NCBI GenBank assembly: GCA_017451425.1
Contig: JAFSPP010000029.1
Coordinates: forward strand, 1-64,000
DNA from: Clostridia bacterium
GTDB lineage: Bacteria; Bacillota; Clostridia; Oscillospirales; Acutalibacteraceae
Direction of reading: 5' to 3'
DNA: 64,000 nucleotides
Made by a program: the position numbers and the translations under genes
The notes under the pieces: model-generated
What the model saw: only the letters and a program-made list of their open reading frames with translations
Databases searched by the model: none
Told to the model about the DNA's origin: nothing
In this document: piece after piece, positions 1 to 64,000 of the stretch
Numbering within the stretch: position 1 is the stretch's first letter
How the letters are laid out: the number at the start of each line of letters is the position of its first letter

Positions 1-220
1 AGGCAGCAAAAAGGATGCCAGGGTATTTGAGCATAACAATGTCTCGATGGTACGTATGATGGCGAAGCAGGTGAGAAAGAAAGATGTGCTGGCTCCGGGT
101 GGAAAGATCGTAGCTTCTCACTTTTCAAGGAAACTCATGCCTTCGCATTTCAACACTAAACTCTGGCTCGGTCTTTTCGGCATAAAGACTGCCGAAGACG
201 GCATGGAAATTGAATTTTAA
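1..220 (+). CDS. C-terminal fragment, probable MBL-fold metallohydrolase
   Basis: The reading frame enters from outside the window and ends at the TAA at 218-220, giving 72 visible residues. The tail KIVASHFSRK...FGIKTAEDGMEIEF resembles the end of metallo-beta-lactamase-fold hydrolases, where a T/SHFS segment carries a late metal-binding histidine and the chain closes with an 'A.DGME' strand. The metal-binding HxHxDH motif would lie upstream, outside the window, so the family call is an inference. The gene ends just before a strong bidirectional terminator. Confidence 0.45.
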   Translation, partial: GSKKDARVFEHNNVSMVRMMAKQVRKKDVLAPGGKIVASHFSRKLMPSHFNTKLWLGLFGIKTAEDGMEIEF

Positions 221-225
221 ACAGG

Positions 226-257
226 AAAAGGACCTCCCGTGAAGGAGGTCCTTTTTT
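226..257. terminator. Bidirectional intrinsic terminator
   Basis: GGACCTCC pairs with GGAGGTCC around a short loop and is followed by seven T on the + strand, with an A-run on the other side. It lies between the converging partial gene at 1-220 and the minus-strand gene ending at 274, so it can serve both. Confidence 0.9.
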
Positions 258-273
258 TCTGCTTTATTAAGTT

Positions 274-1065
274 TTATGCCTCGACTGTCTCGGTTGTGAC
301 CTCAGAGCTTTTCTCGCGATTGAGGGCAAAGCCGGAGAAGGAGTCGATGTCGCGCTGTTCGTTGATAGCGCGGTAGCAGTCGTAGTATTCAAATGAGGAA
401 TCCATGCAGAAACGTGAGAGACAGATTTTACCACCATGACCCTGCCACTGACGGAAGTCAATCTGGGGATCAAAGATATAGTTTTCACCGTCGAGAACGA
501 TGATGGCCCAGGTGTGGGGGCCGCCTGCATAGTATCCCTGGACAGTGTAGCACTCAAGACCGATGGCACGCATCATTACCATGAATGCGGCTGAGAACTC
601 GGTGCATGTGCCGTGTCCCGTTGTGAGTATACCCTTTGCGCGTCCTACGTTCCTGTTGTCGTAGTCGCTGACATATGAGAGATCAGAGGGTATGAATGAG
701 CCATAGTAGGAGAACTTGGTCTCCATATACTTGTAGACTTCAAGTACTTTCTCATAGTTTGACATGGACTCGTTTATGAGTTCGCCAAGTATGTCGGATA
801 CCTGTTCGTCCAGTTCCTTGTCATTTGTAACCATAGGGTTCAGCTCTGCCGCATTGAGGAGAGCTTCCTCCCTGATGCCGTATTTAACTACATCGTTAGG
901 GTTAGTAATTTTCTCTACAACTGCTTCTTTTTCAAGCGAAGCTGCGCGTGTGACTGTCTCTGTCGCAACTTCTGTGCTGCTGCTTCTTGCCTGGATGGCA
1001 ACGATGGAAAATGCCGTAACTACGAGCATTATCGAAGCAATCAGTCTTGATTTGAGTTTGTAAAT
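274..1065 (-). CDS. Exported transglutaminase-like domain protein
   Basis: About 264 residues from the proposed start. A basic n-region (YKLKSR), a hydrophobic stretch (LIASIMLVVTAFSIVAI) and a small-residue region form a signal peptide or N-anchor. The domain that follows has the transglutaminase-like order Cys-His-Asp: TTGHGTCTEFSAAFM (Cys), GGPHTWAIIVLDG (His) and YIFDPQ (Asp). Such proteins act outside the membrane as peptidases or cross-linkers of wall components; the substrate is unknown. No ATG, GTG or TTG sits at the natural start. A good AGGAAG lies 7 nt before an in-frame ATT at 1065-1063, which would begin the signal peptide exactly. The alternatives are ATG at 1029, which cuts off the basic region, and ATG at 1188, which lies upstream of the best promoter. 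Confidence 0.75.
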   Translation of the reverse strand: MYKLKSRLIASIMLVVTAFSIVAIQARSSSTEVATETVTRAASLEKEAVVEKITNPNDVVKYGIREEALLNAAELNPMVTNDKELDEQVSDILGELINESMSNYEKVLEVYKYMETKFSYYGSFIPSDLSYVSDYDNRNVGRAKGILTTGHGTCTEFSAAFMVMMRAIGLECYTVQGYYAGGPHTWAIIVLDGENYIFDPQIDFRQWQGHGGKICLSRFCMDSSFEYYDCYRAINEQRDIDSFSGFALNREKSSEVTTETVEA

Positions 1066-1081
1066 AGTAACACTTCCTAAT

Positions 1082-1109
1082 TTGTAATTTGTTGTAACCG
1101 TTTTGTAAC
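1082..1109. promoter_or_regulatory. Three phased TTGTAAY direct repeats
   Basis: TTGTAAT at 1082-1088, TTGTAAC at 1092-1098 and TTGTAAC at 1103-1109 repeat every 10-11 bp, so they face the same side of the helix. The related boxes GTTACAA (1144) and TTGCAAC (1152) lie across the minus-strand promoter. The pattern is typical of OmpR-family response-regulator sites. The position, between two divergent genes for exported proteins, suggests an operator. No regulator is identified. Confidence 0.4.
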
Positions 1110-1127
1110 TTTTCGGCCAACGGGGAG

Positions 1128-1158
1128 TATAATAACAGAAAAAGTTACAAATTGCAAC
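1128..1158 (-). promoter_or_regulatory. Sigma-A-type promoter of the transglutaminase-like gene
   Basis: On the minus strand TTGCAA and TATTAT are separated by 17 nt. The -35 lies inside an imperfect inverted repeat, GTTACAA-A-TTGCAAC (1144-1158). Transcription would start near 1120, giving a leader of about 55 nt ahead of the proposed ATT start. Confidence 0.55.
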
Positions 1159-1212
1159 CTTTTTTTCGGAAAATTGAGAAAAATCCATTGTTTCAATTAG
1201 GTATTTATATGC

Positions 1213-1234
1213 TATACTTTTACTTGTATATAAT
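1213..1234 (+). promoter_or_regulatory. Probable promoter of the lipoprotein/zinc-ribbon operon
   Basis: TATACT (1213-1218) and a better TATAAT (1229-1234) precede the lipoprotein gene. The matching -35 elements are poor (TTGTTT at 1188 is 19 nt from TATACT), which suggests activator dependence. The leader would be short and carries AAGGAGG at about 1245-1251. Confidence 0.4.
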
Positions 1235-1261
1235 ATTGATTCCCAAGGAGGCGACGTTTTT

Positions 1262-2743
1262 TTGACGCGTCTTTTACGTTTTAAGGGGCTTGTTCTCGCA
1301 CTTTTGATGACACTCTGTCTCACTGCCTGCAGCGGCGGAGGCGGAGAGCCCGAAACCACTACAAAGAAACCCGCAGGTCAGAAGGAGAAGCCCATGGAGG
1401 CTATCTCGCTGGTCTGTGATCAGATTGATGACGGCTCCGATACGCTCGACGCCTATACACAGCATATCTTCCTCGGCTCACGCGAACTCGAGTACGAGTA
1501 CGCCGCCCTTTCGGATGCTCTTTCAAAGCTCAATGCCGCGAACGACGAGCAGTCGAACATGGAAATCGAGAAACTTCAGAAGGACTCTGAGGAGTACAAG
1601 GCAAAATACGGTATAGAATTCTTCCCCGGCGAAGTCTACTCCCGCAGACAGTTCATACCGCGCCGCGCGGACACGACTGTCGTCAGCCTGCTTATGCTCT
1701 GCGAGTACTATGACGGCACATCTGACATGCGCTCGGAGTATTTGTCGCTCAACTACGACACGAAGACGGGAAAGCAGCTTTATCTCGGCGATGTATTCCC
1801 CACGTTTGAGAAAATCCTTCCGGCAATCTCAGAGTCACTCAAGAAATCCTACCCCAAGGCCGACTTCCTCGAGGAGAATCTGACCAAGGCGATAAGGGCG
1901 CTCTATGAGGCGGATGCCATAGAGTTCACCATTGACTATGAGGGTATAACATTCTACTTCAACTCCGGTGTCCTGGCTGACGAGTCCGACGGAGTGCTCA
2001 CTGCATCGTTTAAGTACAACAGTTTCAGGGACAATATCAACAAGAAGTTTACCGAGGTTCCGAAGGTTTACAGTTACTGCTTCACCGACGTTGTGCCGAA
2101 CTACAGGTCCGTTGCCGTCGATGTCGATTCGGACAATCTCCTCGGCGGCTACAAGTCGATGGAACTTGAGTTTGACGAGACTGAGACCAAACTGCCCGAC
2201 TTCGCCTGTCAGGTATATCGAGCATACATTGTTCACATGGACAAGGGCGACGAATACATCTACGTTGACACGAAGACTGAGACAGGCTACGGCGACCTCT
2301 ACGTCTACAGTCTCGGCGCCAAGAATCTGTATGAACTCAAGCATATAAAGAATTCCTCGATTTTCGCGACGGGCCTCGGCGACAGTGCCCCGTGCTATAC
2401 GGATCTCTTTACGAATCCGAAGAAGTTCCGCCTCGGCACCCGCTGCGACATGCTCGCCACGAGCGTCGCGAAGAACGATTACAAGGTCGGCTCAGACGGC
2501 CTCCCGGTTCTCCGCAACCCGGAATCCTGGTACACCATAGACAGCATGCACCAGTATACGCTGCGCTCGGATATACGTGACAACGACGGCGTTCTCATAA
2601 AATCCGGCTCATCGTTTATCTTCGTATATACTGATCTCTCCGACACGGTCGTATTTGTGACCGAGGAGGGTCTTGAACATACTTTCAATCTTTCGAAGAT
2701 CAATGTCAATCGTACGGTTGACGGCATTGAATACACAGAATAG
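1262..2743 (+). CDS. Secreted lipoprotein with RsiV/DUF3298-like C-terminal region
   Basis: 493 residues. The start is TTG at 1262, chosen for the AAGGAGG 10 nt upstream. The lipobox L20-T21-A22-C23 is followed by a Gly/Thr/Lys-rich tether, so the protein should be anchored to the outer face of the membrane. Around residues 165-265 the stretch with YDTKTGKQLYLGDVF and a later FTIDYEGITFYF resembles the DUF3298 domain of RsiV- and PdaC-type proteins; this assignment is by eye. The C-terminal 200 residues are not recognised. It is the first gene of a tight operon with three zinc-ribbon proteins (12 nt to the next start), so it may be their extracytoplasmic partner. Confidence 0.8.
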   Translation: MTRLLRFKGLVLALLMTLCLTACSGGGGEPETTTKKPAGQKEKPMEAISLVCDQIDDGSDTLDAYTQHIFLGSRELEYEYAALSDALSKLNAANDEQSNMEIEKLQKDSEEYKAKYGIEFFPGEVYSRRQFIPRRADTTVVSLLMLCEYYDGTSDMRSEYLSLNYDTKTGKQLYLGDVFPTFEKILPAISESLKKSYPKADFLEENLTKAIRALYEADAIEFTIDYEGITFYFNSGVLADESDGVLTASFKYNSFRDNINKKFTEVPKVYSYCFTDVVPNYRSVAVDVDSDNLLGGYKSMELEFDETETKLPDFACQVYRAYIVHMDKGDEYIYVDTKTETGYGDLYVYSLGAKNLYELKHIKNSSIFATGLGDSAPCYTDLFTNPKKFRLGTRCDMLATSVAKNDYKVGSDGLPVLRNPESWYTIDSMHQYTLRSDIRDNDGVLIKSGSSFIFVYTDLSDTVVFVTEEGLEHTFNLSKINVNRTVDGIEYTE

Positions 2744-2755
2744 GAGGGAGAGCCC

Positions 2756-3871
2756 GTGAAAAAATATAACTGCCCGAATTGTTCGGCTGAGCTTTACTGG
2801 GACGCGAAAGCGAATGCGCTCAAGTGCGAGTACTGCGACAAGGAGTACCAGCCCGCAGAGCTTGACGCCCTGTTGGCGAAGTCCGACGAAATAAAGGGCA
2901 AGAAGAAGGAGAAACCCGCGGAGGACCGCGCGGAAAAGGTGACGCGCGAGACCACCGATCAGGACAAGGCCTCTGATGATTCGACGAAGACCGGCTATGA
3001 CGACCTCGTCGTCTATCAGTGTGAGAACTGCGGAGCGGAGGTTATCACTTCCAAATCCACCGTCGCCACGACGTGCGCTTTCTGCGGACGCGCAATCTCA
3101 CTTTCAAACAAGATGGTCGGTGACTTTAAGCCCGATGAGGTCATTCCTTTTGCAGTTGACGAGAAAAAGGCAAAGGATATCTACAAGACCTACGCAAAGA
3201 AGGGCGGCCTTACACCGAACGCCTTCACAAAGACGGGCGTAATAAAGAAGTGCAAAGGTATTTACGTTCCTTTCTGGCTTCACTCATATGACGAGACCGC
3301 AGATGTCGTTCTGGTATGCGAAAATGTCACGAGCCACAAGAGCGGCGACGACAAAATCGTCGAGCATGAGATGTACACGGTCAACATGGAAGTGGGCTCA
3401 AGGTTTTCCAGTATTCCGACTGACGGTCTCAAGAATCTGAGCGATGAGCTCATGGCTCAGATTGAACCTTTTGACTATTCAAAACTCGTCGCATTCAACC
3501 CCGCCTATATGGCAGGTTTCTATGCGGAGGAATACGATGAAAACGCCGAGCAGAAGATAGGCGAGGCGCAGGCGCGCTCCAAGGAGGCAGTGTCCGCCCA
3601 GGCCATTGACCAGGCGGGACCGTACATGCAGAAGAGTGTGACCTCCTACCATCCCACATACAGCAATGTCGTATCAAAATACGCAATGCTCCCCATCTGG
3701 ATGTTCAACGTCGATTACAAGGGCAAGCTCTGGCAGTTTGCCGTAAACGGCGAGACCGGAAAGATAGCGGGCAAACTCCCGATAAGCAAACTCAAAGTTG
3801 CTGCCGCGGCAGGCGGCGGTTTTCTCGGAACGCAGCTGATAGCAATGGTTATCAGACTGCTGATGATGTAA
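2756..3871 (+). CDS. TFIIB-type zinc-ribbon membrane protein (YdjG-like)
   Basis: 371 residues from GTG 2756, with GGAGGGAG just upstream. An N-terminal zinc ribbon (C6-x2-C9 and C24-x2-C27) is followed by a charged linker and a second ribbon (CENC...CAFC, about residues 91-112). A long beta-rich body follows, ending in a hydrophobic C-terminal segment (GGGFLGTQLIAMVIRLLMM) that probably inserts in the membrane. The architecture matches Bacillus subtilis YdjG, which acts with YdjH, YdjI and the phage-shock-like protein PspA/YdjF in membrane-stress defence. Here a TPM protein and an SPFH protein follow, as in ydjGHI. Confidence 0.75.
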   Translation: MKKYNCPNCSAELYWDAKANALKCEYCDKEYQPAELDALLAKSDEIKGKKKEKPAEDRAEKVTRETTDQDKASDDSTKTGYDDLVVYQCENCGAEVITSKSTVATTCAFCGRAISLSNKMVGDFKPDEVIPFAVDEKKAKDIYKTYAKKGGLTPNAFTKTGVIKKCKGIYVPFWLHSYDETADVVLVCENVTSHKSGDDKIVEHEMYTVNMEVGSRFSSIPTDGLKNLSDELMAQIEPFDYSKLVAFNPAYMAGFYAEEYDENAEQKIGEAQARSKEAVSAQAIDQAGPYMQKSVTSYHPTYSNVVSKYAMLPIWMFNVDYKGKLWQFAVNGETGKIAGKLPISKLKVAAAAGGGFLGTQLIAMVIRLLMM

Positions 3872-3883
3872 GGGGGTGCCGAC

Positions 3884-4720
3884 ATGAAGAAGAGACTTTT
3901 ATCATTCATTGCGGCACTCGCACTTGTATTTGTACTTGCTTTACCTGCATTTGCAGAGGGCTATACATCGCCCGTAACGGGTTATGATTACAGCTATTTC
4001 GCCATTGACTATGACGCGATGCTGGACTCCGCTCATAAATATGCCAATGTCTATGATTTCGCGGATCTCCTCACAGACGAGGGAGAGAGAGACCTCCAGG
4101 CCCGAGCTGACCAGCGCAGAGCCGAAGGCTACTCCGTTTACTTCGTGACCTATGATGACGCATACGGCAGGTCAACCATGACCTTCACCGATGACCTTTA
4201 CGACTACTACATCACAAAGCTCGATTTTGACAAGCAGGTCACCGGCGTAATGTATGCCATTGACATGGACAACCGCGAGGTCTATATCAACACCGGCGGA
4301 GCTCTTTCCGATTCCATCTCAACGGATAAGGCATACTCACTCCTTGACAAGACCTATCAGTACGCGTCTGACAAGGATTACTACACCTGTCTTCTGAAGA
4401 CGGATGAGGTTACCATGAAGTACCTCAATCCGACACTTCTTGACAAGATAATTCCCACACCTCTGTCCGGCATCATATCCGCAATTGTATCCGCTGTCAC
4501 CGGTCTCGGCATGTTCGCGAGACATAACAGGAACAACAAGATAATCGCCGGCTCCAACTACTTGGGTGCGTTTAATGTCGTAAACAACAACGCGGTATTT
4601 GCGGGCAACAGACGTGAGGTCATTCACGACTTCTACAAGCAGAGCTCCTCAGGCGGAGGCGGCGGAAGCCACTCTTCCGGCGGAGGCGGCTCGCACGGCG
4701 GAGGAGGCCACGGATTTTAA
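3884..4720 (+). CDS. TPM-domain exported membrane protein (YdjH/YgcG type)
   Basis: 278 residues. A signal peptide (MKKRLLSFIAALALVFVLALPAFA) ends at AFA-EG. The TPM domain follows (about residues 55-170: VYDFADLLTDEGERDLQ, GYSVYFVTYDDAYG, VYINTGGAL). A membrane segment comes next (GIISAIVSAVTGLGMFA), then a cytoplasmic basic stretch and a Gly/Ser/His tail ending SHGGGGHGF, as is common in this family. TPM domains are found in membrane-repair and phosphatase-like proteins; the activity here is unknown. The stop codon overlaps the next ATG (TAATG at 4718-4722), so translation is coupled. Confidence 0.85.
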   Translation: MKKRLLSFIAALALVFVLALPAFAEGYTSPVTGYDYSYFAIDYDAMLDSAHKYANVYDFADLLTDEGERDLQARADQRRAEGYSVYFVTYDDAYGRSTMTFTDDLYDYYITKLDFDKQVTGVMYAIDMDNREVYINTGGALSDSISTDKAYSLLDKTYQYASDKDYYTCLLKTDEVTMKYLNPTLLDKIIPTPLSGIISAIVSAVTGLGMFARHNRNNKIIAGSNYLGAFNVVNNNAVFAGNRREVIHDFYKQSSSGGGGGSHSSGGGGSHGGGGHGF

Positions 4721-5406
4721 TGGCTGTTTACGATGCTCTCAAGAACAAACTCATCCGTGTGCTGCGCCGTGAGGTGACCGACGTGGTCGTCGGCGCGACG
4801 GGCCTGACGCCGTCTGAGGCGGTCGAGGTGGCGAAGGTCGCCACCACGCTTGCAAAGGGCGCGCAGACCCCGTCACCGAAATCCATCTCCGGAGCCACCG
4901 ACATCTTCTTAAAGAAGATAATGGCGGACTTCCCGAATTTCAGCAACAGCGATGCCGAAAAGGCGCTCTCCGAGTGTATTCACGAATACATCGACATAAA
5001 GTACGAGGGCAAGACACAGTTTGAGATGCCGAATGTGGCAAGGGGTGTCGAGACCACGATTGAGCGCTCGCGGGAAGACTGTAAAATAGGCAATATCACC
5101 ATCCACAGATTCGCAATTGCCGACTATGAAAAATCCGAGGAATATGCTACAATTAGTTATCAGGCGGCCTGCGGTTTCGATGTCATAACCGGCATCCCGG
5201 AAAATGACAGGCATCTCGAGAAGAGATACAAGCTTGATTACTCTTTAAGATTCGTACAGGACGGCGAATCAGCCGTTTCGTATATCTGTCCCAACTGCAA
5301 CGCCACGCTCGGCGCAAAGGTCAGGGATGACTGCCCGTACTGCGGGGCACATGTGGTCTGGGATACAATTTACTCTTGGTATATAGCTTCTATAACAGAA
5401 GATTGA
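4720..5406 (+). CDS. Tim44-like domain protein with C-terminal zinc ribbon
   Basis: 228 residues, starting within the previous stop codon. An N-terminal region with predicted helices (AVEVAKVATTLAKG) leads to a middle domain (about residues 65-180) resembling bacterial Tim44-like folds (FLKKIMADFPNFSNSDAEKAL, then a beta region). It ends in a zinc ribbon, CPNCNATLG...CPYCGAHVVW. No signal peptide is visible, so the protein is probably cytoplasmic and may dock to its zinc-ribbon neighbours. The Tim44 assignment is by eye. B. subtilis ydjGHI has no equivalent gene. Confidence 0.65.
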   Translation: MAVYDALKNKLIRVLRREVTDVVVGATGLTPSEAVEVAKVATTLAKGAQTPSPKSISGATDIFLKKIMADFPNFSNSDAEKALSECIHEYIDIKYEGKTQFEMPNVARGVETTIERSREDCKIGNITIHRFAIADYEKSEEYATISYQAACGFDVITGIPENDRHLEKRYKLDYSLRFVQDGESAVSYICPNCNATLGAKVRDDCPYCGAHVVWDTIYSWYIASITED

Positions 5407-5422
5407 AAGGAGAACAAACATT

Positions 5423-6703
5423 ATGGGACTTAAAAAAGTTGCTGAAGCAGCAGCTGCTGCAACAGGTCTTACCGGTGCCATCCAGAGCGTAGTTCAGTCT
5501 GCGGCATGGAAAGAGTACTTCCAGTCAGGCGATATGTCAGACGGCATCCTCATGAAACGCGGTGAGAAAATCATGGCCGACGGTACAAAGAATACCAAGG
5601 CTGACGCGAACCTCATTTCAGCAGGTTCGGGCATCGACATTCAAGAAGGACAGGCAATGATTCTTGTCGAGAACGGCAAGATTGTCGAGTTCTGCGCTGA
5701 GCCCGGACGCTACACATTTGACGAGTCCACGGCTCCGTCATTCATCCCGTCAGGTGACGGTTCATTTAAGGAAAATCTTGTAGAGAACATCAAGAAGCTC
5801 GGCAAGGAAGTTGCTGATCAGTGGATGGCCGGCGGCCAGCGCTTCAGCTCACAGAGAGTATTCTTCATCAACATGTGCGAACTCATCGCCGCTCCCGTAA
5901 AATGGGGCTGCGGAGACATCGGTTTCCATCACACCGGCGCCATGGGTGAACAGCTTGACATCACAATCAAGGGCAACGGACAGCTCACACTCAAGGTTTC
6001 CGATCCGCTTCTCTTCTTCCAGAACATCGGCGCTCAGTATGTCGGTGTTGAGGGTGATGTAGTTGTCTCCATAAACGATGAAGGCATCCTTTCAAACCTC
6101 AAGTCAGGCATTCTTGATAAGATAGGTGAGGCTGTTTCCACACTCGGTACACAGCAGGCTGTTGCCTACACGGCAATCGGTTCTCACTCAAGCGAGATCA
6201 AGGATCTCATCAACGTCAACCTCTCATCTGAGTGGGCCGGCGAACGCGGCTTCGAAGTCTGCACATTCACCGTAAACGGTGCATTCATGCCGACAGACGA
6301 AGACAAGGCTACACTCAAGGAGATGCAGAGATCCTTCAATATGGGTGCAAACGTCAACGCGGCCAACTACGATGTCCAGAAGACAATGGCCGAAGGCGTC
6401 AAGGCAGCCGGCGAAAACGGAGGCGATGGCGGTTCTATGATGGGTATGGGTCTCGGTATCGGTGCTATAGGCAATACAGGCCTCGGCCAGATAGTCAACC
6501 AGAATCCTGCTCCTGCAGCAGCTCCCGCAGCGGCACCGGCAGCAGGCTGGACATGCGAATGCGGCACAGCCAACAACGGCAACTTCTGCACAAACTGCGG
6601 TAAGGCAAAGCCCGAAGCACCTGCAGGCGCTTTCTGCCCTGAGTGCGGCACAAAGCTCCCCGAAGGCGCTAAGTTCTGCACAAACTGCGGCAAACAGCTG
6701 TAA
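5423..6703 (+). CDS. SPFH-domain protein with two C-terminal zinc ribbons (YdjI-like)
   Basis: 426 residues with a strong GAAAGGAG ribosome site. The N-terminus is Ala-rich and possibly amphipathic. The SPFH/virion-core-like domain spans about residues 30-310 (MILVENGKIVEFCAEPGRYTF, RVFFINMCELIAAPVKWG). An Ala/Pro hinge leads to two zinc ribbons (CECG...CTNCGKA and CPECG...CTNCGKQL). B. subtilis YdjI has the same plan and localises to the membrane with PspA and YdjG/YdjH. It is the last gene of the operon and is followed by a strong terminator. No pspA gene is visible in the window. Confidence 0.85.
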   Translation: MGLKKVAEAAAAATGLTGAIQSVVQSAAWKEYFQSGDMSDGILMKRGEKIMADGTKNTKADANLISAGSGIDIQEGQAMILVENGKIVEFCAEPGRYTFDESTAPSFIPSGDGSFKENLVENIKKLGKEVADQWMAGGQRFSSQRVFFINMCELIAAPVKWGCGDIGFHHTGAMGEQLDITIKGNGQLTLKVSDPLLFFQNIGAQYVGVEGDVVVSINDEGILSNLKSGILDKIGEAVSTLGTQQAVAYTAIGSHSSEIKDLINVNLSSEWAGERGFEVCTFTVNGAFMPTDEDKATLKEMQRSFNMGANVNAANYDVQKTMAEGVKAAGENGGDGGSMMGMGLGIGAIGNTGLGQIVNQNPAPAAAPAAAPAAGWTCECGTANNGNFCTNCGKAKPEAPAGAFCPECGTKLPEGAKFCTNCGKQL

Positions 6704-6718
6704 TTCATAAAAGATTAA

Positions 6719-6745
6719 GGCTCCTCTTGTGAGGAGCCTTTTTTT
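6719..6745 (+). terminator. Intrinsic terminator of the zinc-ribbon operon
   Basis: GGCTCCTC pairs with GAGGAGCC around TTGT and is followed by seven T. Confidence 0.95.
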
Positions 6746-6786
6746 ATGTTAAAATACTTTAGTATCATTTAATAGGGGGTTTTCCC

Positions 6787-7554
6787 ATGCTTCTTGTTAT
6801 TGATGCGGGTAACACAAATGTCGCAATAGGTGTGTACAGAGAGGAAGAACTCCTCTTCGTGTCCCGACTGGCTACTGATCCGACCATGACGGAGGATCAG
6901 TTTGCAATAGCTCTGAGCAATATTTTCAAATTAAACGGCATAGAGGGTGCAACCTTCAAAGGCGCTGCAATAAGCTCTGTTGTCCCCGAACTGACGAGGG
7001 CCATAAAGCGCGGAGCGCGTAAGGTCACCGAGTCGGAACCGGTGGTTCTGGGCCCGGGAGTAAAGACCGGACTCGACATCCGTATCGACAATCCGACGGA
7101 GCTCGGTGCAGACCTCGCGGCCACGGCTGTGGGCGCGCTCGGAAAGTATGAACTTCCGTGCATAATAGTTGACCTCGGCACCGCGACGAAGGTCACGGTA
7201 CTGGGCGAGGACGGTGCCTTCCTCGGCTGCGCGATAGCTCCCGGTATGCTGATTTCCTTAAACGCCCTTGCGAAAGGCGCTTCGCAGCTTTCGAGCATAG
7301 CTCTCAAATCGCCGCGGGCGACAATCGGCACCAATACCGTCGAGTCCATGCGCGCAGGTCTTGTTCACGGCACCGCCGAGATGCTCGACGGACTCATAGA
7401 CCGTATGAACAGGGAGCTTTCCACGGAAGCTAAAACAATAGTCGCCACGGGCGGCCTCTGCACTGTTGTCGCAAAACACTGCAGATATGAAATGGTAATT
7501 GATCAGAACCTCCTCCTTGAGGGTCTGAGAAAAGTATATGAAAAGAACAATTAA
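6787..7554 (+). CDS. coaX: Type III pantothenate kinase
   Basis: 255 residues, the usual length. It phosphorylates pantothenate in the first step of coenzyme A synthesis. An ASKHA-type fold is shown by the N-terminal DAGNTNVAIG phosphate loop (residues 6-15), the central ELGADLAATAVGAL segment, DLGTATKVTVLG and the late VATGGL loop. Type III enzymes characteristically need a monovalent cation and resist feedback by CoA. The ATG lies 8 nt after GGGGG. The hydrolase gene downstream follows closely. Confidence 0.95.
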   Translation: MLLVIDAGNTNVAIGVYREEELLFVSRLATDPTMTEDQFAIALSNIFKLNGIEGATFKGAAISSVVPELTRAIKRGARKVTESEPVVLGPGVKTGLDIRIDNPTELGADLAATAVGALGKYELPCIIVDLGTATKVTVLGEDGAFLGCAIAPGMLISLNALAKGASQLSSIALKSPRATIGTNTVESMRAGLVHGTAEMLDGLIDRMNRELSTEAKTIVATGGLCTVVAKHCRYEMVIDQNLLLEGLRKVYEKNN

Positions 7555-7573
7555 AATTGGAGATGAGACTGAA

Positions 7574-8497
7574 ATGGCAGTAACAAAGACTGAATTCACC
7601 TACACATCGTCAGTCGGTGACCTTGAAATCCGCGCGGTAAAGTGGATTCCCGAGAACGCGAAGGCTATCTTCAACATAACTCACGGTATGGCAGAATATA
7701 TCGATCGTTATGAAGGCTTTGCAGAGTTCCTTGCGGAGAATGGCTATGCCGTATACGGCCACGACCACATCGGCCACGGCAAATCAATTTCCGACAAGTA
7801 TAAGCCCGGCTACTTCGGCGACAAGAATGTCGAAGGTACTGTGTTTGTAGATGATAACAAACTTATTGTCGACATAGCAAAAGAGGAGAACCCGGGCCTT
7901 CCCGTATTCTTCTTCGGCCACTCCATGGGCTCTTTTGTAGCAAGAAAGTATATCGCCCTTTACGGTGAAGAACTCAAGGGCGCAATTGTCTGCGGTACGG
8001 GCGGACCCAACCCCGCAGCCGGCGTTGCCATCCTTCTTGCAAGCCTTATCGGCAAGTTCAAGGGACTTGAGTCCGACGGAACTTTCATCAACAATGTTGC
8101 TTTCGGCTCATACAACAAAATGACAGACAAGAGAACAGGCTTTGACTGGCTCACAAAGGATGAGGCTATTGTTGACAAATACATCGACGATCCTCTCTGC
8201 GGTTTCCTCTTCTCAAATCAGGGCTTCAAAGACATGCTCGGCATGCTCAAGTTCGTAAACTCAGCTGACTGCTATGCGAGCACATCTAAGGAGCTTCCCA
8301 TCCTCCTCATCGCCGGCGCCGAGGACCCCGTAGGCGAGTACGGCAAGGGCGTTGAAAAAGTCTGCGAAGCATATAAGGCAAACGGCAACCCGGTAGAGTG
8401 CAAACTTTATGAGGGTGACAGACATGAAATCTTGAACGAGTTTGACAAGGAGACAGTCATGAACGACATCCTTGCATGGCTTGATAAAAATGTCTAA
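7574..8497 (+). CDS. Alpha/beta hydrolase (monoacylglycerol-lipase/S33-like)
   Basis: About 307 residues from ATG 7574, preferred over ATG 7538 because GGAG precedes it and the extra residues (KRTIKIGDETE) are not family-like. The oxyanion and nucleophile region reads GHDHIGHGKS then GHSMGSF (nucleophile Ser). The acid is probably the Asp of AGAEDPVG and the base is His of GDRHEIL. The fold matches Hydrolase_4 lysophospholipase/monoglyceride-lipase enzymes. No signal peptide is present, so it is cytoplasmic. The true substrate cannot be read from sequence. The next ORF begins inside its 3' end. Confidence 0.85.
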   Translation: MAVTKTEFTYTSSVGDLEIRAVKWIPENAKAIFNITHGMAEYIDRYEGFAEFLAENGYAVYGHDHIGHGKSISDKYKPGYFGDKNVEGTVFVDDNKLIVDIAKEENPGLPVFFFGHSMGSFVARKYIALYGEELKGAIVCGTGGPNPAAGVAILLASLIGKFKGLESDGTFINNVAFGSYNKMTDKRTGFDWLTKDEAIVDKYIDDPLCGFLFSNQGFKDMLGMLKFVNSADCYASTSKELPILLIAGAEDPVGEYGKGVEKVCEAYKANGNPVECKLYEGDRHEILNEFDKETVMNDILAWLDKNV

Positions 8498-8960
8498 ACA
8501 GGAAAAAGATATTCTTCTTAAGACGAAGCCCATGGGTTTCGATAAGAAGAAAACAATGGATTATATTGAAAAAATCCAGCTCGAGAACGAGGGCTTAAAG
8601 CGTCAGGTCCAGGACCTGAGTGCTAAGCAAAGTGCGCTTTTAAAGGAGAATGCCATGCTTCGGGCACGCCTTGATGTCGGCTCCGGTTCGGCTGCCGATA
8701 TCCCCGCTCCGGCTCAGGATTTTGAACCCGACCCCGAACCCGATCTTCTCGACGGATACGGTGAGCAGGTCAGCAAGCGCATAGTGAGCGAAAACCTTTC
8801 GGATCTCGATGCTGACCCCATGTTCGAAATGCCGTATGAGACCGTCGGTCATTCGTCACACAATCACAATGTTGAAAAGCGTGACGGCAAGACCATAGTC
8901 ACCTCGAAGAAGAATGTTGAGAAACGCGGCGGAAAAACATACATCAGCTCCAAGAAATAA
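8490..8960 (+). CDS. Coiled-coil protein with duplicated basic C-terminal motif
   Basis: About 156 residues from ATG 8490, which overlaps the hydrolase stop (TAA 8495-8497). Residues 8-50 (MGFDKKKTMDYIEKIQLENE...LKRQVQDLSAKQSALLKEN) form a heptad-patterned coiled coil recalling the N-terminal part of DivIVA/GpsB-type proteins. An acidic, proline-rich linker follows. The C-terminus repeats a unit, NVEKRDGKTIVTSKK then NVEKRGGKTYISSKK. Family and function are not recognised. A role as a cytoplasmic scaffold is conjecture. Confidence 0.65.
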   Translation: MSKQEKDILLKTKPMGFDKKKTMDYIEKIQLENEGLKRQVQDLSAKQSALLKENAMLRARLDVGSGSAADIPAPAQDFEPDPEPDLLDGYGEQVSKRIVSENLSDLDADPMFEMPYETVGHSSHNHNVEKRDGKTIVTSKKNVEKRGGKTYISSKK

Positions 8961-8971
8961 TTGAAAAGGAA

Positions 8972-9005
8972 AAGCCTCAGGAACAACGTCCTGAGGCTTT
9001 TTTGT
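8972..9005. terminator. Bidirectional intrinsic terminator
   Basis: AAGCCTCAGG pairs with CCTGAGGCTT around an 8-nt loop. A T-run follows on the + strand (for the coiled-coil gene) and TTTTCCTTTT on the minus strand (for the RNA at 9012-9197). Confidence 0.9.
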
Positions 9006-9011
9006 TTTATT

Positions 9012-9197
9012 ATCACCCGCCGAGCCGGGGTCCCGGAAATATTAACCTGCATATAGGCAGGTGGGTGCCCACTGTCCACTACCGTGCTCCCAGCGTCCCG
9101 CAAAGAAACGGGGAGGTCTGCACTCCATTTCCAAGTTAAGCTCCCTTTTAGTGTGTGTTGGGTTAGTATTCGGGAGAATCGAACCCGGCAGGCTTTT
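9012..9197 (-). ncRNA. ssrS: 6S RNA (ssrS) candidate
   Basis: About 186 nt on the minus strand with no plausible protein. The two ends form a long closing stem (GCCGGG with CCCGGC, CCTGCC with GGCGGG, TCCCG with CGGGA). A central open region is followed by an extended upper hairpin (CTCCC/GGGAG, CGTTTC/GGGACG). On the 3' side is GTGGGCACCCACCTGC followed by a 6-bp hairpin ACCTGC/GCAGGT. The GGCACCCACCT element with that small hairpin is characteristic of 6S RNA in many phyla, including Clostridia. 6S mimics an open promoter and binds housekeeping RNA polymerase. It ends at a shared terminator and starts 5-10 nt after the DUF1292 stop. I see no strong promoter of its own, so it may be processed from the DUF1292 transcript. 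Confidence 0.7.
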
Positions 9198-9201
9198 TCG
9201 C

Positions 9202-9516
9202 TTATTCTTCGTCCTCTCCGACGAGGAAAGGATATTTCTTCTTTATGCGCTCGAACATGATGTCGCCGATTTCATAAAGTTCATTCTCATCCTCAATCTG
9301 CTGAAGATAAGTTTCACCGTCTTCTTCTATAACTTCAAGAACAAAGAGCTCGTCATCTCCGTCGAGAATCTCCTCGTCGTCACCGTAGACGGGGAGGAGG
9401 GCGACATAGTGCTTTCCGCCGTCAGACTCTATACGGTCGAGTTCCTCAAACATGTGCTCGACACCGTCGTCGTCAGTCACCGTAATGATATCGGGATTGT
9501 ATTCCTGTTCTGTCAT
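9202..9516 (-). CDS. DUF1292 (YrzB-family) acidic protein
   Basis: 104 residues from ATG 9516, preferred over 9531 because GGGAAGTG then lies 5-6 nt upstream. It is very acidic, with the DUF1292 signature ITVTDDDGVEHMFEELDRI, YVALLPV, FVLEVIEEDGETYLQQIED and a C-terminal IGDIMFERIKKKYPF helix. DUF1292 proteins are widespread in Firmicutes, often near ruvX and alaS, and have no settled function. Here the gene is followed at once by the 6S-like RNA. It is cytoplasmic, with no membrane segment. Confidence 0.9.
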   Translation of the reverse strand: MTEQEYNPDIITVTDDDGVEHMFEELDRIESDGGKHYVALLPVYGDDEEILDGDDELFVLEVIEEDGETYLQQIEDENELYEIGDIMFERIKKKYPFLVGEDEE

Positions 9517-9549
9517 AAATTCACTTCCCATCGTGTTTAAACTACTTTC

Positions 9550-9578
9550 ATTTTACTGATATACAGGCGAAATGTCAA
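9550..9578 (-). promoter_or_regulatory. Promoter of DUF1292 / 6S RNA unit
   Basis: Minus-strand TTGACA (9573-9578) and TAAAAT (9550-9555) are separated by exactly 17 nt, a near-consensus sigma-A promoter. The start would be near 9543, about 27 nt before the ATG at 9516. Confidence 0.8.
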
Positions 9579-9620
9579 ATTGCCGCCCCCGTTTTAAGAG
9601 TGGTAAAAAAGGGCGATTTA

Positions 9621-11657
<2,037 letters not shown>

Positions 11658-11667
11658 ACAAAATAAA

Positions 11668-11703
11668 AACCGCTCACCGGGAGACCGATGAGCGGTTGTT
11701 TTT
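11668..11703. terminator. Bidirectional terminator between ligA and prs
   Basis: AACCGCTCA pairs with TGAGCGGTT. A T-rich stretch follows on the + strand and TTTTTATTTT follows on the minus strand, serving convergent ligA and prs. Confidence 0.9.
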
Positions 11704-11707
11704 ATGT

Positions 11708-12943
11708 TCAGATGTCGATTTTCATCTGTGCGCCGGCCTTGCCTTCACGCTGGGCGTTGTGCTTCTCGAGGAGGTTGTGGATTTTCTCCTGGGGATTTAA
11801 AAGACCGGAGATGGATATGTCGTGATTGATGGTGTCGATGATGAGAGCGATGTACTTTGACATCTCAACTTCGGTGTACCACTCACGCTCTTTGAGCTCG
11901 GGGGTCCTGTAGATGAGGTTTGTTGTCAGGACCTTCTCTATGTTGCCGCGTCTGTGGGCTTCGTCGAAGATATCGAGGCCGTTGCAGAAAAGGCCGAAGC
12001 AGGTGCAGACATAGATACGGTTTGCGCCGAGGCCTTTAAGCTTTTCTGCAACCTCAAGCATCGACTCGCCTGAGGAGATCATGTCGTCGACGACGATTAT
12101 GTCCTTGCCCGCGACGTTCGTGCCCAGGAATTCGTGGGCAAGAATCGGGTTGCGTCCGTCGATGATTCTTGTGTAGTCGCGGCGCTTGTAGAACATGCCG
12201 AGTTCAACGCCGAGTACGGTGGCATAGTGGATGGCACGGCCCATACCGCCTTCATCCGGGGATACGACCATCATGTTCTCGGGGTCGAAGTTTATGTCGG
12301 GTGAGCTCTTTATGAGAGCCTTTATCATCTGGTAAATGGGGGAGATGTTTTCGAAACCGTTTATCGGGATGGAGTTCTGTACTCTCGGGTCATGCGCGTC
12401 GAAGGTGATGATACTGTCGACGCCCATTGAGACGAGTTCCTGAAGGGCCATGGCGCAGTCGAGGGACTCACGTGAGGCACGCTTGTGCTGTCTGCCCTCG
12501 TAGAGCATGGGCATTACAACGGTTATGCGGTGAGCCTTGCCGCCGATCGCGTTTATTACGCGTTTGAGGTTCGCGAAGTGGTCGTCCGGGCTCATCGGTA
12601 CGTCCATACCGTACATTTTGTAGGTGACGCCGTAGTTGAAAACGTCAACGAGAATGAAGATGTCATAGCCGCGTACCGTGTGGTTGATTACGGCCTTGCT
12701 CTCGCCTGAACCGAAGCGGGGACATGTATAGTCAATGAGGTATGAGTCCTCGGCATAGCCCTCGATATTGAGCGGAGAGTTCTTCATGGTGAGGTTTTCG
12801 GAACGCCATTTTACGATGTAGCTGTCAATCTTCTTTGCGAGCTCTTCACATCCCGGAAGAGCGATAATTCCGAGTTTTCCGTAAGGAATCTTGGTGAATT
12901 CCGAGCTTTCGGGAAGGTCGAAAGCGGAAACATCGTTTATCAT
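11708..12943 (-). CDS. prs: Ribose-phosphate pyrophosphokinase, long form
   Basis: 411 residues, against about 315 for the common bacterial enzyme. It makes PRPP from ribose 5-phosphate and ATP for nucleotide, histidine and tryptophan synthesis. The PRPP/ribose-phosphate loop is DIIVVDDMISSGES, the flexible catalytic region includes FYKRRDYTRI, and the N-terminal half holds RFGSGESKA...GYDIFILVDVF. Extra length is spread over the N-terminus (about 70 residues before the conserved core) and an extended C-terminal helix (QEKIHNLLEKHNAQREGKAGAQMKIDI). Such long PRPP synthetases recur in Clostridia. The gene is monocistronic, with AT-rich upstream DNA. Confidence 0.93.
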   Translation of the reverse strand: MINDVSAFDLPESSEFTKIPYGKLGIIALPGCEELAKKIDSYIVKWRSENLTMKNSPLNIEGYAEDSYLIDYTCPRFGSGESKAVINHTVRGYDIFILVDVFNYGVTYKMYGMDVPMSPDDHFANLKRVINAIGGKAHRITVVMPMLYEGRQHKRASRESLDCAMALQELVSMGVDSIITFDAHDPRVQNSIPINGFENISPIYQMIKALIKSSPDINFDPENMMVVSPDEGGMGRAIHYATVLGVELGMFYKRRDYTRIIDGRNPILAHEFLGTNVAGKDIIVVDDMISSGESMLEVAEKLKGLGANRIYVCTCFGLFCNGLDIFDEAHRRGNIEKVLTTNLIYRTPELKEREWYTEVEMSKYIALIIDTINHDISISGLLNPQEKIHNLLEKHNAQREGKAGAQMKIDI

Positions 12944-13124
12944 AAGTAATCTTACCCCCGTCTATTTTTAACAAACAATTACACACAAAGATTTTAACAT
13001 AACTTATATGTATAGACAACGGAAAAAAGCAACAAAAAAATCGGGTTTGGAGGCAAAAAAATATGCAATTCAAAATACGTCAAAAAGATAACAAGGAATT
13101 GGGCTTTTTTTGCCCTCCTCTTTG

Positions 13125-13153
13125 TTGAATTAGCCAAAATTTGTTGCTATAAT
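13125..13153 (+). promoter_or_regulatory. Promoter of the V-ATPase operon
   Basis: TTGAAT (13125-13130) and a perfect TATAAT (13148-13153) are separated by 17 nt. The start would be near 13160, giving a leader of about 65 nt that contains the GCGTATT palindrome. Confidence 0.8.
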
Positions 13154-13171
13154 AACTAAGTTAATACATGT

Positions 13172-13188
13172 GCGTATTATTAATACGC
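13172..13188. promoter_or_regulatory. Palindrome in the V-ATPase leader
   Basis: GCGTATT-ATT-AATACGC is a perfect 7-bp inverted repeat at about +12 to +28 from the predicted start. It could be an operator for a repressor or a small RNA hairpin near the 5' end. Nothing in the window identifies a cognate regulator. Confidence 0.45.
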
Positions 13189-13225
13189 GCGCGAAACTTA
13201 TTAAAAGAAAGGGTGATATGGAGGA

Positions 13226-13537
13226 ATGGCTTCAGAAATGATTAACAGGGTCCTTGACGCAGAGAAAGCAGCTGCTGATAAGGAGACGGCCGCACGCGCC
13301 AAGGCTGCTGACATAGTCAAGGCTGCGGAAGCGGAGGCCAAGGCTGCTGCTGACGCCGGAAAGGTTGCTGCAGCAAAGGAAAAAGAGCAGATAATCGCGC
13401 AGGCTCAGAAGAAGGCAGATGAAATCTATGCCGACGCGCATGCTCAGGCTGTTCAGAAGAACGAAGCTCTCATCAAGAAGAGCGAGGAGAAGATGGACGA
13501 GTCCATCGCAGCCGTAATCAAGCACATTATCCCATAA
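13226..13537 (+). CDS. V-type ATPase subunit H-like (peripheral-stalk) protein
   Basis: 103 residues, almost entirely Ala/Lys/Glu-rich coiled coil (AEAEAKAAADAGKVAAAKEKEQIIAQAQKKADEIYADAHAQ), as in AhaH / subunit G (NtpF) stalk proteins. It should pair with subunit E as the peripheral stalk linking the A3B3 head to subunit I. The start is uncertain. ATG 13226 has GGAGGA directly against it. ATG 13238 overlaps the TGA of a possible 7-residue leader ORF (13218-13241) that has its own AAAGGGTGA. It is the first gene of the operon, as in E. hirae ntp. Confidence 0.8.
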   Translation: MASEMINRVLDAEKAAADKETAARAKAADIVKAAEAEAKAAADAGKVAAAKEKEQIIAQAQKKADEIYADAHAQAVQKNEALIKKSEEKMDESIAAVIKHIIP

Positions 13538-13579
13538 GCGAATTGGGAGACATTTTTTAAGTAAGGAGGTGTATCTTGA

Positions 13580-16140
<2,561 letters not shown>

Positions 16141-16186
16141 TTATAATCAGTTGACTTTTAACAATCGTTGATTAGGAGGTTTATTA

Positions 16187-16777
16187 ATGGCAGGGTTAGA
16201 TAAAATCATTGAAAGAATTGCACAAGACTCTGCTGCAAAATGTGACGGTATCATCTTTGACGCTCAGTCAGAAGCTTCAAAGATAAAGGATGCCGCTGCA
16301 CAGATGGCCGAAAATGACAAGGCGGCGACAATAGAGGCTGCCAACAAGGAAGCGAAAGCACTTGTTGACATGGCCGAGTCGGGAGCCGAACTCGAAGGCA
16401 AGAAACTTCTTCTCGCCACAAGAGTTGAAATCATTGACAAGGCCATTGACGTAGCCTCCAGGAAATTGGGTTCAATGCCCGATGATGAATATTTTGCAGC
16501 ACTCTATGCTCTCGTAAAGAAATATGCGCAGAGCGGAGAGGGTACAATGCTTCTTTCAGAGAGAGACCTGGGACGTCTTCCCAAGGACTTTGAAAAGAAA
16601 ATCAACGCCGACCTCGGAGCGGACAGCAAGCTCGTTGTCTCCAAGGATCCGGCGAATATCTCTGACGGCTTTATTCTCGTTTACGGAGATATTGAAATCA
16701 ACTGCAGCTTTGAGGCCCTCATTGAAGATTCAAGAGACGCCATCAAAGATGAACTTAACAGCATAATTTTTGCCTAA
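16187..16777 (+). CDS. ntpE: V-type ATPase subunit E (peripheral stalk)
   Basis: 196 residues. An N-terminal half of coiled coil (IIFDAQSEASKIKDAAAQMAE...NKEAKALVDMAESGAELEG) is followed by a C-terminal globular domain that caps the A3B3 head (LVVSKDPANISDGFILVYGDIEINCSFEALIE). It pairs with the operon's first gene product to form the peripheral stalk. The ribosome site is AGGAGG, 8 nt before the ATG. Confidence 0.92.
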   Translation: MAGLDKIIERIAQDSAAKCDGIIFDAQSEASKIKDAAAQMAENDKAATIEAANKEAKALVDMAESGAELEGKKLLLATRVEIIDKAIDVASRKLGSMPDDEYFAALYALVKKYAQSGEGTMLLSERDLGRLPKDFEKKINADLGADSKLVVSKDPANISDGFILVYGDIEINCSFEALIEDSRDAIKDELNSIIFA

Positions 16778-16807
16778 ATCACATTATTGCAAAAGGAGGA
16801 CGCGAGT

Positions 16808-17782
16808 ATGAATCGCGAATATGATTACACTTATGCAGTAGCGCGTGTGAGGGCAAATGAGCTGTCACTTTTAAGTGCGGCCGACATAGAGCAGCTTATC
16901 GTTGCCGGTGATTACAAGACCACCATGCACAAGCTCTCTGACTCCGGCTGGGGTGAGATAAAGGACATCTACGACTATGCGGGTTATCTCGAGAATTACT
17001 TCGCAAAGACGTGGAACTTCCTCGTAGAGATCATGGGCGATATCCATGAGCTCGATCTGCTCCTCATCAAGAATGACATGCAGAACCTCAAAGCGGCACT
17101 TAAGAGTATTGTATCTCAGCATGACGCGAAAGATTTATACGTCCAGTCCACTGTGTATGACACACAGGAAATCTTAAAGGCAGTCGAAGAGCGTTCATTC
17201 AAAGATCTGCCGGACTTCATGCAGAAGCCCGCAGAGGAGGCATATGAAGTGCTTACCGCGACCGCAAACGGTCAGCTCGCGGACGCTATCATCGACAAGG
17301 CCACACTTGAGAGAATCAAGTATCTCGGCGTGAAGTCCGGCAGCCCGGTTCTCGCGGAACTCGCAGAGCGTATGTGCGCAACAGCGAACATAAAGACCGC
17401 TCTCCGCTGCGCGAACACCGGCAAGTCCAAGGATTTTGTTGAGCGTTCTCTCTGTGAATGTGACACCATTGCAAAACACAAACTCGTAGAGACCTCTCTC
17501 GAGGGCGTGGACGCGGTTTTGAACTATCTCAATGATACTTCCTATGCCGTAGCAGGCGAGAAGTTCAAAGAGAGTACATCCGTGTTTGAAAAGTGGTGCG
17601 ACGACATTCTCATGGAATGCGTAAACGAGGCTCGTTACACGGCTTTCGGCATTGACCCGATAGTTGCTTATTATGTAGCCCGTGACGCAGAGATCAAAAC
17701 AGTTCGTATAATTCTTTCAGCCAAGATTAACAATCTTCCCGCAGATGTTATCAGAGAGAGGGTGAGAGCGCTTTATGTATAA
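16808..17782 (+). CDS. ntpC: V-type ATPase subunit C (central-stalk adaptor)
   Basis: 324 residues from ATG 16808, chosen because AAAGGAGGA lies 8-9 nt upstream; an earlier ATG at 16787 lacks one. It is the funnel-shaped C/d subunit that sits on the K ring and receives the D-F shaft. Family features are the N-terminal YDYTYAVARVRANE and three related helical repeats (LDLLLIKNDMQNLKAAL, FEKWCDDILMECVNEARYTAFGIDPIVAYYVARDAEIKTVRIIL). It overlaps the next gene by 8 nt. Confidence 0.93.
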   Translation: MNREYDYTYAVARVRANELSLLSAADIEQLIVAGDYKTTMHKLSDSGWGEIKDIYDYAGYLENYFAKTWNFLVEIMGDIHELDLLLIKNDMQNLKAALKSIVSQHDAKDLYVQSTVYDTQEILKAVEERSFKDLPDFMQKPAEEAYEVLTATANGQLADAIIDKATLERIKYLGVKSGSPVLAELAERMCATANIKTALRCANTGKSKDFVERSLCECDTIAKHKLVETSLEGVDAVLNYLNDTSYAVAGEKFKESTSVFEKWCDDILMECVNEARYTAFGIDPIVAYYVARDAEIKTVRIILSAKINNLPADVIRERVRALYV

Positions 17783-18092
17783 AATTGCTGCAATAGGCGA
17801 GAAGTCAAGCATCTACGGCTTTGCTTCTATAGGCCTTGAAATCTATCCCATCGAAGAGCCGCAGGCTGCCATCCATCAGATAAGAAGAATGGTTGAAGGC
17901 GGATACGCAGTTATTTTCATCACCGAAGAACTTGCAACTTCGATAGAAAGCGAACTCGACCGTTATCGTGAATTGCCCACACCGGCAATCATCCCCATTC
18001 CGGGCATCCAGGGAAATACAGGTCTTGGTATGAGAAACGTCAGCAAGTCTGTTGAACAGGCAGTTGGCTCAGACATACTTTCAGACGCGTAA
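17775..18092 (+). CDS. ntpG: V-type ATPase subunit F (central rotor stalk)
   Basis: 105 residues with a Rossmann-like fold. MYKIAAIGEKSSIYGFASIGLEIYPI is the typical start, followed by GGYAVIFITEELA and PAIIPIPGIQGNTGLGM. It binds subunit D in the central shaft. The symbol follows E. hirae naming; other schemes call it atpF. Translation starts inside the end of ntpC. Confidence 0.92.
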   Translation: MYKIAAIGEKSSIYGFASIGLEIYPIEEPQAAIHQIRRMVEGGYAVIFITEELATSIESELDRYRELPTPAIIPIPGIQGNTGLGMRNVSKSVEQAVGSDILSDA

Positions 18093-18141
18093 CGCGTATT
18101 TCAAAATTCAGCCGTAAACAGAAAGGGCAAGTGATAGAATT

Positions 18142-19905
18142 ATGAGTAAAGGTACTATTACCAAAGTCTCCGGCCCGCTTGTTATTGCCGATGGCATGCG
18201 CGACGCAAACATGTACGACGTTGTACGTGTAAGTGACGAGAGACTTATTGGTGAAATAATTGAAATGCACGAAGACCGTGCTTCTATCCAGGTTTACGAG
18301 GAGACTTCAGGTCTCGGAACAGGCACAGCCGTTGAATCAACAGGTGAGCCTCTTTCCGTTGAACTCGGTCCTGGACTTATTACAACAATCTACGACGGTA
18401 TTCAGAGACCCCTTGAGAGCATCATGGCTCAGACAGGCAACAACCTGAAGAGAGGTATTGAAGTTCCGTCACTCAACCGTGAGAAGAAATGGCACTTCGT
18501 ACCGAAGGTTGCCGAAGGTGACACGGTTGTACCCGGTGATATCATCGGTACCGTTCAGGAGACAGAGGTTGTTGAACACAGAATTATGGTTCCGCCCCGC
18601 TCAAAGGGTGGCGTAATCAAATCAATCAAGGAAGGCGACTTCACTGTCACAGAGACGGTCGCGGTTCTTGACAATGGCGAAGAGATCCAGCTTATGCAGA
18701 AGTGGCCCGTACGTGTAGGCCGCCCCTATGCAAGAAAGCTCGACCCGACAATCCCTCTTGTAACCGGTCAGCGTGTTGTTGACGCGCTCTTCCCGCTTGC
18801 AAAGGGCGGTTGTGCAGCCATCCCCGGACCCTTCGGTTCAGGTAAGACAGTTACACAGCACCAGCTCGCTAAGTGGGCTGACGCCGAGATCGTTGTTTAC
18901 ATCGGTTGCGGCGAGCGTGGTAACGAGATGACAGACGTTCTTCTTGAGTTCCCCGAACTTATCGACCCTCATACCGGTAAGTCACTCATGGAGCGTACCG
19001 TTCTTATCGCAAACACATCGGATATGCCTGTTGCTGCCCGTGAGGCATCAGTTTACACAGGTATCACAATAGCTGAGTACTTCCGTGATATGGGTTACTC
19101 AGTAGCCCTCATGGCTGACTCCACATCCCGTTGGGCAGAGGCCCTTCGTGAGATGTCCGGTCGTCTTGAGGAAATGCCCGGTGAAGAAGGTTACCCGGCA
19201 TACCTCGGTTCCCGTATTGCACAGTTCTATGAGCGTGCAGGCCGTGTTATCTCCCTCGGCTCAGACGAGCGCGAAGGTGCCCTCTCGGCAATCGGCGCCG
19301 TATCCCCTCCGGGTGGTGATATTTCCGAGCCCGTATCCCAGGCTACTCTTCGTATCGTAAAGGTTTACTGGGGTCTTGATGCAGCTCTCGCATACAAGAG
19401 ACACTTCCCGGCCATCAACTGGCTGACATCTTATTCGCTCTATGCGGACAAGCTCGGTAAGTGGTTCAATGCCGAGGTAGCTGAAGACTGGACAACACTT
19501 CGTACCAAGATGATGACACTCCTCTCAGAGGAAGCAGAGCTCGACGAAATCGTTAAGATGGTCGGTATGGATGCTCTTTCAGATCCTGACCGTCTTAAGA
19601 TGGAAGCTGCCCGTTCAATCCGTGAGGACTTCCTTCATCAGGTAGCGTTCGACCCGGTTGACACTTACTCTTCACCCAAGAAGATGCACTATATGATGAC
19701 CCTCGTAGTCAGCTTCTATGAGCGTTCAGCTGATGCACTTTCAAAGGGTGCCTCAATCAAAGACATCATCGACCTTCCCGTACGTGAAGCCATCGGTCGT
19801 TTCAAGTACATCAAGGAAGAGGAGATAGATGCAGAATTCGAGAAGATCGATGCTCGTCTCAACTCCGAGCTTGCCGATGCTCTCAATAAGGAGGAGGACT
19901 ATTAA
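18142..19905 (+). CDS. ntpA: V-type ATPase catalytic subunit A
   Basis: 587 residues. The Walker A loop GPFGSGKT (229-236) is the form specific to V/A-type A subunits, and the A-subunit insertion (about residues 110-200) is present. Later motifs include GERGNEM, the Walker B region [18 protein letters not shown] and [11 protein letters not shown]. It hydrolyses ATP at the A-B interfaces to drive the rotor, or synthesises ATP in reverse. The stop overlaps the ntpB start (TAATG at 19903-19907). Confidence 0.98.
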
Positions 19906-21278
19906 TGCCAAAAGAGTATAGAACCATACAAGAGGTAGCAGGTCCTCTTATGATCGTTCGTGATGTAGAAAACGTCACATACAACGAACTTGGCGAAATA
20001 GAGCTTGCAAACGGCGACAAGCGCCGCTGCAGAGTTCTTGAAGTTGACGGCTCCAACGCAGTTGTACAGCTTTTCGAGAGCTCAACAGGTATCAACCTCT
20101 CCGACTCCAAGGTTCGTTTCTCAGGACGTCAGATGGAAATCGGTGTTTCCACCGACATGCTCGGCCGTGTATTTGACGGTCTCGGCAACCCCATCGACGG
20201 CGGTCCTGAAATCATCCCCGATAAAAGACTTGACGTAAACGGCGCTCCCATGAACCCTGCAGCCCGTGCGTTCCCGTCTGAGTTCATTCAGACAGGCGTT
20301 TCCGCCATCGACGGTCTTAACACCCTCGTCCGCGGACAGAAGCTCCCCATCTTCTCAGGTTCGGGTCTTCCGCACGCTGAGCTCGCTGCTCAGATCGCCC
20401 GTCAGGCAAAGGTACGCGGCAAGGACGAGCAGTTCGCCGTTGTATTCGCCGCTCTCGGTATCACTTTCGAAGAGCAGAACTTCTTCGTAGAGTCCTTCCG
20501 TGAGACAGGCGCCATCGACAGAACAGTCATGTTCTCCAACCTCGCAAACGACCCCGCTGTTGAGCGTATAGCCACTCCTAAGATGGCTCTTACAACAGCT
20601 GAGTACCTCGCTTTCGAGAAGGGCATGCACGTTCTTGTCATCATGACAGATATCACAAACTATGCTGATGCTCTTCGTGAGATTTCAGCAGCCCGTAAGG
20701 AAGTTCCGGGCCGTCGTGGTTATCCGGGTTACCTCTACACCGACCTCGCTACAATGTATGAGCGTGCCGGTCGTCAGAAGGGTAAGGATGGTTCCATCAC
20801 CATGATTCCCATCCTTTCAATGCCTGAGGATGACAAGACTCACCCGATCCCCGACCTTACAGGATACATCACAGAGGGCCAGATCATGCTCTCCCGTGAC
20901 CTTGACCGCCGCGGCATCCAGCCTCCGGTAGACGTACTGCCTTCGCTTTCACGTCTTAAGGATAAGGGTACCGGCGAAGGAAAGACACGTAAGGACCACT
21001 CCAACACAATGAACCAGCTGTTCGCTGCTTACTCACGCGGTAAGGACGCCAAGGAACTTATGACGATCCTCGGTGAGGCAGCTCTTACAGAGATTGACCT
21101 TCTCTATGCTAAGTTCGCCGATGAGTTTGAGAAGCGTTATGTCTCCCAGGGCTATCAGACGAACCGCTCCATTGAAGAGACTCTTGACCTCGGTTGGGAA
21201 CTCCTTCGTATTCTTCCGCGTGCGGAACTTAAACGTATCTCCGATGCATTACTCGATGAGTACTATGACAAAAAGTAA
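19905..21278 (+). CDS. ntpB: V-type ATPase regulatory subunit B
   Basis: 457 residues. The non-catalytic partner of subunit A has the degenerate nucleotide loop SGSGLPH in place of a Walker A. Typical motifs are [43 protein letters not shown] and [22 protein letters not shown], the last including the arginine finger region. It alternates with A in the A3B3 head. Codon use is strongly biased, as in ntpA. Confidence 0.98.
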
Positions 21279-21293
21279 AGTAGGTGAAGCCTT

Positions 21294-21956
21294 GTGGCAA
21301 GACTCAATGTAAACCCTACCCGCATGGAGCTCACCAACATAAAGAATAAGCTGAAGACGGCGCGAAAGGGCCATAAGCTTCTCAAGGACAAGAGAGATGA
21401 ACTCATGCGTCAGTTCATCGAACTGGTCCGCGAGAACAAGGAAATCCGTCGCGAAGTCGAAAAGGGTATCCAGGCCGCAAACGCCCATATGGCGGTTGCC
21501 CGTTCGGTAATGTCCGATGAGGCTTTAAATGTTGCTCTTATGCTTCCCATGCAGGAAATGAGCCTTGAGATAACCGAAAAGAATGTCATGAGCGTTATGA
21601 TTCCCGTCTTTGAAACTAAGTTCAAGACTGCGGATGAGAACGATATCTACTCATACGGTTATGCATTCACTTCAAGTGATCTGGATGACGCTGTTAAGGC
21701 ATTATCCGACATCATGCCTAAAATGCTGAGACTCGCTGAGGTCGAGAAATCCTGCCAGCTCATGGCTGCTGAGATTGAGAAGACCAGACGCCGTGTTAAC
21801 GCGCTCGAGCATGTACTTATTCCTCAGTATGAGGAGACAATAAAGTACATCCGTATGAAACTTGATGAGAACGACCGTGCAACCACGACCCGACTCATGA
21901 AGGTCAAGGATATGATGCTTGAAGAGGCTCATCACTACAGCGAAAAAGAGGCTTAA
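21294..21956 (+). CDS. ntpD: V-type ATPase subunit D (central rotor shaft)
   Basis: 220 residues from GTG 21294. Two long helices at the ends (LNVNPTRMELTNIKNKLKTARKGHKLLKDKRDELMRQFI... and ...EKTRRRVNALEHVLIPQYEETIKYIRMKLDENDR) form the antiparallel coiled-coil axle that turns inside A3B3. It is the last gene of the nine-gene operon. No homologue of the K+-linked ntpJ gene follows. Confidence 0.95.
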   Translation: MARLNVNPTRMELTNIKNKLKTARKGHKLLKDKRDELMRQFIELVRENKEIRREVEKGIQAANAHMAVARSVMSDEALNVALMLPMQEMSLEITEKNVMSVMIPVFETKFKTADENDIYSYGYAFTSSDLDDAVKALSDIMPKMLRLAEVEKSCQLMAAEIEKTRRRVNALEHVLIPQYEETIKYIRMKLDENDRATTTRLMKVKDMMLEEAHHYSEKEA

Positions 21957-21978
21957 GGCCGAAATCGCAAAATAAATC

Positions 21979-22005
21979 GGCCCCCTTGAACAAGGGGGCC
22001 TTTTA
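21979..22005 (+). terminator. Terminator of the V-ATPase operon
   Basis: GGCCCCCTT pairs with AAGGGGGCC around GAAC and is followed by TTTTATT. Confidence 0.93.
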
Positions 22006-22018
22006 TTATGCACTTTGC

Positions 22019-22046
22019 TTGACTTTTATGTGCAAGAGTGTAAAAT
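22019..22046 (+). promoter_or_regulatory. Promoter of the ohrR-like operon
   Basis: TTGACT (22019-22024) and TAAAAT (22041-22046) are separated by 16 nt. The start would be near 22053, just upstream of the operator palindrome. Confidence 0.75.
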
Positions 22047-22065
22047 ACTATTTATATAAATTGAA

Positions 22066-22079
22066 TACAATTTATTGTA
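22066..22079. promoter_or_regulatory. OhrR-type operator
   Basis: TACAAT-TT-ATTGTA is a perfect inverted repeat, 13 nt downstream of the predicted start. It closely matches the TACAATT-AATTGTA operator described for OhrR-family repressors. With an OhrR-like gene directly downstream, autoregulation is the simplest reading. Confidence 0.75.
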
Positions 22080-22128
22080 ATTCCAAATTAATTTTCAATC
22101 GATAAAAGACTTATACGGGGGATATGAC

Positions 22129-22671
22129 ATGGCACAGGAAAAACTCAAAGACAAGGCCCTGGAGGCCCTTGCCGAAGACGAACTTTTAAAGCTGGACAAC
22201 CAGCTTTGTTTTGCTCTTTATGTATGCTCAAAAGAGGTCATAAAGCGCTATAAACCCTTGCTTGAACCCTTTGGTCTCACATATACCGGCTACATCACCA
22301 TGATGGCTCTCTGGGACAAGGACAATGTCAATGTCAAGGAACTCGGTGCCCGTCTCTTCCTGGACTCGGGTACACTTACTCCGCTGCTCAAAAAGCTTGA
22401 GGCACAGGAGTATATTGAGAGAACACGTGACCCCGAAGACGAGAGAAACATCATCGTCACACTGACCGAGAAGGGCAGAGGTCTCAAGGGCAAAATCTCC
22501 TGCGTCCCGATGCAGATGATAGACGGCATGGAAATAGGCAATATTAAGGCCGTAGTACTTATGAAAACCTTAAGGCAGCTCATGGACACCTTCCGTGAGG
22601 AGAGTGAAACCGAGGCTGAACATACAGGGAAGAAAAAGAGCGGCGGCGACCGTTACTTCTGGTGCTGGTAA
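22129..22671 (+). CDS. OhrR-like MarR-family organic peroxide sensor
   Basis: 180 residues. The N-terminal LDNQLCFALY places a cysteine (C27) where B. subtilis OhrR has its peroxide-sensing C15. Y41 and Y52 match its partner tyrosines Y29 and Y40, at the same offset of 12. The winged helix follows (VKELGARLFLDSGTLTPLLKKLE, then RDPEDERNIIVTLTEKG). A further cysteine, C125, lies where two-Cys OhrR proteins carry the resolving residue. The C-terminal tail (about 30 residues, basic, ending DRYFWCW) is extra. It should release its operator when oxidised. No ohr/OsmC gene is adjacent, so the regulated genes may be the next two. Confidence 0.85.
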   Translation: MAQEKLKDKALEALAEDELLKLDNQLCFALYVCSKEVIKRYKPLLEPFGLTYTGYITMMALWDKDNVNVKELGARLFLDSGTLTPLLKKLEAQEYIERTRDPEDERNIIVTLTEKGRGLKGKISCVPMQMIDGMEIGNIKAVVLMKTLRQLMDTFREESETEAEHTGKKKSGGDRYFWCW

Positions 22672-22677
22672 TATAAT

Positions 22678-23616
22678 ATGAAATACATTATTATTGCTCT
22701 CTGTGTCGCAGCCTTCATCTACACGGCCCTCATGATAGTATTCGGATATAAGAGAACAAAGAAGTTTTTTAACAATAAAGTAACGACGAATTACCATACC
22801 CACACGACCTTCTGTGACGGTAAGAATTCGCCTGAGGAATATGTACAAAAAGCGATAGACTCAGGAATGACTGTCCTGGGTTTTTCCGCTCATTCACACC
22901 TTCCGACCGAACCCGAATGGACCCTGTCGAAAGAGGGGGAGGAAGAGTACAGAAAAACCGTCCTTGAACTCAAAGAAAAGTACAAGGACAGGATTGACAT
23001 CCGCCTCGGAATCGAGCAGGACTACTGGTCCGACACAAGTGACCTCAAAGCCTATGACTACGTTATTGGCGCGGTTCACTCAGTAAACGGTGAGGACACC
23101 ACATGGTCCTCCATAGACTACACTCATGAGAACTTCCTCTATGGCGTAGAGCACTATTTCAACAACGACAGAATAGCTGCCGCAGAGCGCTATTTCGAGC
23201 TCGTCTCAAACCTCTATGACAAGACGAAATGTGACATAATCGCACACTTCGATCTCATCACGATTTTCAATGAAAAAGAGATTGAAGAGACCGGAAAACC
23301 CTTCGTTGATTCCGAAGCCCCCCGCTTCATAGCGGCCGAGCGCAAGGCTCTCGAAAGACTTGCAAAAACGCCCGTCATCTTCGAGATCAACACAGGCGGC
23401 ATGTCGCGCGGCCGCATGACCCATCCGTACCCTTCAGACCGCGTTTTAGAGTTCCTCGGCGAGCGTCAGATACCCGTAATTCTCTCCTCTGATGCCCATA
23501 AAACCGAAGACCTCACCTACGGCTTTGATGAGGTTCTCAGACTCGTTGAAAAATTCAACCTCAACCTCATCACCGATTATAAAGATGTCAGAAACCGACA
23601 GGAGGAATCCAAATGA
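22678..23616 (+). CDS. Membrane-tethered PHP-domain phosphatase (HisJ-like)
   Basis: 312 residues. An N-terminal membrane segment (IIIALCVAAFIYTALMIVFGY, residues 4-24) precedes a PHP domain of the histidinol-phosphatase type. Metal ligands are visible in order: H40-x-H42 (NYHTHTTFCDG), FSAHSH, GIEQDYW (Glu), GAVHSV, AHFDL and LSSDAHK. Soluble HisJ normally lacks a membrane anchor and sits with histidine genes, so the substrate may differ. The start is 6 nt after the regulator's stop and the end overlaps the next ATG, giving a three-gene operon under peroxide-type control. Confidence 0.82.
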   Translation: MKYIIIALCVAAFIYTALMIVFGYKRTKKFFNNKVTTNYHTHTTFCDGKNSPEEYVQKAIDSGMTVLGFSAHSHLPTEPEWTLSKEGEEEYRKTVLELKEKYKDRIDIRLGIEQDYWSDTSDLKAYDYVIGAVHSVNGEDTTWSSIDYTHENFLYGVEHYFNNDRIAAAERYFELVSNLYDKTKCDIIAHFDLITIFNEKEIEETGKPFVDSEAPRFIAAERKALERLAKTPVIFEINTGGMSRGRMTHPYPSDRVLEFLGERQIPVILSSDAHKTEDLTYGFDEVLRLVEKFNLNLITDYKDVRNRQEESK

Positions 23617-24809
23617 AAAAACTTATCGCGCTTTTAATGGCACTCATCATGGTCTTCTCTCTCTGCGCGTGCGGAGCGGGGGGCAAAAAGGCCGATAAAG
23701 GCAAGGAAAATTCCGGCAAGTCTTCCTCTTCAGACTCGGGCTCCACGGAGCAGAAGGAGATTAAGAACGACTATACAGGTGAGTACACACTTCAGTTCTA
23801 CTCATCCGATTCGGTTACATACGACTACGATGTGCTTCAGAATATGGTCGTTCAGGGAGCAGCCAAGACCGGCACGCTGACACTCAACAGCGACGGAACC
23901 GGACACATAACATATCCCGATGCCGACAAGGACATCAAATGGGCTGACGAGACAATCACGCTGGACGGCCAAAAACTTGAGTTCGAGTATGAGAATTCGA
24001 CAATCTACCTCCGCGATGCAGCCAACACAAGCCTTGAATTCTGCAAGGTAAGCCATCTTGAACGCTATAACCTCGATGTTACAAGCAGTGACACGAGGGA
24101 AGCCGCAAAAGAATCCGACTATGTAATCAGTGATCCTGAAGTGACCTACTATGTGTCGGGAATACATCCCGAAATGTTCGTGAGCGTTCAGGTTGAGAAC
24201 AAGTCAGATTCCAATCTTCTGCTTGATGACCTCTTTTTCAGCGCCTACGACAAAGACGGCAAACAGACCGGTTTCTTCCATATTCCCACCGTATGTCTCA
24301 GGATTGTTCCTCCGGGACAGAAGAGCTACTTTGCTTTCTGTTTCGCCTATACCGATGAAGAGAAATTCATCTCCACATTAGTAACCGAGAAGTCCTTCCC
24401 GAAGGATGCCTCAATAAAGATTGAGGAAACAAACATCTGCAAGTGGACAGGCGATTTCAAACTCTTTGACGCGCAGGTGACCAATGTAGTTAAATACCAG
24501 TCCGATCAGACCACTCCGGGCGCAATGATTCACAGACCGAACGGAGTCGTAACACTTGGTTCGGGCGCGGACATAAATGATATCTACGTCTATACTTACT
24601 GCTTTGATAAGAGCGGCAAACTTGTAGGCGTCAGCCACCAGTTTGCCTGTGAGGAGAGTGTAAACCCCGTAAACTTCTTTGAGGCGACAGGAGACGGCAA
24701 GGCCAAGTTCCAGATGAACATGAACGGCCCGATAAACGACCACACCTTCCCTCAGGACAGCATCGTCAGTTACACCGTACAGGCAGCAACGCCTAACTAT
24801 TTCGGCTAA
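23613..24809 (+). CDS. Lipoprotein with DUF5067-like C-terminal half
   Basis: 398 residues. The signal ends in lipobox L17-C18-A19-C20 and is followed by a Lys/Ser-rich tether. The first half has a lipocalin-like or beta strand pattern around LTLNSDGTGHITYPDADKDIKW. The second half (VISDPEVTYYVSGIHPEMFVSVQVENKSDSNLLLDDLFF) resembles DUF4352/DUF5067-type immunoglobulin-like domains of Clostridial lipoproteins. The assignment is by eye. ATGA overlap with the PHP gene indicates coupled translation. The function is unknown. Confidence 0.75.
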   Translation: MKKLIALLMALIMVFSLCACGAGGKKADKGKENSGKSSSSDSGSTEQKEIKNDYTGEYTLQFYSSDSVTYDYDVLQNMVVQGAAKTGTLTLNSDGTGHITYPDADKDIKWADETITLDGQKLEFEYENSTIYLRDAANTSLEFCKVSHLERYNLDVTSSDTREAAKESDYVISDPEVTYYVSGIHPEMFVSVQVENKSDSNLLLDDLFFSAYDKDGKQTGFFHIPTVCLRIVPPGQKSYFAFCFAYTDEEKFISTLVTEKSFPKDASIKIEETNICKWTGDFKLFDAQVTNVVKYQSDQTTPGAMIHRPNGVVTLGSGADINDIYVYTYCFDKSGKLVGVSHQFACEESVNPVNFFEATGDGKAKFQMNMNGPINDHTFPQDSIVSYTVQAATPNYFG

Positions 24810-24815
24810 AACAAA

Positions 24816-24848
24816 AGCAGTTCGCTCATTCGAGCGAACTGCTTTTTT
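24816..24848. terminator. Bidirectional terminator
   Basis: AGCAGTTCGCTC pairs perfectly with GAGCGAACTGCT around ATTC. T-runs flank both sides, so it ends the lipoprotein operon (+) and the tRNA-Leu transcript (-). It begins immediately after the CCA end of the tRNA. Confidence 0.93.
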
Positions 24849-25160
24849 GGTGCCGGTAACCGGGGTCGAACCGGTACGGTGTTGCCACCGAGGGATTTTC
24901 GTACCACTCTATGTCGCCATAGCCACTTTCGTGTTGTGGTCTGGAGCTCGTCTTCACCATATCTTGCGATTCAGGTGGTCGGTGTAAGCTCTCTACACTC
25001 GGTCTTATGACCTAGCACGGCGTTCTCTGAGCGCCTTCGCCGTTTTAGCCGACTTCTGCACCGACGGTTTCCCGCCAGGCACTCTCTGAGACAGTCTCAG
25101 TCTGCAAAATGCAGAGCTCAGATTAAAGTCCCTTGCGTCTGCCAATTCCGCCATACCGGC
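24848..25160 (-). tRNA. tRNA-Leu(UAA) interrupted by a group I intron
   Basis: The 5' exon (25160-25126, 35 nt) and 3' exon (24899-24848, 52 nt, with encoded CCA) join to an 87-nt leucine tRNA. The acceptor is GCCGGTA/TACCGGC. The D-arm contains AATTGGCAGAC. The anticodon stem AGGGA/TCCCT closes the loop C-T-T-A-A-A-A (anticodon UAA). The long variable arm is CGGTG-GCAA-CACCG, and the T-arm is ACCGG-TTCGACC-CCGGT. The gene is broken after the first anticodon base, the same position as the classic cyanobacterial and plastid tRNA-Leu intron. Read without the intron it looks like two unrelated tRNA fragments. Confidence 0.93.
24900..25125 (-). other. Group I intron (IC3-like) in tRNA-Leu(UAA), 226 nt, no ORF
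   Basis: The 5' exon ends in CTT and an internal GAG 6 nt into the intron pairs with it (P1, with the terminal U-G pair). The intron ends in G (omega-G) before AAAATCCC. P3 is GTCGGTG with CACCGAC (7 bp). P5 is ACGGCG with CGCCGT. P6 is GGTC-ATAA-GACC. The R-like segment GTGTAGAGAGCT and the S-like GACGAGCTCC form P7 through GAGCT/AGCTC. P8 uses CACC/GGTG. P9 is ACCAC/GTGGT with an internal GCGA tetraloop hairpin. P2-region hairpins are TCTGC/GCAGA and CTGAGA/TCTCAG. There is no room for a homing endonuclease, so it should be self-splicing and immobile on its own. Confidence 0.88.
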
Positions 25161-25176
25161 ATCTGTGCGCTTGCAT

Positions 25177-25205
25177 ATTTTAACATAGCGGGGGCAGGTT
25201 TTCAA
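25177..25205 (-). promoter_or_regulatory. Promoter of tRNA-Leu
   Basis: Minus-strand TTGAAA (25200-25205) and TAAAAT (25177-25182) are separated by 17 nt, about 17 nt ahead of the mature tRNA 5' end at 25160. Confidence 0.8.
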
Positions 25206-25251
25206 GGTTTGCCACAGCATTATCTTAATATAAATTTAACTTCCGGTTATA

Positions 25252-25281
25252 TTGAAATAATACCTATAATTGTGATATGAT
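25252..25281 (+). promoter_or_regulatory. Promoter of the RraB-like gene
   Basis: TTGAAA (25252-25257) and TATGAT (25276-25281) are separated by 18 nt in an AT-rich region. A second TATAAT at 25265 lacks a good -35. Confidence 0.5.
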
Positions 25282-25330
25282 AAATTGAATTATTGTTTAT
25301 TTTGGGAAAATATGTTTAGAGGTATTGTAA

Positions 25331-26140
25331 ATGGGCATTTTTAAGAGCATCATCGGCGGCGGTTATGTGGACGAGAGAGAACTCGAACCTAACTTCTGCG
25401 AGTACAGTGAAATCTTCGGTAAGAAGAAGGCGCTGGTCACATGCGACGTGAACTTTCTCGATACACTGCCGAACAACGCGCTGCCGTGCTGCCTGAAATT
25501 TCAGATGGATGTGTACATACAGGACTACCTGCCTACGCTGATCTCTGAGTCGGAAGCCTCATATGTCGCCATGGTGCGCTCGTCTATTTCGGAGCACATA
25601 GGCGGAAGGTATGTCGGCCAGGGAATTATCGGCTCATCCGGCACGGTGTTCCTGATGTTTTATATTCCCGAGCGCTTCGCCGCGACGGCAAAGAAGATGC
25701 TCTCACAGGTTTTCATGGGATCGTTTCGACATGTCGAGATGGATGTCGTGTATGACCCGGAGGGACAACAGTACAAGAAGTACCTTTATCCCAACGAGCT
25801 GCAGATGAAGAAGAGCAGCAATGCGAGAATCTTAAAGCAGCTTCGCACATACGGTGATGACGGTGAGAAGCCCAGACCGGTCAGGTTCTTCTTCTCGTTC
25901 CCGTCAAAGAATGCCGCCATGAGTTTTTACTCCGAGAGTACGGAGAGAGGCTTCATCTACGGGGATATTACGGAGACCGAGCCGCCTGAGGGCATGGTGC
26001 TTCCGAGGTACAGACTGAAACTTGTAAAGACGATTCCGTTTAACATAGAGCTGCTGGAGCGGGTTGACAACGACCTGCTGAAACTTGCGGCAAAGTACGG
26101 GGGAGAGTATCTCTCGCTCGAGACGGATATTGTGGAATAA
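25331..26140 (+). CDS. Two-domain protein, DUF695-like plus RraB-like
   Basis: 269 residues. The N-terminal part (about 1-145) resembles DUF695 (KKALVTCDVNFLD, VGQGIIGSSGTVFLMFYIPE). The C-terminal part (about 160-269) has the ferredoxin-like pattern of 'regulator of ribonuclease activity B' proteins (LRTYGDDGEKPRPVRFFFSFPSKNAAMSFY, then YRLKLVKTIPFNIELLERVDNDLLKLAAKYGG). In E. coli RraB restrains RNase E; here the ribonuclease partner is unknown. Domain calls are by eye. The gene has its own promoter and a weak ribosome site (AGAGG). It is 19 nt upstream of the cyclophilin gene. Confidence 0.65.
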   Translation: MGIFKSIIGGGYVDERELEPNFCEYSEIFGKKKALVTCDVNFLDTLPNNALPCCLKFQMDVYIQDYLPTLISESEASYVAMVRSSISEHIGGRYVGQGIIGSSGTVFLMFYIPERFAATAKKMLSQVFMGSFRHVEMDVVYDPEGQQYKKYLYPNELQMKKSSNARILKQLRTYGDDGEKPRPVRFFFSFPSKNAAMSFYSESTERGFIYGDITETEPPEGMVLPRYRLKLVKTIPFNIELLERVDNDLLKLAAKYGGEYLSLETDIVE

Positions 26141-26159
26141 ATTATTGTGAGGTTTTGAA

Positions 26160-26750
26160 ATGTTTGATCAGACACTCGCTCCCAAAGAGGGCGAACTTAA
26201 AGCAATCATAAATACTACAATGGGCACCGTTAAGGTACGCCTCTTCCCGGAATATGCTCCGAAGGCTGTTGAGAATTTCACCACCCTTGCGAAGAACGGC
26301 TACTATGACGGCACAATCTTCCATAGGGTCATAAAGGACTTCATGATCCAGGGCGGCGATCCGACGGGCACAGGCCGCGGCGGCGAGTCTATCTGGGGCG
26401 ACAAGTTCGAGGACGAGTTTACGACGGAACTCCACAACTATCGCGGAGCCCTTTCAATGGCCAACGCGGGTCCGTGCACAAACGGATCGCAGTTCTTCAT
26501 TGTTCAGCTCTGCGACTGCGACTACTCAATGCTGCAGCAGATGAAGGCCCTGCCGAATGAGTTCCCTGCCGAGTGCGTTGAGAAGTATGAACAGTTCGGC
26601 GGTACGCCCTGGCTCGACTATCACCACACTGTATTCGGCCATGTCTTTGAGGGCATGGATGTCGTAGATGCCATTGCGGGTGTTAAGGTCGGTTTTGCCG
26701 ACAAGCCTCTGGATGATGTAAAAATACTTTCCATCGATATCGAGGAGTAA
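26160..26750 (+). CDS. Cyclophilin-type peptidyl-prolyl isomerase
   Basis: 196 residues, cytoplasmic (no signal peptide). Core motifs are [44 protein letters not shown] (catalytic Arg) and NGSQFFIV. An insert of about 35 residues between the core strands ([35 protein letters not shown]) is typical of the longer Clostridial forms. It catalyses cis-trans isomerisation of prolyl bonds in protein folding. The next gene starts 3 nt downstream. Confidence 0.95.
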
Positions 26751-26753
26751 AAA

Positions 26754-27242
26754 ATGAGAATCGGACACGGTTATGATGTACACAGGTTGGTCGAGGACAG
26801 ACCCCTGATTATAGGCGGTGTGAGTATTCCCTTTGAGAAGGGACTGCTCGGGCACTCCGATGCGGATGTCCTGCTGCACGCCGTGGCGGACGCTTTGCTC
26901 GGCGCTGCCGCGCTCGGTGACATCGGGAAACTGTTTCCCGACACCGACGAGCGCTTTTCAGGCGCCGACAGCAGAGTCCTGCTGAGGGAGGTTGTCGCCC
27001 GCGTCAATGAGGCCGGCTTTGCCGTCTCGAACATTGACGCGACGGTACTGGCCCAGGCGCCGAAACTTCGGGGCTTCATTGATCAGATGAGAGAAAATAT
27101 TGCAGGCGACTGCGGCCTGCCCCCTGACGCGGTGAGCGTCAAGGCGACAACCGAGGAGGGACTCGGTTTCACCGGAGAGGGCCTCGGAATAGCGGCACAT
27201 GCCGTATGTCTGCTGGAAGAGAGGAGGAAGGACAATGAGTAA
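26754..27242 (+). CDS. ispF: 2-C-methyl-D-erythritol 2,4-cyclodiphosphate synthase
   Basis: 162 residues. It catalyses the fifth step of the MEP isoprenoid pathway. The N-terminal GHGYDVHRL gives two zinc ligands, [33 protein letters not shown] is the family signature with the third histidine, and the C-terminal [17 protein letters not shown] binds the nucleotide. The symbol rests on full motif agreement. It overlaps cdaA by a few codons. Confidence 0.97.
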
Positions 27243-28092
27243 TATTTCAGCACTGTTCGAGAAAATCGTAAGTATTATCTCGACTTATTCCTGGCTGTCT
27301 GACACTCTTGATATTTTACTTATCACATTGCTCTTCTACTCGATCTTCAAGATGATAAGTGACTCGCGTGCCCTGACATTCGCAAAGGGTATCTTCGTAT
27401 TTGTTGTCCTTTACGGCATAGTCACATTGCTCAACATGCAGGCATCCTCATACCTGTTCAAGACCGTATTTGACAATATCCTTCTGATACTTGTCGTCAT
27501 CTTCGCTCCCGAGATAAGAAAGCTCCTCGAAAACATGGGCAAGACGACGAAGGCTATCTCTTCACTGAAGGGCATTATCAGCAAGACAACATATAACCAG
27601 AAAGCCACGGAGTATAACGAGCGTGTCGACAAGGCCGTCAACGAGATATTCCGCGCGGTCTCTGACATGAGTGACAAGCGCATAGGCGCACTCATGGTAT
27701 TTGAGAAGGACACTCCCCTCGGAGAGATTGCCGAGAGGGGAACAAAGCTTGACGCGGAGATCACATCCGAGATGATAGGCAATATCTTCTATCCGAAGGC
27801 TCCTCTCCATGACGGAGCTGCCATTATCAGGGACTGCAAACTCTATGCTGCGGGATGTATCCTTCCGCTCACATCAAGACCGATTTCATCTGACCTCGGC
27901 ACGCGCCACAGGGCCGCTGTGGGCATGTCTGAGCAGAGCGATGCATTGGTCCTTGTAATCTCAGAGGAGACCGGTGCAATCTCCATTGCACGTAACGGTC
28001 ATCTTACGCGCAACATCACCGACGGTGAGGCGCGTGAGAAACTCCTTGAGTTTCTGAAGATTCCGGTGGGAGGTGACAAGCGTGGCAAATGA
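27235..28092 (+). CDS. cdaA: Diadenylate cyclase (c-di-AMP synthase)
   Basis: 285 residues from ATG 27235, which has GAGGAGGAAGG upstream and overlaps the ispF stop. Three N-terminal membrane helices (about residues 15-85) precede the DAC domain, with LHDGAAII (DGA motif) and GTRHRAAVG (RHR motif). It makes c-di-AMP, which controls K+ and osmolyte uptake and cell-wall balance. CdaR follows, as in other Firmicutes, but glmM does not. Confidence 0.97.
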
Positions 28093-29092
28093 GAAAAAGA
28101 GCTCAAATAAAGGTCTCATCCAGAGACTGCTCGAAAATCCGAAATCCAGGCTTGTAATCTCCTTCATACTGGCCTCAGTCGTATGGATTTCAATCGCCAT
28201 CAATCAGGCGCCCGAAGTTGAGCGCGTGGTTGAGAACGTAAAAGTAACGATAGATGACAGCGTGCCCTCACAGCTCGGCTATGAGGCCTTCGGTGTCGAT
28301 GAGCTCTACATTGACATCACCGTAAAGGGCAAGCGCTATCTTGTCGGTGACAATGTACTGTCCGCAAAAGACTTCACTGTTACGGCAGTTACATCGCACG
28401 TTGACGCGCCCGGTGTCTATTCGCTTCAGCTTAAAGCCACGGCGAAGAATCCCGACGCATCCTACACAATAGTTTCAAAGTCGATGGACAATGTGGAGGT
28501 TTACTTCGACACACCTAAGACTGCGGAATTCCTGGTGGAGACGAATGTCGAATGTCTCGCCGAGAACCTCATCGCTTCCGATGAGTACATTACGGCGGAT
28601 CCGATACCTTCCGTGGAGAAGATCTCCGTCTCCGGTCCCGCAACAGAGGTTGAGAAGATTCAGCACATAGTCGCGACTGTACAGACAAAGGGCAATCTCA
28701 AGGCAACCGAGACTCTGCCCGCGGTTTTGACCGTTGCAGATGCCTACGGAGCTGAAATCAGATATCTTACTCTCACACCGAGTGCCGACGATATCACCAT
28801 CACTATCCCGGTCTATACTCTCGCTGAACTTCCGGTGACAGTTGATTTTGAGAAAGTACCCGCGAACTACCTGACCAACCCGCCCGAGGTGACATATCTT
28901 CCCGAAACTGTTCAGGTTGCAGTTGACGCGAAGAAACTCGCTTCGCTCGATGCGGTAAGCATAGGAACGATTGACTTCTCCAAACTTGAGGAGGGAGTCA
29001 ACAGAATCAGCATGGATCTCTCCGGTATGAAAGATGCCATCCCGATTGATCCGGATCAGAAAGTCGAGGTCGTAATCAGACTCGGCGAATAA
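28082..29092 (+). CDS. cdaR: CdaA regulator, YbbR-domain protein
   Basis: 336 residues from GTG 28082, placed by GGGAGGTG 6 nt upstream and overlapping cdaA. One N-terminal membrane anchor (RLVISFILASVVWISIAI, about residues 22-39) is followed by about three extracytoplasmic YbbR repeats (VYFDTPKTAEFLVETNV, VSGPATEVEKIQHIVATV, LPVTVDFEKVPANYL). It binds CdaA at the membrane and tunes c-di-AMP synthesis. Confidence 0.93.
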   Translation: MANEKKSSNKGLIQRLLENPKSRLVISFILASVVWISIAINQAPEVERVVENVKVTIDDSVPSQLGYEAFGVDELYIDITVKGKRYLVGDNVLSAKDFTVTAVTSHVDAPGVYSLQLKATAKNPDASYTIVSKSMDNVEVYFDTPKTAEFLVETNVECLAENLIASDEYITADPIPSVEKISVSGPATEVEKIQHIVATVQTKGNLKATETLPAVLTVADAYGAEIRYLTLTPSADDITITIPVYTLAELPVTVDFEKVPANYLTNPPEVTYLPETVQVAVDAKKLASLDAVSIGTIDFSKLEEGVNRISMDLSGMKDAIPIDPDQKVEVVIRLGE

Positions 29093-29123
29093 TCAGAAGT
29101 TATGAAGAAAGGGGGCGGCGCTC

Positions 29124-30482
29124 ATGAAAAGAAAATACTGGTATGCTTTTTATGCCGTAGCGCTGGCGCTGCTTCCGGTTCTTCTGTTCTTTGCAATACA
29201 GCTCGAATCTCCGACGGACCTTCTGGCGCCGCCCGGGCTCACGGGCGACAAGCTCGAGATTCAGCGTGCCTTTGAGGCCTCTGTCCAGGATAAGTCCGGC
29301 ATAGTCCTTCAGTATCCGACGGCGGGCGATTACCGCTCCGCCTATGTCCTGAAGGATATCGACGGTGACGGACAGGACGAGGCCATAGTCTTCTACACGC
29401 TCAAATCCGATGAGTCGACCGTGCGCGTAAACGTGCTCGACCGGGTCCGCGAGGTGTGGAAGAGTGTCTATGATGAGCCGGGTTACGGCGCCAAGGTCAT
29501 CTCGATTGACTTTGACGACCTGAACAAGGACGGACACATGGAACTCCTGACCTGCTGGAGTGTCTTTGAAACAACTACTGCCAAGACCCTCACCATTCAC
29601 TCGGTGACAAAGGACGAAGTGGGAGTGCTCGAACTCGATGCCCTAGTCAATCAGTCCTATACCTACAGAGCCGTGGCCGACATGGACTCGGACGGCTTCA
29701 ATGAGGTTCTGGTTACCTGGCTCGACAATACGGACCAGAACCTGCCCAAATCCTATGCGAGCCTTTTGAAACAGGCTCCGGACGGAACAATAGCGCAGAT
29801 AGGACAGAACGTGTCGCTTGACGCATCCGTATCTGCCTATCACTCACTTAAACTTGAAACTACCGCGGACGGAAAGTCGATTGCTTTCCTGGACGCTTAC
29901 AAGGGCGAGGACGCCATGATTACCGAGGTAATCTGGTGGGATGATACGGAGCGGGCCCTTGTCGCTCCTCTGCTCGACCCTGATACACTCTCGAACAGCC
30001 TGACCCTGCGCAGCCCTGCTGTCCCGTCAATGGACATAGATAAGGACGGCGCCATGGAGATACCGATTATCGCAAATGACGGCGGTGCGCAGGTCGTAAA
30101 AGAGGTGGCCCTGCCGCTCTTTGCCTGGTCAACTCCGGTCTTTGAAGGCTTAAGTCCAATATCCTACGGATTTGTAAACACCACTCTCGGATGTTACTTT
30201 GAGGTCCCTGCGGACTTCAAGGATTATATGCTCGCTTATCGTCTGTCCGATGACTCCTGTACGACGTTCTACAGAAGTGATGACGGAGAGGAGAGGGCGG
30301 AACCGCTCTTTACCTTCCTCGTCAAGAAGAATGCCGACATGAATGAGTCTGACACATATACATTCAAGGTCGTACACGGCGGCATGGCCGTATACGGTAC
30401 CCTGACGAGCGTAGGCGAGGCCATGGGCTTCACCAATGAACTCATAGAAAACAGTTTCACTTTTTTTGACACTTTGACATAG
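29124..30482 (+). CDS. Membrane-anchored FG-GAP/VCBS-like protein
   Basis: 452 residues. A single N-terminal anchor (YAFYAVALALLPVLLFFAI) precedes an extracytoplasmic part with calcium-loop style repeats typical of FG-GAP propellers: DIDGDGQDEAIVFY, DDLNKDGHMELLTCW, DMDSDGFNEVLVTW and DIDKDGAMEIPII. The C-terminal 100 residues (FEVPADFKDYMLAYRLSDD...) form another domain that is not recognised. It lies between cdaR and a two-component system, so a role in sensing or envelope homeostasis is possible but unproven. Confidence 0.75.
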   Translation: MKRKYWYAFYAVALALLPVLLFFAIQLESPTDLLAPPGLTGDKLEIQRAFEASVQDKSGIVLQYPTAGDYRSAYVLKDIDGDGQDEAIVFYTLKSDESTVRVNVLDRVREVWKSVYDEPGYGAKVISIDFDDLNKDGHMELLTCWSVFETTTAKTLTIHSVTKDEVGVLELDALVNQSYTYRAVADMDSDGFNEVLVTWLDNTDQNLPKSYASLLKQAPDGTIAQIGQNVSLDASVSAYHSLKLETTADGKSIAFLDAYKGEDAMITEVIWWDDTERALVAPLLDPDTLSNSLTLRSPAVPSMDIDKDGAMEIPIIANDGGAQVVKEVALPLFAWSTPVFEGLSPISYGFVNTTLGCYFEVPADFKDYMLAYRLSDDSCTTFYRSDDGEERAEPLFTFLVKKNADMNESDTYTFKVVHGGMAVYGTLTSVGEAMGFTNELIENSFTFFDTLT

Positions 30483-30495
30483 AGAGGTAATTTGT

Positions 30496-31194
30496 ATGAA
30501 GAAAATTCTTGTTGCTGAAGATGAAGCCGCTATCCGCGAGTTTATAGTCATAAACTTAAAGCGCAGCGGCTATACGGTCACGGAGGCCGAGAACGGCCGC
30601 GAGGCCATAGAGGCGTACGAGGCCGCCAAGGGTGACTTTGATGTCGCTCTCCTCGACATAATGATGCCCGAGATGGACGGCATAGAGGTGTGCAAACGCC
30701 TCCGTGAGAAGTCATCGAGCCTCGGCATCATCATGCTGACCGCAAAGACCGAGGAGATGGACAAAGTCACCGGACTTCTTGTCGGCGCTGATGACTACGT
30801 CACAAAGCCGTTTTCACCGGCCGAGCTCATGGCCCGCGTGGATTCGGTTCACCGCCGCGTCGTCATGAACGCGGGAGGTTCAAACACCGCGCCGTCCGTT
30901 ATTGAGCTCGGCGAGTTCGTGCTCGATATCCGCGCACGAACCCTGACCAAAAACGGCGAACTTGTTGACCTGACCCAGGTCGAGTTCCAGATTATGGAAT
31001 ACTTCTTCAAGAACCCCTCAGCCGCACTTTCGCGTACCGACATCCTCAAGGAGGTATGGGGCGCTTCCTACTACGGCGAGGAGAAGATAGTAGACGTCAA
31101 CATCAGACGTCTGCGCATAAAGATAGAGGACACTCCTTCGAATCCGAGACACCTGACGACAGTCTGGGGACTCGGATACAAGTGGGTTGTATAA
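30496..31194 (+). CDS. OmpR/PhoB-family response regulator
   Basis: 232 residues. The receiver domain has the acidic pair in VAEDEAA, phosphoacceptor D54 (LLDIMMPEMDG) and the KPF lysine (YVTKPFSPAELMARV). The C-terminal winged helix is complete (LTQVEFQIMEYFFKNP...VNIRRLRIKIEDTPSNPRHLTTVWGLGYKW). It is paired with the kinase 38 nt downstream. The three phased TTGTAAY repeats at 1082 have the spacing such regulators bind, but no link is shown. Confidence 0.95.
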   Translation: MKKILVAEDEAAIREFIVINLKRSGYTVTEAENGREAIEAYEAAKGDFDVALLDIMMPEMDGIEVCKRLREKSSSLGIIMLTAKTEEMDKVTGLLVGADDYVTKPFSPAELMARVDSVHRRVVMNAGGSNTAPSVIELGEFVLDIRARTLTKNGELVDLTQVEFQIMEYFFKNPSAALSRTDILKEVWGASYYGEEKIVDVNIRRLRIKIEDTPSNPRHLTTVWGLGYKWVV

Positions 31195-31232
31195 ATTTCA
31201 CTTCTTAAATCTCTTTGAAGGGAGGGACACGA

Positions 31233-32765
31233 TTGGCAGCTTTGGAAGAAGAGAAAAAGGAACAGAAAAAAGCGGAAAAGCGACCTCTTTCCGGTATTGC
31301 CAGACGTTGGGTGCTCAACACCTTTCTCATCGTCTGGATTATCCTTCTGATATTTGCCGTTGTGTTCCTTATTATCATTCAGCGATTTTACATGTCGACC
31401 GTGACGAACAAGCTCTCTTCGCAGTATTCGAACTCGGTCGCAAATTACTTCTCTCAATACATAGGCGGCACCTCGGACAGGTTTGAGACAGGTGCCCGCG
31501 AATACGTCCAGAACTTCCAGCAGAAAGATGTCATGGAAGTCTGGGTCATCGACAGCACGGGACGTGTTGTCGTATCTTCCTCGGGATTCAGCATTGAACC
31601 CCAGACCATTCCCGATTATGAGGCGGCGCTGAAAAGCGAGACCCGTACGGCGACCTACAAGGGAGCGAGCAGTTCGGGTGAGTCGATAGCGGCGCAGACC
31701 TTCCTGCTGCCGACTTCAAACGGCGAGGAGACGGGCGCGGTGCGCTATATCATCTCCCTTGCCGATCTTGAAAACCAGCAGGGCAAGCTCTTTATAATCA
31801 TCTTCTTCGTATTCCTGATACTCGTACTCATAATCATCATTTCGGGTATCCTGTTCATTGACTCGATCATCAGTCCCGTAAATGAGATAAACAAGATAGC
31901 TACACGCGTCGCGGAGGGCGACCTCACTGCCCGCGCACCGCCGCAGAAGTACGAGGATGAAATCTCGGAGCTTGCAAACAACATAAACTACATGGTTGAG
32001 GAGATAAGCTCCACCGATAAAATGAAGAATGACTTCATTTCCACCGTGTCACACGAGATGAAGACCCCGCTCACGGCCATAAAGGGCTGGGGCGAGACTC
32101 TGCTCGATGTAGGGGACACCGATCCCGAACTCACAAAGCGAGGAATTGAAGTTATCATAAACGAGTCGGGTCGTCTGACAAACGTCGTAAATGACCTGCT
32201 TGACCTCTCGCGTATCGTAAACGGCCGTCTGACGCTCAGAACGGACCGTATAGACGCTTTGGCCGAGCTTGACGAGACAATCTTCGTCTTCAAGGAAAGG
32301 TCGATGCGCGAGGGCATAGAGCTCATTTACAACGCCCCGCACAACCCGACGCCCATGGTCGGCGATGCCGACCGCTTAAAGCAGGTCTTCGTAAACATAC
32401 TGGACAACGCCTTCAAGTACAACGAGCAGGGCGGCAAGGTCTTCGTCTCGGCAGAGATCATACCGGGCGAAGAAGGCACAGCCACGCTCAAAGTCACTGT
32501 TGAAGATACAGGCTGCGGTATCTCGGAGGAGGATCTTCCGAAGGTCAAGCAGAAGTTCTACAAGTCCAATATCTCAGTCAAGGGCAGCGGCATAGGCCTC
32601 GCCGTCTGCGATGAGATAGTTACAATGCACAACGGTACGCTCGATATCGCTTCAGTACTCGGCGAGGGCACTACCGTGACCGTGACGCTGCCCATAGAAT
32701 ATGTTGAGGTGGCGGAGACAATACCTGCGGCAAATGAAACAGAAGAGGAGCAACCGGATGTCTGA
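31233..32765 (+). CDS. Sensor histidine kinase
   Basis: About 510 residues from TTG 31233, selected because AAGGGAGGG sits 7 nt upstream. Two membrane helices (about residues 29-52 and 195-220) flank an extracytoplasmic sensor domain. A HAMP linker follows (SPVNEINKIATRVAEGDLTAR), then the H-box FISTVSHEMKTPL, and the N, G1 and G2 boxes (NILDNAFKYNEQGG, VEDTGCGI, KGSGIGLAV). It phosphorylates the preceding response regulator. The signal sensed is unknown. Confidence 0.95.
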   Translation: MAALEEEKKEQKKAEKRPLSGIARRWVLNTFLIVWIILLIFAVVFLIIIQRFYMSTVTNKLSSQYSNSVANYFSQYIGGTSDRFETGAREYVQNFQQKDVMEVWVIDSTGRVVVSSSGFSIEPQTIPDYEAALKSETRTATYKGASSSGESIAAQTFLLPTSNGEETGAVRYIISLADLENQQGKLFIIIFFVFLILVLIIIISGILFIDSIISPVNEINKIATRVAEGDLTARAPPQKYEDEISELANNINYMVEEISSTDKMKNDFISTVSHEMKTPLTAIKGWGETLLDVGDTDPELTKRGIEVIINESGRLTNVVNDLLDLSRIVNGRLTLRTDRIDALAELDETIFVFKERSMREGIELIYNAPHNPTPMVGDADRLKQVFVNILDNAFKYNEQGGKVFVSAEIIPGEEGTATLKVTVEDTGCGISEEDLPKVKQKFYKSNISVKGSGIGLAVCDEIVTMHNGTLDIASVLGEGTTVTVTLPIEYVEVAETIPAANETEEEQPDV

Positions 32766-33723
32766 TTCCAGGAAAACATTAATAGGCGGACAGGCCCTCA
32801 TAGAGGGTATAGTTATGCGCGGAAAGCACGTAGCTGCGATGGGTATCCGCCTTCCGAGCGGAGAGATAGAGATAACCGAGAAGGAACTCCATCCCTTGAG
32901 CGACAAGTATAAAATAGCGGGTGTCCCGGTAATCCGCGGCGTGGTGAATTTCGTTGAGTCCATAACCTTCGGTTACAAGTGTCTCATGGAATCCGCCGAG
33001 AAATCCGGTCTTGAGGACACCGAGTCCGAGTCCAAGGTTGACAAGTGGCTCACCGAGCATTTCAGCGACAAGGTAATGCCGATAATCGGCGTTATTTCGG
33101 CAATCCTGGGCGTGGCGCTCGCCCTCGGACTCTTCATGTACCTGCCCGCGCTCATAAATGACCTTCTCGACAAATACGCCTTCTCGGGCGGCATAGCGAA
33201 GCACAATCTTCAGCCCCTGGTTGAGGGTATCATCAAGATAATCATTTTCATCTTTTATATGTGGGCAGTCTCACAGATGAAGGACATAAAGCGCGTGTTC
33301 ATGTACCACGGTGCGGAGCACAAGACAATCTTCTGCTACGAGAACAATGAGGAACTCACCGTGGAGAACGTCAGGAAGCAGATCCGCTTCCATCCGCGCT
33401 GCGGAACAAGCTTCATGTTCGTGCTCATGATTTTAAGTATTTTCATAGCGACGATTCTTGTCCTGATCTTCCCCTGGCTGCGCGCGAGCAGAGTGGTCTG
33501 GGTACTGGCAAAACTCCTCGTTTTGCCCATAGTTATGGGAATCGGCTATGAGTACATCAAGTACGCGGGACGCCATGACAACATCTGTACGAAGATAGGT
33601 TCTGCCCCCGGTCTGTGGATGCAGCGCATCTCCACCGTTGAGCCCGATGACAGTATGATAGAGGTCGGAATTGCGGCCTTCAAATACGTGCTTGAGCACG
33701 ATGAGGATCTGGATATAAAATGA
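32758..33723 (+). CDS. DUF1385 membrane protein (YqhQ family)
   Basis: 321 residues from ATG 32758, overlapping the kinase stop. The N-terminal IGGQALIEGIVMRG is the family hallmark. Membrane helices lie near residues 110-132, 158-176 and 225-265. Between them are conserved polar motifs, YHGAEHKTIFCYE and RFHPRCGTSFMF, that look like metal-binding residues. The role in Firmicutes is unsettled. It commonly precedes prmC and prfA; here prmC overlaps it by 4 nt and prfA is absent. Confidence 0.92.
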   Translation: MSDSRKTLIGGQALIEGIVMRGKHVAAMGIRLPSGEIEITEKELHPLSDKYKIAGVPVIRGVVNFVESITFGYKCLMESAEKSGLEDTESESKVDKWLTEHFSDKVMPIIGVISAILGVALALGLFMYLPALINDLLDKYAFSGGIAKHNLQPLVEGIIKIIIFIFYMWAVSQMKDIKRVFMYHGAEHKTIFCYENNEELTVENVRKQIRFHPRCGTSFMFVLMILSIFIATILVLIFPWLRASRVVWVLAKLLVLPIVMGIGYEYIKYAGRHDNICTKIGSAPGLWMQRISTVEPDDSMIEVGIAAFKYVLEHDEDLDIK

Positions 33724-34520
33724 CGGAAAAATCACTCGAAAAATCCGTATATGAGAAACTGTGCGGCGTCGTCGATCCCGACGACGCCTCTGTTGATGCG
33801 CGCGAGCTCGTGCGTTTTGCCGACGGCGATGAGGCGAAACTCTCAGATGCCGTTGGGAGGCGACTTTCGGGTGAGCCTTTGCAGTATATAATCGGCGAGT
33901 GGGACTTTTATAACTGCACATTCCGTGTAGGCGAGGGAGTGTTTATTCCGCGTCCTGAGACGGAACTGCTTGTCGATGAGACACTGGAATTCCTGAAAGG
34001 ACGCAGCGACGGGGAAAAGACGGTGCTTGACCTCTGCTCCGGAAGCGGTTGTATTGCCATATCAATCGCGAAAAACTGCCCTGAGGCTAAGGTGCTCGCG
34101 GTTGAAAAAAGTCCCGCTGCGTTTGAGTTTTTAAAGCAGAATATAATCCTGAATCAGGTGAAGGTGAGCGCCTTCAATGATGACATTCTCGATGGCTGCG
34201 GCCATCTGACAAAAGGCCGCTTTGATGTGATTGTCTCAAACCCTCCGTACGTGCGGAAAAACGAGCTTGAAACCCTGCAGACAGAGGTTCTGCGGGAGCC
34301 CGTCGAGGCACTCGACGGGGGAGAAGACGGCCTCGTCTTCTACCATGCGATCGCTGATCGCTGGCTCCCGCTTGTCCGGCCCGGCGGCCTTTTGATCGTC
34401 GAATGCGGCGAGGACCAGGCCGAAGATGTAAAGAGTATCTTTTCGGCCGCATCCGACGGGGCGGTGTACACGCTTGATGATTTTGCCGGAATACATCGCG
34501 CAGTGGCAATAAAATCTTGA
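33720..34520 (+). CDS. prmC: Release factor glutamine methyltransferase
   Basis: 266 residues. An N-terminal helical domain (ELVRFADGDEAKLSDAVGRRLSGEPLQYIIGEWDFYNCTF) is followed by the SAM-binding domain (VLDLCSGSGCIAISIAKNCP) and the catalytic NPPYV motif (VSNPPYVRKNEL). It methylates the GGQ glutamine of release factors. It overlaps the DUF1385 gene by ATGA. Confidence 0.95.
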   Translation: MTEKSLEKSVYEKLCGVVDPDDASVDARELVRFADGDEAKLSDAVGRRLSGEPLQYIIGEWDFYNCTFRVGEGVFIPRPETELLVDETLEFLKGRSDGEKTVLDLCSGSGCIAISIAKNCPEAKVLAVEKSPAAFEFLKQNIILNQVKVSAFNDDILDGCGHLTKGRFDVIVSNPPYVRKNELETLQTEVLREPVEALDGGEDGLVFYHAIADRWLPLVRPGGLLIVECGEDQAEDVKSIFSAASDGAVYTLDDFAGIHRAVAIKS

Positions 34521-34545
34521 CGGTTTATCAGTTTTTTAGTATTCT
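34517..34545 (+). promoter_or_regulatory. Promoter of the M50 protease-scpAB operon
   Basis: TTGACG (34517-34522), overlapping the prmC stop region, and TATTCT (34540-34545) are separated by 17 nt. The next gene begins at 34595 with AGGAGGA upstream. Confidence 0.65.
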
Positions 34546-34594
34546 ATTATATGTATTATTTTGCGCATTAGATATTAAATGAGGAGGATAGCCC

Positions 34595-35263
34595 ATGCTG
34601 CTTCGCGCTCTTTTCAGCGGAGACATACTGACAATAGCAGTAACGGTTGTGGCTGCAGTCTTTCTCGTTTTCGTCTGTATACCCGTACATGAACTTGCGC
34701 ACGGCTACGTTGCCTATAAGCGCGGAGACAAGAGCATAAAGACCTCAGGTCAGCTCTCGCTCGACCCGCTTGCACATATTGATCCTTTGGGCGCAGTGAT
34801 GATTGCCCTCATCGGCTTCGGCTGGGGCAAACCCTGCAGAGTAAACCCGTACGCCTTCAAGAACCCGAAGAAGGAGATGGCGATAATCGCCGCCTCGGGT
34901 CCTCTCTCAAATCTGCTCCTCGGTCTGGTGCTCATTTTCATCCGCGTACTGCTCAATGTCGTCGCGCCGAATTTCATGGGCATCGTCATGGGCCAGGCAG
35001 TTGACATCTTTCTCCAGGTCACGGCTCAGATTACCATCTGGCTCGGAGTTTTAAACCTTCTGCCCATACCCATGTTTGACGGCTTTACCATTGTCCGTGC
35101 CTTTTTGAAACCCCAAACGGAAGAAATGGTACTACAGAATCAGCAGATGATAATGATCATCGTCATCATTCTTTTCTTTACGAGAATCCTGGCCATTCCC
35201 GTTGAGTTCATCTCAAACTTCATCATTGAATTCTTCTACTGGCTCTGTGCCCTGCCGTTTTAA
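34595..35263 (+). CDS. Site-2-protease-family (M50) membrane metalloprotease
   Basis: 222 residues with four or five membrane helices. The zinc site is HELAHGY (HExxH, first helix) with the third ligand in NLLPIPMFDGFTIV. The conserved FGWGKPCRVNPYAF loop and IAASGPLSNLLLG helix define this short subgroup, which commonly sits beside scpA. It cleaves substrates within the membrane; the natural substrate is not known. Confidence 0.92.
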   Translation: MLLRALFSGDILTIAVTVVAAVFLVFVCIPVHELAHGYVAYKRGDKSIKTSGQLSLDPLAHIDPLGAVMIALIGFGWGKPCRVNPYAFKNPKKEMAIIAASGPLSNLLLGLVLIFIRVLLNVVAPNFMGIVMGQAVDIFLQVTAQITIWLGVLNLLPIPMFDGFTIVRAFLKPQTEEMVLQNQQMIMIIVIILFFTRILAIPVEFISNFIIEFFYWLCALPF

Positions 35264-35273
35264 GGGGTGCGCC

Positions 35274-35990
35274 ATGGAGAAGATTAATTACAAACTCGAG
35301 GTCTTTGAAGGTCCTATGGACCTGCTCTTAAGCCTCATCACCAAGCACAAGCTTGATATTATGGACATTCCCATTGTCACCCTCGTTGACCAGTACACGG
35401 AGTACGTAAGGGCAATGCAGGACTCAGACATGGAGGTCGCTTCCGAGTTTCTGGAGATGGCCGCAAGACTCGTCTATATCAAGACGGTGTCGCTGCTGCC
35501 GAAACACGAGGAAGCGGAACAGCTCAAAGCCGAGCTCCAGGGCGAGCTCCTCGAGTACCGCGACTGCCAGCTCATGGCAGGTAAACTCGCGGATGAGGCG
35601 AAAGGCTTTGACTTCATCGGCAGGAAGGCCGATGTCATCGACAGGGACACCACATACAGGCTGTTCCACGAGCCGGACGAGCTCTTCAGGGCTTATATCT
35701 CAGCCCTCGGCAAAGGCGCCAGAAAGCTGCCGCCACCGGCTTCGTCATTCACCGCAATCGTATCAAAGAAGATCGTATCCGTATCTTCCAAGATTGTCTT
35801 TATACTTCGCCGCGCGCTTAAGGGCGGCAACCTGAGTTTCAGGTCGCTTATTGAGGCCTCGGAGTCCCGCTCGGACATGGTCGCGACCTTCCTCGCGGTC
35901 CTCGAACTCCTGAAAGCCGGCCGTATGACCGCGCAGGGCGAGGGTGACGAGATGAAATTCACACTTAACAACGAGAAGAACGGGAGTTGA
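35274..35990 (+). CDS. scpA: Segregation and condensation protein A
   Basis: 238 residues from ATG 35274. The kleisin N-terminus YKLEVFEGPMDLLLSLI is diagnostic, followed by a helical linker and a C-terminal winged helix (MVATFLAVLELLKAGRM). With ScpB and SMC it forms the bacterial condensin that compacts and separates chromosomes. The ribosome site is GGGGTG, and scpB begins 5 nt after its stop. Confidence 0.95.
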   Translation: MEKINYKLEVFEGPMDLLLSLITKHKLDIMDIPIVTLVDQYTEYVRAMQDSDMEVASEFLEMAARLVYIKTVSLLPKHEEAEQLKAELQGELLEYRDCQLMAGKLADEAKGFDFIGRKADVIDRDTTYRLFHEPDELFRAYISALGKGARKLPPPASSFTAIVSKKIVSVSSKIVFILRRALKGGNLSFRSLIEASESRSDMVATFLAVLELLKAGRMTAQGEGDEMKFTLNNEKNGS

Positions 35991-35995
35991 GAAAC

Positions 35996-36553
35996 TTGAA
36001 CGCAAAGACACTGCAGGCAAGCGTGGAGGCCATTCTCTTCGCAGCCGGCGATCCGGTGCCCGTATCCCGTCTCTCAAGCGCACTCGAGATTGAACCCGAA
36101 CTTGCCGAGCAGGTTCTTTTAAACCTGAAGGCCGAGTATGACGAACGCGACGGAGGAATCTGTATCCTCCACCTCGGCGACAAGTTCCAGATGTGCACGC
36201 GCACCGAGTTCTCCGAAGAGGTCCGTCGCGTCCTCGAGATGCGCCGCAACGTGCCCCTCTCGCAGGCTGCCTTTGAAGTCCTTGCGGTTGTGGCATACAA
36301 CCAGCCCGTAACAAAGTCCTTCATCGAACAGGTTCGTGGAGTTGACTGTTCCGGAGTAATTACATCGCTTACCGAAAAAGACCTCATTGAGGAGAGGGGC
36401 AGGCTCGATCTCCCCGGTAAGCCGATAGTCTACGGTACAACACCGGCGTTTTTACGCTGTTTTTGTATGGAGTCTCTCGATGAGCTCCCCGCGCTTCCCG
36501 GTTCCGAGGAACCCGAGGCGACAGAGGAGGAGCCCGCGGAGGACGCCGAATAA
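35996..36553 (+). CDS. scpB: Segregation and condensation protein B
   Basis: 185 residues from TTG 35996, favoured over TTG 35987 because GGGAG is then 9 nt upstream. Two winged-helix domains are visible (LQASVEAILFAAGDPVPVSRLSSAL and PLSQAAFEVLAVVAYNQPVTKSFIEQVRGVDC, ending YGTTPAFLRCF). It is a dimeric partner of ScpA in the condensin complex. The acidic tail is variable. Confidence 0.95.
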   Translation: MNAKTLQASVEAILFAAGDPVPVSRLSSALEIEPELAEQVLLNLKAEYDERDGGICILHLGDKFQMCTRTEFSEEVRRVLEMRRNVPLSQAAFEVLAVVAYNQPVTKSFIEQVRGVDCSGVITSLTEKDLIEERGRLDLPGKPIVYGTTPAFLRCFCMESLDELPALPGSEEPEATEEEPAEDAE

Positions 36554-36600
36554 AATTGTTCAAAATTATTCAAAATATACACAGGGGGAGGTGTTGATTA

Positions 36601-37614
36601 TTGGTACTTCTTAAAATCCTCTTTTGGCTTATCTTTATCGTACTTGTGCTTGCGATACTTATCATCGGATTTGTTCTTTTTGCCCTCTCGGTCAAAATCC
36701 AGATTATCGGTGACTACGCAGACGAGAAGAAGAGATTCTGGGTCAAGTACGGCATTATCAAGCTGAAAGTTTACCCCGAGATGTTCTCCGAAAAGTCCAA
36801 GAGGCGCCGCGCCAAGCTGATGGGCTACATCCGCTCCTGGTTCGGACCTACGGCAAGAAAGGTCTCAAATAAGGCTAAGGCCAAGGCTACGGAGAAGTTT
36901 GAGGAGACAAAGGAGAAAAAGGCTGCCGAGAAAGATCTGAACACGGCTGTCGAAATCCGGGAAGAGGAGAAACGCATCGCCGAGGAGGAGCGCAGGCTGA
37001 ACGAGGAGATCCCTCGCGCACAGGCTTCTTACGAGGCTGCAGTTGAAGCCGAAGAGAAGGGCGAGCCGCTGCCGAATGTCGTTAACCAGGATGAAGTCTC
37101 AAAGATCGAAAGCATCAAGACTTCATGGAAAGCCGCGGATATTCCGGGCACATATGACAAGGTAAAGAGTTTCCTTTCCGGTTTCTCAACCGACTCTATT
37201 CTTGCTCTGATATCTTCACTCGGAAGCGATACTGGCCACACACTCGGCAAGGTTGGAAGAAGAATCGTAATCAAACGTTTTAATGTGGGACTTGTCGTCA
37301 GCGGAAAGGATGCCGCTTCGACAGCATTAAAGTACGGCCGCATAGCCGCAGTTGCCTATCCGTCACTCGGAAGGATCATGAACAGTCTGAACACAAAGGA
37401 TGTCAGCCTCGATATGACGCCTGACTATCTCGCGAAGAAAGACAGCGGCGAAATTCATGTGACCGTGGCCTTCCGTCCTCTGTTCCTGTTCACACCGTTC
37501 ATAGGTCTCGTACCGAGACTCGGAAAAGACGGTTTCAAGTTCTACAGGGACTACAGCAAGACAAAGAAAGTCAAGTCGAAAAACGCCTCGCAGGCAGGCT
37601 CTGCAGTGGCTTAA
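36601..37614 (+). CDS. DUF2953 membrane-anchored protein
   Basis: 337 residues from TTG 36601 (GGGGGAGGTG upstream). One N-terminal membrane helix (ILFWLIFIVLVLAILIIGFVLFAL) is followed by a charged coiled coil (residues about 85-165, with EEEKRIAEEERRLNEE) and a C-terminal DUF2953 domain (VIKRFNVGLVVSGKDAASTALKYGRIAAVAYP). In spore formers DUF2953 genes often precede gerW/ytfJ, as here. The function is not established. Confidence 0.85.
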   Translation: MVLLKILFWLIFIVLVLAILIIGFVLFALSVKIQIIGDYADEKKRFWVKYGIIKLKVYPEMFSEKSKRRRAKLMGYIRSWFGPTARKVSNKAKAKATEKFEETKEKKAAEKDLNTAVEIREEEKRIAEEERRLNEEIPRAQASYEAAVEAEEKGEPLPNVVNQDEVSKIESIKTSWKAADIPGTYDKVKSFLSGFSTDSILALISSLGSDTGHTLGKVGRRIVIKRFNVGLVVSGKDAASTALKYGRIAAVAYPSLGRIMNSLNTKDVSLDMTPDYLAKKDSGEIHVTVAFRPLFLFTPFIGLVPRLGKDGFKFYRDYSKTKKVKSKNASQAGSAVA

Positions 37615-37654
37615 GATAACAACCAATCAATTAAAATAAACTGAGGTGCTTAAA

Positions 37655-38017
37655 ATGAAAGAAACAGCAACAGCAGGAATGCTCCAGACAACAATCGAGA
37701 AAGTCAAGGATATGATTGACGTTTCCACAATCATCGGCGATCCCGTTTATACTGAGTCGGGTCTTACAATCATCCCCGTTTCAAAGGTAACATACGGTTT
37801 CGCAAGCGGCGGCACAGACTTCCCTTCAAAGAACAGGGAACTCTTCGGCGGCGCAGGCGGTGCAGGCGTCACAATCACTCCTGTTGCATTCCTTCTCATC
37901 CAGAACGGCCAGGTAACTCTTAAGCATATCACTGCTTATGACAACGCCGCTGAGAGAATGGTTAACCTTATGCCCGAGATGTTCGACAAGGTAACCGGCC
38001 TCATCAAGAAAAACTGA
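37655..38017 (+). CDS. gerW: GerW-family sporulation protein (YtfJ)
   Basis: 120 residues from ATG 37655 (GAGGTG upstream). Family motifs are TIIGDPVYTESGLTIIPVSKVTYGFASGGTDF and the glycine-rich GGAGGAGVTITPVAFLLI. In B. subtilis it is a forespore protein needed for L-alanine germination, although many non-sporulating Clostridia retain it. With its DUF2953 partner it supports a spore-forming ancestry. Confidence 0.93.
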   Translation: MKETATAGMLQTTIEKVKDMIDVSTIIGDPVYTESGLTIIPVSKVTYGFASGGTDFPSKNRELFGGAGGAGVTITPVAFLLIQNGQVTLKHITAYDNAAERMVNLMPEMFDKVTGLIKKN

Positions 38018-38032
38018 TTGAAATGCTGAATA

Positions 38033-38061
38033 ATAGCGGGGCTGACGAGGTCGGCCCCGCA
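38033..38061. other. GC-rich hairpin between gerW and rluB
   Basis: GCGGGGC pairs with GCCCCGC around a short spacer. No T-run follows, so it is at best a weak terminator or a processing or attenuation element before rluB. Confidence 0.4.
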
Positions 38062-38103
38062 TTAGTCGTATATTGAGGGTACTTGAAAGAGGGGTTTTTC
38101 TGC

Positions 38104-38832
38104 GTGTCTGACGATAAAATAAGACTCCAGAAGTACATGGCGGACTGCGGTATAGCAAGCCGCAGAAAATCGGAGGAACTCATAGCCTCCGGCAAGGTGA
38201 AGGTCAACGGAAAAGTCGCTTCAATCGGCGACAAGGTTGATCCGAAAAAAGACAAGGTTTCGGTCGAGGGACAGGCTGTTCACGCCGAGACTGAGTTTCG
38301 CTATATCATGCTCAACAAACCCCGCGGTTTCATTACGACGATGAGCGACGAGCGCGGCCGCAAGTGCGTGGCCGAACTTGTCTCCGATGTCGGCGTGCGG
38401 GTCTTTCCTGTCGGACGTCTCGACAAGGATTCGGAAGGGCTTCTGCTCCTGACGAATGACGGAGAGTTCGCAAACAATCTGACCCATCCCTCAAAACATG
38501 TTCCGAAGACCTACAGAGTTACCGTCCGACCGGCCATAAACGAGGATATCTTAAACCACCTCATGACCGGTATCATGATTGACGGCAAGACCACTCTGCC
38601 CGCGCAGGTCAAAGTCCTGACACAGGAGCCTGACCGCGTCGTGCTGGAGATAGTCATCTGTGAGGGCAGGAACCGGCAGATAAGAAAGATGTGCGAAGCG
38701 GAGGGCCTTACCGTCGCGCGCCTTAAGCGCACGGCCGTAGGTCCCGTGAAGCTCGGCATGCTCAAACAGGGCGCCTGGCGCGACCTGACTCCGCAGGAGC
38801 TTAAATCCCTTCGCAACGCAAGGAGAAAGTAA
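38104..38832 (+). CDS. rluB: Pseudouridine synthase, RsuA/RluB family
   Basis: 242 residues from GTG 38104. An N-terminal S4 RNA-binding domain (RLQKYMADCGIASRRKSEELI) is followed by the catalytic domain with GRLDKDSEGLLLLTNDGE (catalytic Asp) and CEGRNRQIRKM. It modifies a uridine in 23S rRNA (RluB) or 16S rRNA (RsuA); position next to scpAB favours RluB. Confidence 0.93.
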   Translation: MSDDKIRLQKYMADCGIASRRKSEELIASGKVKVNGKVASIGDKVDPKKDKVSVEGQAVHAETEFRYIMLNKPRGFITTMSDERGRKCVAELVSDVGVRVFPVGRLDKDSEGLLLLTNDGEFANNLTHPSKHVPKTYRVTVRPAINEDILNHLMTGIMIDGKTTLPAQVKVLTQEPDRVVLEIVICEGRNRQIRKMCEAEGLTVARLKRTAVGPVKLGMLKQGAWRDLTPQELKSLRNARRK

Positions 38833-38833
38833 T

Positions 38834-39712
38834 ATGACAAGAAGCATGACAGGCTTCGGTCGCGCTCAGCGTGACACGGAGAATCTCTTTGTCTCCGTTG
38901 AACTCAAGAGTGTGAACCACAGGTATTTCGAACTTTACTCACGCGTGCCGAGAGCATACGGTTTTCTTGATGAGAAGATAAAGTCATATCTCCAGAATCG
39001 TGTCGCCAGGGGCAAGATAGAATGCAACGTCGTAATCGAGACCTCGGATTCCGATTATGCTCAGGTGCGTGTAAACCATTCACTCGCTGAGGCCTACATC
39101 AAAGCGCTGAACGAGCTTGAAGAGAAGTACAACATAAAGAACGATGTGTCCGTCACGTCGCTCTCGCGCTTCCCCGACGTGCTCTCCGTGCACAAGAGTG
39201 AGGCTGATGAGGACGCCATATGGGCGGCAGTGAAAGAGGTGCTCGAAGCCGCGACGGACAACTTTGTCGCGATGCGCGAGCGCGAGGGAGAGAAACTCCG
39301 CGAGGATATCTGCTCACGCGCTGACACCATCCTTGAGAAGGTGGCCTTCGTTGAGGCGCGCTCGCCCGAGACGGTGAAAGAGTACAACGAGAAGATGAAA
39401 CAGCGTATCCGTGAACTCATTGATGACGCTACGGTCGACGAGCAGAGGCTCCTTCAGGAGGCCGCAATCTTCGCCGATAAGGTGGCCGTTGACGAGGAGA
39501 CGGTGCGTCTGAGAAGCCATATAGAGCAGCTTAAGGCTATGTTCGATGAGACCGAGGCCATAGGCAAGAAGATGGACTTCCTAGTTCAGGAAATAAACCG
39601 TGAGGCCAACACCATAGGCTCCAAGGCCGCTGATTTTGAAATCGGCAGGACGGTCGTGGAGATAAAGGCAGAGGTCGAAAAAATAAGGGAACAGGTACAG
39701 AACATAGAGTAG
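38834..39712 (+). CDS. YicC/YloC-family endoribonuclease
   Basis: 292 residues. It starts RSMTGFGRAQRD, the family hallmark, with VELKSVNHRYFELYSRVP nearby, and ends in the DUF1732 domain (FLVQEINREANTIGSKAADFEI, then VVEIKAEVEKIREQVQNIE). YicC and YloC proteins are oligomeric endoribonucleases acting in RNA decay. It heads the yicC-remA-gmk-rpoZ-priA-def-fmt run conserved in Firmicutes. Confidence 0.95.
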   Translation: MTRSMTGFGRAQRDTENLFVSVELKSVNHRYFELYSRVPRAYGFLDEKIKSYLQNRVARGKIECNVVIETSDSDYAQVRVNHSLAEAYIKALNELEEKYNIKNDVSVTSLSRFPDVLSVHKSEADEDAIWAAVKEVLEAATDNFVAMREREGEKLREDICSRADTILEKVAFVEARSPETVKEYNEKMKQRIRELIDDATVDEQRLLQEAAIFADKVAVDEETVRLRSHIEQLKAMFDETEAIGKKMDFLVQEINREANTIGSKAADFEIGRTVVEIKAEVEKIREQVQNIE

Positions 39713-39723
39713 GACGAAGGCTC

Positions 39724-39978
39724 ATGAAACTTGTTAACATAGGTTTTGGAAACTGTGTGAATGCGGACCGCATAATCGCTCTTTTAAGTCCGGATTCCGC
39801 GCCTGTAAAGCGAATAATAGGTGACTGCAAGGAGAAGGGTACTTTAATCGATGCCTCACAGGGCAGGAAGACGAGGACAGTGCTCATTATGGACAACGAC
39901 GAGGTTGTCCTCTCATACCTTCAGCCCGAGACTCTCACGCAGAGAATAAACGGTGAGGAGGCAGAGGAGAATGAGTAA
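39724..39978 (+). CDS. remA: RemA-family DNA-binding regulator (DUF370)
   Basis: 84 residues: VNIGFGNCVNADRIIALLSPDSAPVKR and LIDASQGRKTRTVLIMDNDEVVLS match DUF370. In B. subtilis RemA activates biofilm matrix operons, including tapA-sipW-tasA. The presence of a sipW/tasA-like module at 52-57 kb makes a regulatory link worth testing. It overlaps gmk. Confidence 0.93.
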   Translation: MKLVNIGFGNCVNADRIIALLSPDSAPVKRIIGDCKEKGTLIDASQGRKTRTVLIMDNDEVVLSYLQPETLTQRINGEEAEENE

Positions 39979-40678
39979 TGTCGGAGGTTTTCTTCTGATC
40001 TTCTCCGGACCTTCGGGCTCCGGTAAGGACACCATCCTGCACAGAATAATGGAGCGTGACGATAAGACTGTCGTCTCCGTCTCCATGACCACCCGTGCCC
40101 CGCGCGAGGGTGAGCAGGACGGAAAGGACTACTTTTTCGTCACCAAAGAGGAATTTGAGGACCATATCAAAAACGGCGATATGCTTGAGTGGGCCCGCTA
40201 CGGCGAGAACTATTACGGCACCCCCAAAGCACCGATCCTGAACTGGATTAACGAGGGTAAGACGGTAGTGCTCGAGATAGAGGTCCAGGGCGCTGACAAG
40301 ATCAGGGAGCAGTTTCCTGATGTGCGTTCTATGTTCCTCATGCCGCCGTCGCTCCACGTCCTTGAAAAGCGACTCCGTGCCAGAAAGACAAACACGGAGG
40401 AGGACATAAAAAGGCGACTGGAGACGGCCAAGGAGGAAATAGGCCGCGCCAACGACTATGACTATATTATTGTGAACAACCGGCTGGAAGATGCAGTAGA
40501 GGACGCCATGGAAATCATTCTTCGTCACAGGCGTCATCTGCGTGAAAATGACAGCGGAGACGAGTTCTACTACGGATACCAGTACAAGGATGAAGTAGAA
40601 TACATAAACGAGGTGGCGCGTGTGCTGCCGCCCGTGGAAGACTTTTCGGAAAGAGGTTTAAAAGATGGCAGAGAATAA
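39971..40678 (+). CDS. gmk: Guanylate kinase
   Basis: 235 residues from ATG 39971, overlapping the remA stop. The P-loop is SGPSGSGKDT, with the GMP-binding VSMTTRAPREGEQDGKDYFFV and lid RLRARKTNTEEDIKRRL. It converts GMP to GDP. A C-terminal extension of about 35 residues (YYGYQYKDEVEYINEVARVLPPVEDF) goes beyond the usual length of about 205 and overlaps rpoZ. Confidence 0.96.
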   Translation: MSNVGGFLLIFSGPSGSGKDTILHRIMERDDKTVVSVSMTTRAPREGEQDGKDYFFVTKEEFEDHIKNGDMLEWARYGENYYGTPKAPILNWINEGKTVVLEIEVQGADKIREQFPDVRSMFLMPPSLHVLEKRLRARKTNTEEDIKRRLETAKEEIGRANDYDYIIVNNRLEDAVEDAMEIILRHRRHLRENDSGDEFYYGYQYKDEVEYINEVARVLPPVEDFSERGLKDGRE

Positions 40679-40901
40679 GAGATTCAATCCCGATCTTCGT
40701 GAGATTCTTCACGATGGCGAGGCTCACCAGATAAGCCGTTACTCACTTGTAACGGCGACAGCCAAACTCGCGAGAGAAATCAGCGACAAGGCTGCCGAGG
40801 AGCACGAGATTATAACTGAGAAGCCCGTATCAACGGCTCTCGATAAACTTCTCTCAGGCGAATACGAGATTGAGGAACCTGAGGAGATCAAAGACCTTTA
40901 A
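40665..40901 (+). CDS. rpoZ: RNA polymerase omega subunit
   Basis: 78 residues. SRYSLVTATAKLAREISDKA is the omega signature for wrapping the beta' C-terminus, followed by KPVSTALDKLLSGEYEI. It starts inside gmk, as is usual. Confidence 0.92.
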   Translation: MAENKRFNPDLREILHDGEAHQISRYSLVTATAKLAREISDKAAEEHEIITEKPVSTALDKLLSGEYEIEEPEEIKDL

Positions 40902-40915
40902 GGAGGAGACAGGGC

Positions 40916-43114
40916 ATGACTGTAGCGCGCGTCGCCGTGCAGAATGCGGCTTATCATTTCGATGAGCTTTACAGTTATGCCGTGCCCGAGGGAAAGAACG
41001 TACAGGTCGGCTGTCGTGTCATGGTGCCGTTCGGCAAGGGTGACGCGGCACGGCAGGCAGTGGTCATCGAAATGACAAGCGAAGACGAAGGGGACACACC
41101 GCTTAAAAATGTGGGCGCTGTCCTTGACGAGACACCGCTTTTTGACGACAAGATGATCCGTCTTGCGCTCTTCATGAAAGAGCGCACATTCTGCACTGTC
41201 TACGACGCGCTTCGTACAATGCTCCCGGGGCTCTCTCACAAGCCCGCGGACGCCACCGTGAAGATGGCGAGGCTCACGGGCGAGGAACTCCCGAAATACA
41301 CCGACAAACAGCAGGCTGTAATTGACTGCCTGAAGGGCACGACGGGTGAAATTTCCGTCAAGGAGATCATCTATTTCACCGGTGTCTCTGCGGCGGTTGT
41401 CGACAACCTGAGAAAACGCGGTGTAATCGAATACTATGAGAAGGAGGTCTTCCGCCGTCCCTATGAGGAAGAGGCGACAGAGACCGAGAGAGTGAAACTC
41501 TCAAAGAGCCAGAAGAATGCCTTTGACAACATGATGAACATGTTTGAAAACGGCGGCGGCACGAGCCTTCTCTACGGTGTCACCGGAAGCGGTAAGACCC
41601 AGGTCTATCTGCGTCTCATAGACGAGGTGGAGAAGACCGGACGAGGCATAGTCGTCATGGTCCCCGAAATCTCCCTGACACCACAGACACTCAGTATTTT
41701 CCACAGGCGCTACGGTGACAAGGTGGCCGTCTTCCACAGCGCGCTCTCTGACGGAGAGCGTCTTGACGAGTGGAAACGGGTCAGAAAAGGACTTGCGAAA
41801 ATCGTCGTAGGTACGCGGTCTGCCGTTTTTGCGCCCTTTGAAAAACTCGGCCTCGTCATAATAGACGAGGAGCAGGAGCACACGTACAAGTCCGAGCAGA
41901 GCCCGCGCTACCACGCGAGGGACATAGCGAAATACCGCTGCGCCGAGGACGGTGCTCTTCTCGTGCTCGCTTCCGCGACGCCGAGTCTCGAGACATATAC
42001 TCTTGCCAAAAACGGCAAGTATGCCCTAAGTGTCCTGACGGACAGGTACGGCTCCGCCGAACTTCCGACGGTCGAGACCGTCGACATGTGCCGCGAGCGC
42101 TTTGACGGCAACAAGAGCGAGATAAGCAGAACGCTTCTCTCGGCACTCATAAAGAACTTCGAAGAGGGACATCAGTCAATCGTCCTGCTCAATCGCCGCG
42201 GCTACCACACATACGCCGCGTGTGACTCATGCGGTGAGGTAATGATGTGTCCCAACTGCAGCATAGGACTGACATACCACCGTCATTCAAACCGCCTTAT
42301 GTGCCACTACTGCGGCTACAGCGTCCCGTTTACCACCGTCTGCCCCTCCTGCGGGGCAAATGACGTCCGTTACACCGGAGCCGGCACGCAGCGCTTTGAG
42401 GAGGAGATAGACAGGCTTCTTCCGGATGCCCGCATCCTGAGAATGGATGCCGACACAACCCTCCAGAAGCACTCATATGACGAGAAACTCGCGGCTTTCA
42501 GAAACCACGAGTACGACGTGATGATAGGCACGCAGATGGTCGCCAAGGGCCTTGACTTTGAAAATGTCACCTTAGTCGGCGTCCTCTCGGCGGACCAGCA
42601 GCTCTACAATGACGACTACAAGTCGATGGAAACTACATTTGACCTCCTCACACAGGTCATAGGCAGGGCCGGAAGGGGCAAGTACCCGGGCCGCGCCATC
42701 ATCCAGACAATAAAGCCGCAAAACGACGTAATCATGCTTGCGACGCGCCAGGATTTCGATGCCTTCTACAACACCGAAATCACCATGCGCAAGGCCTGTG
42801 TCTTCCCGCCGTTTTGCAACCTCTGCTTCATCAGTTTCCAGGGAGCAAAGGAGGAAAAAGTGCTCAGGGCGAGCACGAATTTCCTGAAAAACATAGAGAA
42901 GAAAGTAAAGACGGACGAGTACAAGGACCTCAAACTCATCTGCCTCGGCCCCATGCCGGAGCGCGTGGTCAAGGTCTCGAACAAGTACAGGTACCGTCTC
43001 ACGATAAAGTGTAAAAACAATGCGCAGTTTCGCCGTTTTCTCTCGGAACTCCTGATGGATTTCGCGAGGGACAGAGAGAATTCCGGCGTAAATGCAATTC
43101 CCGATATTACATGA
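40916..43114 (+). CDS. priA: Primosomal protein N' (replication-restart helicase)
   Basis: 732 residues. The DNA 3'-end-binding N-terminus (YSYAVPEGKNVQVGCRVMVPFG) is followed by a winged helix and the helicase core with GVTGSGKTQVY (Walker A), IIDEEQEHTYKSEQ (DEEQ box) and SATPSLET. A zinc domain with paired CxxC motifs (CDSCGEVMMCPNC, CHYCG, CPSCG) splits the core, then GTQMVAKGLDF and QVIGRAGRG. It reloads the replisome at stalled forks. Confidence 0.97.
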   Translation: MTVARVAVQNAAYHFDELYSYAVPEGKNVQVGCRVMVPFGKGDAARQAVVIEMTSEDEGDTPLKNVGAVLDETPLFDDKMIRLALFMKERTFCTVYDALRTMLPGLSHKPADATVKMARLTGEELPKYTDKQQAVIDCLKGTTGEISVKEIIYFTGVSAAVVDNLRKRGVIEYYEKEVFRRPYEEEATETERVKLSKSQKNAFDNMMNMFENGGGTSLLYGVTGSGKTQVYLRLIDEVEKTGRGIVVMVPEISLTPQTLSIFHRRYGDKVAVFHSALSDGERLDEWKRVRKGLAKIVVGTRSAVFAPFEKLGLVIIDEEQEHTYKSEQSPRYHARDIAKYRCAEDGALLVLASATPSLETYTLAKNGKYALSVLTDRYGSAELPTVETVDMCRERFDGNKSEISRTLLSALIKNFEEGHQSIVLLNRRGYHTYAACDSCGEVMMCPNCSIGLTYHRHSNRLMCHYCGYSVPFTTVCPSCGANDVRYTGAGTQRFEEEIDRLLPDARILRMDADTTLQKHSYDEKLAAFRNHEYDVMIGTQMVAKGLDFENVTLVGVLSADQQLYNDDYKSMETTFDLLTQVIGRAGRGKYPGRAIIQTIKPQNDVIMLATRQDFDAFYNTEITMRKACVFPPFCNLCFISFQGAKEEKVLRASTNFLKNIEKKVKTDEYKDLKLICLGPMPERVVKVSNKYRYRLTIKCKNNAQFRRFLSELLMDFARDRENSGVNAIPDIT

Positions 43115-43124
43115 GGTAAGAACA

Positions 43125-43607
43125 ATGGCTTTGAGAAAAATCGTTACGAAAGAGGACCCGATCCTTAAGAAAAAGTGCAGACCGGTCGAGAAGTTTGACG
43201 ACCGTCTCCACATGCTTCTTGATGACATGGCGGAGACCATGTATGCCGCTGACGGCGTAGGTCTTGCCGCGCCTCAGGTCGGCATGCTCAGAAGGGCTGT
43301 CGTAATGGACATAGGCGAGGGTCTCCTCGAACTCGTAAACCCCGAAATAATCGAAAGAAAAGGGGAGCAGTGTGCCGAAGAGGGCTGCCTCTCCATACCC
43401 GGTGAATATTATGAAACCATCCGTCCCGCCTACGTGAAAGTAAAGGCGCAGGACAGGAACGGTGAGTGGCATGAGTATGAGGGAGAAGAGCTTAAGGCAC
43501 GTTGTTTCTGCCATGAACTCGACCACCTCGACGGTGTGCTCTTCACTGAGCGTTTAAACCCGAATCCGACCCCGAAGGAAGAGCGGAAAACAGCTGAGGA
43601 AGAATAA
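43125..43607 (+). CDS. def: Peptide deformylase
   Basis: 160 residues from ATG 43125 (GAGGTAAG upstream). All three metal motifs are present: GVGLAAPQVG, EEGCLSIPG and HELDHLDG. It removes the formyl group from nascent chains and is paired with fmt, whose start overlaps its stop (TAATG at 43605-43609). Confidence 0.97.
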   Translation: MALRKIVTKEDPILKKKCRPVEKFDDRLHMLLDDMAETMYAADGVGLAAPQVGMLRRAVVMDIGEGLLELVNPEIIERKGEQCAEEGCLSIPGEYYETIRPAYVKVKAQDRNGEWHEYEGEELKARCFCHELDHLDGVLFTERLNPNPTPKEERKTAEEE

Positions 43608-44527
43608 TGAGAGTAGTTTTCATGGGCACCCCTGACTTCGCCGTCCCGACACTTGTGAGACTGGCAGAGAAGCACGAAGTGGCAGGGGTATTCACACAGC
43701 CTGACAAGCCGAAGGGAAGGCATATGACGCTGACTCCTTCAGATGTCAAGATGAAGGCGGAAGAACTGAATATTCCCGTATTTCAGCCCGAGAGTTTAAA
43801 GCACGGCGAGGCCATGCCCATACTCGAGGACCTGAAACCGGATGTCATAGTCGTTGCCGCATACGGACAGATTCTGAAAAGCGATGTCCTGAATTTCCCG
43901 AAATACGGCTGTGTAAATGCCCACGGCTCGCTTCTTCCGAAGTACCGCGGAGCAGCGCCCATCCAGCGCGCAGTCATAGACGGAGAGACCGAGACCGGAA
44001 TCACCGCAATGCTCATGGATGAGGGCCTGGACACGGGCGATATTTTAAATGTCAAAAAGACTGAAATCGGCGAGAATGAGACCGCAGGTGAGCTCTTTGA
44101 CAGGCTTGCCGAACTCGCAGCCGACACCATAGAAGAGACCCTCGAAAACATAGAGAAACTCAGAAAGAGCGCAATAAAACAGGACGATGCAAAGTCCTGC
44201 TACGCGAAAATGCTCACCAAGGACGAGTGCCCGATAGACTGGACAAAAACCGCGCAGGAAATCCACAATCATGTACGTGGCCTAAGCCCCTGGCCTACAG
44301 CCACGACAACGCTTGACGGCGCAACATTCAAGGTCCACACAACAAGAAAAACAGACAGCAAAACCTCCGGAAAACCCGGTACTATAAGAACTGAAAAAGG
44401 CAGAATTTTCGTCGCTGCAGGCGACAGAAATGAGCTTGAAATAACTGAGATTCAACCCCAAAACGGCAGGAGAATGAGCGCGGAGGCGTATCTTCTCGGC
44501 CACGAACTGAAAGGAGTGTTCGAATAA
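43607..44527 (+). CDS. fmt: Methionyl-tRNA formyltransferase
   Basis: 306 residues. VFMGTPDFAVPTL begins the folate-binding domain, with the catalytic Asn-His in NAHGSLLPKYRGAAPIQ and Asp in DEGLDTGDI, and the OB-fold C-terminus reads GRIFVAAGDRNELEITEIQPQNGRRM. It formylates initiator Met-tRNA. It overlaps the next gene by 1 nt. Confidence 0.97.
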   Translation: MRVVFMGTPDFAVPTLVRLAEKHEVAGVFTQPDKPKGRHMTLTPSDVKMKAEELNIPVFQPESLKHGEAMPILEDLKPDVIVVAAYGQILKSDVLNFPKYGCVNAHGSLLPKYRGAAPIQRAVIDGETETGITAMLMDEGLDTGDILNVKKTEIGENETAGELFDRLAELAADTIEETLENIEKLRKSAIKQDDAKSCYAKMLTKDECPIDWTKTAQEIHNHVRGLSPWPTATTTLDGATFKVHTTRKTDSKTSGKPGTIRTEKGRIFVAAGDRNELEITEIQPQNGRRMSAEAYLLGHELKGVFE

Positions 44528-45237
44528 TGTATTGGGATCCTTTATATTATCTCGTCATAATCATGTTCTTCATCGCCATGGCGGCATCCAACAAGGTTAA
44601 GAGAACCTATTCGAGATATGCTCAGGTGATGAGCTCCAAGGGCATCACAGCTGAGCGCGCCGTACAGATGGTACTCAATTACTACGGCATCACCGATGTC
44701 GGCATTGAGCGTATCCCCGGTGAACTGACGGATAATTTCAACCCGAAGACAAACATAATCAGCCTTTCAGAGCCCGTCGCGGGCAGCACAAGTGTTGCTG
44801 CCATAGGCGTAGCCTGCCATGAGGCCGGACACGCCGCACAGCACGCAACGGGATATCTTCCCATAAAGATCAGAAACTCAATCGTACCTGTCTGCAATAT
44901 CGGCTCAATGCTCGGTATACCGATAGCAATTATCGGTGTCGTTCTTCAGAGCATGCAGGGTATGTTTGATCTCGGTCAGACTCTGGTTTACGTAGGTATC
45001 ATCATGTACGCCTTCGTATTCGTATTCCAGTTTGTAACCCTTCCTACGGAGCTTGACGCAAGCCGCCGTGCCCTCAAGGTAATAGAAGAACAGGGTATTC
45101 TGGAAGGTGACGAGAGAGTAGGTGCCAAGAAGGTACTTACAGCTGCCGCAATGACCTATGTCGTTGCTCTTGCAACAGCCCTTGTAAACCTGCTGAGATT
45201 TGCATCCATTTTCCTTGGAAGAGGACGCAGGAGATAA
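44527..45237 (+). CDS. Zinc-dependent membrane peptidase (YugP family)
   Basis: 236 residues. An N-terminal helix, a zinc motif HEAGHAAQH (ACHEAGHAAQHATGY) and paired C-terminal membrane helices match the M-type neutral zinc metallopeptidase family of B. subtilis YugP. Conserved NPKTNIISLSEPV precedes the active site. It commonly sits between fmt and rsmB in Clostridia. The substrate is unknown. Confidence 0.92.
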   Translation: MYWDPLYYLVIIMFFIAMAASNKVKRTYSRYAQVMSSKGITAERAVQMVLNYYGITDVGIERIPGELTDNFNPKTNIISLSEPVAGSTSVAAIGVACHEAGHAAQHATGYLPIKIRNSIVPVCNIGSMLGIPIAIIGVVLQSMQGMFDLGQTLVYVGIIMYAFVFVFQFVTLPTELDASRRALKVIEEQGILEGDERVGAKKVLTAAAMTYVVALATALVNLLRFASIFLGRGRRR

Positions 45238-45240
45238 GAT

Positions 45241-46428
45241 ATGAAGAGTGCAAGACAGTTTGCTCTTGAAACACTTCTGAAAATTGAACAGCAGAATTCG
45301 TATTCGAATTTATCAATTGCCGGTGTGCTTGAGGGGAATACCCTCGAGGGCGCCGACAAGGCATTTTTCACGGCACTTGTGTACGGTGTGCTGGAGAGAA
45401 AACTGACACTCGACTACAACCTTGAAAAATGCCTTACACAGCCGATAAAACGGCTGAAGCCGGAGGTCCTTTGTATACTCCGGCTCGGCGCCCTCCAGCT
45501 CCTGTTCATGGACAAAATTCCCGCGAGGGCAGCCATAAACGAGGCCGTCGAGCTGACCAAGAAAAACAGGTCTCAGTACGCGAGCGGCCTTGTAAATGCC
45601 GTCCTGCGCAAAATAAATGACCAAGGACTGATACTCCCGAAGGAGACGGACGAAAACTACCTTGAAATCAAGTATTCCTGCCCTCAGGAACTCATAAATC
45701 TCTGGATAAATGCATACGGAAAAGAGAAGACCGTAGGCATACTTGAACATGCCAACGGTCCGCAGAAAATATATGCAAGACACAGGACCGAAGGGCTGAA
45801 AATAATCGAAAGTCCGGATGAGCTGACAAGCGATATGCACATCCAGGACAAGTCTTCACAGCTTTGCTGCGAAGCCTTAAACCCGCAGCCCGGTGAGCGC
45901 ATATTTGATATGTGCGCGGCGCCCGGCGGAAAAACATTCACGATTGCCGAGCTCATGAACGACGAAGGCGAGGTCTTCGCCTTCGATATCCATGAGCACC
46001 GCGTAAAACTCATAAGGGCCGGCGCCGCCCGCTTGAACCTCCTCTCAGTGAGGGCACAGGTAAACAATGCGGAGCAGTACAAAGAGGCCCTCGGTCATGC
46101 CGACAAAGTCCTCTGTGACGTGCCCTGCAGCGGTCTTGGTGACATCGGAAGGAAACCCGAGATTCGTTACAAAAAAGTTAAGGATATTGAAAAGTTGCCG
46201 CTTTTACAATATAATATATTAGTTAATAGCGCGCGCTATGTTAAAGAGGGCGGAACCCTTCTTTATTCGACCTGCACATTAAACCCGCAGGAGAATGAAG
46301 GGGTGGTGAAACGCTTCCTTGACGAAGGCGCGAACTTCACCTTGAAGGAGCAGAGGACAATCTTTCCTCAGGATGAGGACTGTGACGGCTTTTTCTATGC
46401 CGTTCTCAAAAAGGAGTCCGCAGATTGA
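45241..46428 (+). CDS. rsmB: 16S rRNA m5C967 methyltransferase
   Basis: 395 residues. The NusB-like N-terminal RNA-binding domain (ARQFALETLLKIEQQNSYSNL, KAFFTALVYGVLERK) is followed by the methyltransferase with MCAAPGGKTF (SAM loop), DVPCSGLGDIGRKPEIRY and the nucleophile in STCTL. It overlaps rlmN by 4 nt. Confidence 0.95.
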   Translation: MKSARQFALETLLKIEQQNSYSNLSIAGVLEGNTLEGADKAFFTALVYGVLERKLTLDYNLEKCLTQPIKRLKPEVLCILRLGALQLLFMDKIPARAAINEAVELTKKNRSQYASGLVNAVLRKINDQGLILPKETDENYLEIKYSCPQELINLWINAYGKEKTVGILEHANGPQKIYARHRTEGLKIIESPDELTSDMHIQDKSSQLCCEALNPQPGERIFDMCAAPGGKTFTIAELMNDEGEVFAFDIHEHRVKLIRAGAARLNLLSVRAQVNNAEQYKEALGHADKVLCDVPCSGLGDIGRKPEIRYKKVKDIEKLPLLQYNILVNSARYVKEGGTLLYSTCTLNPQENEGVVKRFLDEGANFTLKEQRTIFPQDEDCDGFFYAVLKKESAD

Positions 46429-47477
46429 AAACGGATATTAAATCACTGACACTTGCCGAACTTGAAGATCTGGCAAAAGAGCTGGGGCTTCAGAAGTTTC
46501 GCGCAAAGCAGATATACGAGTGGCTTCACAGACAGTGCGCCAAGTCCTTTGACGAGATGACCAATCTCTCAAAGGAGCAGAGAGCAAAACTCGATGAGCT
46601 CTGCGAGATCAAAAACTGCAGCATCGAGAAAAAACTTGTCTCGAAACTCGACGGCACGAAGAAGTACCTCTTCAGGTTAAACGACGGTGAGTTTATCGAA
46701 TCCGTCCTGATGAAGTACAAGTACGGCTACACCGTATGCGTCTCGAGCCAGGTGGGCTGCAACATGAAGTGTTCCTTCTGCGCCAGCACCATCGACGGCT
46801 GTGTGAGGAACCTCGCCCCGAGCGAGATTTTAAGCCAGGTGTACGCCATCACCCGTGACAACAGGAAAGAGGACAGGGACTTCCGCGTCTCTCACATAGT
46901 CCTCATGGGTATGGGCGAGCCTCTCGACAACTACGAGAACGTCCTGCGTTTCCTCGAACTCATAACAAACGGGGACGGCCTGAACATCGGCGCGAGAAAC
47001 ATAAGCATCTCGACTTGCGGCATAGTCCCGAAAATCTACGACCTCATTGAAAAGCATCCGCAGTACACTCTCTCGGTGAGTCTTCACGCTCCGAACGACG
47101 AGATACGTGACAGGATAATGCCCGTCAATAGGAAGTGGAACACTGAGGAACTGCTCGAGGCCTGCAGGGTCTACACCAAACAGACAAGCAGACGTATCTC
47201 TTTCGAGTACGCCATGATGAAAGACATAAACGACACGGACGAGTGTGCAAGGGAACTTGCGAAAAGGCTGAAAGGCATGCTTTGCCACGTGAACCTAATC
47301 CCGGCAAACGAAGTCCGTGAGAATGACTATCAGAGAAGCAACAACGAGAGAATAAAGGAATTCTCAAAGATTCTCGAAGCAGGCGGCATAACCACCACCA
47401 TAAGGCGCAGCCTCGGCGGTGATATAGACGCCTCCTGCGGACAGCTCAGAAGACAATCGAAAGGAGGGGAGTCATGA
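46425..47477 (+). CDS. rlmN: Radical-SAM 23S rRNA / tRNA methyltransferase RlmN
   Basis: 350 residues. The radical-SAM cluster motif is C-NMK-C-SF-C. Other hallmarks are KFRAKQIYEWLH, MGMGEPLDNYENV and the late VRGSRGGD-like IRRSLGGDIDASCGQL with the second catalytic cysteine. It methylates C2 of A2503 in 23S rRNA. The stop overlaps the phosphatase start. Confidence 0.97.
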   Translation: MKTDIKSLTLAELEDLAKELGLQKFRAKQIYEWLHRQCAKSFDEMTNLSKEQRAKLDELCEIKNCSIEKKLVSKLDGTKKYLFRLNDGEFIESVLMKYKYGYTVCVSSQVGCNMKCSFCASTIDGCVRNLAPSEILSQVYAITRDNRKEDRDFRVSHIVLMGMGEPLDNYENVLRFLELITNGDGLNIGARNISISTCGIVPKIYDLIEKHPQYTLSVSLHAPNDEIRDRIMPVNRKWNTEELLEACRVYTKQTSRRISFEYAMMKDINDTDECARELAKRLKGMLCHVNLIPANEVRENDYQRSNNERIKEFSKILEAGGITTTIRRSLGGDIDASCGQLRRQSKGGES

Positions 47478-48202
47478 GAATATCCGCAAAGACAGATGTC
47501 GGCAAGGTGCGTCCGAACAACCAGGACTCATACGCCGCCGGTGAATTCCAGAACGGGGTCACCTGGGTGGTTGTGTGTGACGGAATGGGCGGCTACCGCG
47601 GCGGCAACATAGCGAGTTCCGCGGCAGTAAAGACCATTTCGGAACGGATAACAGGCAGCTACAGGGAGAACATGACATCCTCCTCAATTAAGAACCTGCT
47701 TGTGACTTCAATCACGAACGCCAACTTTGAAATCTTCGACATGGCTTCCGCCAACGAGGAACTCAAGGGAATGGGCACAACGGTTGTCGCGGCGCTCATC
47801 ACGAAGAAAGCAATCTACATCGCACATGCCGGAGACAGCAGGGCATACCTGGTGTCCGACGGCAAACTCAGACAGGTAACGAAAGACCACTCGGTGGTAC
47901 AGGAACTCGTGGACAGCGGGGAGATAACCAGGGAACAGGCCATGGATCACCCGCAGAAGAACCTGATAACCCGTGCCCTCGGAGTGGAGGAAATAGTCAA
48001 GGTGGATTTCACCGTCGAAGACATTAAAGGAGATGAAACCCTGCTTATTTGCACGGACGGCCTCACGAACGAGGTCACTGAGGATGAGATTCTGCGGGTT
48101 CTGTCCGAGAAACCGTTCGAAGAAGTCGCCGACACACTTGTCGATATGGCAAACGAAAACGGCGGCAACGACAACATTACAGCCGTAGCAATTACGAGAT
48201 AG
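47474..48202 (+). CDS. stp: PP2C-type Ser/Thr phosphatase (Stp/PrpC)
   Basis: 242 residues. PPM motifs: VRPNNQDSY, VVCDGMGGYRGG (metal Asp), HAGDSRAYLV, DHSVVQELVDSGEIT, LLICTDGLTNEV and GGNDNITAV. It reverses phosphorylation by the kinase encoded 11 nt downstream and so sets the PASTA-kinase signalling balance. It is cytoplasmic. Confidence 0.96.
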   Translation: MRISAKTDVGKVRPNNQDSYAAGEFQNGVTWVVVCDGMGGYRGGNIASSAAVKTISERITGSYRENMTSSSIKNLLVTSITNANFEIFDMASANEELKGMGTTVVAALITKKAIYIAHAGDSRAYLVSDGKLRQVTKDHSVVQELVDSGEITREQAMDHPQKNLITRALGVEEIVKVDFTVEDIKGDETLLICTDGLTNEVTEDEILRVLSEKPFEEVADTLVDMANENGGNDNITAVAITR

Positions 48203-48213
48203 GGGGCTTGTGT

Positions 48214-50394
48214 ATGGATACTTACGTAGGAAAAAGACTTGATGGTCGTTACGAAATCAGAGAAATAATCGGCGTGGGCGGCATGGCTGTCGTGTACAAG
48301 GCATACGACAACATAGATGACCGCATTGTCGCCATCAAAATACTTAAGGAGGAGTTCCTCGCCAACGAGGAGTTCCGCAGAAGGTTCAAGAATGAATCAA
48401 AGGCGATTGCCGTACTCTCACACCCGAACATCGTAAAGGTGTACGATGTATCCTTCGGCGACCGTCTTCAGTACATCGTCATGGAGTACATTGAGGGTAT
48501 CACTCTCAAGGAGTACATCGAGCAGCAGAAGGTCATAAACTGGAAGGAAGCAGTCCACTTTACGACCCAGATTCTCCGCGCTCTCCAGCATGCCCACGAC
48601 AAGGGTATTGTTCATCGCGATGTAAAGCCCCAGAACATAATGCTGCTTCAGAACGGCAACATTAAAGTAACTGACTTCGGCATTGCCCGTTTCTCACGCG
48701 GTGAGACCCGCACAATGAACGAGTCTGCCATAGGCTCCGTTCACTATATAAGCCCCGAGCAGGCGCGCGGCGAGATAACGGACGACAAGGCCGACATCTA
48801 CTCAGTCGGCGTAGTCCTGTACGAGATGATAACGGGAAGACTTCCGTTCGAGTCCGACAGCGCCGTATCAGTGGCAATAATGCAGCTTCAGAACGAGGCC
48901 GTTCATCCGCGTGAAATCAATCCGCAGATTCCCGTAGGCCTCGAGCAGATAACTCTCCGCGCAATGCAGAAGAATGTCAAGGACCGCTATCAGTCCGCGG
49001 CTGAAATGCTCCTCGACCTCGATGAGTTCAAACGCAACCCCTCAGTCAAGTTTGACTACTCATACTTCGTCGACAAGGAGCCCACACAGTTCATAAGCCA
49101 GCAGGAGGCTGCCAAGGTCATCGCGACTCCCGTCGCGAAGACACATGTCCAGCCCGTCCAGATTGACGAAGAGGACGAGTATGACGATGACGACTCGGTA
49201 CAGAACAGAGTTCTGCCGATCCTCGTCGGTGTCGCTTCGGCCCTCCTCGCTGTCATTGTCATAATCATAATCGTCCTCGCCCTCTTCACCGACATCTTCA
49301 AGAACGACAAGATTGAAGTACCTGACCTCCTCGGTAAGGACTATGCAACAGAGGTAGAGGGCAATAAGAAATACGCTGACTGGGAATTCGACGTCAAGTA
49401 TGTCACATCCACAGACACGAAGTACCAGGGCGGTCAGATCTGCAAGCAGAGCCCGTACAAGGGTGCAAAGGCCAAGAAGGGTTCAGTCATCAAGATTGAA
49501 GTCGTCTCAAACGGCTCACAGGTAGAGATACCTGAAGTCAACGGACTTGAACTCGGCACGGCAAAACAGGAACTTATATCAAAAGGCTTTGTCAACACGA
49601 AAGTGGTGCCGGAGTACACGGATGACTACAAGGAAGGTCTTGTTATAAGTACAGAACCCGCGCAGGGCACAAAGGCCGACACCTCAACGATGATAATCAT
49701 CAATGTCGCCGCACCCGCAAAGGACAACCCCGACCTCAAGGAAGTACCGTCAGTCGTAGGCCTTAACTACAACAAGGACAAGGCTGACATTGAAGAGTAC
49801 TTCTCAAGCGTCAACTTAAAACTCGGCACGGTCAAGGAAGAGGATTCGAAAGAACCCGCCGGCACCGTCATCCAGCAGAGCATAGATGCCAAGGAGAAAG
49901 TACCTGCCGGCACAAAGGTAGATATCATCATCTCCTCCGGTAAGGCTCCTTCAAGCACTGGTACAATCAGCTTCACGCTTCCTGTATCACCCGACGACCT
50001 TGAACTCAAGATCTACGTCGGAAACGAGCTCTATGACACAAAGACGCTCAACTGCAACGGTTCCAAGTTCTCGTACAAGCTCACAGGCTCAGGCGAGACC
50101 AAGAACGTAGTCTGCAAACTTGACGGCCAGACCATCTATACCTGTACAATCGACTTCTCCACAGACCCGGCTACAATCACAAATGCCAAAGAGACTCCGA
50201 TTAAGGTAAGAGTTGCAGTTCCCAACGTTGTAGGCAAGACAGTGGCAGACGCTAAACAGATCCTGAACTCCTCAGGTTTCACAAACATCAAGTTTGCCGG
50301 CGAATACCAGGATACTGACAAAGTTATAGCCATGATGCCGATAGCCGGCACAAAGGCATATACAACTGACGCAATCACACTGGTTGCGAACTAG
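48214..50394 (+). CDS. prkC: PASTA-domain Ser/Thr protein kinase
   Basis: 726 residues from ATG 48214 (AGGGGG upstream). The cytoplasmic kinase domain has GVGGMAVVYKA, VHRDVKPQNIML, DFG and GSVHYISPEQARGE. A membrane helix lies near residue 335 (ILVGVASALLAVIVIIIIVLAL). Outside are four PASTA repeats (VPDLLGKDYATEV, IPEVNGLELGTAKQEL, VPSVVGLNYNKDKADIEEYF, VPNVVGKTVADAKQIL). An insert of about 75 residues with an Ig-like strand pattern separates the third and fourth. The kinase senses muropeptides or lipid II and regulates growth and division. Confidence 0.96.
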   Translation: MDTYVGKRLDGRYEIREIIGVGGMAVVYKAYDNIDDRIVAIKILKEEFLANEEFRRRFKNESKAIAVLSHPNIVKVYDVSFGDRLQYIVMEYIEGITLKEYIEQQKVINWKEAVHFTTQILRALQHAHDKGIVHRDVKPQNIMLLQNGNIKVTDFGIARFSRGETRTMNESAIGSVHYISPEQARGEITDDKADIYSVGVVLYEMITGRLPFESDSAVSVAIMQLQNEAVHPREINPQIPVGLEQITLRAMQKNVKDRYQSAAEMLLDLDEFKRNPSVKFDYSYFVDKEPTQFISQQEAAKVIATPVAKTHVQPVQIDEEDEYDDDDSVQNRVLPILVGVASALLAVIVIIIIVLALFTDIFKNDKIEVPDLLGKDYATEVEGNKKYADWEFDVKYVTSTDTKYQGGQICKQSPYKGAKAKKGSVIKIEVVSNGSQVEIPEVNGLELGTAKQELISKGFVNTKVVPEYTDDYKEGLVISTEPAQGTKADTSTMIIINVAAPAKDNPDLKEVPSVVGLNYNKDKADIEEYFSSVNLKLGTVKEEDSKEPAGTVIQQSIDAKEKVPAGTKVDIIISSGKAPSSTGTISFTLPVSPDDLELKIYVGNELYDTKTLNCNGSKFSYKLTGSGETKNVVCKLDGQTIYTCTIDFSTDPATITNAKETPIKVRVAVPNVVGKTVADAKQILNSSGFTNIKFAGEYQDTDKVIAMMPIAGTKAYTTDAITLVAN

Positions 50395-50400
50395 GTGAGT

Positions 50401-51297
50401 ATGGTAAAAAACACCCAAAACGGAACAATCATAAAAGGCATAGGCGGTTTCTATTATGTGGAAACCGCCGAAGGCATTTTTGAGTGTAAGGCCAGAGGTG
50501 TCTTCAGAAAAGAAAAAATCACCCCCATGGTGGGTGACAATGTCGTAATAACAGTAAATGAAAACACGGACAACACGATTGATGAGATAAAAGAGCGCAG
50601 GAGTTTCCTCCTGAGGCCTCCTGTGGCCAATATCGATCAATTGATAATAGTTGTCTCCTGCACACAGCCGAGACCGAATACGCTGCTTGTGGACCGTCTG
50701 ACGGCCATTGCAGTCAAAAATAATATCGAGCCCGTAATCGTCCTGAATAAAATTGATCTCGCTGACGTAGAAGATCTGAAAGATATTTACAAAAAAACCG
50801 TCTTTAATGTCATAGAGGCCTGCGGAAAGACAGGAGAGGGCACGGATGAGATAAAGGAGATACTCAAAAACAAGATCTCCGCTTTCACCGGAAACTCGGG
50901 TGTGGGCAAGTCTACATTGCTCAACCAGATAGACCCGCATCTCAATCTCGAGACAAACGAGATTTCACAGAAGCTCGGCCGCGGCAAGCACACCACCAGG
51001 GAGTGCACGCTCATAAAACTGGATGACAGCACATATGTCGCAGACACGCCCGGCTTTGCATCCCTTGAACTCTTGAAGCAGGAAGTAATCCTTAAAGAGG
51101 ACCTCCAGTACTGCTTCCCCGAGTTTGAGGACTATATAGACAACTGCAAATTCGCAACCAACTGTTCCCACACGACGGACAAGGGCTGCGCAGTTATAAA
51201 AGCAGTGGAAGACGGTATTATTTCAAAATCCCGACACGACTCATACAAGGCTTTGTACAACGAAGTCAAGGACTTAAAGGAGTGGCAGGTAAAATGA
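50401..51297 (+). CDS. rsgA: Ribosome small-subunit-dependent GTPase A
   Basis: 298 residues from ATG 50401 (AGGTGAGT directly upstream). An N-terminal OB domain is followed by the circularly permuted GTPase with motif order G4 (NKID), G1 (GNSGVGKST) and G3 (DTPG), then a C-terminal zinc domain (C-x-F-A-T-N-C-SH-TTDKGC). It is an assembly factor of the 30S subunit. In related genomes rpe and thiN follow; here an exported protein does. Confidence 0.95.
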   Translation: MVKNTQNGTIIKGIGGFYYVETAEGIFECKARGVFRKEKITPMVGDNVVITVNENTDNTIDEIKERRSFLLRPPVANIDQLIIVVSCTQPRPNTLLVDRLTAIAVKNNIEPVIVLNKIDLADVEDLKDIYKKTVFNVIEACGKTGEGTDEIKEILKNKISAFTGNSGVGKSTLLNQIDPHLNLETNEISQKLGRGKHTTRECTLIKLDDSTYVADTPGFASLELLKQEVILKEDLQYCFPEFEDYIDNCKFATNCSHTTDKGCAVIKAVEDGIISKSRHDSYKALYNEVKDLKEWQVK

Positions 51298-52304
51298 AAG
51301 TAATCAAAGCAATATTCAAAGTGCTGCTTTGCCTCGTTCTTCTGGTCGGCCTCACCGTAGGCGGCCTCAATATCTGGATAAGGACGGCAAGCGCATCATT
51401 CTATAAAAACAGCGAAAAGGAATTTCAGATCCCGGGGCTCAGCGAAGGGTTCGTCCCGAAAGGCATAACCTATGACGAAAACTCCGGATACTACTTAGTC
51501 AGCGGCAGCATGTCTGACAATTCCGCTTCGCGCATCTACACAATAGACCCCGCCACAAGCGATTTCACATATGTTGAGCTGAAGACGGCAGGCGGGGAGG
51601 CCGACACGCCGAGCGCTGCCGGCATTGCGGTTCACGGCCGTTACGTGTTCCTTTCCACGGGAACGGAACTTATAAACGTGTACAGACTCGCGGAGGTCAC
51701 GGACTCAGACTTAAGCTCCGCGACCCCGTTTGCGACCTTCACCGCCGCGAACCGCCCCGAGAGTCTCTTCATTCACAACGACTACATCTTCATGGGTGAG
51801 TACTACAACAAGGAAGGCTATGACACTCCCGGCAGTCACAAGTTTGAATCCGACAACGGTGAGCAGCTCAATGCCGTAATGCTCATGTATGATATCACGG
51901 CGCTCGTCCAGGCCCTGTCCGAGAGCGAGCAGGCCGCGCTCCAGCCGGAGGCAGCATATGCCGTGCCTGACAACTGCACCGGCATGTGCGTTTTAAAGAG
52001 CGGCCAGCTCTGCCTGTCATCCGCCAAAGGTATGAAGAGCTCAACTCTCCGTATCTACGACGACCCGTTGAAGACAAATCTCACATCCGACAACACGTAT
52101 TCCGCCTTGAACGGGGAGAAGGTACCCCTCTACTATGTCGACAGCGACAGCATGCTTAAAGAGATTTCAGTGCCTCCCATGGCACAGGAACTCGTGACCC
52201 AGGGTGACAAGATTCTTGTCCTCACAAGCGCCGCTTCGAACAAATCCATGTTCGGAAAACTGACCGGAGCAGGCACATGCAGGTCCTTTATCCCTGAATT
52301 TTAA
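51294..52304 (+). CDS. Exported propeller-like protein of unknown function
   Basis: 336 residues from ATG 51294, overlapping the rsgA stop. A basic N-terminus and hydrophobic helix (VLLCLVLLVGLTVGGLNIWI) give a signal anchor. The remainder has repeated strand pairs (FVPKGITYDENSGYYLVSGS, RIYTIDPATSDFTYVEL, GIAVHGRYVFLSTGTELINVYRL, ESLFIHNDYIFMGEYY) suggestive of a six-bladed beta propeller. No catalytic motif is visible and no family is recognised. It lies next to the prkC-rsgA run and ahead of the fibre module, which has its own promoter. Confidence 0.65.
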   Translation: MKVIKAIFKVLLCLVLLVGLTVGGLNIWIRTASASFYKNSEKEFQIPGLSEGFVPKGITYDENSGYYLVSGSMSDNSASRIYTIDPATSDFTYVELKTAGGEADTPSAAGIAVHGRYVFLSTGTELINVYRLAEVTDSDLSSATPFATFTAANRPESLFIHNDYIFMGEYYNKEGYDTPGSHKFESDNGEQLNAVMLMYDITALVQALSESEQAALQPEAAYAVPDNCTGMCVLKSGQLCLSSAKGMKSSTLRIYDDPLKTNLTSDNTYSALNGEKVPLYYVDSDSMLKEISVPPMAQELVTQGDKILVLTSAASNKSMFGKLTGAGTCRSFIPEF

Positions 52305-52370
52305 CCAAAATTCGAAAAACAGCATATGTGCAATTTTCACAAAAGTTTTTGACAAAATGTAAAAATTGTG

Positions 52371-52399
52371 TTGACAAGGTAGAACTTTCGTGATATAGT
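52371..52399 (+). promoter_or_regulatory. Strong promoter of the sipW/fibre operon
   Basis: TTGACA (52371-52376) and TATAGT (52394-52399) are separated by 17 nt, one of the best sigma-A matches in the window. A second TTGACA at 52349 has no matching -10. The start is near 52406. Confidence 0.85.
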
Positions 52400-52408
52400 T
52401 CTCGTGGA

Positions 52409-52431
52409 GTGCAATATAATATATAATGCAC
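52409..52431. promoter_or_regulatory. Near-palindrome at the start of the sipW transcript
   Basis: GTGCA and TGCAC bracket an AT-rich, largely self-complementary centre (TATA/TATA), 23 nt in all, beginning about 3 nt after the predicted transcription start. It would form a 5'-terminal hairpin, or be an operator covering +3 to +26. Confidence 0.5.
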
Positions 52432-52461
52432 GTGGTATAATTCACATGGAGGTACAGCCAC

Positions 52462-53391
52462 ATGTCCGAAAATCTGAGAAAGGAAAAGCCGGCGAAAAGC
52501 GTTGGTCACATAGTGCTGACGGTTCTGGGTGTGATACTCTGTATCATCTTCCTCCCGATCCTGGTCATGAACACTATCCTGATCATCAAAGGCGCCATGG
52601 ATGACTCGAAGCCACCATCGGTATTCGGTTATACGCCACTTGTCGTTCTGTCCGGATCAATGGACGACGGCAGCGCGGATGCCATACTCGTTGGCGATTT
52701 GATTCTCGTTCATGACTGTGACGCCACAAAGCTTCAGGTGAATGACGTAATCGCATTCATGGAAGGCGACTACGCCGTAACCCACAGAATCATCGCTGTA
52801 AACGAAGACGGCACATACACCACACAGGGTGACGCCAACAACGTACAAGATGCCAACCCGGTTGCACCGGACCACGTCATCGGTAAGTACGAACGGCGCT
52901 TCCAGGGAGTGGGCAATGCAGTCCTCTTCATACAGAGCCCCAAGGGCATGCTGGTTTGCATCGGCATTCCTCTTGCACTTTTCGTCATATACGACGTAAT
53001 CAGAAGGCAAATGCTCCTCAAAAAGGAGAGAATTAAACAGGATCAGCTCAAACAAGAAATTGAAGAGCTTAAACAAAATCCTAACCAAGTTGATTTGCCT
53101 CGGGAGGTGCTCAAAAAACCTCAGGAAGAGGCCCCGGTTGATGCCGAGCCGATCGTCTTCCTTGACGATGATGACTTGGACGCACCTCAGCCCGGACCTG
53201 CGCCTGAAAGACGGCCGAACACTGAAATTCTTGAAAACAACAATACCGGAATTTCAAACAATGCCGAGGGTTTAAACAGGAGTAACGAACCTGCACCTCA
53301 AAAAGCTAAAGTCAAAATCGAGGCTCCCAAGAAAGCTGCTACGACTAAGAAGTCCACAGTTGTAAAGGTAAAAGCCTCAAAGAAAAAGTAA
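52462..53391 (+). CDS. sipW: SipW-type (ER-type) signal peptidase I with long C-terminal tail
   Basis: 309 residues. An N-terminal membrane helix (IVLTVLGVILCIIFLPILVMNTILII) precedes the catalytic serine in VLSGSM and the histidine of YAVTHRIIAV, the Ser-His arrangement of archaeal/ER-type enzymes such as SipW rather than the Ser-Lys dyad. GDANNVQD and a second helix (LVCIGIPLALFVIYDVI) follow. An unusual cytoplasmic tail of about 125 residues runs from a coiled coil through an acidic stretch to a Lys/Ala-rich end (KKAATTKKSTVVKVKASKKK). It should process the FAKY-type signals encoded next. GGAGG lies 9 nt from the ATG. Confidence 0.92.
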   Translation: MSENLRKEKPAKSVGHIVLTVLGVILCIIFLPILVMNTILIIKGAMDDSKPPSVFGYTPLVVLSGSMDDGSADAILVGDLILVHDCDATKLQVNDVIAFMEGDYAVTHRIIAVNEDGTYTTQGDANNVQDANPVAPDHVIGKYERRFQGVGNAVLFIQSPKGMLVCIGIPLALFVIYDVIRRQMLLKKERIKQDQLKQEIEELKQNPNQVDLPREVLKKPQEEAPVDAEPIVFLDDDDLDAPQPGPAPERRPNTEILENNNTGISNNAEGLNRSNEPAPQKAKVKIEAPKKAATTKKSTVVKVKASKKK

Positions 53392-53440
53392 ATCAACTTA
53401 TTCCAACTAACTATGAAACAAACCTAGGAGGTTTTTATAC

Positions 53441-54043
53441 ATGAAAAAGAACGTAATTTTCCGCATCGCTGCTATCGTGCTTATGTGCACACTCGTAACA
53501 GCTTGCTTCGCATCTTCAACATTCGCTAAGTATACAAGCACAGCAACTCTTGACAACAACAAGCTTACTGTTGCTAAGTGGGACATCAAGTACAATGACA
53601 CTCAGATCGCTACAACAACACCTACCACAGTTTCAGTAAACCTCTTTGATGAGATAAAAGATTCTGATGGTAGCGCAGAGAACGATGTATCTGCTAACCT
53701 TATAGCTCCCGGTACAAAGGGTTCTGTTGACTTCGCAGGCGTAACAAACGACTCTGAAGTAACAGCAAACGTTACAATCAAAGTTAAGTCTATTACAAAT
53801 GCTTCCAACATCCCTGTAGAGCTTAAGAAGGGCGCTACTGTTCTTGCAGCCGGCGACACAATCTACACAGGCGACGTTGCTATCGGTGCTTCCCTTGACA
53901 CAGCTACAATCGGTACTCTTGATTGGGAATGGAAATTCGAAGACAACCGTGATGCTGCTGATACCGCTCTTGGTATTGCTGCAAGAGATACTGCACCTGA
54001 GTACATTGTTGAGTTCGAAATCGTTGTTAACCAGGTAGACTAA
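53441..54043 (+). CDS. TasA/camelysin-like fibre subunit
   Basis: 200 residues. A SipW-dependent signal peptide (IFRIAAIVLMCTLVTACFASSTFAKYTSTATL) has the typical A-K-Y-T just after the cleavage region. The mature domain (about 165 residues, Ala/Thr/Val/Asp-rich, low aromatic content) has the jelly-roll strand pattern of TasA/CalY, with VDFAGVTNDSEVTANVTIKVKSI, and ends in LDWEWKF...DAADTALGIAARDTAPEYIVEFEIVVNQVD. The last part recurs in the next protein. AT-biased preferred codons and an AGGAGG site suggest high expression. Probably secreted and self-assembling into surface fibres. Confidence 0.87.
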   Translation: MKKNVIFRIAAIVLMCTLVTACFASSTFAKYTSTATLDNNKLTVAKWDIKYNDTQIATTTPTTVSVNLFDEIKDSDGSAENDVSANLIAPGTKGSVDFAGVTNDSEVTANVTIKVKSITNASNIPVELKKGATVLAAGDTIYTGDVAIGASLDTATIGTLDWEWKFEDNRDAADTALGIAARDTAPEYIVEFEIVVNQVD

Positions 54044-54238
54044 TTCGGTTCAACAACTACAAACAACACAAACACACATTAATCGCTGAACATTCAGCAT
54101 TAATCATTTAACCAAACGAGTTTAAACAATTCACAGCTAAAGTCAAATAATTAACACCGGGATGCCCCGTCGCCCGAAAGATGGGTGACGGGGCACCTTT
54201 TGTATCACAATTCCGAAAACGTAAACTTTGAGGGCACC
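54044..54238 (+). other. Intergenic segment with palindrome and attenuator
   Basis: About 195 nt without a gene. It contains the palindrome GCTGAA-CA-TTCAGC (54085-54098) flanked by direct repeats CATTAATC (54077-54084 and 54098-54105), and then the terminator-like hairpin listed separately. The first part is A/C-rich and unstructured. Confidence 0.5.
54164..54201 (+). terminator. Attenuating terminator after the fibre subunit gene
   Basis: GCCCCGTCGCCC pairs with GGGTGACGGGGC (12 bp with one G-U) around GAAAGAT and is followed by ACC-TTTT. The T-run is short, so part of the transcription should read through into the anchor gene, lowering its expression relative to the subunit. Confidence 0.8.
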
Positions 54239-55753
54239 ATGGAGAATGCTATAGATACCCGAAAAGTGAATAGAAGTCTCTTTGCATACAGAGTAGTAGA
54301 CATACACAATGACGAGTTCGGCTTTGCCCAGGACAACGTCATCTACACATATGTCACGGACTCTGATTCGAAGTCCAAAGGTACACCTTGGTTGCGTATG
54401 CAAAAGACAGGAGAGACGGGCAAGGACCGTCGTAAGTATTTCCTGTTTTTTGGAGACGAAACCGAGTATTCTGCTATTGTAGACAAACATAACGATATCT
54501 ACGATCTCGAGCACAACTATGTTGCGTCTCTCGTCCGCAGTAAGTTCATAATCATCCTCTTCCTTTTCATCGCAGGTGTAATCCTGCTGACCGGTCTCGC
54601 CATGTACCTTGGCGGTTCCATGATTATGAATACAACCTCACCGTTTTCCGAGGATAAGACAATCCATCTTGATGACGGTGATGACAGGGGCGGAAAAGGC
54701 TCTGAGACGGTCGATATCGACATTTTTGATCCGATTAACGAGCAAGTCATTGACGATCGCAAAGCTCCCATAAATGACGCGAAAAACGATATTGACGACA
54801 TAAAGAACAAGCCTGTTGATATTGACAACCTTGCAGATGCAAGACAGGCAGCAATAGATGCCATAAAGAGAGCTGCAGAACTTGCCAAGAAGGCGATAGA
54901 CGAGACTGAAGATCTCACTCCGGCCCAAAAACGTGAACTCAAGGCCCGCATAGATGATGAGGCAGATTCTGCAATCAAGAATATTGAGGAAGCCTCAACA
55001 CTTAAGGAAATTAACGATGCCCGTGACAAGGGTCTCGATGAAATCCAGGATGTCCTTGATGACGGTATAGCACAGGCTTTCGTAAACCGTTATTGTTCCG
55101 GTGACGACAACGATCCTTACGACAAGAAGGACGACAAGGTCACAAAGGATAACGCCAATCAGATAATCAGCGGTCAGAGGGATTATGACAACCTCACCAA
55201 CAAGCAGAGGGAAAAGGTAAACAAGATAATCTATCTTCCCACTGATCCCGAAGACAAAAACGGATATGACCGCGGAGAAGATACATACAAGAACTATCCC
55301 GAAATGCTTCGTGACGCAAAAGAAGCCATAAGGGAACCCGATGCCCACGGCAGTCTTCTTCCGAAGAAGGCCCAGGAATACCTGGTATGGCCTGGTGCCG
55401 AAGGCAGATTCGTCTTCTACGTACAGAATGACGGTGACAAGTTCCTAAACTATGACCTTCTCTTCAGGGAAGCAAACCCTGACAATGTACCGCTTCGCTT
55501 CAAGGTAATCGTAAGTGCTGACACAGATGAATACCTTGTAGGCGGCCCCGGAGATAACTGGGGCGACTCCGCCGCTCTGAATGACGCCACACGCGTCATA
55601 GAGCCCGGTGAAATCGTTCAGTACAGAATTGAGTGGCAGTGGCCGGATGACGGCACACAGGACGCCAGAGACACCGACATGGGTATCTCCGCCCGCGCAC
55701 AGACAATTCAGTACGTACTTCAGGCGGAGGTCCGCTTCGAGGAAATCGTATAA
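54239..55753 (+). CDS. Membrane-anchored protein with helical spacer and TasA-like C-terminal domain
   Basis: 504 residues from ATG 54239 (GAGGG upstream). An earlier GTG at 54185 lies inside the attenuator and is rejected. Residues 1-102 have no signal and should be cytoplasmic. A membrane helix (IIILFLFIAGVILLTGLAMYL) is near 105-125. Outside come an acidic linker, a helical region with DUF1542/FIVAR-like repeats (DNLADARQAAIDAIKRAAE, LTPAQKRELKARIDDEADSAIK, LKEINDARDKGLDEI) and a charged second spacer. The C-terminal beta domain ends IEWQWPDDGTQDARDTDMGISARAQTIQYVL, matching the last strand block of the preceding fibre subunit. I infer a fibre anchor or nucleator, analogous to TapA in role but not in sequence. 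Confidence 0.7.
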   Translation: MENAIDTRKVNRSLFAYRVVDIHNDEFGFAQDNVIYTYVTDSDSKSKGTPWLRMQKTGETGKDRRKYFLFFGDETEYSAIVDKHNDIYDLEHNYVASLVRSKFIIILFLFIAGVILLTGLAMYLGGSMIMNTTSPFSEDKTIHLDDGDDRGGKGSETVDIDIFDPINEQVIDDRKAPINDAKNDIDDIKNKPVDIDNLADARQAAIDAIKRAAELAKKAIDETEDLTPAQKRELKARIDDEADSAIKNIEEASTLKEINDARDKGLDEIQDVLDDGIAQAFVNRYCSGDDNDPYDKKDDKVTKDNANQIISGQRDYDNLTNKQREKVNKIIYLPTDPEDKNGYDRGEDTYKNYPEMLRDAKEAIREPDAHGSLLPKKAQEYLVWPGAEGRFVFYVQNDGDKFLNYDLLFREANPDNVPLRFKVIVSADTDEYLVGGPGDNWGDSAALNDATRVIEPGEIVQYRIEWQWPDDGTQDARDTDMGISARAQTIQYVLQAEVRFEEIV

Positions 55754-55804
55754 TTTATTGTTTTTTATAAAATTGACTTAAAATTCTGAGAAAGGAGGGA
55801 CAAT

Positions 55805-56521
55805 ATGCCGCCGCGTAAGAATTCAAACATAGAAAGCATTACACAGGAATATATTGATGGCGCCGTAAAGGTGCACGTCAAGGCATCAGAAGTTCCTCCC
55901 AGACAGAATCTGAACATATCCTTTAAAGACGCAGATATGCTCGGTGACGAAGTAACCCTCTCCAACCAGGAGGCTTACGAGGAGAGCCACGGCAAGATCT
56001 ACGAAATGACCCATAACAACACCGTTCCTTGGCGTAACTGGGCCTTTTATCTCATTCTCCTCTCAATGCTCACCGTCTGCTTTACATTCGCTAAATACGC
56101 CAGCTTCGCTTCCGGCGATGCCCAAACCGCCGTTGCAAGCTTCAATGTATCTGTTATAGGCTCGGCTGCTTCAACTGCAACTATAGGCGTAGATCCGACT
56201 TCAATCACGGATCCGGGTGATGGTACCGGCAACATAAGTGTAACTTTCGCTGCCGACAGCCCTGAGGCTGCAACTGCAACAATTACTTTTAGTGTTACGA
56301 ATAATAGTGATGTTACGGTAAAAGTTTTAAATCCTAATTGGAGTAGTCCAAATAATTACCATAGCGTTAGTTTTTCGGGTTGTGGTAATAATATTGCTGC
56401 GCACGGACAGGGCACTTTTACTATGACCATTACAAAGTGTGATAAAGATAATTTCCCGGCAGGTCAATCAACAGTTAGTGAAACCGGCACACTTACAATT
56501 CAAATAGATCAGGTTGACTAA
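55805..56521 (+). CDS. SipW-type exported protein with N-terminal cytoplasmic extension
   Basis: 238 residues. An N-terminal region of about 78 residues, polar and without a signal, precedes the membrane helix NWAFYLILLSMLTVCFTFAKYASFAS. Its F-A-K-Y-A is the SipW/TasA-type processing region. The mature part (about 140 residues) is Thr/Ser/Asn-rich and beta-patterned (GNISVTFAADSPEAATATITFSVTNNSDVTVKVL) and ends LTIQIDQVD, like the fibre subunit's EIVVNQVD. It is probably a minor fibre component. From about 56280 the codon use becomes AT-rich, unlike the first two thirds. GAAAGGAGGG precedes the ATG. Confidence 0.72.
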   Translation: MPPRKNSNIESITQEYIDGAVKVHVKASEVPPRQNLNISFKDADMLGDEVTLSNQEAYEESHGKIYEMTHNNTVPWRNWAFYLILLSMLTVCFTFAKYASFASGDAQTAVASFNVSVIGSAASTATIGVDPTSITDPGDGTGNISVTFAADSPEAATATITFSVTNNSDVTVKVLNPNWSSPNNYHSVSFSGCGNNIAAHGQGTFTMTITKCDKDNFPAGQSTVSETGTLTIQIDQVD

Positions 56522-56581
56522 TCAACTTGACTTTTAGCACACCCACAAACCCCGGCAAATTTTATCTGAAAGGGCATAAAC

Positions 56582-57397
56582 ATGGAGACTACAAAGCGCC
56601 CAAGAATTATATATTTGTTGCTTGCAGCTATGTTTATCGTAACTGCCGCTGTGGCTATGCCCACAACTAATGCGAAATACAGCACAACAAAAACTTACAA
56701 TATTGCGATTCAAAGCATAGTTAAAAATAAAAGTTATAGAGTCGTAAGAACAACTGCAGTAGATAAAACCGTAAATTTCTCGCCTAAATACGACAGTGCT
56801 ACAGATACAAAAATACCTTCATCTGTATCATCATTTATTGCAAACACTACTAATTCCAATACAGCTCCCGTTTATATCTTTTGGTCCGATCAGTCGTATA
56901 CAATTGATGGTAAAACCTATAGCAATAGTTACACCAGAGAGAAATTGGATGGTTCCACTACGTATCACTATAAAGGAACTGCTATTGAAAACTTTATAAA
57001 AACGAATTTTAATGCAACAAAACTGAATGATGAAATCACAAATCATATTGTGACAGGATCGAGGTTTTATGGTAGTTCCACCTATACGTACACAGTCGGT
57101 ACAGATTTAACTGAGGGTTGGTACTATATTAAGATACCGTATTACAAAGCACTTGGAGGCTATGGTGTATTAGCTCGTAATACAAGGTATTGTTTTTCTT
57201 TGTTCTATCTGCCTGCAGCTCAGGTTGATTCATATGAGAATGACCTTCAGCTGAATCCGGAAAAGATTGCAATGTTTAGTGGCGGAAGGATTGTATTTAC
57301 GCTCGAAGAAAACGGCTTTATTGTTGATCAGTATGCAGCTGCTACCAAAATTGTTTTCAGTCAAGCAAGGTTTACAACCGAAGAGGTTCCGGCATAA
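56582..57397 (+). CDS. AT-rich exported protein with SipW-like signal
   Basis: 271 residues. The signal IIYLLLAAMFIVTAAVAMPTTNAKYSTTKTYN carries the A-K-Y-S-T processing signature seen in SipW substrates. The mature part is rich in Tyr, Thr, Ser and Asn, has many short strands (TYTYTVGTDLTEGWYYIKIPYYKALGGYGVLAR) and matches no family I recognise. GC content is clearly lower than in flanking genes, and this continues from the last third of the gene before. It is the last gene before a strong terminator. I infer an adhesin-like or tip component, with low certainty. Confidence 0.62.
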   Translation: METTKRPRIIYLLLAAMFIVTAAVAMPTTNAKYSTTKTYNIAIQSIVKNKSYRVVRTTAVDKTVNFSPKYDSATDTKIPSSVSSFIANTTNSNTAPVYIFWSDQSYTIDGKTYSNSYTREKLDGSTTYHYKGTAIENFIKTNFNATKLNDEITNHIVTGSRFYGSSTYTYTVGTDLTEGWYYIKIPYYKALGGYGVLARNTRYCFSLFYLPAAQVDSYENDLQLNPEKIAMFSGGRIVFTLEENGFIVDQYAAATKIVFSQARFTTEEVPA

Positions 57398-57425
57398 TGG
57401 AATAAGTTTTTTGCGGGTCGCAGAT

Positions 57426-57460
57426 GCACCCTGCTCGGGTTGAGCAGGGTGCTTTTAATT
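57426..57460 (+). terminator. Terminator of the fibre operon
   Basis: GCACCCTGCTC pairs perfectly with GAGCAGGGTGC around GGGTT and is followed by TTTTAATTT. Confidence 0.93.
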
Positions 57461-57523
57461 TGTGCAAAGTGCTACATCGCATAGGGAAAACAGGTATAAA
57501 CGGTACGGATTTTGTGTTTAAGG

Positions 57524-57600
57524 AAATAAAAAGCACAGAACCTAGTCCCGGTGTCAGTCTAGCTTAAAAGAGCTAAGTGGATCACCCATCGGTTCTGTGT
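57524..57600 (-). ncRNA. Structured small RNA of unknown family, with own promoter and terminator
   Basis: About 77 nt on the minus strand. Its ends pair in a 9-bp stem, CACAGAACC (57599-57591) with GGTTCTGTG (57542-57534), followed by C-TTTTT-A-TTT, an intrinsic terminator. Inside are a GGTG/CACC helix, asymmetric internal loops containing TGAT and CTGA, and a TAGCT/AGCTA hairpin with a CTTTTA loop. It does not fit tRNA, SRP RNA, tmRNA or a riboswitch I know. No open reading frame of note is present. A trans-acting sRNA is one possibility. Confidence 0.6.
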
Positions 57601-57606
57601 GTCTTA

Positions 57607-57635
57607 AGTGTAGCATAGCTTATACCGGTTGTCAA
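57607..57635 (-). promoter_or_regulatory. Promoter of the small RNA
   Basis: Minus-strand TTGACA (57630-57635) and TACACT (57607-57612) are separated by 17 nt, placing the start at about 57600, exactly where the outer stem begins. Confidence 0.7.
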
Positions 57636-57768
57636 ATCATGTGTTAGATTCTGTTTCATTATATATGTTTTATTATTTATATTGATTTTAAAGGGGGATG
57701 AGTTTATAATATTATCGTGTAATTTTGCCTTTTTTTAAGGAATATGAAAAGTTTGCGAGGAATTCTAT
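57636..57768 (+). promoter_or_regulatory. Upstream region of the pilB-like gene
   Basis: AT-rich leader. A TATAAT at about 57705 and neighbouring TATATTGAT are possible promoter elements, but no clear -35 at 17 nt is visible. GAGGAATT 8 nt upstream of ATG 57769 is the ribosome site. Confidence 0.4.
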
Positions 57769-59448
57769 ATGAGAAATATGCCAATCGGTGAAATGCTCAA
57801 AGAGTATGGTTACGTTACCGATGAACAGATAAGGGAAGCTCTTGCTATACAGAAGCAGGACCGTACCAAGAAGCTCGGTCAGATTCTTGTAGAGCTCGGC
57901 TACATCACAGAGAAGGAAGTTCTTGATGCCCTCGGTAAGAGGATGGGACTCCAGATTATCAAGCTTGATAACTTCAAGGTAGACACCAATGCGGTTGCAC
58001 GTATTCCCAAGCAGCTGGCTTCAAAGTACAACATGATCGCCATTGCCGAGGATGAGAGCAAGTTGACGGTTGCCATGTCTGACCCGCTGAACTTCTATGC
58101 GGTTGAAGATGTTCGTCAGACAACCGGTATGACCCTTGAGGTTTACCTTTGCGAATCCAGCAATATCGTTGCGGCAATTGACCGTTACTACGCTGAGATT
58201 TCAACAAAGACCGCTGCTCAGCAGGCTAACGTAGGTGTTGACCTTCCTACGAACCAGGCTGTTCAGGAACTCGAAGAGGCAGACGTAGGTGACGATGTTC
58301 CTATCGTTAAATTCCTTAACTCTCTTCTTGTACACGGTTACACGACACACGCATCGGATATTCATATTGAGCCGTTTGAGAAGGAGACGGTTGTACGTCT
58401 TCGTACCGACGGTATGCTTGTTCAGTACGTTACCCTCGCAGCGGCTATCAACAAGCAGCTTATTGCACGTATCAAGATTATGTCAGGCCTTGACATCGCT
58501 GAGCGCCGTATCCCTCAGGACGGTCACTTCAGACAGATTATTGAAGGCTACGACATGAACGTCCGTGTTTCCACACTTCCTACCGTTTACGGTGAAAAGG
58601 CTGTTCTTCGTTACCTCGCAACGAACAATAAGCTTGACCGTACTGAGTCATACGGTATGAACCAGGAGAACTACCAGAAGATGCAGACAATCCTTCGTAA
58701 CCCGAACGGTATTATCTACATCACCGGTCCTACAGGTTCAGGTAAAACAACAACTCTTTACATGATCCTGGATACACTTGCTCAGAAGCCTATCAACGTA
58801 TCAACCGTTGAGGACCCTGTTGAGCGTACACTTCCGCACATTAACCAGACACAGGTTAACGTACTCGCGGGCATGACCTTCGCGGCCGGCCTTCGTTCTC
58901 TTCTCCGTCAGGACCCTGACGTTATAATGGTCGGTGAGACCCGTGACGGTGAGACCGCTGAAATCTCCGTTCGTGCTGCTATCACAGGACACTTGGTTTG
59001 CTCCACACTGCATACGAACGACGCACTTTCATCTATTGTACGTCTTGAGGATATGGGCGTTGAGCCTTACCTCGTTGCAAACTCAGTTGTAGGTATCGTT
59101 GCGCAGCGTCTTATGCGTAAGGTATGCCCGAACTGTAAGGAAGAGTATGAGCCGGATAACGTTGAGTGTGAGGCCATGGGCGCTCACCCCGCAACGGTCG
59201 CACGCGGCAAGGGCTGCCACCAGTGCAACGGCACAGGCTACAAAGGACGTATCGCGATCCACGAGATCGTTGTTATTGATAAGACGCTTCGCCGCATGAT
59301 CGCAGACAGAGCGGACATGGACGACATGATCAGATACGCTGTTGAAGAACAGCACATGAGCACACTGAAGGCTTCTGCTTTGAAACTTGTTGAAGAGAAG
59401 ATCACAACAGTTGAAGAGATGCTTAAGGTTGTTCAGACATCCGAGTAA
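57769..59448 (+). CDS. pilB: PilB/GspE-family type IV pilus assembly ATPase
   Basis: 559 residues. Two-part N-terminal MshEN domain (GEMLKEYGYVTDEQIREAL, LGQILVELGYITEKEVLDAL), then the ATPase core with DIHIEPFEKETVVRLRTDG, Walker A GPTGSGKTTTLY, the Asp box TVEDPVERTL and Walker B PDVIMVGETRDGETA. A four-Cys zinc site (CPNC...CHQC) precedes a C-terminal helical end. It drives extension of type IV pili or secretion pseudopili. No pilC, pilT, pilD or pilin gene lies within reach, so it is an orphan here. Codon bias is strong. Confidence 0.95.
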   Translation: MRNMPIGEMLKEYGYVTDEQIREALAIQKQDRTKKLGQILVELGYITEKEVLDALGKRMGLQIIKLDNFKVDTNAVARIPKQLASKYNMIAIAEDESKLTVAMSDPLNFYAVEDVRQTTGMTLEVYLCESSNIVAAIDRYYAEISTKTAAQQANVGVDLPTNQAVQELEEADVGDDVPIVKFLNSLLVHGYTTHASDIHIEPFEKETVVRLRTDGMLVQYVTLAAAINKQLIARIKIMSGLDIAERRIPQDGHFRQIIEGYDMNVRVSTLPTVYGEKAVLRYLATNNKLDRTESYGMNQENYQKMQTILRNPNGIIYITGPTGSGKTTTLYMILDTLAQKPINVSTVEDPVERTLPHINQTQVNVLAGMTFAAGLRSLLRQDPDVIMVGETRDGETAEISVRAAITGHLVCSTLHTNDALSSIVRLEDMGVEPYLVANSVVGIVAQRLMRKVCPNCKEEYEPDNVECEAMGAHPATVARGKGCHQCNGTGYKGRIAIHEIVVIDKTLRRMIADRADMDDMIRYAVEEQHMSTLKASALKLVEEKITTVEEMLKVVQTSE

Positions 59449-59465
59449 TTTTTTTAATTTCGGAC

Positions 59466-59485
59466 TTTCCTTTTAGGAAATTTTT
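59466..59485 (+). terminator. Weak terminator after pilB
   Basis: TTTCCT pairs with AGGAAA around TTT and is followed by TTTTTGTTTTTG. The stem is only 6 bp and AT-rich. Confidence 0.5.
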
Positions 59486-59550
59486 GTTTTTGTTTGATTG
59501 TTTTTTGCTTTTAGTTTAGCTTTTGATTTTAGTTTTGGAGGATTAAGGTT

Positions 59551-61704
59551 ATGGCTTTAAGTCAGCAGAGAAAGGGACAGTTGTTTACGGTCCTTTTGTC
59601 GCTTCTCATAGTCTTGGTGCTGACCATGCTTATTATCGGCATTTGCATTCTGAGTTATACTATCTCGTTTGTAAATGGCGAGATAGCTATTGATCTTGAC
59701 GCCTACAAGAACAGCCAGGACCAGACCTCTATCATCTATGCTTATGACGCGGCCGGGGAGCCGTACGAGATAGCGCGTCTTCACGGTGAGGAAAACCGTA
59801 TATGGGTTGACCTTCAGGATATTCCGGAAGATGTCCAGAACGCTTTCATCTGTCTTGAAGACAAGCGCTTTTACAATCACCCCGGCGTCGACTGGCTCAG
59901 AACTTTCAAAGCCGTTATTACCCTTGGCAGGTCGGGCGGCGGTTCAACCCTGACGCAGCAGCTCATCAAGAACCTGACTGATGAGAAGCAGGCCACGGTT
60001 GCACGTAAGTTCAACGAGATTCTCTATGCGCTGAACATGGAGAAGAATTTCGATAAGTCGGAAATTTTGGAGGCTTATCTCAACACGATTCCTCTGGGTT
60101 CGGGCTGCTACGGTGTACAGACCGCCGCCCAGAAATACTTCGGTAAGGACATTACCGAAATCAATGCCTCGGAAGCTGCGGTTATGGCTGCCATAACCAA
60201 GGCGCCCACAAAGTACAATCCTTTGCTCAACCCCGACAACAACAAACGTCGTCAGCTTCTCTGCCTTGACTATATGAGAGACCAGAAGAAGCTCACAAAG
60301 GACGAGTATAACGAGGCCGTAAATTACAAACTCGTTTTCACAAACGATCCGAATTTTGTACCTTCAAAAGAAGTCTCCAAGACTTTAAAACAGGATACCA
60401 AGATAAACAGCTACTATGTCGATTTCGTAATCGATTCAGTCATCAAGGACTTAAAGAGCCAGTACGGCTACACACAGAGCGAGGCTTACCGTATGATTTA
60501 CTACGGTGGTCTGAAGATCTACTGTGCGCTTGATGACAAGATCCAGGCCGCCGCCGAGGATATCTACGTAAACCGTACGGGATTCCCGGAGGAGAAGGAG
60601 AGAACCGAAGACGGTTCCAACGGAACCAAGAAGAAGGTTCAGTCCGGCATTACGATCATGAACTACGAAGGACGTGTAGTTGCAATGGTCGGCGGCGCAG
60701 GTAAAAAGACCATAAACCGCGGACTCAACCGTGCGACGGACGCAGTCAGGTCGCCCGGTTCCTCAATCAAGCCGCTGTCCGTTTACGGACCCGGCATTGA
60801 CAAGAACGTATTGAATTACTCAACACGTCTTCTTGATTACGGTATCATAGTCAACGGCCAGCGCTGGCCCCGTAACTTCTCAGGTTCCATGGGCTCAGAA
60901 GACAGCTATTGCATCTTGCAGTCAGCGGTTGCCCAGTCCCTGAACACTACATCGGCACAGGCACTGAAGAGAGTAGGTCTTGATACCTCTTTCGACTATG
61001 TTACAAACCACTTCCACCTCTCAACACTTATTGCTGACGGTGACAATACCGACAAGAATTTCTCGTCACTGGCCGTCGGCGGTATGTCAAGAGGTGTAAC
61101 CACACTTGAGATGTGCGCCGCTTACTGCACATTCGGTAACGGCGGTAAATACTATAAGCCGTATTGCTACTACAAGGTAACTGACTTCTCAGGAAAGAAC
61201 GTCTACCTTGAGACAGCCGCAAATCCTGAACAGGCCATCGGTGAGGACACTGCCACTATCATGAACAGAATCCTCCAGACCGTTACACAGGGCGGCGGTA
61301 CAGGTTACGGCAAGGGCGTTTCGGGATTCACTACTTACATGAAGACCGGTACAACCTCAGACACCAAGGATAAATGGTGCTGCGGCGGTACACCTTACTA
61401 CTGCGCGGCCGTATGGTTCGGCTACGACAAGCAGGAAGAGATGCAGACGGGCGGAGCAAACCCGGCCGCCAACATCTGGTCAGCCGTTATGAACAAGGTT
61501 CATGACGGACTTCCCGAAAAGGACTTTGAATACTCGGGTACCGTAGTTTCACGCTCGTACTGCAGAGAGTCAGGACTCCTCGCCGGGGCCGGCTGTACGC
61601 AGACAGGCGGAGGCTGGTACAAAGCAAACCGTCTTCCCGGGGTTTGCGACGGTTCTGAGCACGCAGATGCGAAGGCCGCAGCTGAGGCTGAAAAACAGGG
61701 ATAA
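59551..61704 (+). CDS. Class A penicillin-binding protein (PBP1A type)
   Basis: 717 residues. One N-terminal membrane helix (LLSLLIVLVLTMLIIGICILSY) is followed by the GT51 transglycosylase domain, with EDKRFYNHPGVDW (catalytic Glu) and GGSTLTQQLIKNLT, and the transpeptidase domain with SPGSSIKP (SxxK), SLN in AQSLNTTSA and the KTG in MKTGTTSDTKDKW. It polymerises and cross-links peptidoglycan outside the membrane. GGAGG is 10 nt from the ATG in a T-rich leader. Confidence 0.96.
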   Translation: MALSQQRKGQLFTVLLSLLIVLVLTMLIIGICILSYTISFVNGEIAIDLDAYKNSQDQTSIIYAYDAAGEPYEIARLHGEENRIWVDLQDIPEDVQNAFICLEDKRFYNHPGVDWLRTFKAVITLGRSGGGSTLTQQLIKNLTDEKQATVARKFNEILYALNMEKNFDKSEILEAYLNTIPLGSGCYGVQTAAQKYFGKDITEINASEAAVMAAITKAPTKYNPLLNPDNNKRRQLLCLDYMRDQKKLTKDEYNEAVNYKLVFTNDPNFVPSKEVSKTLKQDTKINSYYVDFVIDSVIKDLKSQYGYTQSEAYRMIYYGGLKIYCALDDKIQAAAEDIYVNRTGFPEEKERTEDGSNGTKKKVQSGITIMNYEGRVVAMVGGAGKKTINRGLNRATDAVRSPGSSIKPLSVYGPGIDKNVLNYSTRLLDYGIIVNGQRWPRNFSGSMGSEDSYCILQSAVAQSLNTTSAQALKRVGLDTSFDYVTNHFHLSTLIADGDNTDKNFSSLAVGGMSRGVTTLEMCAAYCTFGNGGKYYKPYCYYKVTDFSGKNVYLETAANPEQAIGEDTATIMNRILQTVTQGGGTGYGKGVSGFTTYMKTGTTSDTKDKWCCGGTPYYCAAVWFGYDKQEEMQTGGANPAANIWSAVMNKVHDGLPEKDFEYSGTVVSRSYCRESGLLAGAGCTQTGGGWYKANRLPGVCDGSEHADAKAAAEAEKQG

Positions 61705-61715
61705 GGTCGTAAATG

Positions 61716-61750
61716 ATGCGGCGACATTTGTTGTCGCCGCATTTGATTTT
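61716..61750 (+). terminator. Terminator between the PBP gene and ruvX
   Basis: ATGCGGCGACA pairs perfectly with TGTCGCCGCAT around TTTGT and is followed by TTGATTTT. Confidence 0.85.
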
Positions 61751-61763
61751 AAGTGAGGAAATT

Positions 61764-62186
61764 ATGGTAATACTCGGTGTTGACTACGGGTATGCGCGCA
61801 CGGGACTCTCTGTCTGCGATGCGCTTGAGGTATTGGCATCACCCGCAGGAGTAATAACTGAATCTTACATGCCGAAGGTAGCAAAGCGTATCGCTGAGGA
61901 AGCCGCTTCACGAAACGCCGAGCTTATTGTCGTAGGGCTGCCGCTTAATATGGACGGCTCTAAGGGCTCGCATGCTGAGGCATCTGAAAAGCTCGCGGAG
62001 ATTTTGCGCTCCGAGTACGGGCTTTCTGTTGAACTGTTTGACGAGCGTCTTACGACTGTCGAGGCATACGGTCTCTTAAGTGAGTCCGGCACCTTCGGAA
62101 AAAAGCGCCGCGATGTAGTTGATTCGGTTGCAGCAACCATAATACTGAAAGACTTTTTATCCGCCCGCGAGAACGGAGACAATTGA
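61764..62186 (+). CDS. ruvX: Holliday-junction resolvase-like / pre-16S rRNA nuclease
   Basis: 140 residues from ATG 61764 (GTGAGGAAA upstream). The RNase H-like fold motifs are LGVDYGYARTGLSV (Asp), ELIVVGLPLNMDGSKGSHA, FDERLTTVEA (Glu) and RRDVVDSVAATIILKDFL (Asp). YqgF homologues process the 5' end of 16S rRNA, and a role in junction resolution has also been proposed. TGATG overlap couples it to the helicase gene. Confidence 0.93.
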   Translation: MVILGVDYGYARTGLSVCDALEVLASPAGVITESYMPKVAKRIAEEAASRNAELIVVGLPLNMDGSKGSHAEASEKLAEILRSEYGLSVELFDERLTTVEAYGLLSESGTFGKKRRDVVDSVAATIILKDFLSARENGDN

Positions 62187-64000
62187 TGGATTACAGAGAA
62201 AGAATGAACAACATGCAGCGGGAGGCCATTGAGACTACTGAAGGCCCGCTGCTTATACTTGCAGGCGCAGGTTCGGGAAAGACAACGGTATTGGTGTCCA
62301 GAATCGCTCACATCGTCAGCACGGGGCTTGCAAAGCCCTGGGAGATACTTGCCATCACTTTCACGAACAAGGCCGCAAACGAGCTCAAGGAGCGTCTTGC
62401 GCTGTACCTCGGCGAAGAGGTGGCGAAAGATGTCTGGGCAGGCACCTTCCATGCCGTCTGCGCACGCATACTGCGCCGCTCGGGTTCTGTGCTCGGTTAC
62501 TCCTCGCACTTTACCATCTATGACACGGATGACTCGAAGCGTATTGTGAAGGAATGCCAGAGGCTTCTTGATATTGATGACAAGTTTATGCCGCACAAGA
62601 GCATTCTCTCGGCCATTAGCAAGGCGAAGGATGTCCTTATGGAACCTGATGAGTTCATGGCTCAGGCAGGCAACAATCCGCGTGAGAAGAAGATAGCGGA
62701 GTGCTACAAGCTTTATCAGCAGCTTTTAAAGAACGCTGACGCCATGGATTTTGACGATATCATCGTCAATGCGGTAAAACTCCTTCGGGCCGACAAGGAC
62801 GTCAGGGAGTACTACCAGGCGAAATTTAAATATGTCCATGTGGATGAGTATCAGGACACAAACCATGCACAGTATGTCCTGACATCTCTCTTTGCAGGCG
62901 GATACAACAATATCTGCGTTGTCGGTGATGACGACCAGAGTATCTACAAGTTCCGCGGTGCGACAATCGAGAACATCATGGACTTTGAGAAGCATTACAA
63001 GAATGCAAAACTCATACGTCTCGAGCAGAACTACCGCTCGACCGGAAACATACTCTCGGCCGCAAACTCGGTTATCTCAAATAACAAGGAGAGGAAGGGC
63101 AAGAACCTCTGGACGGAAGCTCCGGATGGCGCTCTCATAACTCTCTATACCGCAGATTCCGAGACTGACGAAGGAGTCTACATCGCCGATGAGATTATTA
63201 CTGCGGTGGCAAACGGAGGACATTACTCCGACAATGCGGTTTTGTACCGCATGAATGCCCAGTCGAACGCCATTGAGCGTGCGTTCGTGAGAATGGGCGT
63301 GCCGTATCAGATTGTCGGCGGCAGGCGCTTCTATGAGCGCAAGGAGATCCGCGACGCGATGGCTTACCTGACACTCGTCGTGAATCCTTCGGATTCGATT
63401 AAACTGCGTCGCGTCATAAATGAGCCGAAGCGCGGCATAGGCGACACCACCGTAAATGCCGCCGCCGAGATTGCCGCAGGCATCGGAATATCCGTCTTCG
63501 AGGTAATGGAGCAGGCTGACCAGTATGAGCGTCTCTCACGCTCTGCAGGCAAACTTAAGGCTTTCACGGATATGATCAACTCCCTGCGCGAAAAAGCCCT
63601 TGATGAGCCTCTCCCGGCACTTTATGACGATCTTCTTGAGGCGACGGGCTACATCGATTACTTAAAGAATGATAAAGATACATTTGAGGACCGCTGTCAG
63701 AACCTTCAGGAACTCAAGACGAATATGATTCACTACCTTGATGACAACCCTGACGGTGACCTTGAGGGCTTCCTTGAGGAGACGGCGCTCCTGTCCGATA
63801 TCGATGAGAAAAACGATACCGCTGACAAGGTTGTGCTCATGACCCTTCACTCGGCCAAGGGCCTCGAATTCCCGACCGTTTTCATGGTCGGAATGGAGGA
63901 GGGACTCTTCCCGGGAAGGCAGAGTATAGGTGACTCCGCAGAGGTGGAGGAGGAACGCCGCCTCGCCTATGTCGGAATTACCCGCGCAAAGCAGAAACTT
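62186..64000 (+). CDS. pcrA: UvrD/PcrA-type DNA helicase, N-terminal part (runs off the window)
   Basis: 605 codons are visible without a stop, from ATG 62186 overlapping the ruvX stop. Superfamily 1A motifs in order: NMQREAI (Q), LAGAGSGKTTVL (I), ITFTNKAANELKERL (Ia), VDEYQDTN (II), GDDDQSIYKFRGA (III), QNYRST (IV), TLHSAKGLEFPTVFMVGMEEG (V) and RLAYVGITRAKQ (VI). It unwinds DNA 3'-5' in excision repair and replication. The C-terminal 100-150 residues lie outside. PcrA is preferred over UvrD only because of the Gram-positive context. Confidence 0.93.
   Translation, partial: MDYRERMNNMQREAIETTEGPLLILAGAGSGKTTVLVSRIAHIVSTGLAKPWEILAITFTNKAANELKERLALYLGEEVAKDVWAGTFHAVCARILRRSGSVLGYSSHFTIYDTDDSKRIVKECQRLLDIDDKFMPHKSILSAISKAKDVLMEPDEFMAQAGNNPREKKIAECYKLYQQLLKNADAMDFDDIIVNAVKLLRADKDVREYYQAKFKYVHVDEYQDTNHAQYVLTSLFAGGYNNICVVGDDDQSIYKFRGATIENIMDFEKHYKNAKLIRLEQNYRSTGNILSAANSVISNNKERKGKNLWTEAPDGALITLYTADSETDEGVYIADEIITAVANGGHYSDNAVLYRMNAQSNAIERAFVRMGVPYQIVGGRRFYERKEIRDAMAYLTLVVNPSDSIKLRRVINEPKRGIGDTTVNAAAEIAAGIGISVFEVMEQADQYERLSRSAGKLKAFTDMINSLREKALDEPLPALYDDLLEATGYIDYLKNDKDTFEDRCQNLQELKTNMIHYLDDNPDGDLEGFLEETALLSDIDEKNDTADKVVLMTLHSAKGLEFPTVFMVGMEEGLFPGRQSIGDSAEVEEERRLAYVGITRAKQKL

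What the first reader, a model, noticed from the sequence alone, without database searches (positions are those of the whole stretch)
24848..25160. Group I intron inside tRNA-Leu(UAA) of a Clostridia-type bacterium
Removal of 226 nt yields a perfect leucine tRNA whose acceptor, D, anticodon, variable and T arms all pair. The intron has the P1 U-G splice pair, P3 (GTCGGTG/CACCGAC), P5, P6, P7 (GAGCT/AGCTC) and P9 elements, and a terminal G. It sits after the first anticodon base, the same site as the ancient intron of cyanobacterial and plastid tRNA-Leu(UAA). Its first nucleotides (exon CTT, a short spacer, then GAG) even form P1 in the same way. I know of this intron mainly from cyanobacteria and plastids, so an occurrence in a Firmicute means wide lateral transfer or independent insertion. 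It has no endonuclease ORF. Tools that expect an uninterrupted tRNA will miss the gene.
Basis: partly seen in the sequence, partly recalled or inferred. Interest (0 to 1): 0.9.

Follow-up and report, generated by a model that had tools for sequence, protein, structure and literature searches.

The report
tRNA-Leu intron with L1–P4 pseudoknot
[quoted passage not shown] the same intron type sits, with a DNA-cutting enzyme gene, in phage tRNA genes.

Summary
On the minus strand, 24848-25160 is a tRNA-Leu(UAA) gene with a 226-nt insert between U34 and A35. Relatives carry the uninterrupted gene. The guide sequence is the GAG just 5' of P2, not the GAG at intron nt 7-9. Rfam's group I model misses it.

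The important part was not in the finding. About 40 homologues at the same site (Candidatus Limimonas, Ruminococcus albus, R. flavefaciens, R. callidus, phage contigs) share a derived architecture: L1 is usually enlarged, P5 is absent, and intron nt 4-10 pair with 7 nt of the loop capping P4. Fifteen distinct helix versions form 104 of 105 pairs. Ordinary IC3-like introns at the same site in related Clostridia keep P5 and lack the pairing.

Some phage copies carry HNH endonuclease genes in P6, suggesting a mobile origin; tree support is weak. No other tRNA-Leu(UAA) was found in the genome, so splicing is probably essential. Splicing itself is inferred. I rate it a new variant of a known kind; no description was found, but only open-access papers were searched.

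The parts
25126..25160 (-). tRNA-Leu(UAA) exon 1 (acceptor 5' strand, D arm, anticodon stem 5' strand, C32 U33 U34)
24848..24899 (-). tRNA-Leu(UAA) exon 2 (A35 onward, long variable arm, T arm, acceptor 3' strand, encoded CCA)
24900..25125 (-). group I intron, 226 nt, between U34 and A35; ends in G (24900)
25116..25122 (-). 5' strand of the new L1-P4 loop helix, intron nt 4-10, UCUGAGC
25026..25032 (-). 3' strand of the new helix, GCUCAGA, in the loop capping P4 where P5 normally sits
25101..25115 (-). first L1 hairpin (UCUGC..GCAGA)
25086..25100 (-). second L1 hairpin (CUGAGA..UCUCAG), strongly covarying
25082..25084 (-). internal guide GAG of P1, pairs with exon CUU (U.G at the splice site)
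   Evidence: CG, UA, UG in 40/40; position next to P2 shared with ordinary introns
25057..25081 (-).
25049..25053 (-). P3 5' strand GUCGG
   Evidence: C-G to U-A covariation
25038..25042 (-). P4 5' strand CGGCG
25018..25022 (-). P4 3' strand CGCCG
24997..25016 (-). P6 and P6a (GCU-A-GGUC..GACC-G-AGU); site of HNH genes in phage copies
24987..24991 (-). P7 5' strand GAGCU (G-binding site)
24978..24982 (-). P3 3' strand CCGAC
24955..24977 (-). P8
24944..24948 (-). P7 3' strand AGCUC
24903..24940 (-). P9 region with GCGA tetraloop hairpin

Best explanation
[quoted passage not shown] In the derived subfamily to which it belongs, the P5 hairpin has been lost and replaced by a 7-bp pseudoknot between intron nt 4-10 (in L1, enlarged in most members) and the loop capping P4. 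After transcription the RNA folds. P1 (exon CUU with the guide GAG next to P2) presents the 5' splice site, and the L1-P4 helix takes the place of P5 and ties the P1 region to the P4-P6 scaffold. Exogenous GTP bound in P7 attacks the 5' site, and exon 1 then attacks after the terminal G, giving tRNA-Leu(UAA). The subfamily also lives in phage tRNA genes, in part as a form with an HNH endonuclease gene in P6; the ORF-less bacterial copies probably descend from such forms. Shown: exon and intron borders, the helices, absence of P5, phage copies with HNH ORFs. Inferred: splicing, essentiality, stacking in place of P5, homing, phage origin.
For: Borders from intronless relatives. P2, P3 and P7 covary. 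P1 CUU/GAG with U.G at the splice site in 40/40. New helix: 15 distinct versions, 104/105 pairs formed versus permuted mean 72.4, maximum 93; on alignment A3 99.6% of cells paired, 5 of 7 pairs with double changes, covariation 0.657 versus 0.171 shuffled and at most 0.108 when slid. P4 loops of this subfamily have almost no stem potential (1-2 bp in all versions but one, which has 3 including wobble), whereas ordinary introns at the same site have P5 stems of 3-7 bp. No tRNA-Leu(UAA) among the other long-arm tRNAs of the genome: the leucine ones are TAG, CAG, GAG and CAA. Phage contigs carry the same architecture in tRNA-Leu(UAA), several with HNH ORFs in P6. The tree nests Limimonas introns with phage ones.
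Against: No RNA data and no splicing assay. Assemblies are mostly MAGs (the own genome is 94.9% complete), so another tRNA-Leu(UAA) could lie in a gap. Tree support for a phage origin is weak (53-80%). Base pairing says nothing direct about whether the new helix stacks on P4 or acts transiently. In a few members (L085, L088, L128, L134) nt 4-10 could also form a local hairpin.
Confidence: 0.85

Rival explanations
1. The nt 4-10 helix is a regulatory switch rather than a P5 substitute: it forms instead of the active fold, or transiently, and holds the 5' end until folding or a signal releases it.
For: The helix lies 3 nt from the splice site, and in some members nt 4-10 can also make a local hairpin.
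Against: It is compatible with P1, P2, P3, P4, P7 and P8 at once and goes together with the absence of P5, which fits an architectural role better. No aptamer-like element is visible.
Confidence: 0.1
2. Ordinary cyanobacterial-type tRNA-Leu(UAA) intron inherited or transferred from cyanobacteria, with nothing structurally new.
For: Same insertion site, same IC3-type elements, P1 guide GAG; ordinary same-site introns with P5 do occur in the same bacterial family.
Against: P5 is absent and replaced by a covarying long-range helix; Rfam Intron_gpI does not find it; the nearest relatives found are Clostridia and phage introns. A cyanobacterial tree was not run.
Confidence: 0.04
3. A decayed, non-splicing insertion that inactivates the tRNA gene, with another tRNA-Leu(UAA) in an unassembled gap.
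For: No RNA data; the genome is a 66-contig assembly.
Against: Helices are maintained by compensatory change across genera and phages; the exons pair perfectly; no second tRNA-Leu(UAA) was found.
Confidence: 0.01

Closest known systems
Group IC3 introns of cyanobacterial and plastid tRNA-Leu(UAA) (Anabaena type)
   Same: Same gene and U34/A35 site, 3-bp P1 with GAG guide and U.G, P2-P9 order, terminal G (site and general anatomy of the cyanobacterial intron from established knowledge; own elements).
   Different: L1 enlarged with two hairpins, P5 hairpin absent, 7-bp L1-P4 loop helix; Clostridia and phage hosts.
Ordinary tRNA-Leu(UAA) group I introns of the same and neighbouring Clostridia families (for example L032/L087 Gallacutalibacter, L090 Massiliimalia)
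   Same: Same site, same 3' domain including GGCTATGG.RACATAG, similar P7 and J8/7.
   Different: They keep P5 and a short L1, and L090 and L009/L032 score 62.7 and 56.4 bits with Rfam RF00028.
Azoarcus tRNA-Ile IC3 intron (crystal structure)
   Same: P4 CGGCG with A-rich joints, R and S elements, GNRA loops on P2 and P9 (recalled from the literature, not aligned here).
   Different: It has a regular P5 and a short L1 (recalled).
Group I introns of phages with HNH homing endonucleases
   Same: ORF in a peripheral loop, HNH family.
   Different: Those covered by the 2014 review sit in protein genes only (PMC3984707); these sit in tRNA-Leu(UAA).

Membership tests
Group I intron | P3-P7 pseudoknot core with P7 G-binding site | tested here: met
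   P3 and P7 both covary.
Group I intron | P1 with U.G at the 5' splice site and terminal G | tested here: met
   CUU/GAG in 40/40; every extracted complete intron ends in G, but the extraction pattern itself required that G.
Group I intron | P4-P5-P6 scaffold domain | tested here: not met
   P4 and P6 present, P5 hairpin absent; a long-range helix lies in its place. Loss of P5 is why this is called a variant; the catalytic-core features are met.
Group I intron | Match to Rfam RF00028 at gathering score (a detection criterion, not a biological one) | tested here: not met
   two ordinary same-site introns with P5 do pass.
Group I intron | GTP-initiated self-splicing | not testable with these tools
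   Needs an in vitro assay.
Subgroup IC3 | Subgroup-specific model or P7 signature | tested here: inconclusive
   Only RF00028 was available, not the 14 subgroup models; ordinary same-site homologues match RF00028 and look IC3-like.
Cyanobacterial tRNA-Leu(UAA) intron lineage | Monophyly with cyanobacterial introns | not tested
   No cyanobacterial intron sequences were in hand; the tree holds bacterial (mostly Clostridia) and phage introns only.
Archaeal/eukaryotic BHB tRNA intron | Bulge-helix-bulge intron, canonically at position 37/38 | tested here: not met
   Intron lies at 34/35 and carries a group I core.

The most novel reading that the evidence does not exclude
A distinct subfamily of group I introns, carried by phages and spread by HNH homing endonucleases into tRNA-Leu(UAA) genes, has replaced the P5 hairpin by a pseudoknot to the intron's own 5' end. 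The ribozyme thus couples splice-site presentation to scaffold formation. A phage copy that still has a P5 hairpin whose loop pairs with L1 (L131) is a possible evolutionary intermediate.
Probability: 0.6. Interest if true: 0.78.

Novelty: new variant of a known kind. Interest (0 to 1): 0.7.

Why it matters
The P4-P5-P6 domain is treated as the fixed scaffold of group I ribozymes. Here evolution has dissolved P5 and rebuilt a helix in its place from a distant strand, a testable case of RNA scaffold replacement. Rfam's group I model missed every copy of this architecture that was tested, so introns of this kind in Ruminococcus and other gut Clostridia are probably unannotated and their tRNA-Leu(UAA) appears missing. 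Phage tRNA-Leu genes with HNH-bearing copies give a concrete route for tRNA intron transfer; a 2014 review stated that phage group I introns sit only in protein genes (PMC3984707).

Tried and rejected
First impression that AAGATAT marked J8/7: rejected by comparison with L009, where the J8/7-P7 segment lines up with AAGACGA-GCTCC. First reading of the nt 4-10 helix as competition with P1: dropped once the guide was relocated next to P2. ARAGORN's Phe(GAA) call: an artefact of intron placement. Type B covariance model over 391 class and 398 phylum genomes found only the own genome: rare, or lost to strict filters. blastn of a phage copy against INPHARED phages: no match. A cyanobacterial tree was not run for want of sequences. 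Of the RF00028 hits in the family, L035, L038 and L039 showed no tRNA-Leu(UAA) exons and were not pursued.

Full report
What is there. The minus strand of 24848-25160 reads as a tRNA-Leu gene with a 226-nt insert. ARAGORN finds no tRNA in the window by default. With introns allowed it finds this gene, but slides the intron by one nucleotide and names it Phe(GAA). Relatives in the same family settle the border: they read GGGACTTAAAATCCC where this gene has GGGACTT-[226 nt]-AAAATCCC. Five congeners carry the same insert at 86-96% identity, 6 of 11 genomes of the genus in all. Two congeners (G004, G007) have the intronless gene between the same neighbours, in the opposite orientation. Named relatives are Candidatus Limimonas (L070, L078). 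The other leucine tRNAs detected in the own genome have anticodons TAG, CAG, GAG and CAA, so this gene is probably the only reader of UUA.

It is a group I intron. In the six genus sequences P2 and P6a covary, P3 is GTCGG/CCGAC and covaries C-G to U-A, and P7 is GAGCT/AGCTC and changes to GAGTT/AACTC in two species, one in each subclade. Across the homologues P7 also takes the forms GACTA/TAGTC, GACTT/AAGTC, GAGTA/TACTC and GAGCA/TGCTC. The intron alone folds at -78.7 kcal/mol, z = -3.45. Its P3 uses the 3' strand of P2. Its P1 uses a GAG at nt 7-9 that is AAG in three congeners. In all 40 relatives of this architecture, and in the ordinary introns, the guide GAG directly precedes P2.

Rfam does not see it. 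Intron_gpI gives no match in this region even at E<=10 and none at gathering score in the type B loci scanned. It does match ordinary same-site introns: L009/L032 at 56.4 bits and L090 at 62.7 bits, with scores below the cut-off for others in the family.

Two architectures at one site. One pattern scan of GTDB r220 genomes returned 58 loci. With those from earlier searches, 66 introns (including duplicate records of the same locus) were extracted by script, all at the same position of tRNA-Leu(UAA). The pattern was designed on the 3' end of known members, so this is not a census. Type A has a short or hairpin-extended L1 and a P5 hairpin of 3-7 bp. Type B, to which the window's intron belongs, mostly has an L1 enlarged with two hairpins, and a 14-15 nt loop on P4 with almost no stem potential (1-2 bp in all versions but one). 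Type B is found in Limimonas, Ruminococcus albus 8, R. flavefaciens FD-1, R. callidus ATCC 27760 and several MAGs.

The new helix. RNAalifold on six sequences paired nt 4-10 (UCUGAGC) with GCUCAGA in the P4 loop, with a G-C to A-U change in three species. The larger set makes this decisive. Fifteen distinct versions exist, among them UCUGAGC/GCUCAGA, UCUAAGC/GCUUAGA, UGUUUGU/ACAAACA, UGUUUAC/GUAAACA, UCUAUUC/GAAUAGA, UCUUAGC/GCUAAGA, UGUAUUC/GAAUACA, UGUGUUU/AAACACA and UCUUGGC/GCCAAGA. 104 of 105 pairs form. Shuffling partners among versions gives a mean of 72.4 and a maximum of 93 in 10,000 trials. In each sequence the best 7-nt stretch of the loop was taken as partner, which favours pairing somewhat; alignment A3 (40 sequences, fixed columns) is free of that choice and gives 99.6% paired cells and covariation 0.657, against 0.171 in shuffles and at most 0.108 when slid. 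All 34 pairs of the 5' half reach 98.2%. Four type A introns scored in the same way reach only 3-5 of 7. The helix crosses P1 and P4, so it is a pseudoknot, but it uses no nucleotide of P1, P2, P3, P4, P6, P7, P8 or P9.

Phage copies. Scans of IMG/VR found the same intron in viral contigs of up to 175 kb, in tRNA-Leu(UAA) genes. Several carry an HNH endonuclease gene inside P6 (L111, L112, L113). Genes near the introns in L110, L111, L112 and L129 match phage families. L131 has a P5 hairpin whose loop, UACCUUAA, is complementary over 8 bp to UUAAGGUA in L1: a single case, but a plausible intermediate. In an intron-core tree Limimonas introns group with L068 and phage introns L110, L135 and L113, and Ruminococcus introns with phage L112 and L129, at supports of 53-80%. 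That suggests, but does not establish, repeated transfer from phages followed by loss of the endonuclease gene.

Mechanism. By the established group I pathway, GTP bound in P7 cuts after U34 in P1, and exon 1 then joins A35. The part specific to this subfamily is inferred: the L1-P4 helix substitutes for P5 and anchors the strand just 3 nt downstream of the 5' splice site onto the P4-P6 scaffold. A switch role is possible but less likely.

Known or new. In the parts read of a 2014 review of bacterial group I introns there is no mention of such a build, and it states that phage group I introns are all in protein genes (PMC3984707). The tRNAscan-SE 2.0 paper reports group I introns hiding fMet and Ile2 tRNAs (PMC8450103). 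Ten full-text searches found nothing on Ruminococcus or Limimonas tRNA introns or on an L1-P4 loop pseudoknot, but subscription journals, GISSD and the Comparative RNA Web Site were not searched. I file it as a new variant of a known kind: a group I intron by its core, with one usual element (P5) tested and absent.

Noticed in passing
window 9010-9197 (-): 6S RNA (Rfam RF00013, 57 bits).
   Followed up: no
L131 6500-6760: Phage contig intron in a tRNA-Leu(UAA) with both a P5 hairpin and an 8-bp L1-L5 complementarity; possible intermediate between the two architectures.
   Followed up: partly
L114 intron ORF: HNH ORF has an in-frame TAG at codon 2 where a relative (L112) has CAG; suggests a phage that reads TAG as an amino acid. 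Some other contigs carry CUA-anticodon tRNAs that ARAGORN labels Pyl.
   Followed up: no
L112, L130, L135: Intron-bearing phage tRNAs with anticodon UAA but a short variable arm, unlike normal tRNA-Leu.
   Followed up: no
L080: Type B intron of 403 nt with an insertion of about 170 nt in the first L1 hairpin.
   Followed up: no
L054 and L096: Two different type B tRNA-Leu(UAA) introns on two contigs of one MAG (RGIG2815): two gene copies or a mixed bin.
   Followed up: no
L051 (G176:C7:3631-3708): Weak model hit in what looks like a group I intron of a different tRNA gene, with 3' exon AATCAGTAGG.
   Followed up: no
L085, L088, L128, L134: Type B members without L1 hairpins, in which nt 4-10 could also fold into a local hairpin (GUCU-UAGC-AGAC type), an alternative to the pseudoknot. 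L085 and L088 lie on contigs dense in tRNA genes that may be viral.
   Followed up: partly
G004 and G007 versus window: Intronless tRNA-Leu(UAA) of two congeners lies between the same neighbours but in opposite orientation.
   Followed up: no

Follow-up and report, generated by a model that had tools for sequence, protein, structure and literature searches.

A SipW-centred operon of Candidatus Limimonas that may encode a TasA-type fibre with a subunit-like anchor

Five adjacent genes in a Clostridia genome that groups with Candidatus Limimonas (Acutalibacteraceae) are proposed to encode a donor-strand fibre of the TasA type that SipW processes. Its tip would only donate a strand, the subunits of its shaft would both donate and accept one, and its base would only accept one; we give this reading slightly more belief than doubt. 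The candidate base is a membrane-tethered protein with a domain homologous to the subunit, and its relatives carry different anchoring devices, which suggests the way in which such fibres attach to cells. The anchor family with its differing devices across gut Clostridia is new here and, like the exchange of cassettes, the tip gene, and a hairpin behind the subunit gene, goes beyond a preliminary description of this DNA; this anchor was not found described in the open-licence literature that was covered, subscription papers lying outside that coverage.

Operon Layout and the SipW Peptidase

The window, that is, the whole stretch of 64,000 nucleotides analysed, contains five confirmed open reading frames in the order sipW, subunit, anchor, p4, and p5, and the same order and promoter were found again in the genus. 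The main features are as follows.

52371..52399, forward strand: sigma-70-type promoter, TTGACA-17-TATAGT, with an extended -10 TG, matching 11/12 consensus positions
52462..53391, forward strand: SipW / ER-type signal peptidase I (TIGR02228, Ser/His motifs)
53441..54043, forward strand: major subunit, 200 aa, with a signal peptide, A-K-Y, and then a mature, predicted TasA-like beta-sandwich ending QVD
54163..54195, forward strand: terminator-like hairpin of 14 pairs between the subunit and anchor genes
54239..55753, forward strand: anchor, 504 aa, with an N-terminal domain of ~97 aa, a membrane helix, and a helix-interrupted subunit-like domain
55805..56521, forward strand: p4, with a cytoplasmic N-terminus, a membrane helix, A-K-Y at 96-98, and a subunit-like mature part ending QVD
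56582..57397, forward strand: p5, with a signal peptide with A-K-Y, a short strand, and then a non-subunit domain
57426..57452, forward strand: operon terminator, 12-pair stem, TTTTAAT

The preliminary description had one strong promoter driving all five genes. The promoter is borne out, TTGACA and TATAGT both being kept in 5/5 aligned genus loci; a uniform operon is not, because the strong hairpin separates the subunit gene from the anchor gene. Strong hairpins lie 3' of the subunit gene in 17/17 loci, with a median score of 23, as against 10 both for the hairpins that follow sipW and for those that follow the anchor gene. The hairpin at 54163-54195 likely lowers the expression of the genes downstream, which would yield many subunits per anchor and tip.

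The peptidase scores above the cut-off of TIGR02228 (73.4 bits, cut-off 51.85) and below that of the SipW model NF046067 (89.1 bits, cut-off 190). The Ser66 and His108 motifs are present in 7/7 genus SipWs, and the motif claim is limited to these seven proteins because the pattern is too strict outside the genus, where it matched 13/26 loci. The sipW gene adjoins the genes of its candidate A-K-Y substrates. An A-K-Y site is indeed present behind a hydrophobic helix in p4 and p5, as described earlier for two envelope proteins, and also in the subunit. More distant SipW clusters (L104, L105, and L107) were left out of the interpretation, and matches in G101, G586, G687, G695, G780, and G796 were left out of the comparison.

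The Major Subunit

The AlphaFold model of the subunit (pLDDT 87.6) has the TasA fibre 8aur_A as its top Foldseek match in the PDB, although weakly (E 0.017, prob 0.89), and its structural matches include pilin domains of donor-strand pili and archaeal bundling pili (Z 5.5-6.6). All these matches are weak, with Foldseek E values > 0.001 and Z < 8, a range in which common folds also score; the predicted fold may be TasA-like. None of 23 subunits was matched by the TasA/camelysin models in Pfam and NCBIfam (E 0.01), and the PDB, searched by sequence with the subunit, gave no match. The SipW-centred, TasA-like fibre operon that had been suggested is supported.

Among the 23 aligned subunits, position 198 is Q in all, position 200 is D in 19, N in 3, and A in 1, and position 30 is K in 21 and R in 2. 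The window subunit has a single, N-terminal membrane helix and ends in NQVD, devoid of a C-terminal sorting signal, and a sortase-assembled pilus was rejected on this ground; a type IV pilus was likewise rejected, as the N-terminus is a SipW-type signal peptide and no Pfam pilin model matches. A set of surface proteins that depend on SipW but form no polymers appears highly improbable: no family model names the proteins, but the best structural match is the TasA fibre, the expression architecture favours the subunit, and relatives polymerise.

The Anchor Protein

Within the anchor gene, the following parts were distinguished.

54530..54634, forward strand: membrane helix (model helix 98-132)
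54647..54733, forward strand: first strands of the subunit-like domain, residues 137-165, with TVDIDIFDP resembling TVSVNLFDE of the subunit
54767..55231, forward strand: helical DUF1542-like insertion (Pfam PF07564), residues 177-331, absent from the G007/G008 anchors
55388..55750, forward strand: remainder of the subunit-like domain, residues 384-504, aligned to subunits by hhalign

By sequence, the subunit and the anchor's C-terminal domain are homologues: profile-profile comparison gave 98.3% and E 2.2e-14 (hhalign), and a genome-wide search with the subunit as the query reached the anchor C-terminus (E 2.6e-4, 32% identity). The earlier claim of a subunit-like domain on a membrane-tethered partner is thereby upheld, and the two domains also agree in the predicted order of their elements. 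Range 137-504 of the anchor model matched TasA residues 39-234 (Z 6.8, 127 residues), in a model that is poor overall (pLDDT 66.6, pTM 0.38). The use of Foldseek for the anchor was restricted to TasA rows and this model range, and no weight was given to the generic helical bundles and beta-sandwich domains, some of them toxin domains, that dominated the matches.

The first idea from hhalign, that the domain simply lacks N-terminal strands, was abandoned, since residues 137-165 seem to supply them; these residues precede the helices, are predicted to pack with 384-504, and were equalled by 1/200 shuffles in a profile test. Residues 202-272 pass the Pfam gathering score for DUF1542 (PF07564; 42.2 vs 24.3 bits, E 8.5e-11). 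Because of this packing and of the helix-free G007/G008 anchors, the helical stretch is not a plain spacer and was probably inserted inside the subunit-like domain. Hence, the layout given in the preliminary description stands in its N-terminal domain, membrane helix, and beta domain, and lacks support in the helices as a plain stalk. No A-K-Y site follows the anchor's membrane helix.

Residues 1-97 have no family match and a low-confidence beta model, and this ~100-residue domain is the most conserved part of the anchor in the genus (mean column identity 71%). Such conservation, and the feedback on fibre genes reported for C. perfringens (PMC7395162), would suit a signalling protein whose cytoplasmic domain reports fibre subunits bound outside; this is very unlikely, as the domain is limited to the genus (6/11 genus genomes, and only the window's own among 394 order genomes) and partners elsewhere do without it.

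Anchor Relatives in Other Clostridia

In other Clostridia, too, the subunit gene is followed by a gene for a protein that keeps the subunit core and lacks the N-terminal strand that SipW would release. In 20/20 strong subunit–partner pairs, the N-terminal model (A2N) matches the subunit and not the neighbouring partner. LPxTG-like tails occur in partners at 13 loci, and SLH repeats at 2, of which the L137 call rests on similarity to L101 in a protein cut by the contig end, where Pfam reported no SLH repeat. An N-terminal membrane helix is the sole device of 7 partners, including that of the window, and 1 further partner was assigned to none of these devices. Among 13 scanned partners, TIGR01167 (LPXTG anchor) scored above its cut-off in three (L047, L092, and L138) and an xPxTG motif was present in 10. 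Sortase was found in 20/22 partner genomes, and the two without it are the two SLH ones (exact p 0.004), although its absence from G574 could be a gap because that genome is 83% complete. At L098 and L100, sipW is immediately preceded by a sortase gene. A base held in the membrane or in the wall is well supported.

These findings, which confirm that the genes occur together in the genus and in other Clostridia, bear on whether the operon encodes an ordinary TasA/BsaA-like matrix whose secreted fibres are loose and in which the partner is an accessory with little effect. The C. perfringens sipW-bsaABC operon has the same start and terminator, and deletion of bsaB/bsaC in it merely weakens pellicles (PMC7395162); some related subunit loci (L090, L095, L099, L103, L106, and L048) show no partner. 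Against this, 22 order genomes have a subunit, and in 13 of them (one truncated) the partner gene comes next after the subunit gene; partners also bear three kinds of anchoring device; we consider a loose matrix unlikely.

Minor Subunit, Tip Protein, and Cassette Exchange

Over the signal and N-terminal strands, p4 aligns with the subunits (hhalign 97.5%, E 8.5e-12) and is a probable minor subunit. No subunit-core match was found in p5, whose relatives carry ALK-type glycine-rich (PF12810, above the cut-off in 3 and below it in 1) or DUF285 domains; p5 is probably a swappable tip protein with a putative donor strand. Comparison with a close relative, G002, revealed that the DNA of the subunit gene and that of the p5 gene both diverge abruptly just past the codons for the signal peptide, with cassette flanks ~96% identical.

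53540..54112, forward strand: cassette 1, which covers the mature part of the subunit and the 3' end, divergent from G002
56680..57653, forward strand: cassette 2, mature p5 and the region downstream, divergent from G002

A search with the G002 p5 in 9 genus genomes found no further p5-like cassette, and a search of the window's own genome with the subunit gave no additional subunit cassette; thus, pilin-type switching from silent cassettes was not found. The exchange indicates that the proposed fibre is surface-exposed in the gut and selected there for variation.

Proposed Assembly

We propose that SipW cuts the subunit before K-Y, freeing an N-terminal strand, and that the sandwich of each subunit receives the strand of its neighbour, so that the major subunit would be both donor and acceptor and p4 a minor variant of it. 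In p5, SipW would free a short N-terminal strand, and the remainder may be an exchangeable binding domain without an acceptor groove, which would make p5 a donor-only tip. The anchor, which keeps the subunit-like sandwich, would be acceptor-only: it could receive the strand of the last subunit and could not donate one, because its uncleaved membrane helix occupies the donor-strand position. On this scheme, the fibre would begin to grow at its tip, and the anchored base would be added last.

Donor-strand anchoring, offered earlier as one option, is retained as the likely logic; of the two outcomes that would have counted against the earlier reading, unrelated folds of the two domains and no co-occurrence of the genes elsewhere, neither was seen. 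The other option, nucleation, in which the anchor takes the first subunit at the membrane and the fibre grows outward from the cell, is rather unlikely. The anchor is membrane-held and subunit-like, and accessory proteins start such filaments in B. cereus (CapP, PMC13082335) and B. subtilis (TapA, PMC10151520). However, TapA starts by donating an N-terminal strand, and the anchor has no free one; initiation needs a donor, TapA there and plausibly p5 here. The published polarity of TasA, moreover, makes a unit unable to release its donor strand the last acceptor, at the base or as a terminator, and so places an acceptor-only unit at the far end (PMC9674648).

The attachment of TasA-type fibres to the cell is unsettled, and a conserved subunit-like protein with devices for the wall, the S-layer, or the membrane offers a concrete candidate for this missing base and makes the assembly polarity testable. 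A base linked to the wall is not required by TasA and CalY, and TapA, earlier regarded as an anchor, is now regarded as a donor-strand starter.

Comparison with Known Systems

The system resembles B. subtilis tapA-sipW-tasA in its SipW peptidase, in a subunit with a SipW-type signal peptide and a predicted fold that may be like that of TasA, and in a predicted cut just before the donor strand (A28-F29 in TasA and K30-Y31 in the window, aligned by eye). As had been noted, the gene set differs: no TapA was found, and the five genes instead include an acceptor-type anchor without a SipW site, the second subunit-like protein p4, and a separate, variable tip gene, while the subunit sequence is too distant for TasA/camelysin models.

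C. perfringens sipW-bsaABCRSD (PMC7395162) similarly has sipW first and the subunit second, followed by a terminator with read-through that yields a sipW-bsaA mRNA and read-through mRNAs, and a sortase gene upstream of sipW, as at L098 and L100; it differs in the two-component genes bsaRS, the like of which the window operon lacks. According to the same source, BsaA polymers are SipW-dependent, and srtB had no effect on them or on pellicles; the anchor family could explain why a sortase gene dispensable for polymerisation stands beside sipW. B. cereus sipW-tasA/calY with CapP shares heterofilaments processed by SipW and an accessory assembly protein, but CapP is chaperone-like with a disordered surface-binding end, whereas the window anchor is subunit-like.

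In sortase-built pili, the likeness lies in the LPxTG-like wall signal on the relatives' base protein and in an exchangeable tip adhesin; the window subunit, in contrast, has no C-terminal sorting signal, and sortase would anchor the base only. With chaperone-usher pili (Fim/Pap), the proposed likeness is that donor strands join tip, shaft, and base subunits, alongside weak structural matches to the FimH pilin domain, FimG, and CsuA/B; the window system has no usher or chaperone and is not a member. We tentatively suggest, with somewhat more doubt than belief, that gut Clostridia make a donor-strand fibre equivalent, in Gram-positive bacteria, to chaperone-usher pili, in which a donor-only tip adhesin would be exchangeable, the shaft would both donate and accept strands, an acceptor-only base would be plugged onto the cell interchangeably by a sortase signal, SLH repeats, or a membrane helix, and lineages would swap the exposed parts as DNA cassettes whose 5' edge lies at the signal-peptide cleavage codons.

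Gene Set and Its Conservation

The source MAG has Candidatus Limimonas (Acutalibacteraceae) and Ruminococcaceae bacterium UBA1227 as near relatives. Five genes of the window follow one another on the forward strand, flanked by genes whose names were assigned by eye from the sequence.

Upstream of the five genes: PP2C-PASTA kinase-RsgA group
52462-53391, + strand: sipW, signal peptidase
53441-54043, + strand: subunit
54239-55753, + strand: anchor, a 504-residue membrane-held protein with a subunit-like domain
55805-56521, + strand: p4, probable minor subunit
56582-57397, + strand: p5, probable tip protein
Downstream of the five genes: GspE/PilB-type ATPase

The promoter at 52371 scores 11/12, and both of its hexamers are kept in 5/5 loci of the genus (the Candidatus Limimonas group). 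The preliminary description was to be refuted if these genes did not occur together elsewhere; an identical sipW-to-p5 order is present in G002, G010, and G001, and the order is also kept in G007 and G008, where the anchor is shorter and an extra sipW lies 3' of p5. Three further genus MAGs have contig breaks here, within the subunit gene in G006 (end of C48) and inside sipW in G009 (start of C10) and G005 (start of C42), the pattern that would arise if strains differed here enough to disrupt assembly. Searches matched sipW in 9 and the anchor N-terminal domain in 6 of the 11 genus genomes; among 394 genomes of the order Oscillospirales, this domain was found in none beyond the window's own. 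A scan of 84,980 species, represented by one genome each, returned five loci, every one from this group.

A 340-residue membrane-anchored protein is encoded 5' of sipW (51282-52304), a position kept in four genus loci (L041-L044). The window's genome also encodes a further SipW-like peptidase beside type IV pseudopilin-like genes (contig C48, 41594-42340; L158:5595-6341).

Relationship of the Anchor to the Subunit

The AlphaFold model of the subunit (pLDDT 87.6, pTM 0.71) retrieved the TasA fibre 8aur as the first-ranked Foldseek match (E 0.017, prob 0.89). Searched against its own genome, the subunit matched the anchor C-terminus (E 2.6e-4), and profile-profile comparison aligned this C-terminus with subunit columns 87-195 (98.3% probability, E 2.2e-14). 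The element order of the two AlphaFold models also matches, including a helix between the final two strands, thus upholding the earlier proposal that the anchor's C-terminal domain is subunit-like.

The anchor model is weak overall (pLDDT 66.6); its sandwich aligned with monomeric TasA 39-234 at Z 6.8 over 127 residues within the range 137-504, by which the modeled strands N-terminal to the helices seem to belong to the subunit-like domain. The hhalign score was 87.8 without and 97.0 with anchor residues 134-177, and 1/200 column shuffles equalled the higher value. Since the flanking strands seem to belong to one domain and the hhalign test agrees, the DUF1542 helices are probably an insertion within that domain; they are missing from the G007 and G008 anchors. 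The membrane helix and beta domain of the preliminary layout stand, and its helical spacer ahead of the domain gives way to this probable insertion.

Repeats resembling the helical insertion occur elsewhere in the genus in very long ORFs, at L159:3897-6617 (906 codons), G004:C38 near 92697-95042 (4279 codons), and G002:C10 near 42888-46517 (6207 codons).

Anchor Family across Clostridia

The subunit profile matched 22 of the 394 order genomes, in 13 of which (one cut by a contig end) the subunit gene is directly followed by a partner combining an N-terminal hydrophobic helix with the subunit core; a class sample of 391 genomes supplied further subunit-partner loci. On 20 strong pairs, a model of the subunit N-terminus recognized the subunit in 20/20 and the partner in 0/20. 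Among 23 partners, including L041-L043, 7 carry no anchoring device besides the N-terminal helix (window, L041, L042, L043, L045, L046, and L140), 13 have a C-terminal hydrophobic helix with a basic tail, 2 are of the SLH type, and 1 is cut off. An xPxTG motif precedes the C-terminal helix in 10 of the 13, and 3 of the 13 exceed the cut-off of the NCBIfam LPXTG model. The L101 partner carries three SLH domains (E 9.9e-36), and that of L137 is 47% identical to it up to the contig end, through one SLH-like repeat that Pfam does not report.

Cassette Exchange and the Operon End

Flanking DNA of the window and G002 is ~96% identical, and identity is high for the anchor (494/504), SipW (302/309), and p4 (228/237). 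The subunit is identical over its signal peptide (31/31) and diverges in the remainder (77/168), as does p5 (33/33 in the first part, 60/231 thereafter). In this one MAG pair, on which the cassette-edge detail rests, DNA divergence is abrupt from ~53540 to ~54112 for the subunit and from ~56680 to ~57653 for p5, each starting just 3' of the codons for the A-K-Y SipW processing site. Such edges favour recombination over slow drift and, at the sequence level, point to exchange of both cassettes. Between loci L045 and L046, identity is likewise lower for the mature subunits (61%) than for the anchors (84%).

The p5 protein has a SipW-type signal, and a search for the subunit core in it gave no match. 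Its relatives match PF12810, an ALK/LTK glycine-rich domain; the matches in L041, L043, and L046 exceed the cut-off and that in L042 falls below it. The final protein of the G031 operon bears DUF285 repeats. In L140 (G462), the final gene has DUF285, and a subunit paralogue (7018-8961) joins a SipW-type subunit domain to a lipase/acylhydrolase of the GDSL type (PF13472, E 3.2e-23); the fibre may display this enzyme. Given these domains, the operon end is the site at which passengers for binding or catalysis are swapped.

Comparison with Known Fibre Systems

VIA-align matched the subunit to FimH 160-279 (Z 6.6), CsuA/B (Z 6.2), truncated FimG (Z 5.7), and an archaeal bundling pilus (Z 5.5); since every Z is below 8, the modeled likeness to these pilin domains of donor-strand pili is suggestive only. 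As described in PMC9674648, each TasA subunit is completed by the N-terminal strand set free from the preceding one, and it can release its own strand only after this complementation; TapA is described as a donor unable to accept (PMC10151520). By analogy, and on data from MAGs and low-depth alignments, p5 would act only as a donor, the subunit and p4 as both donor and acceptor, and the anchor only as an acceptor because its uncleaved helix occupies the donor-strand position. Fibre growth would then end on the anchor.

Because some partners carry SLH repeats, SLH-type genomes were predicted to manage without sortase. Sortase was present in 20 of the 22 genomes searched, and the two without it are both SLH genomes (exact p 0.004). 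In L098 and L100, the sortase gene is immediately upstream of sipW, an arrangement shared with C. perfringens, where srtB likewise precedes sipW and polymerization is reported not to need it; no srtB phenotype was seen in that study (PMC7395162). On our reading, sortase may serve the fibre base and not the shaft.

The strongest hairpin within 170 bases 3' of each gene, scored over 17 loci, has a median of 23 for the subunit, 10 for sipW, 10 for the anchor, 9 for p4 (6 loci), and 20 for p5 (6 loci). A GTGGC-loop hairpin lies 3' of the subunit gene in L090, L103, and L106 even where no partner follows. The strong hairpin after the subunit gene fits partial termination there, and this pattern resembles the partial termination after the subunit gene of C. 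perfringens, for which sipW-bsaA mRNA and read-through are reported as measured (PMC7395162).
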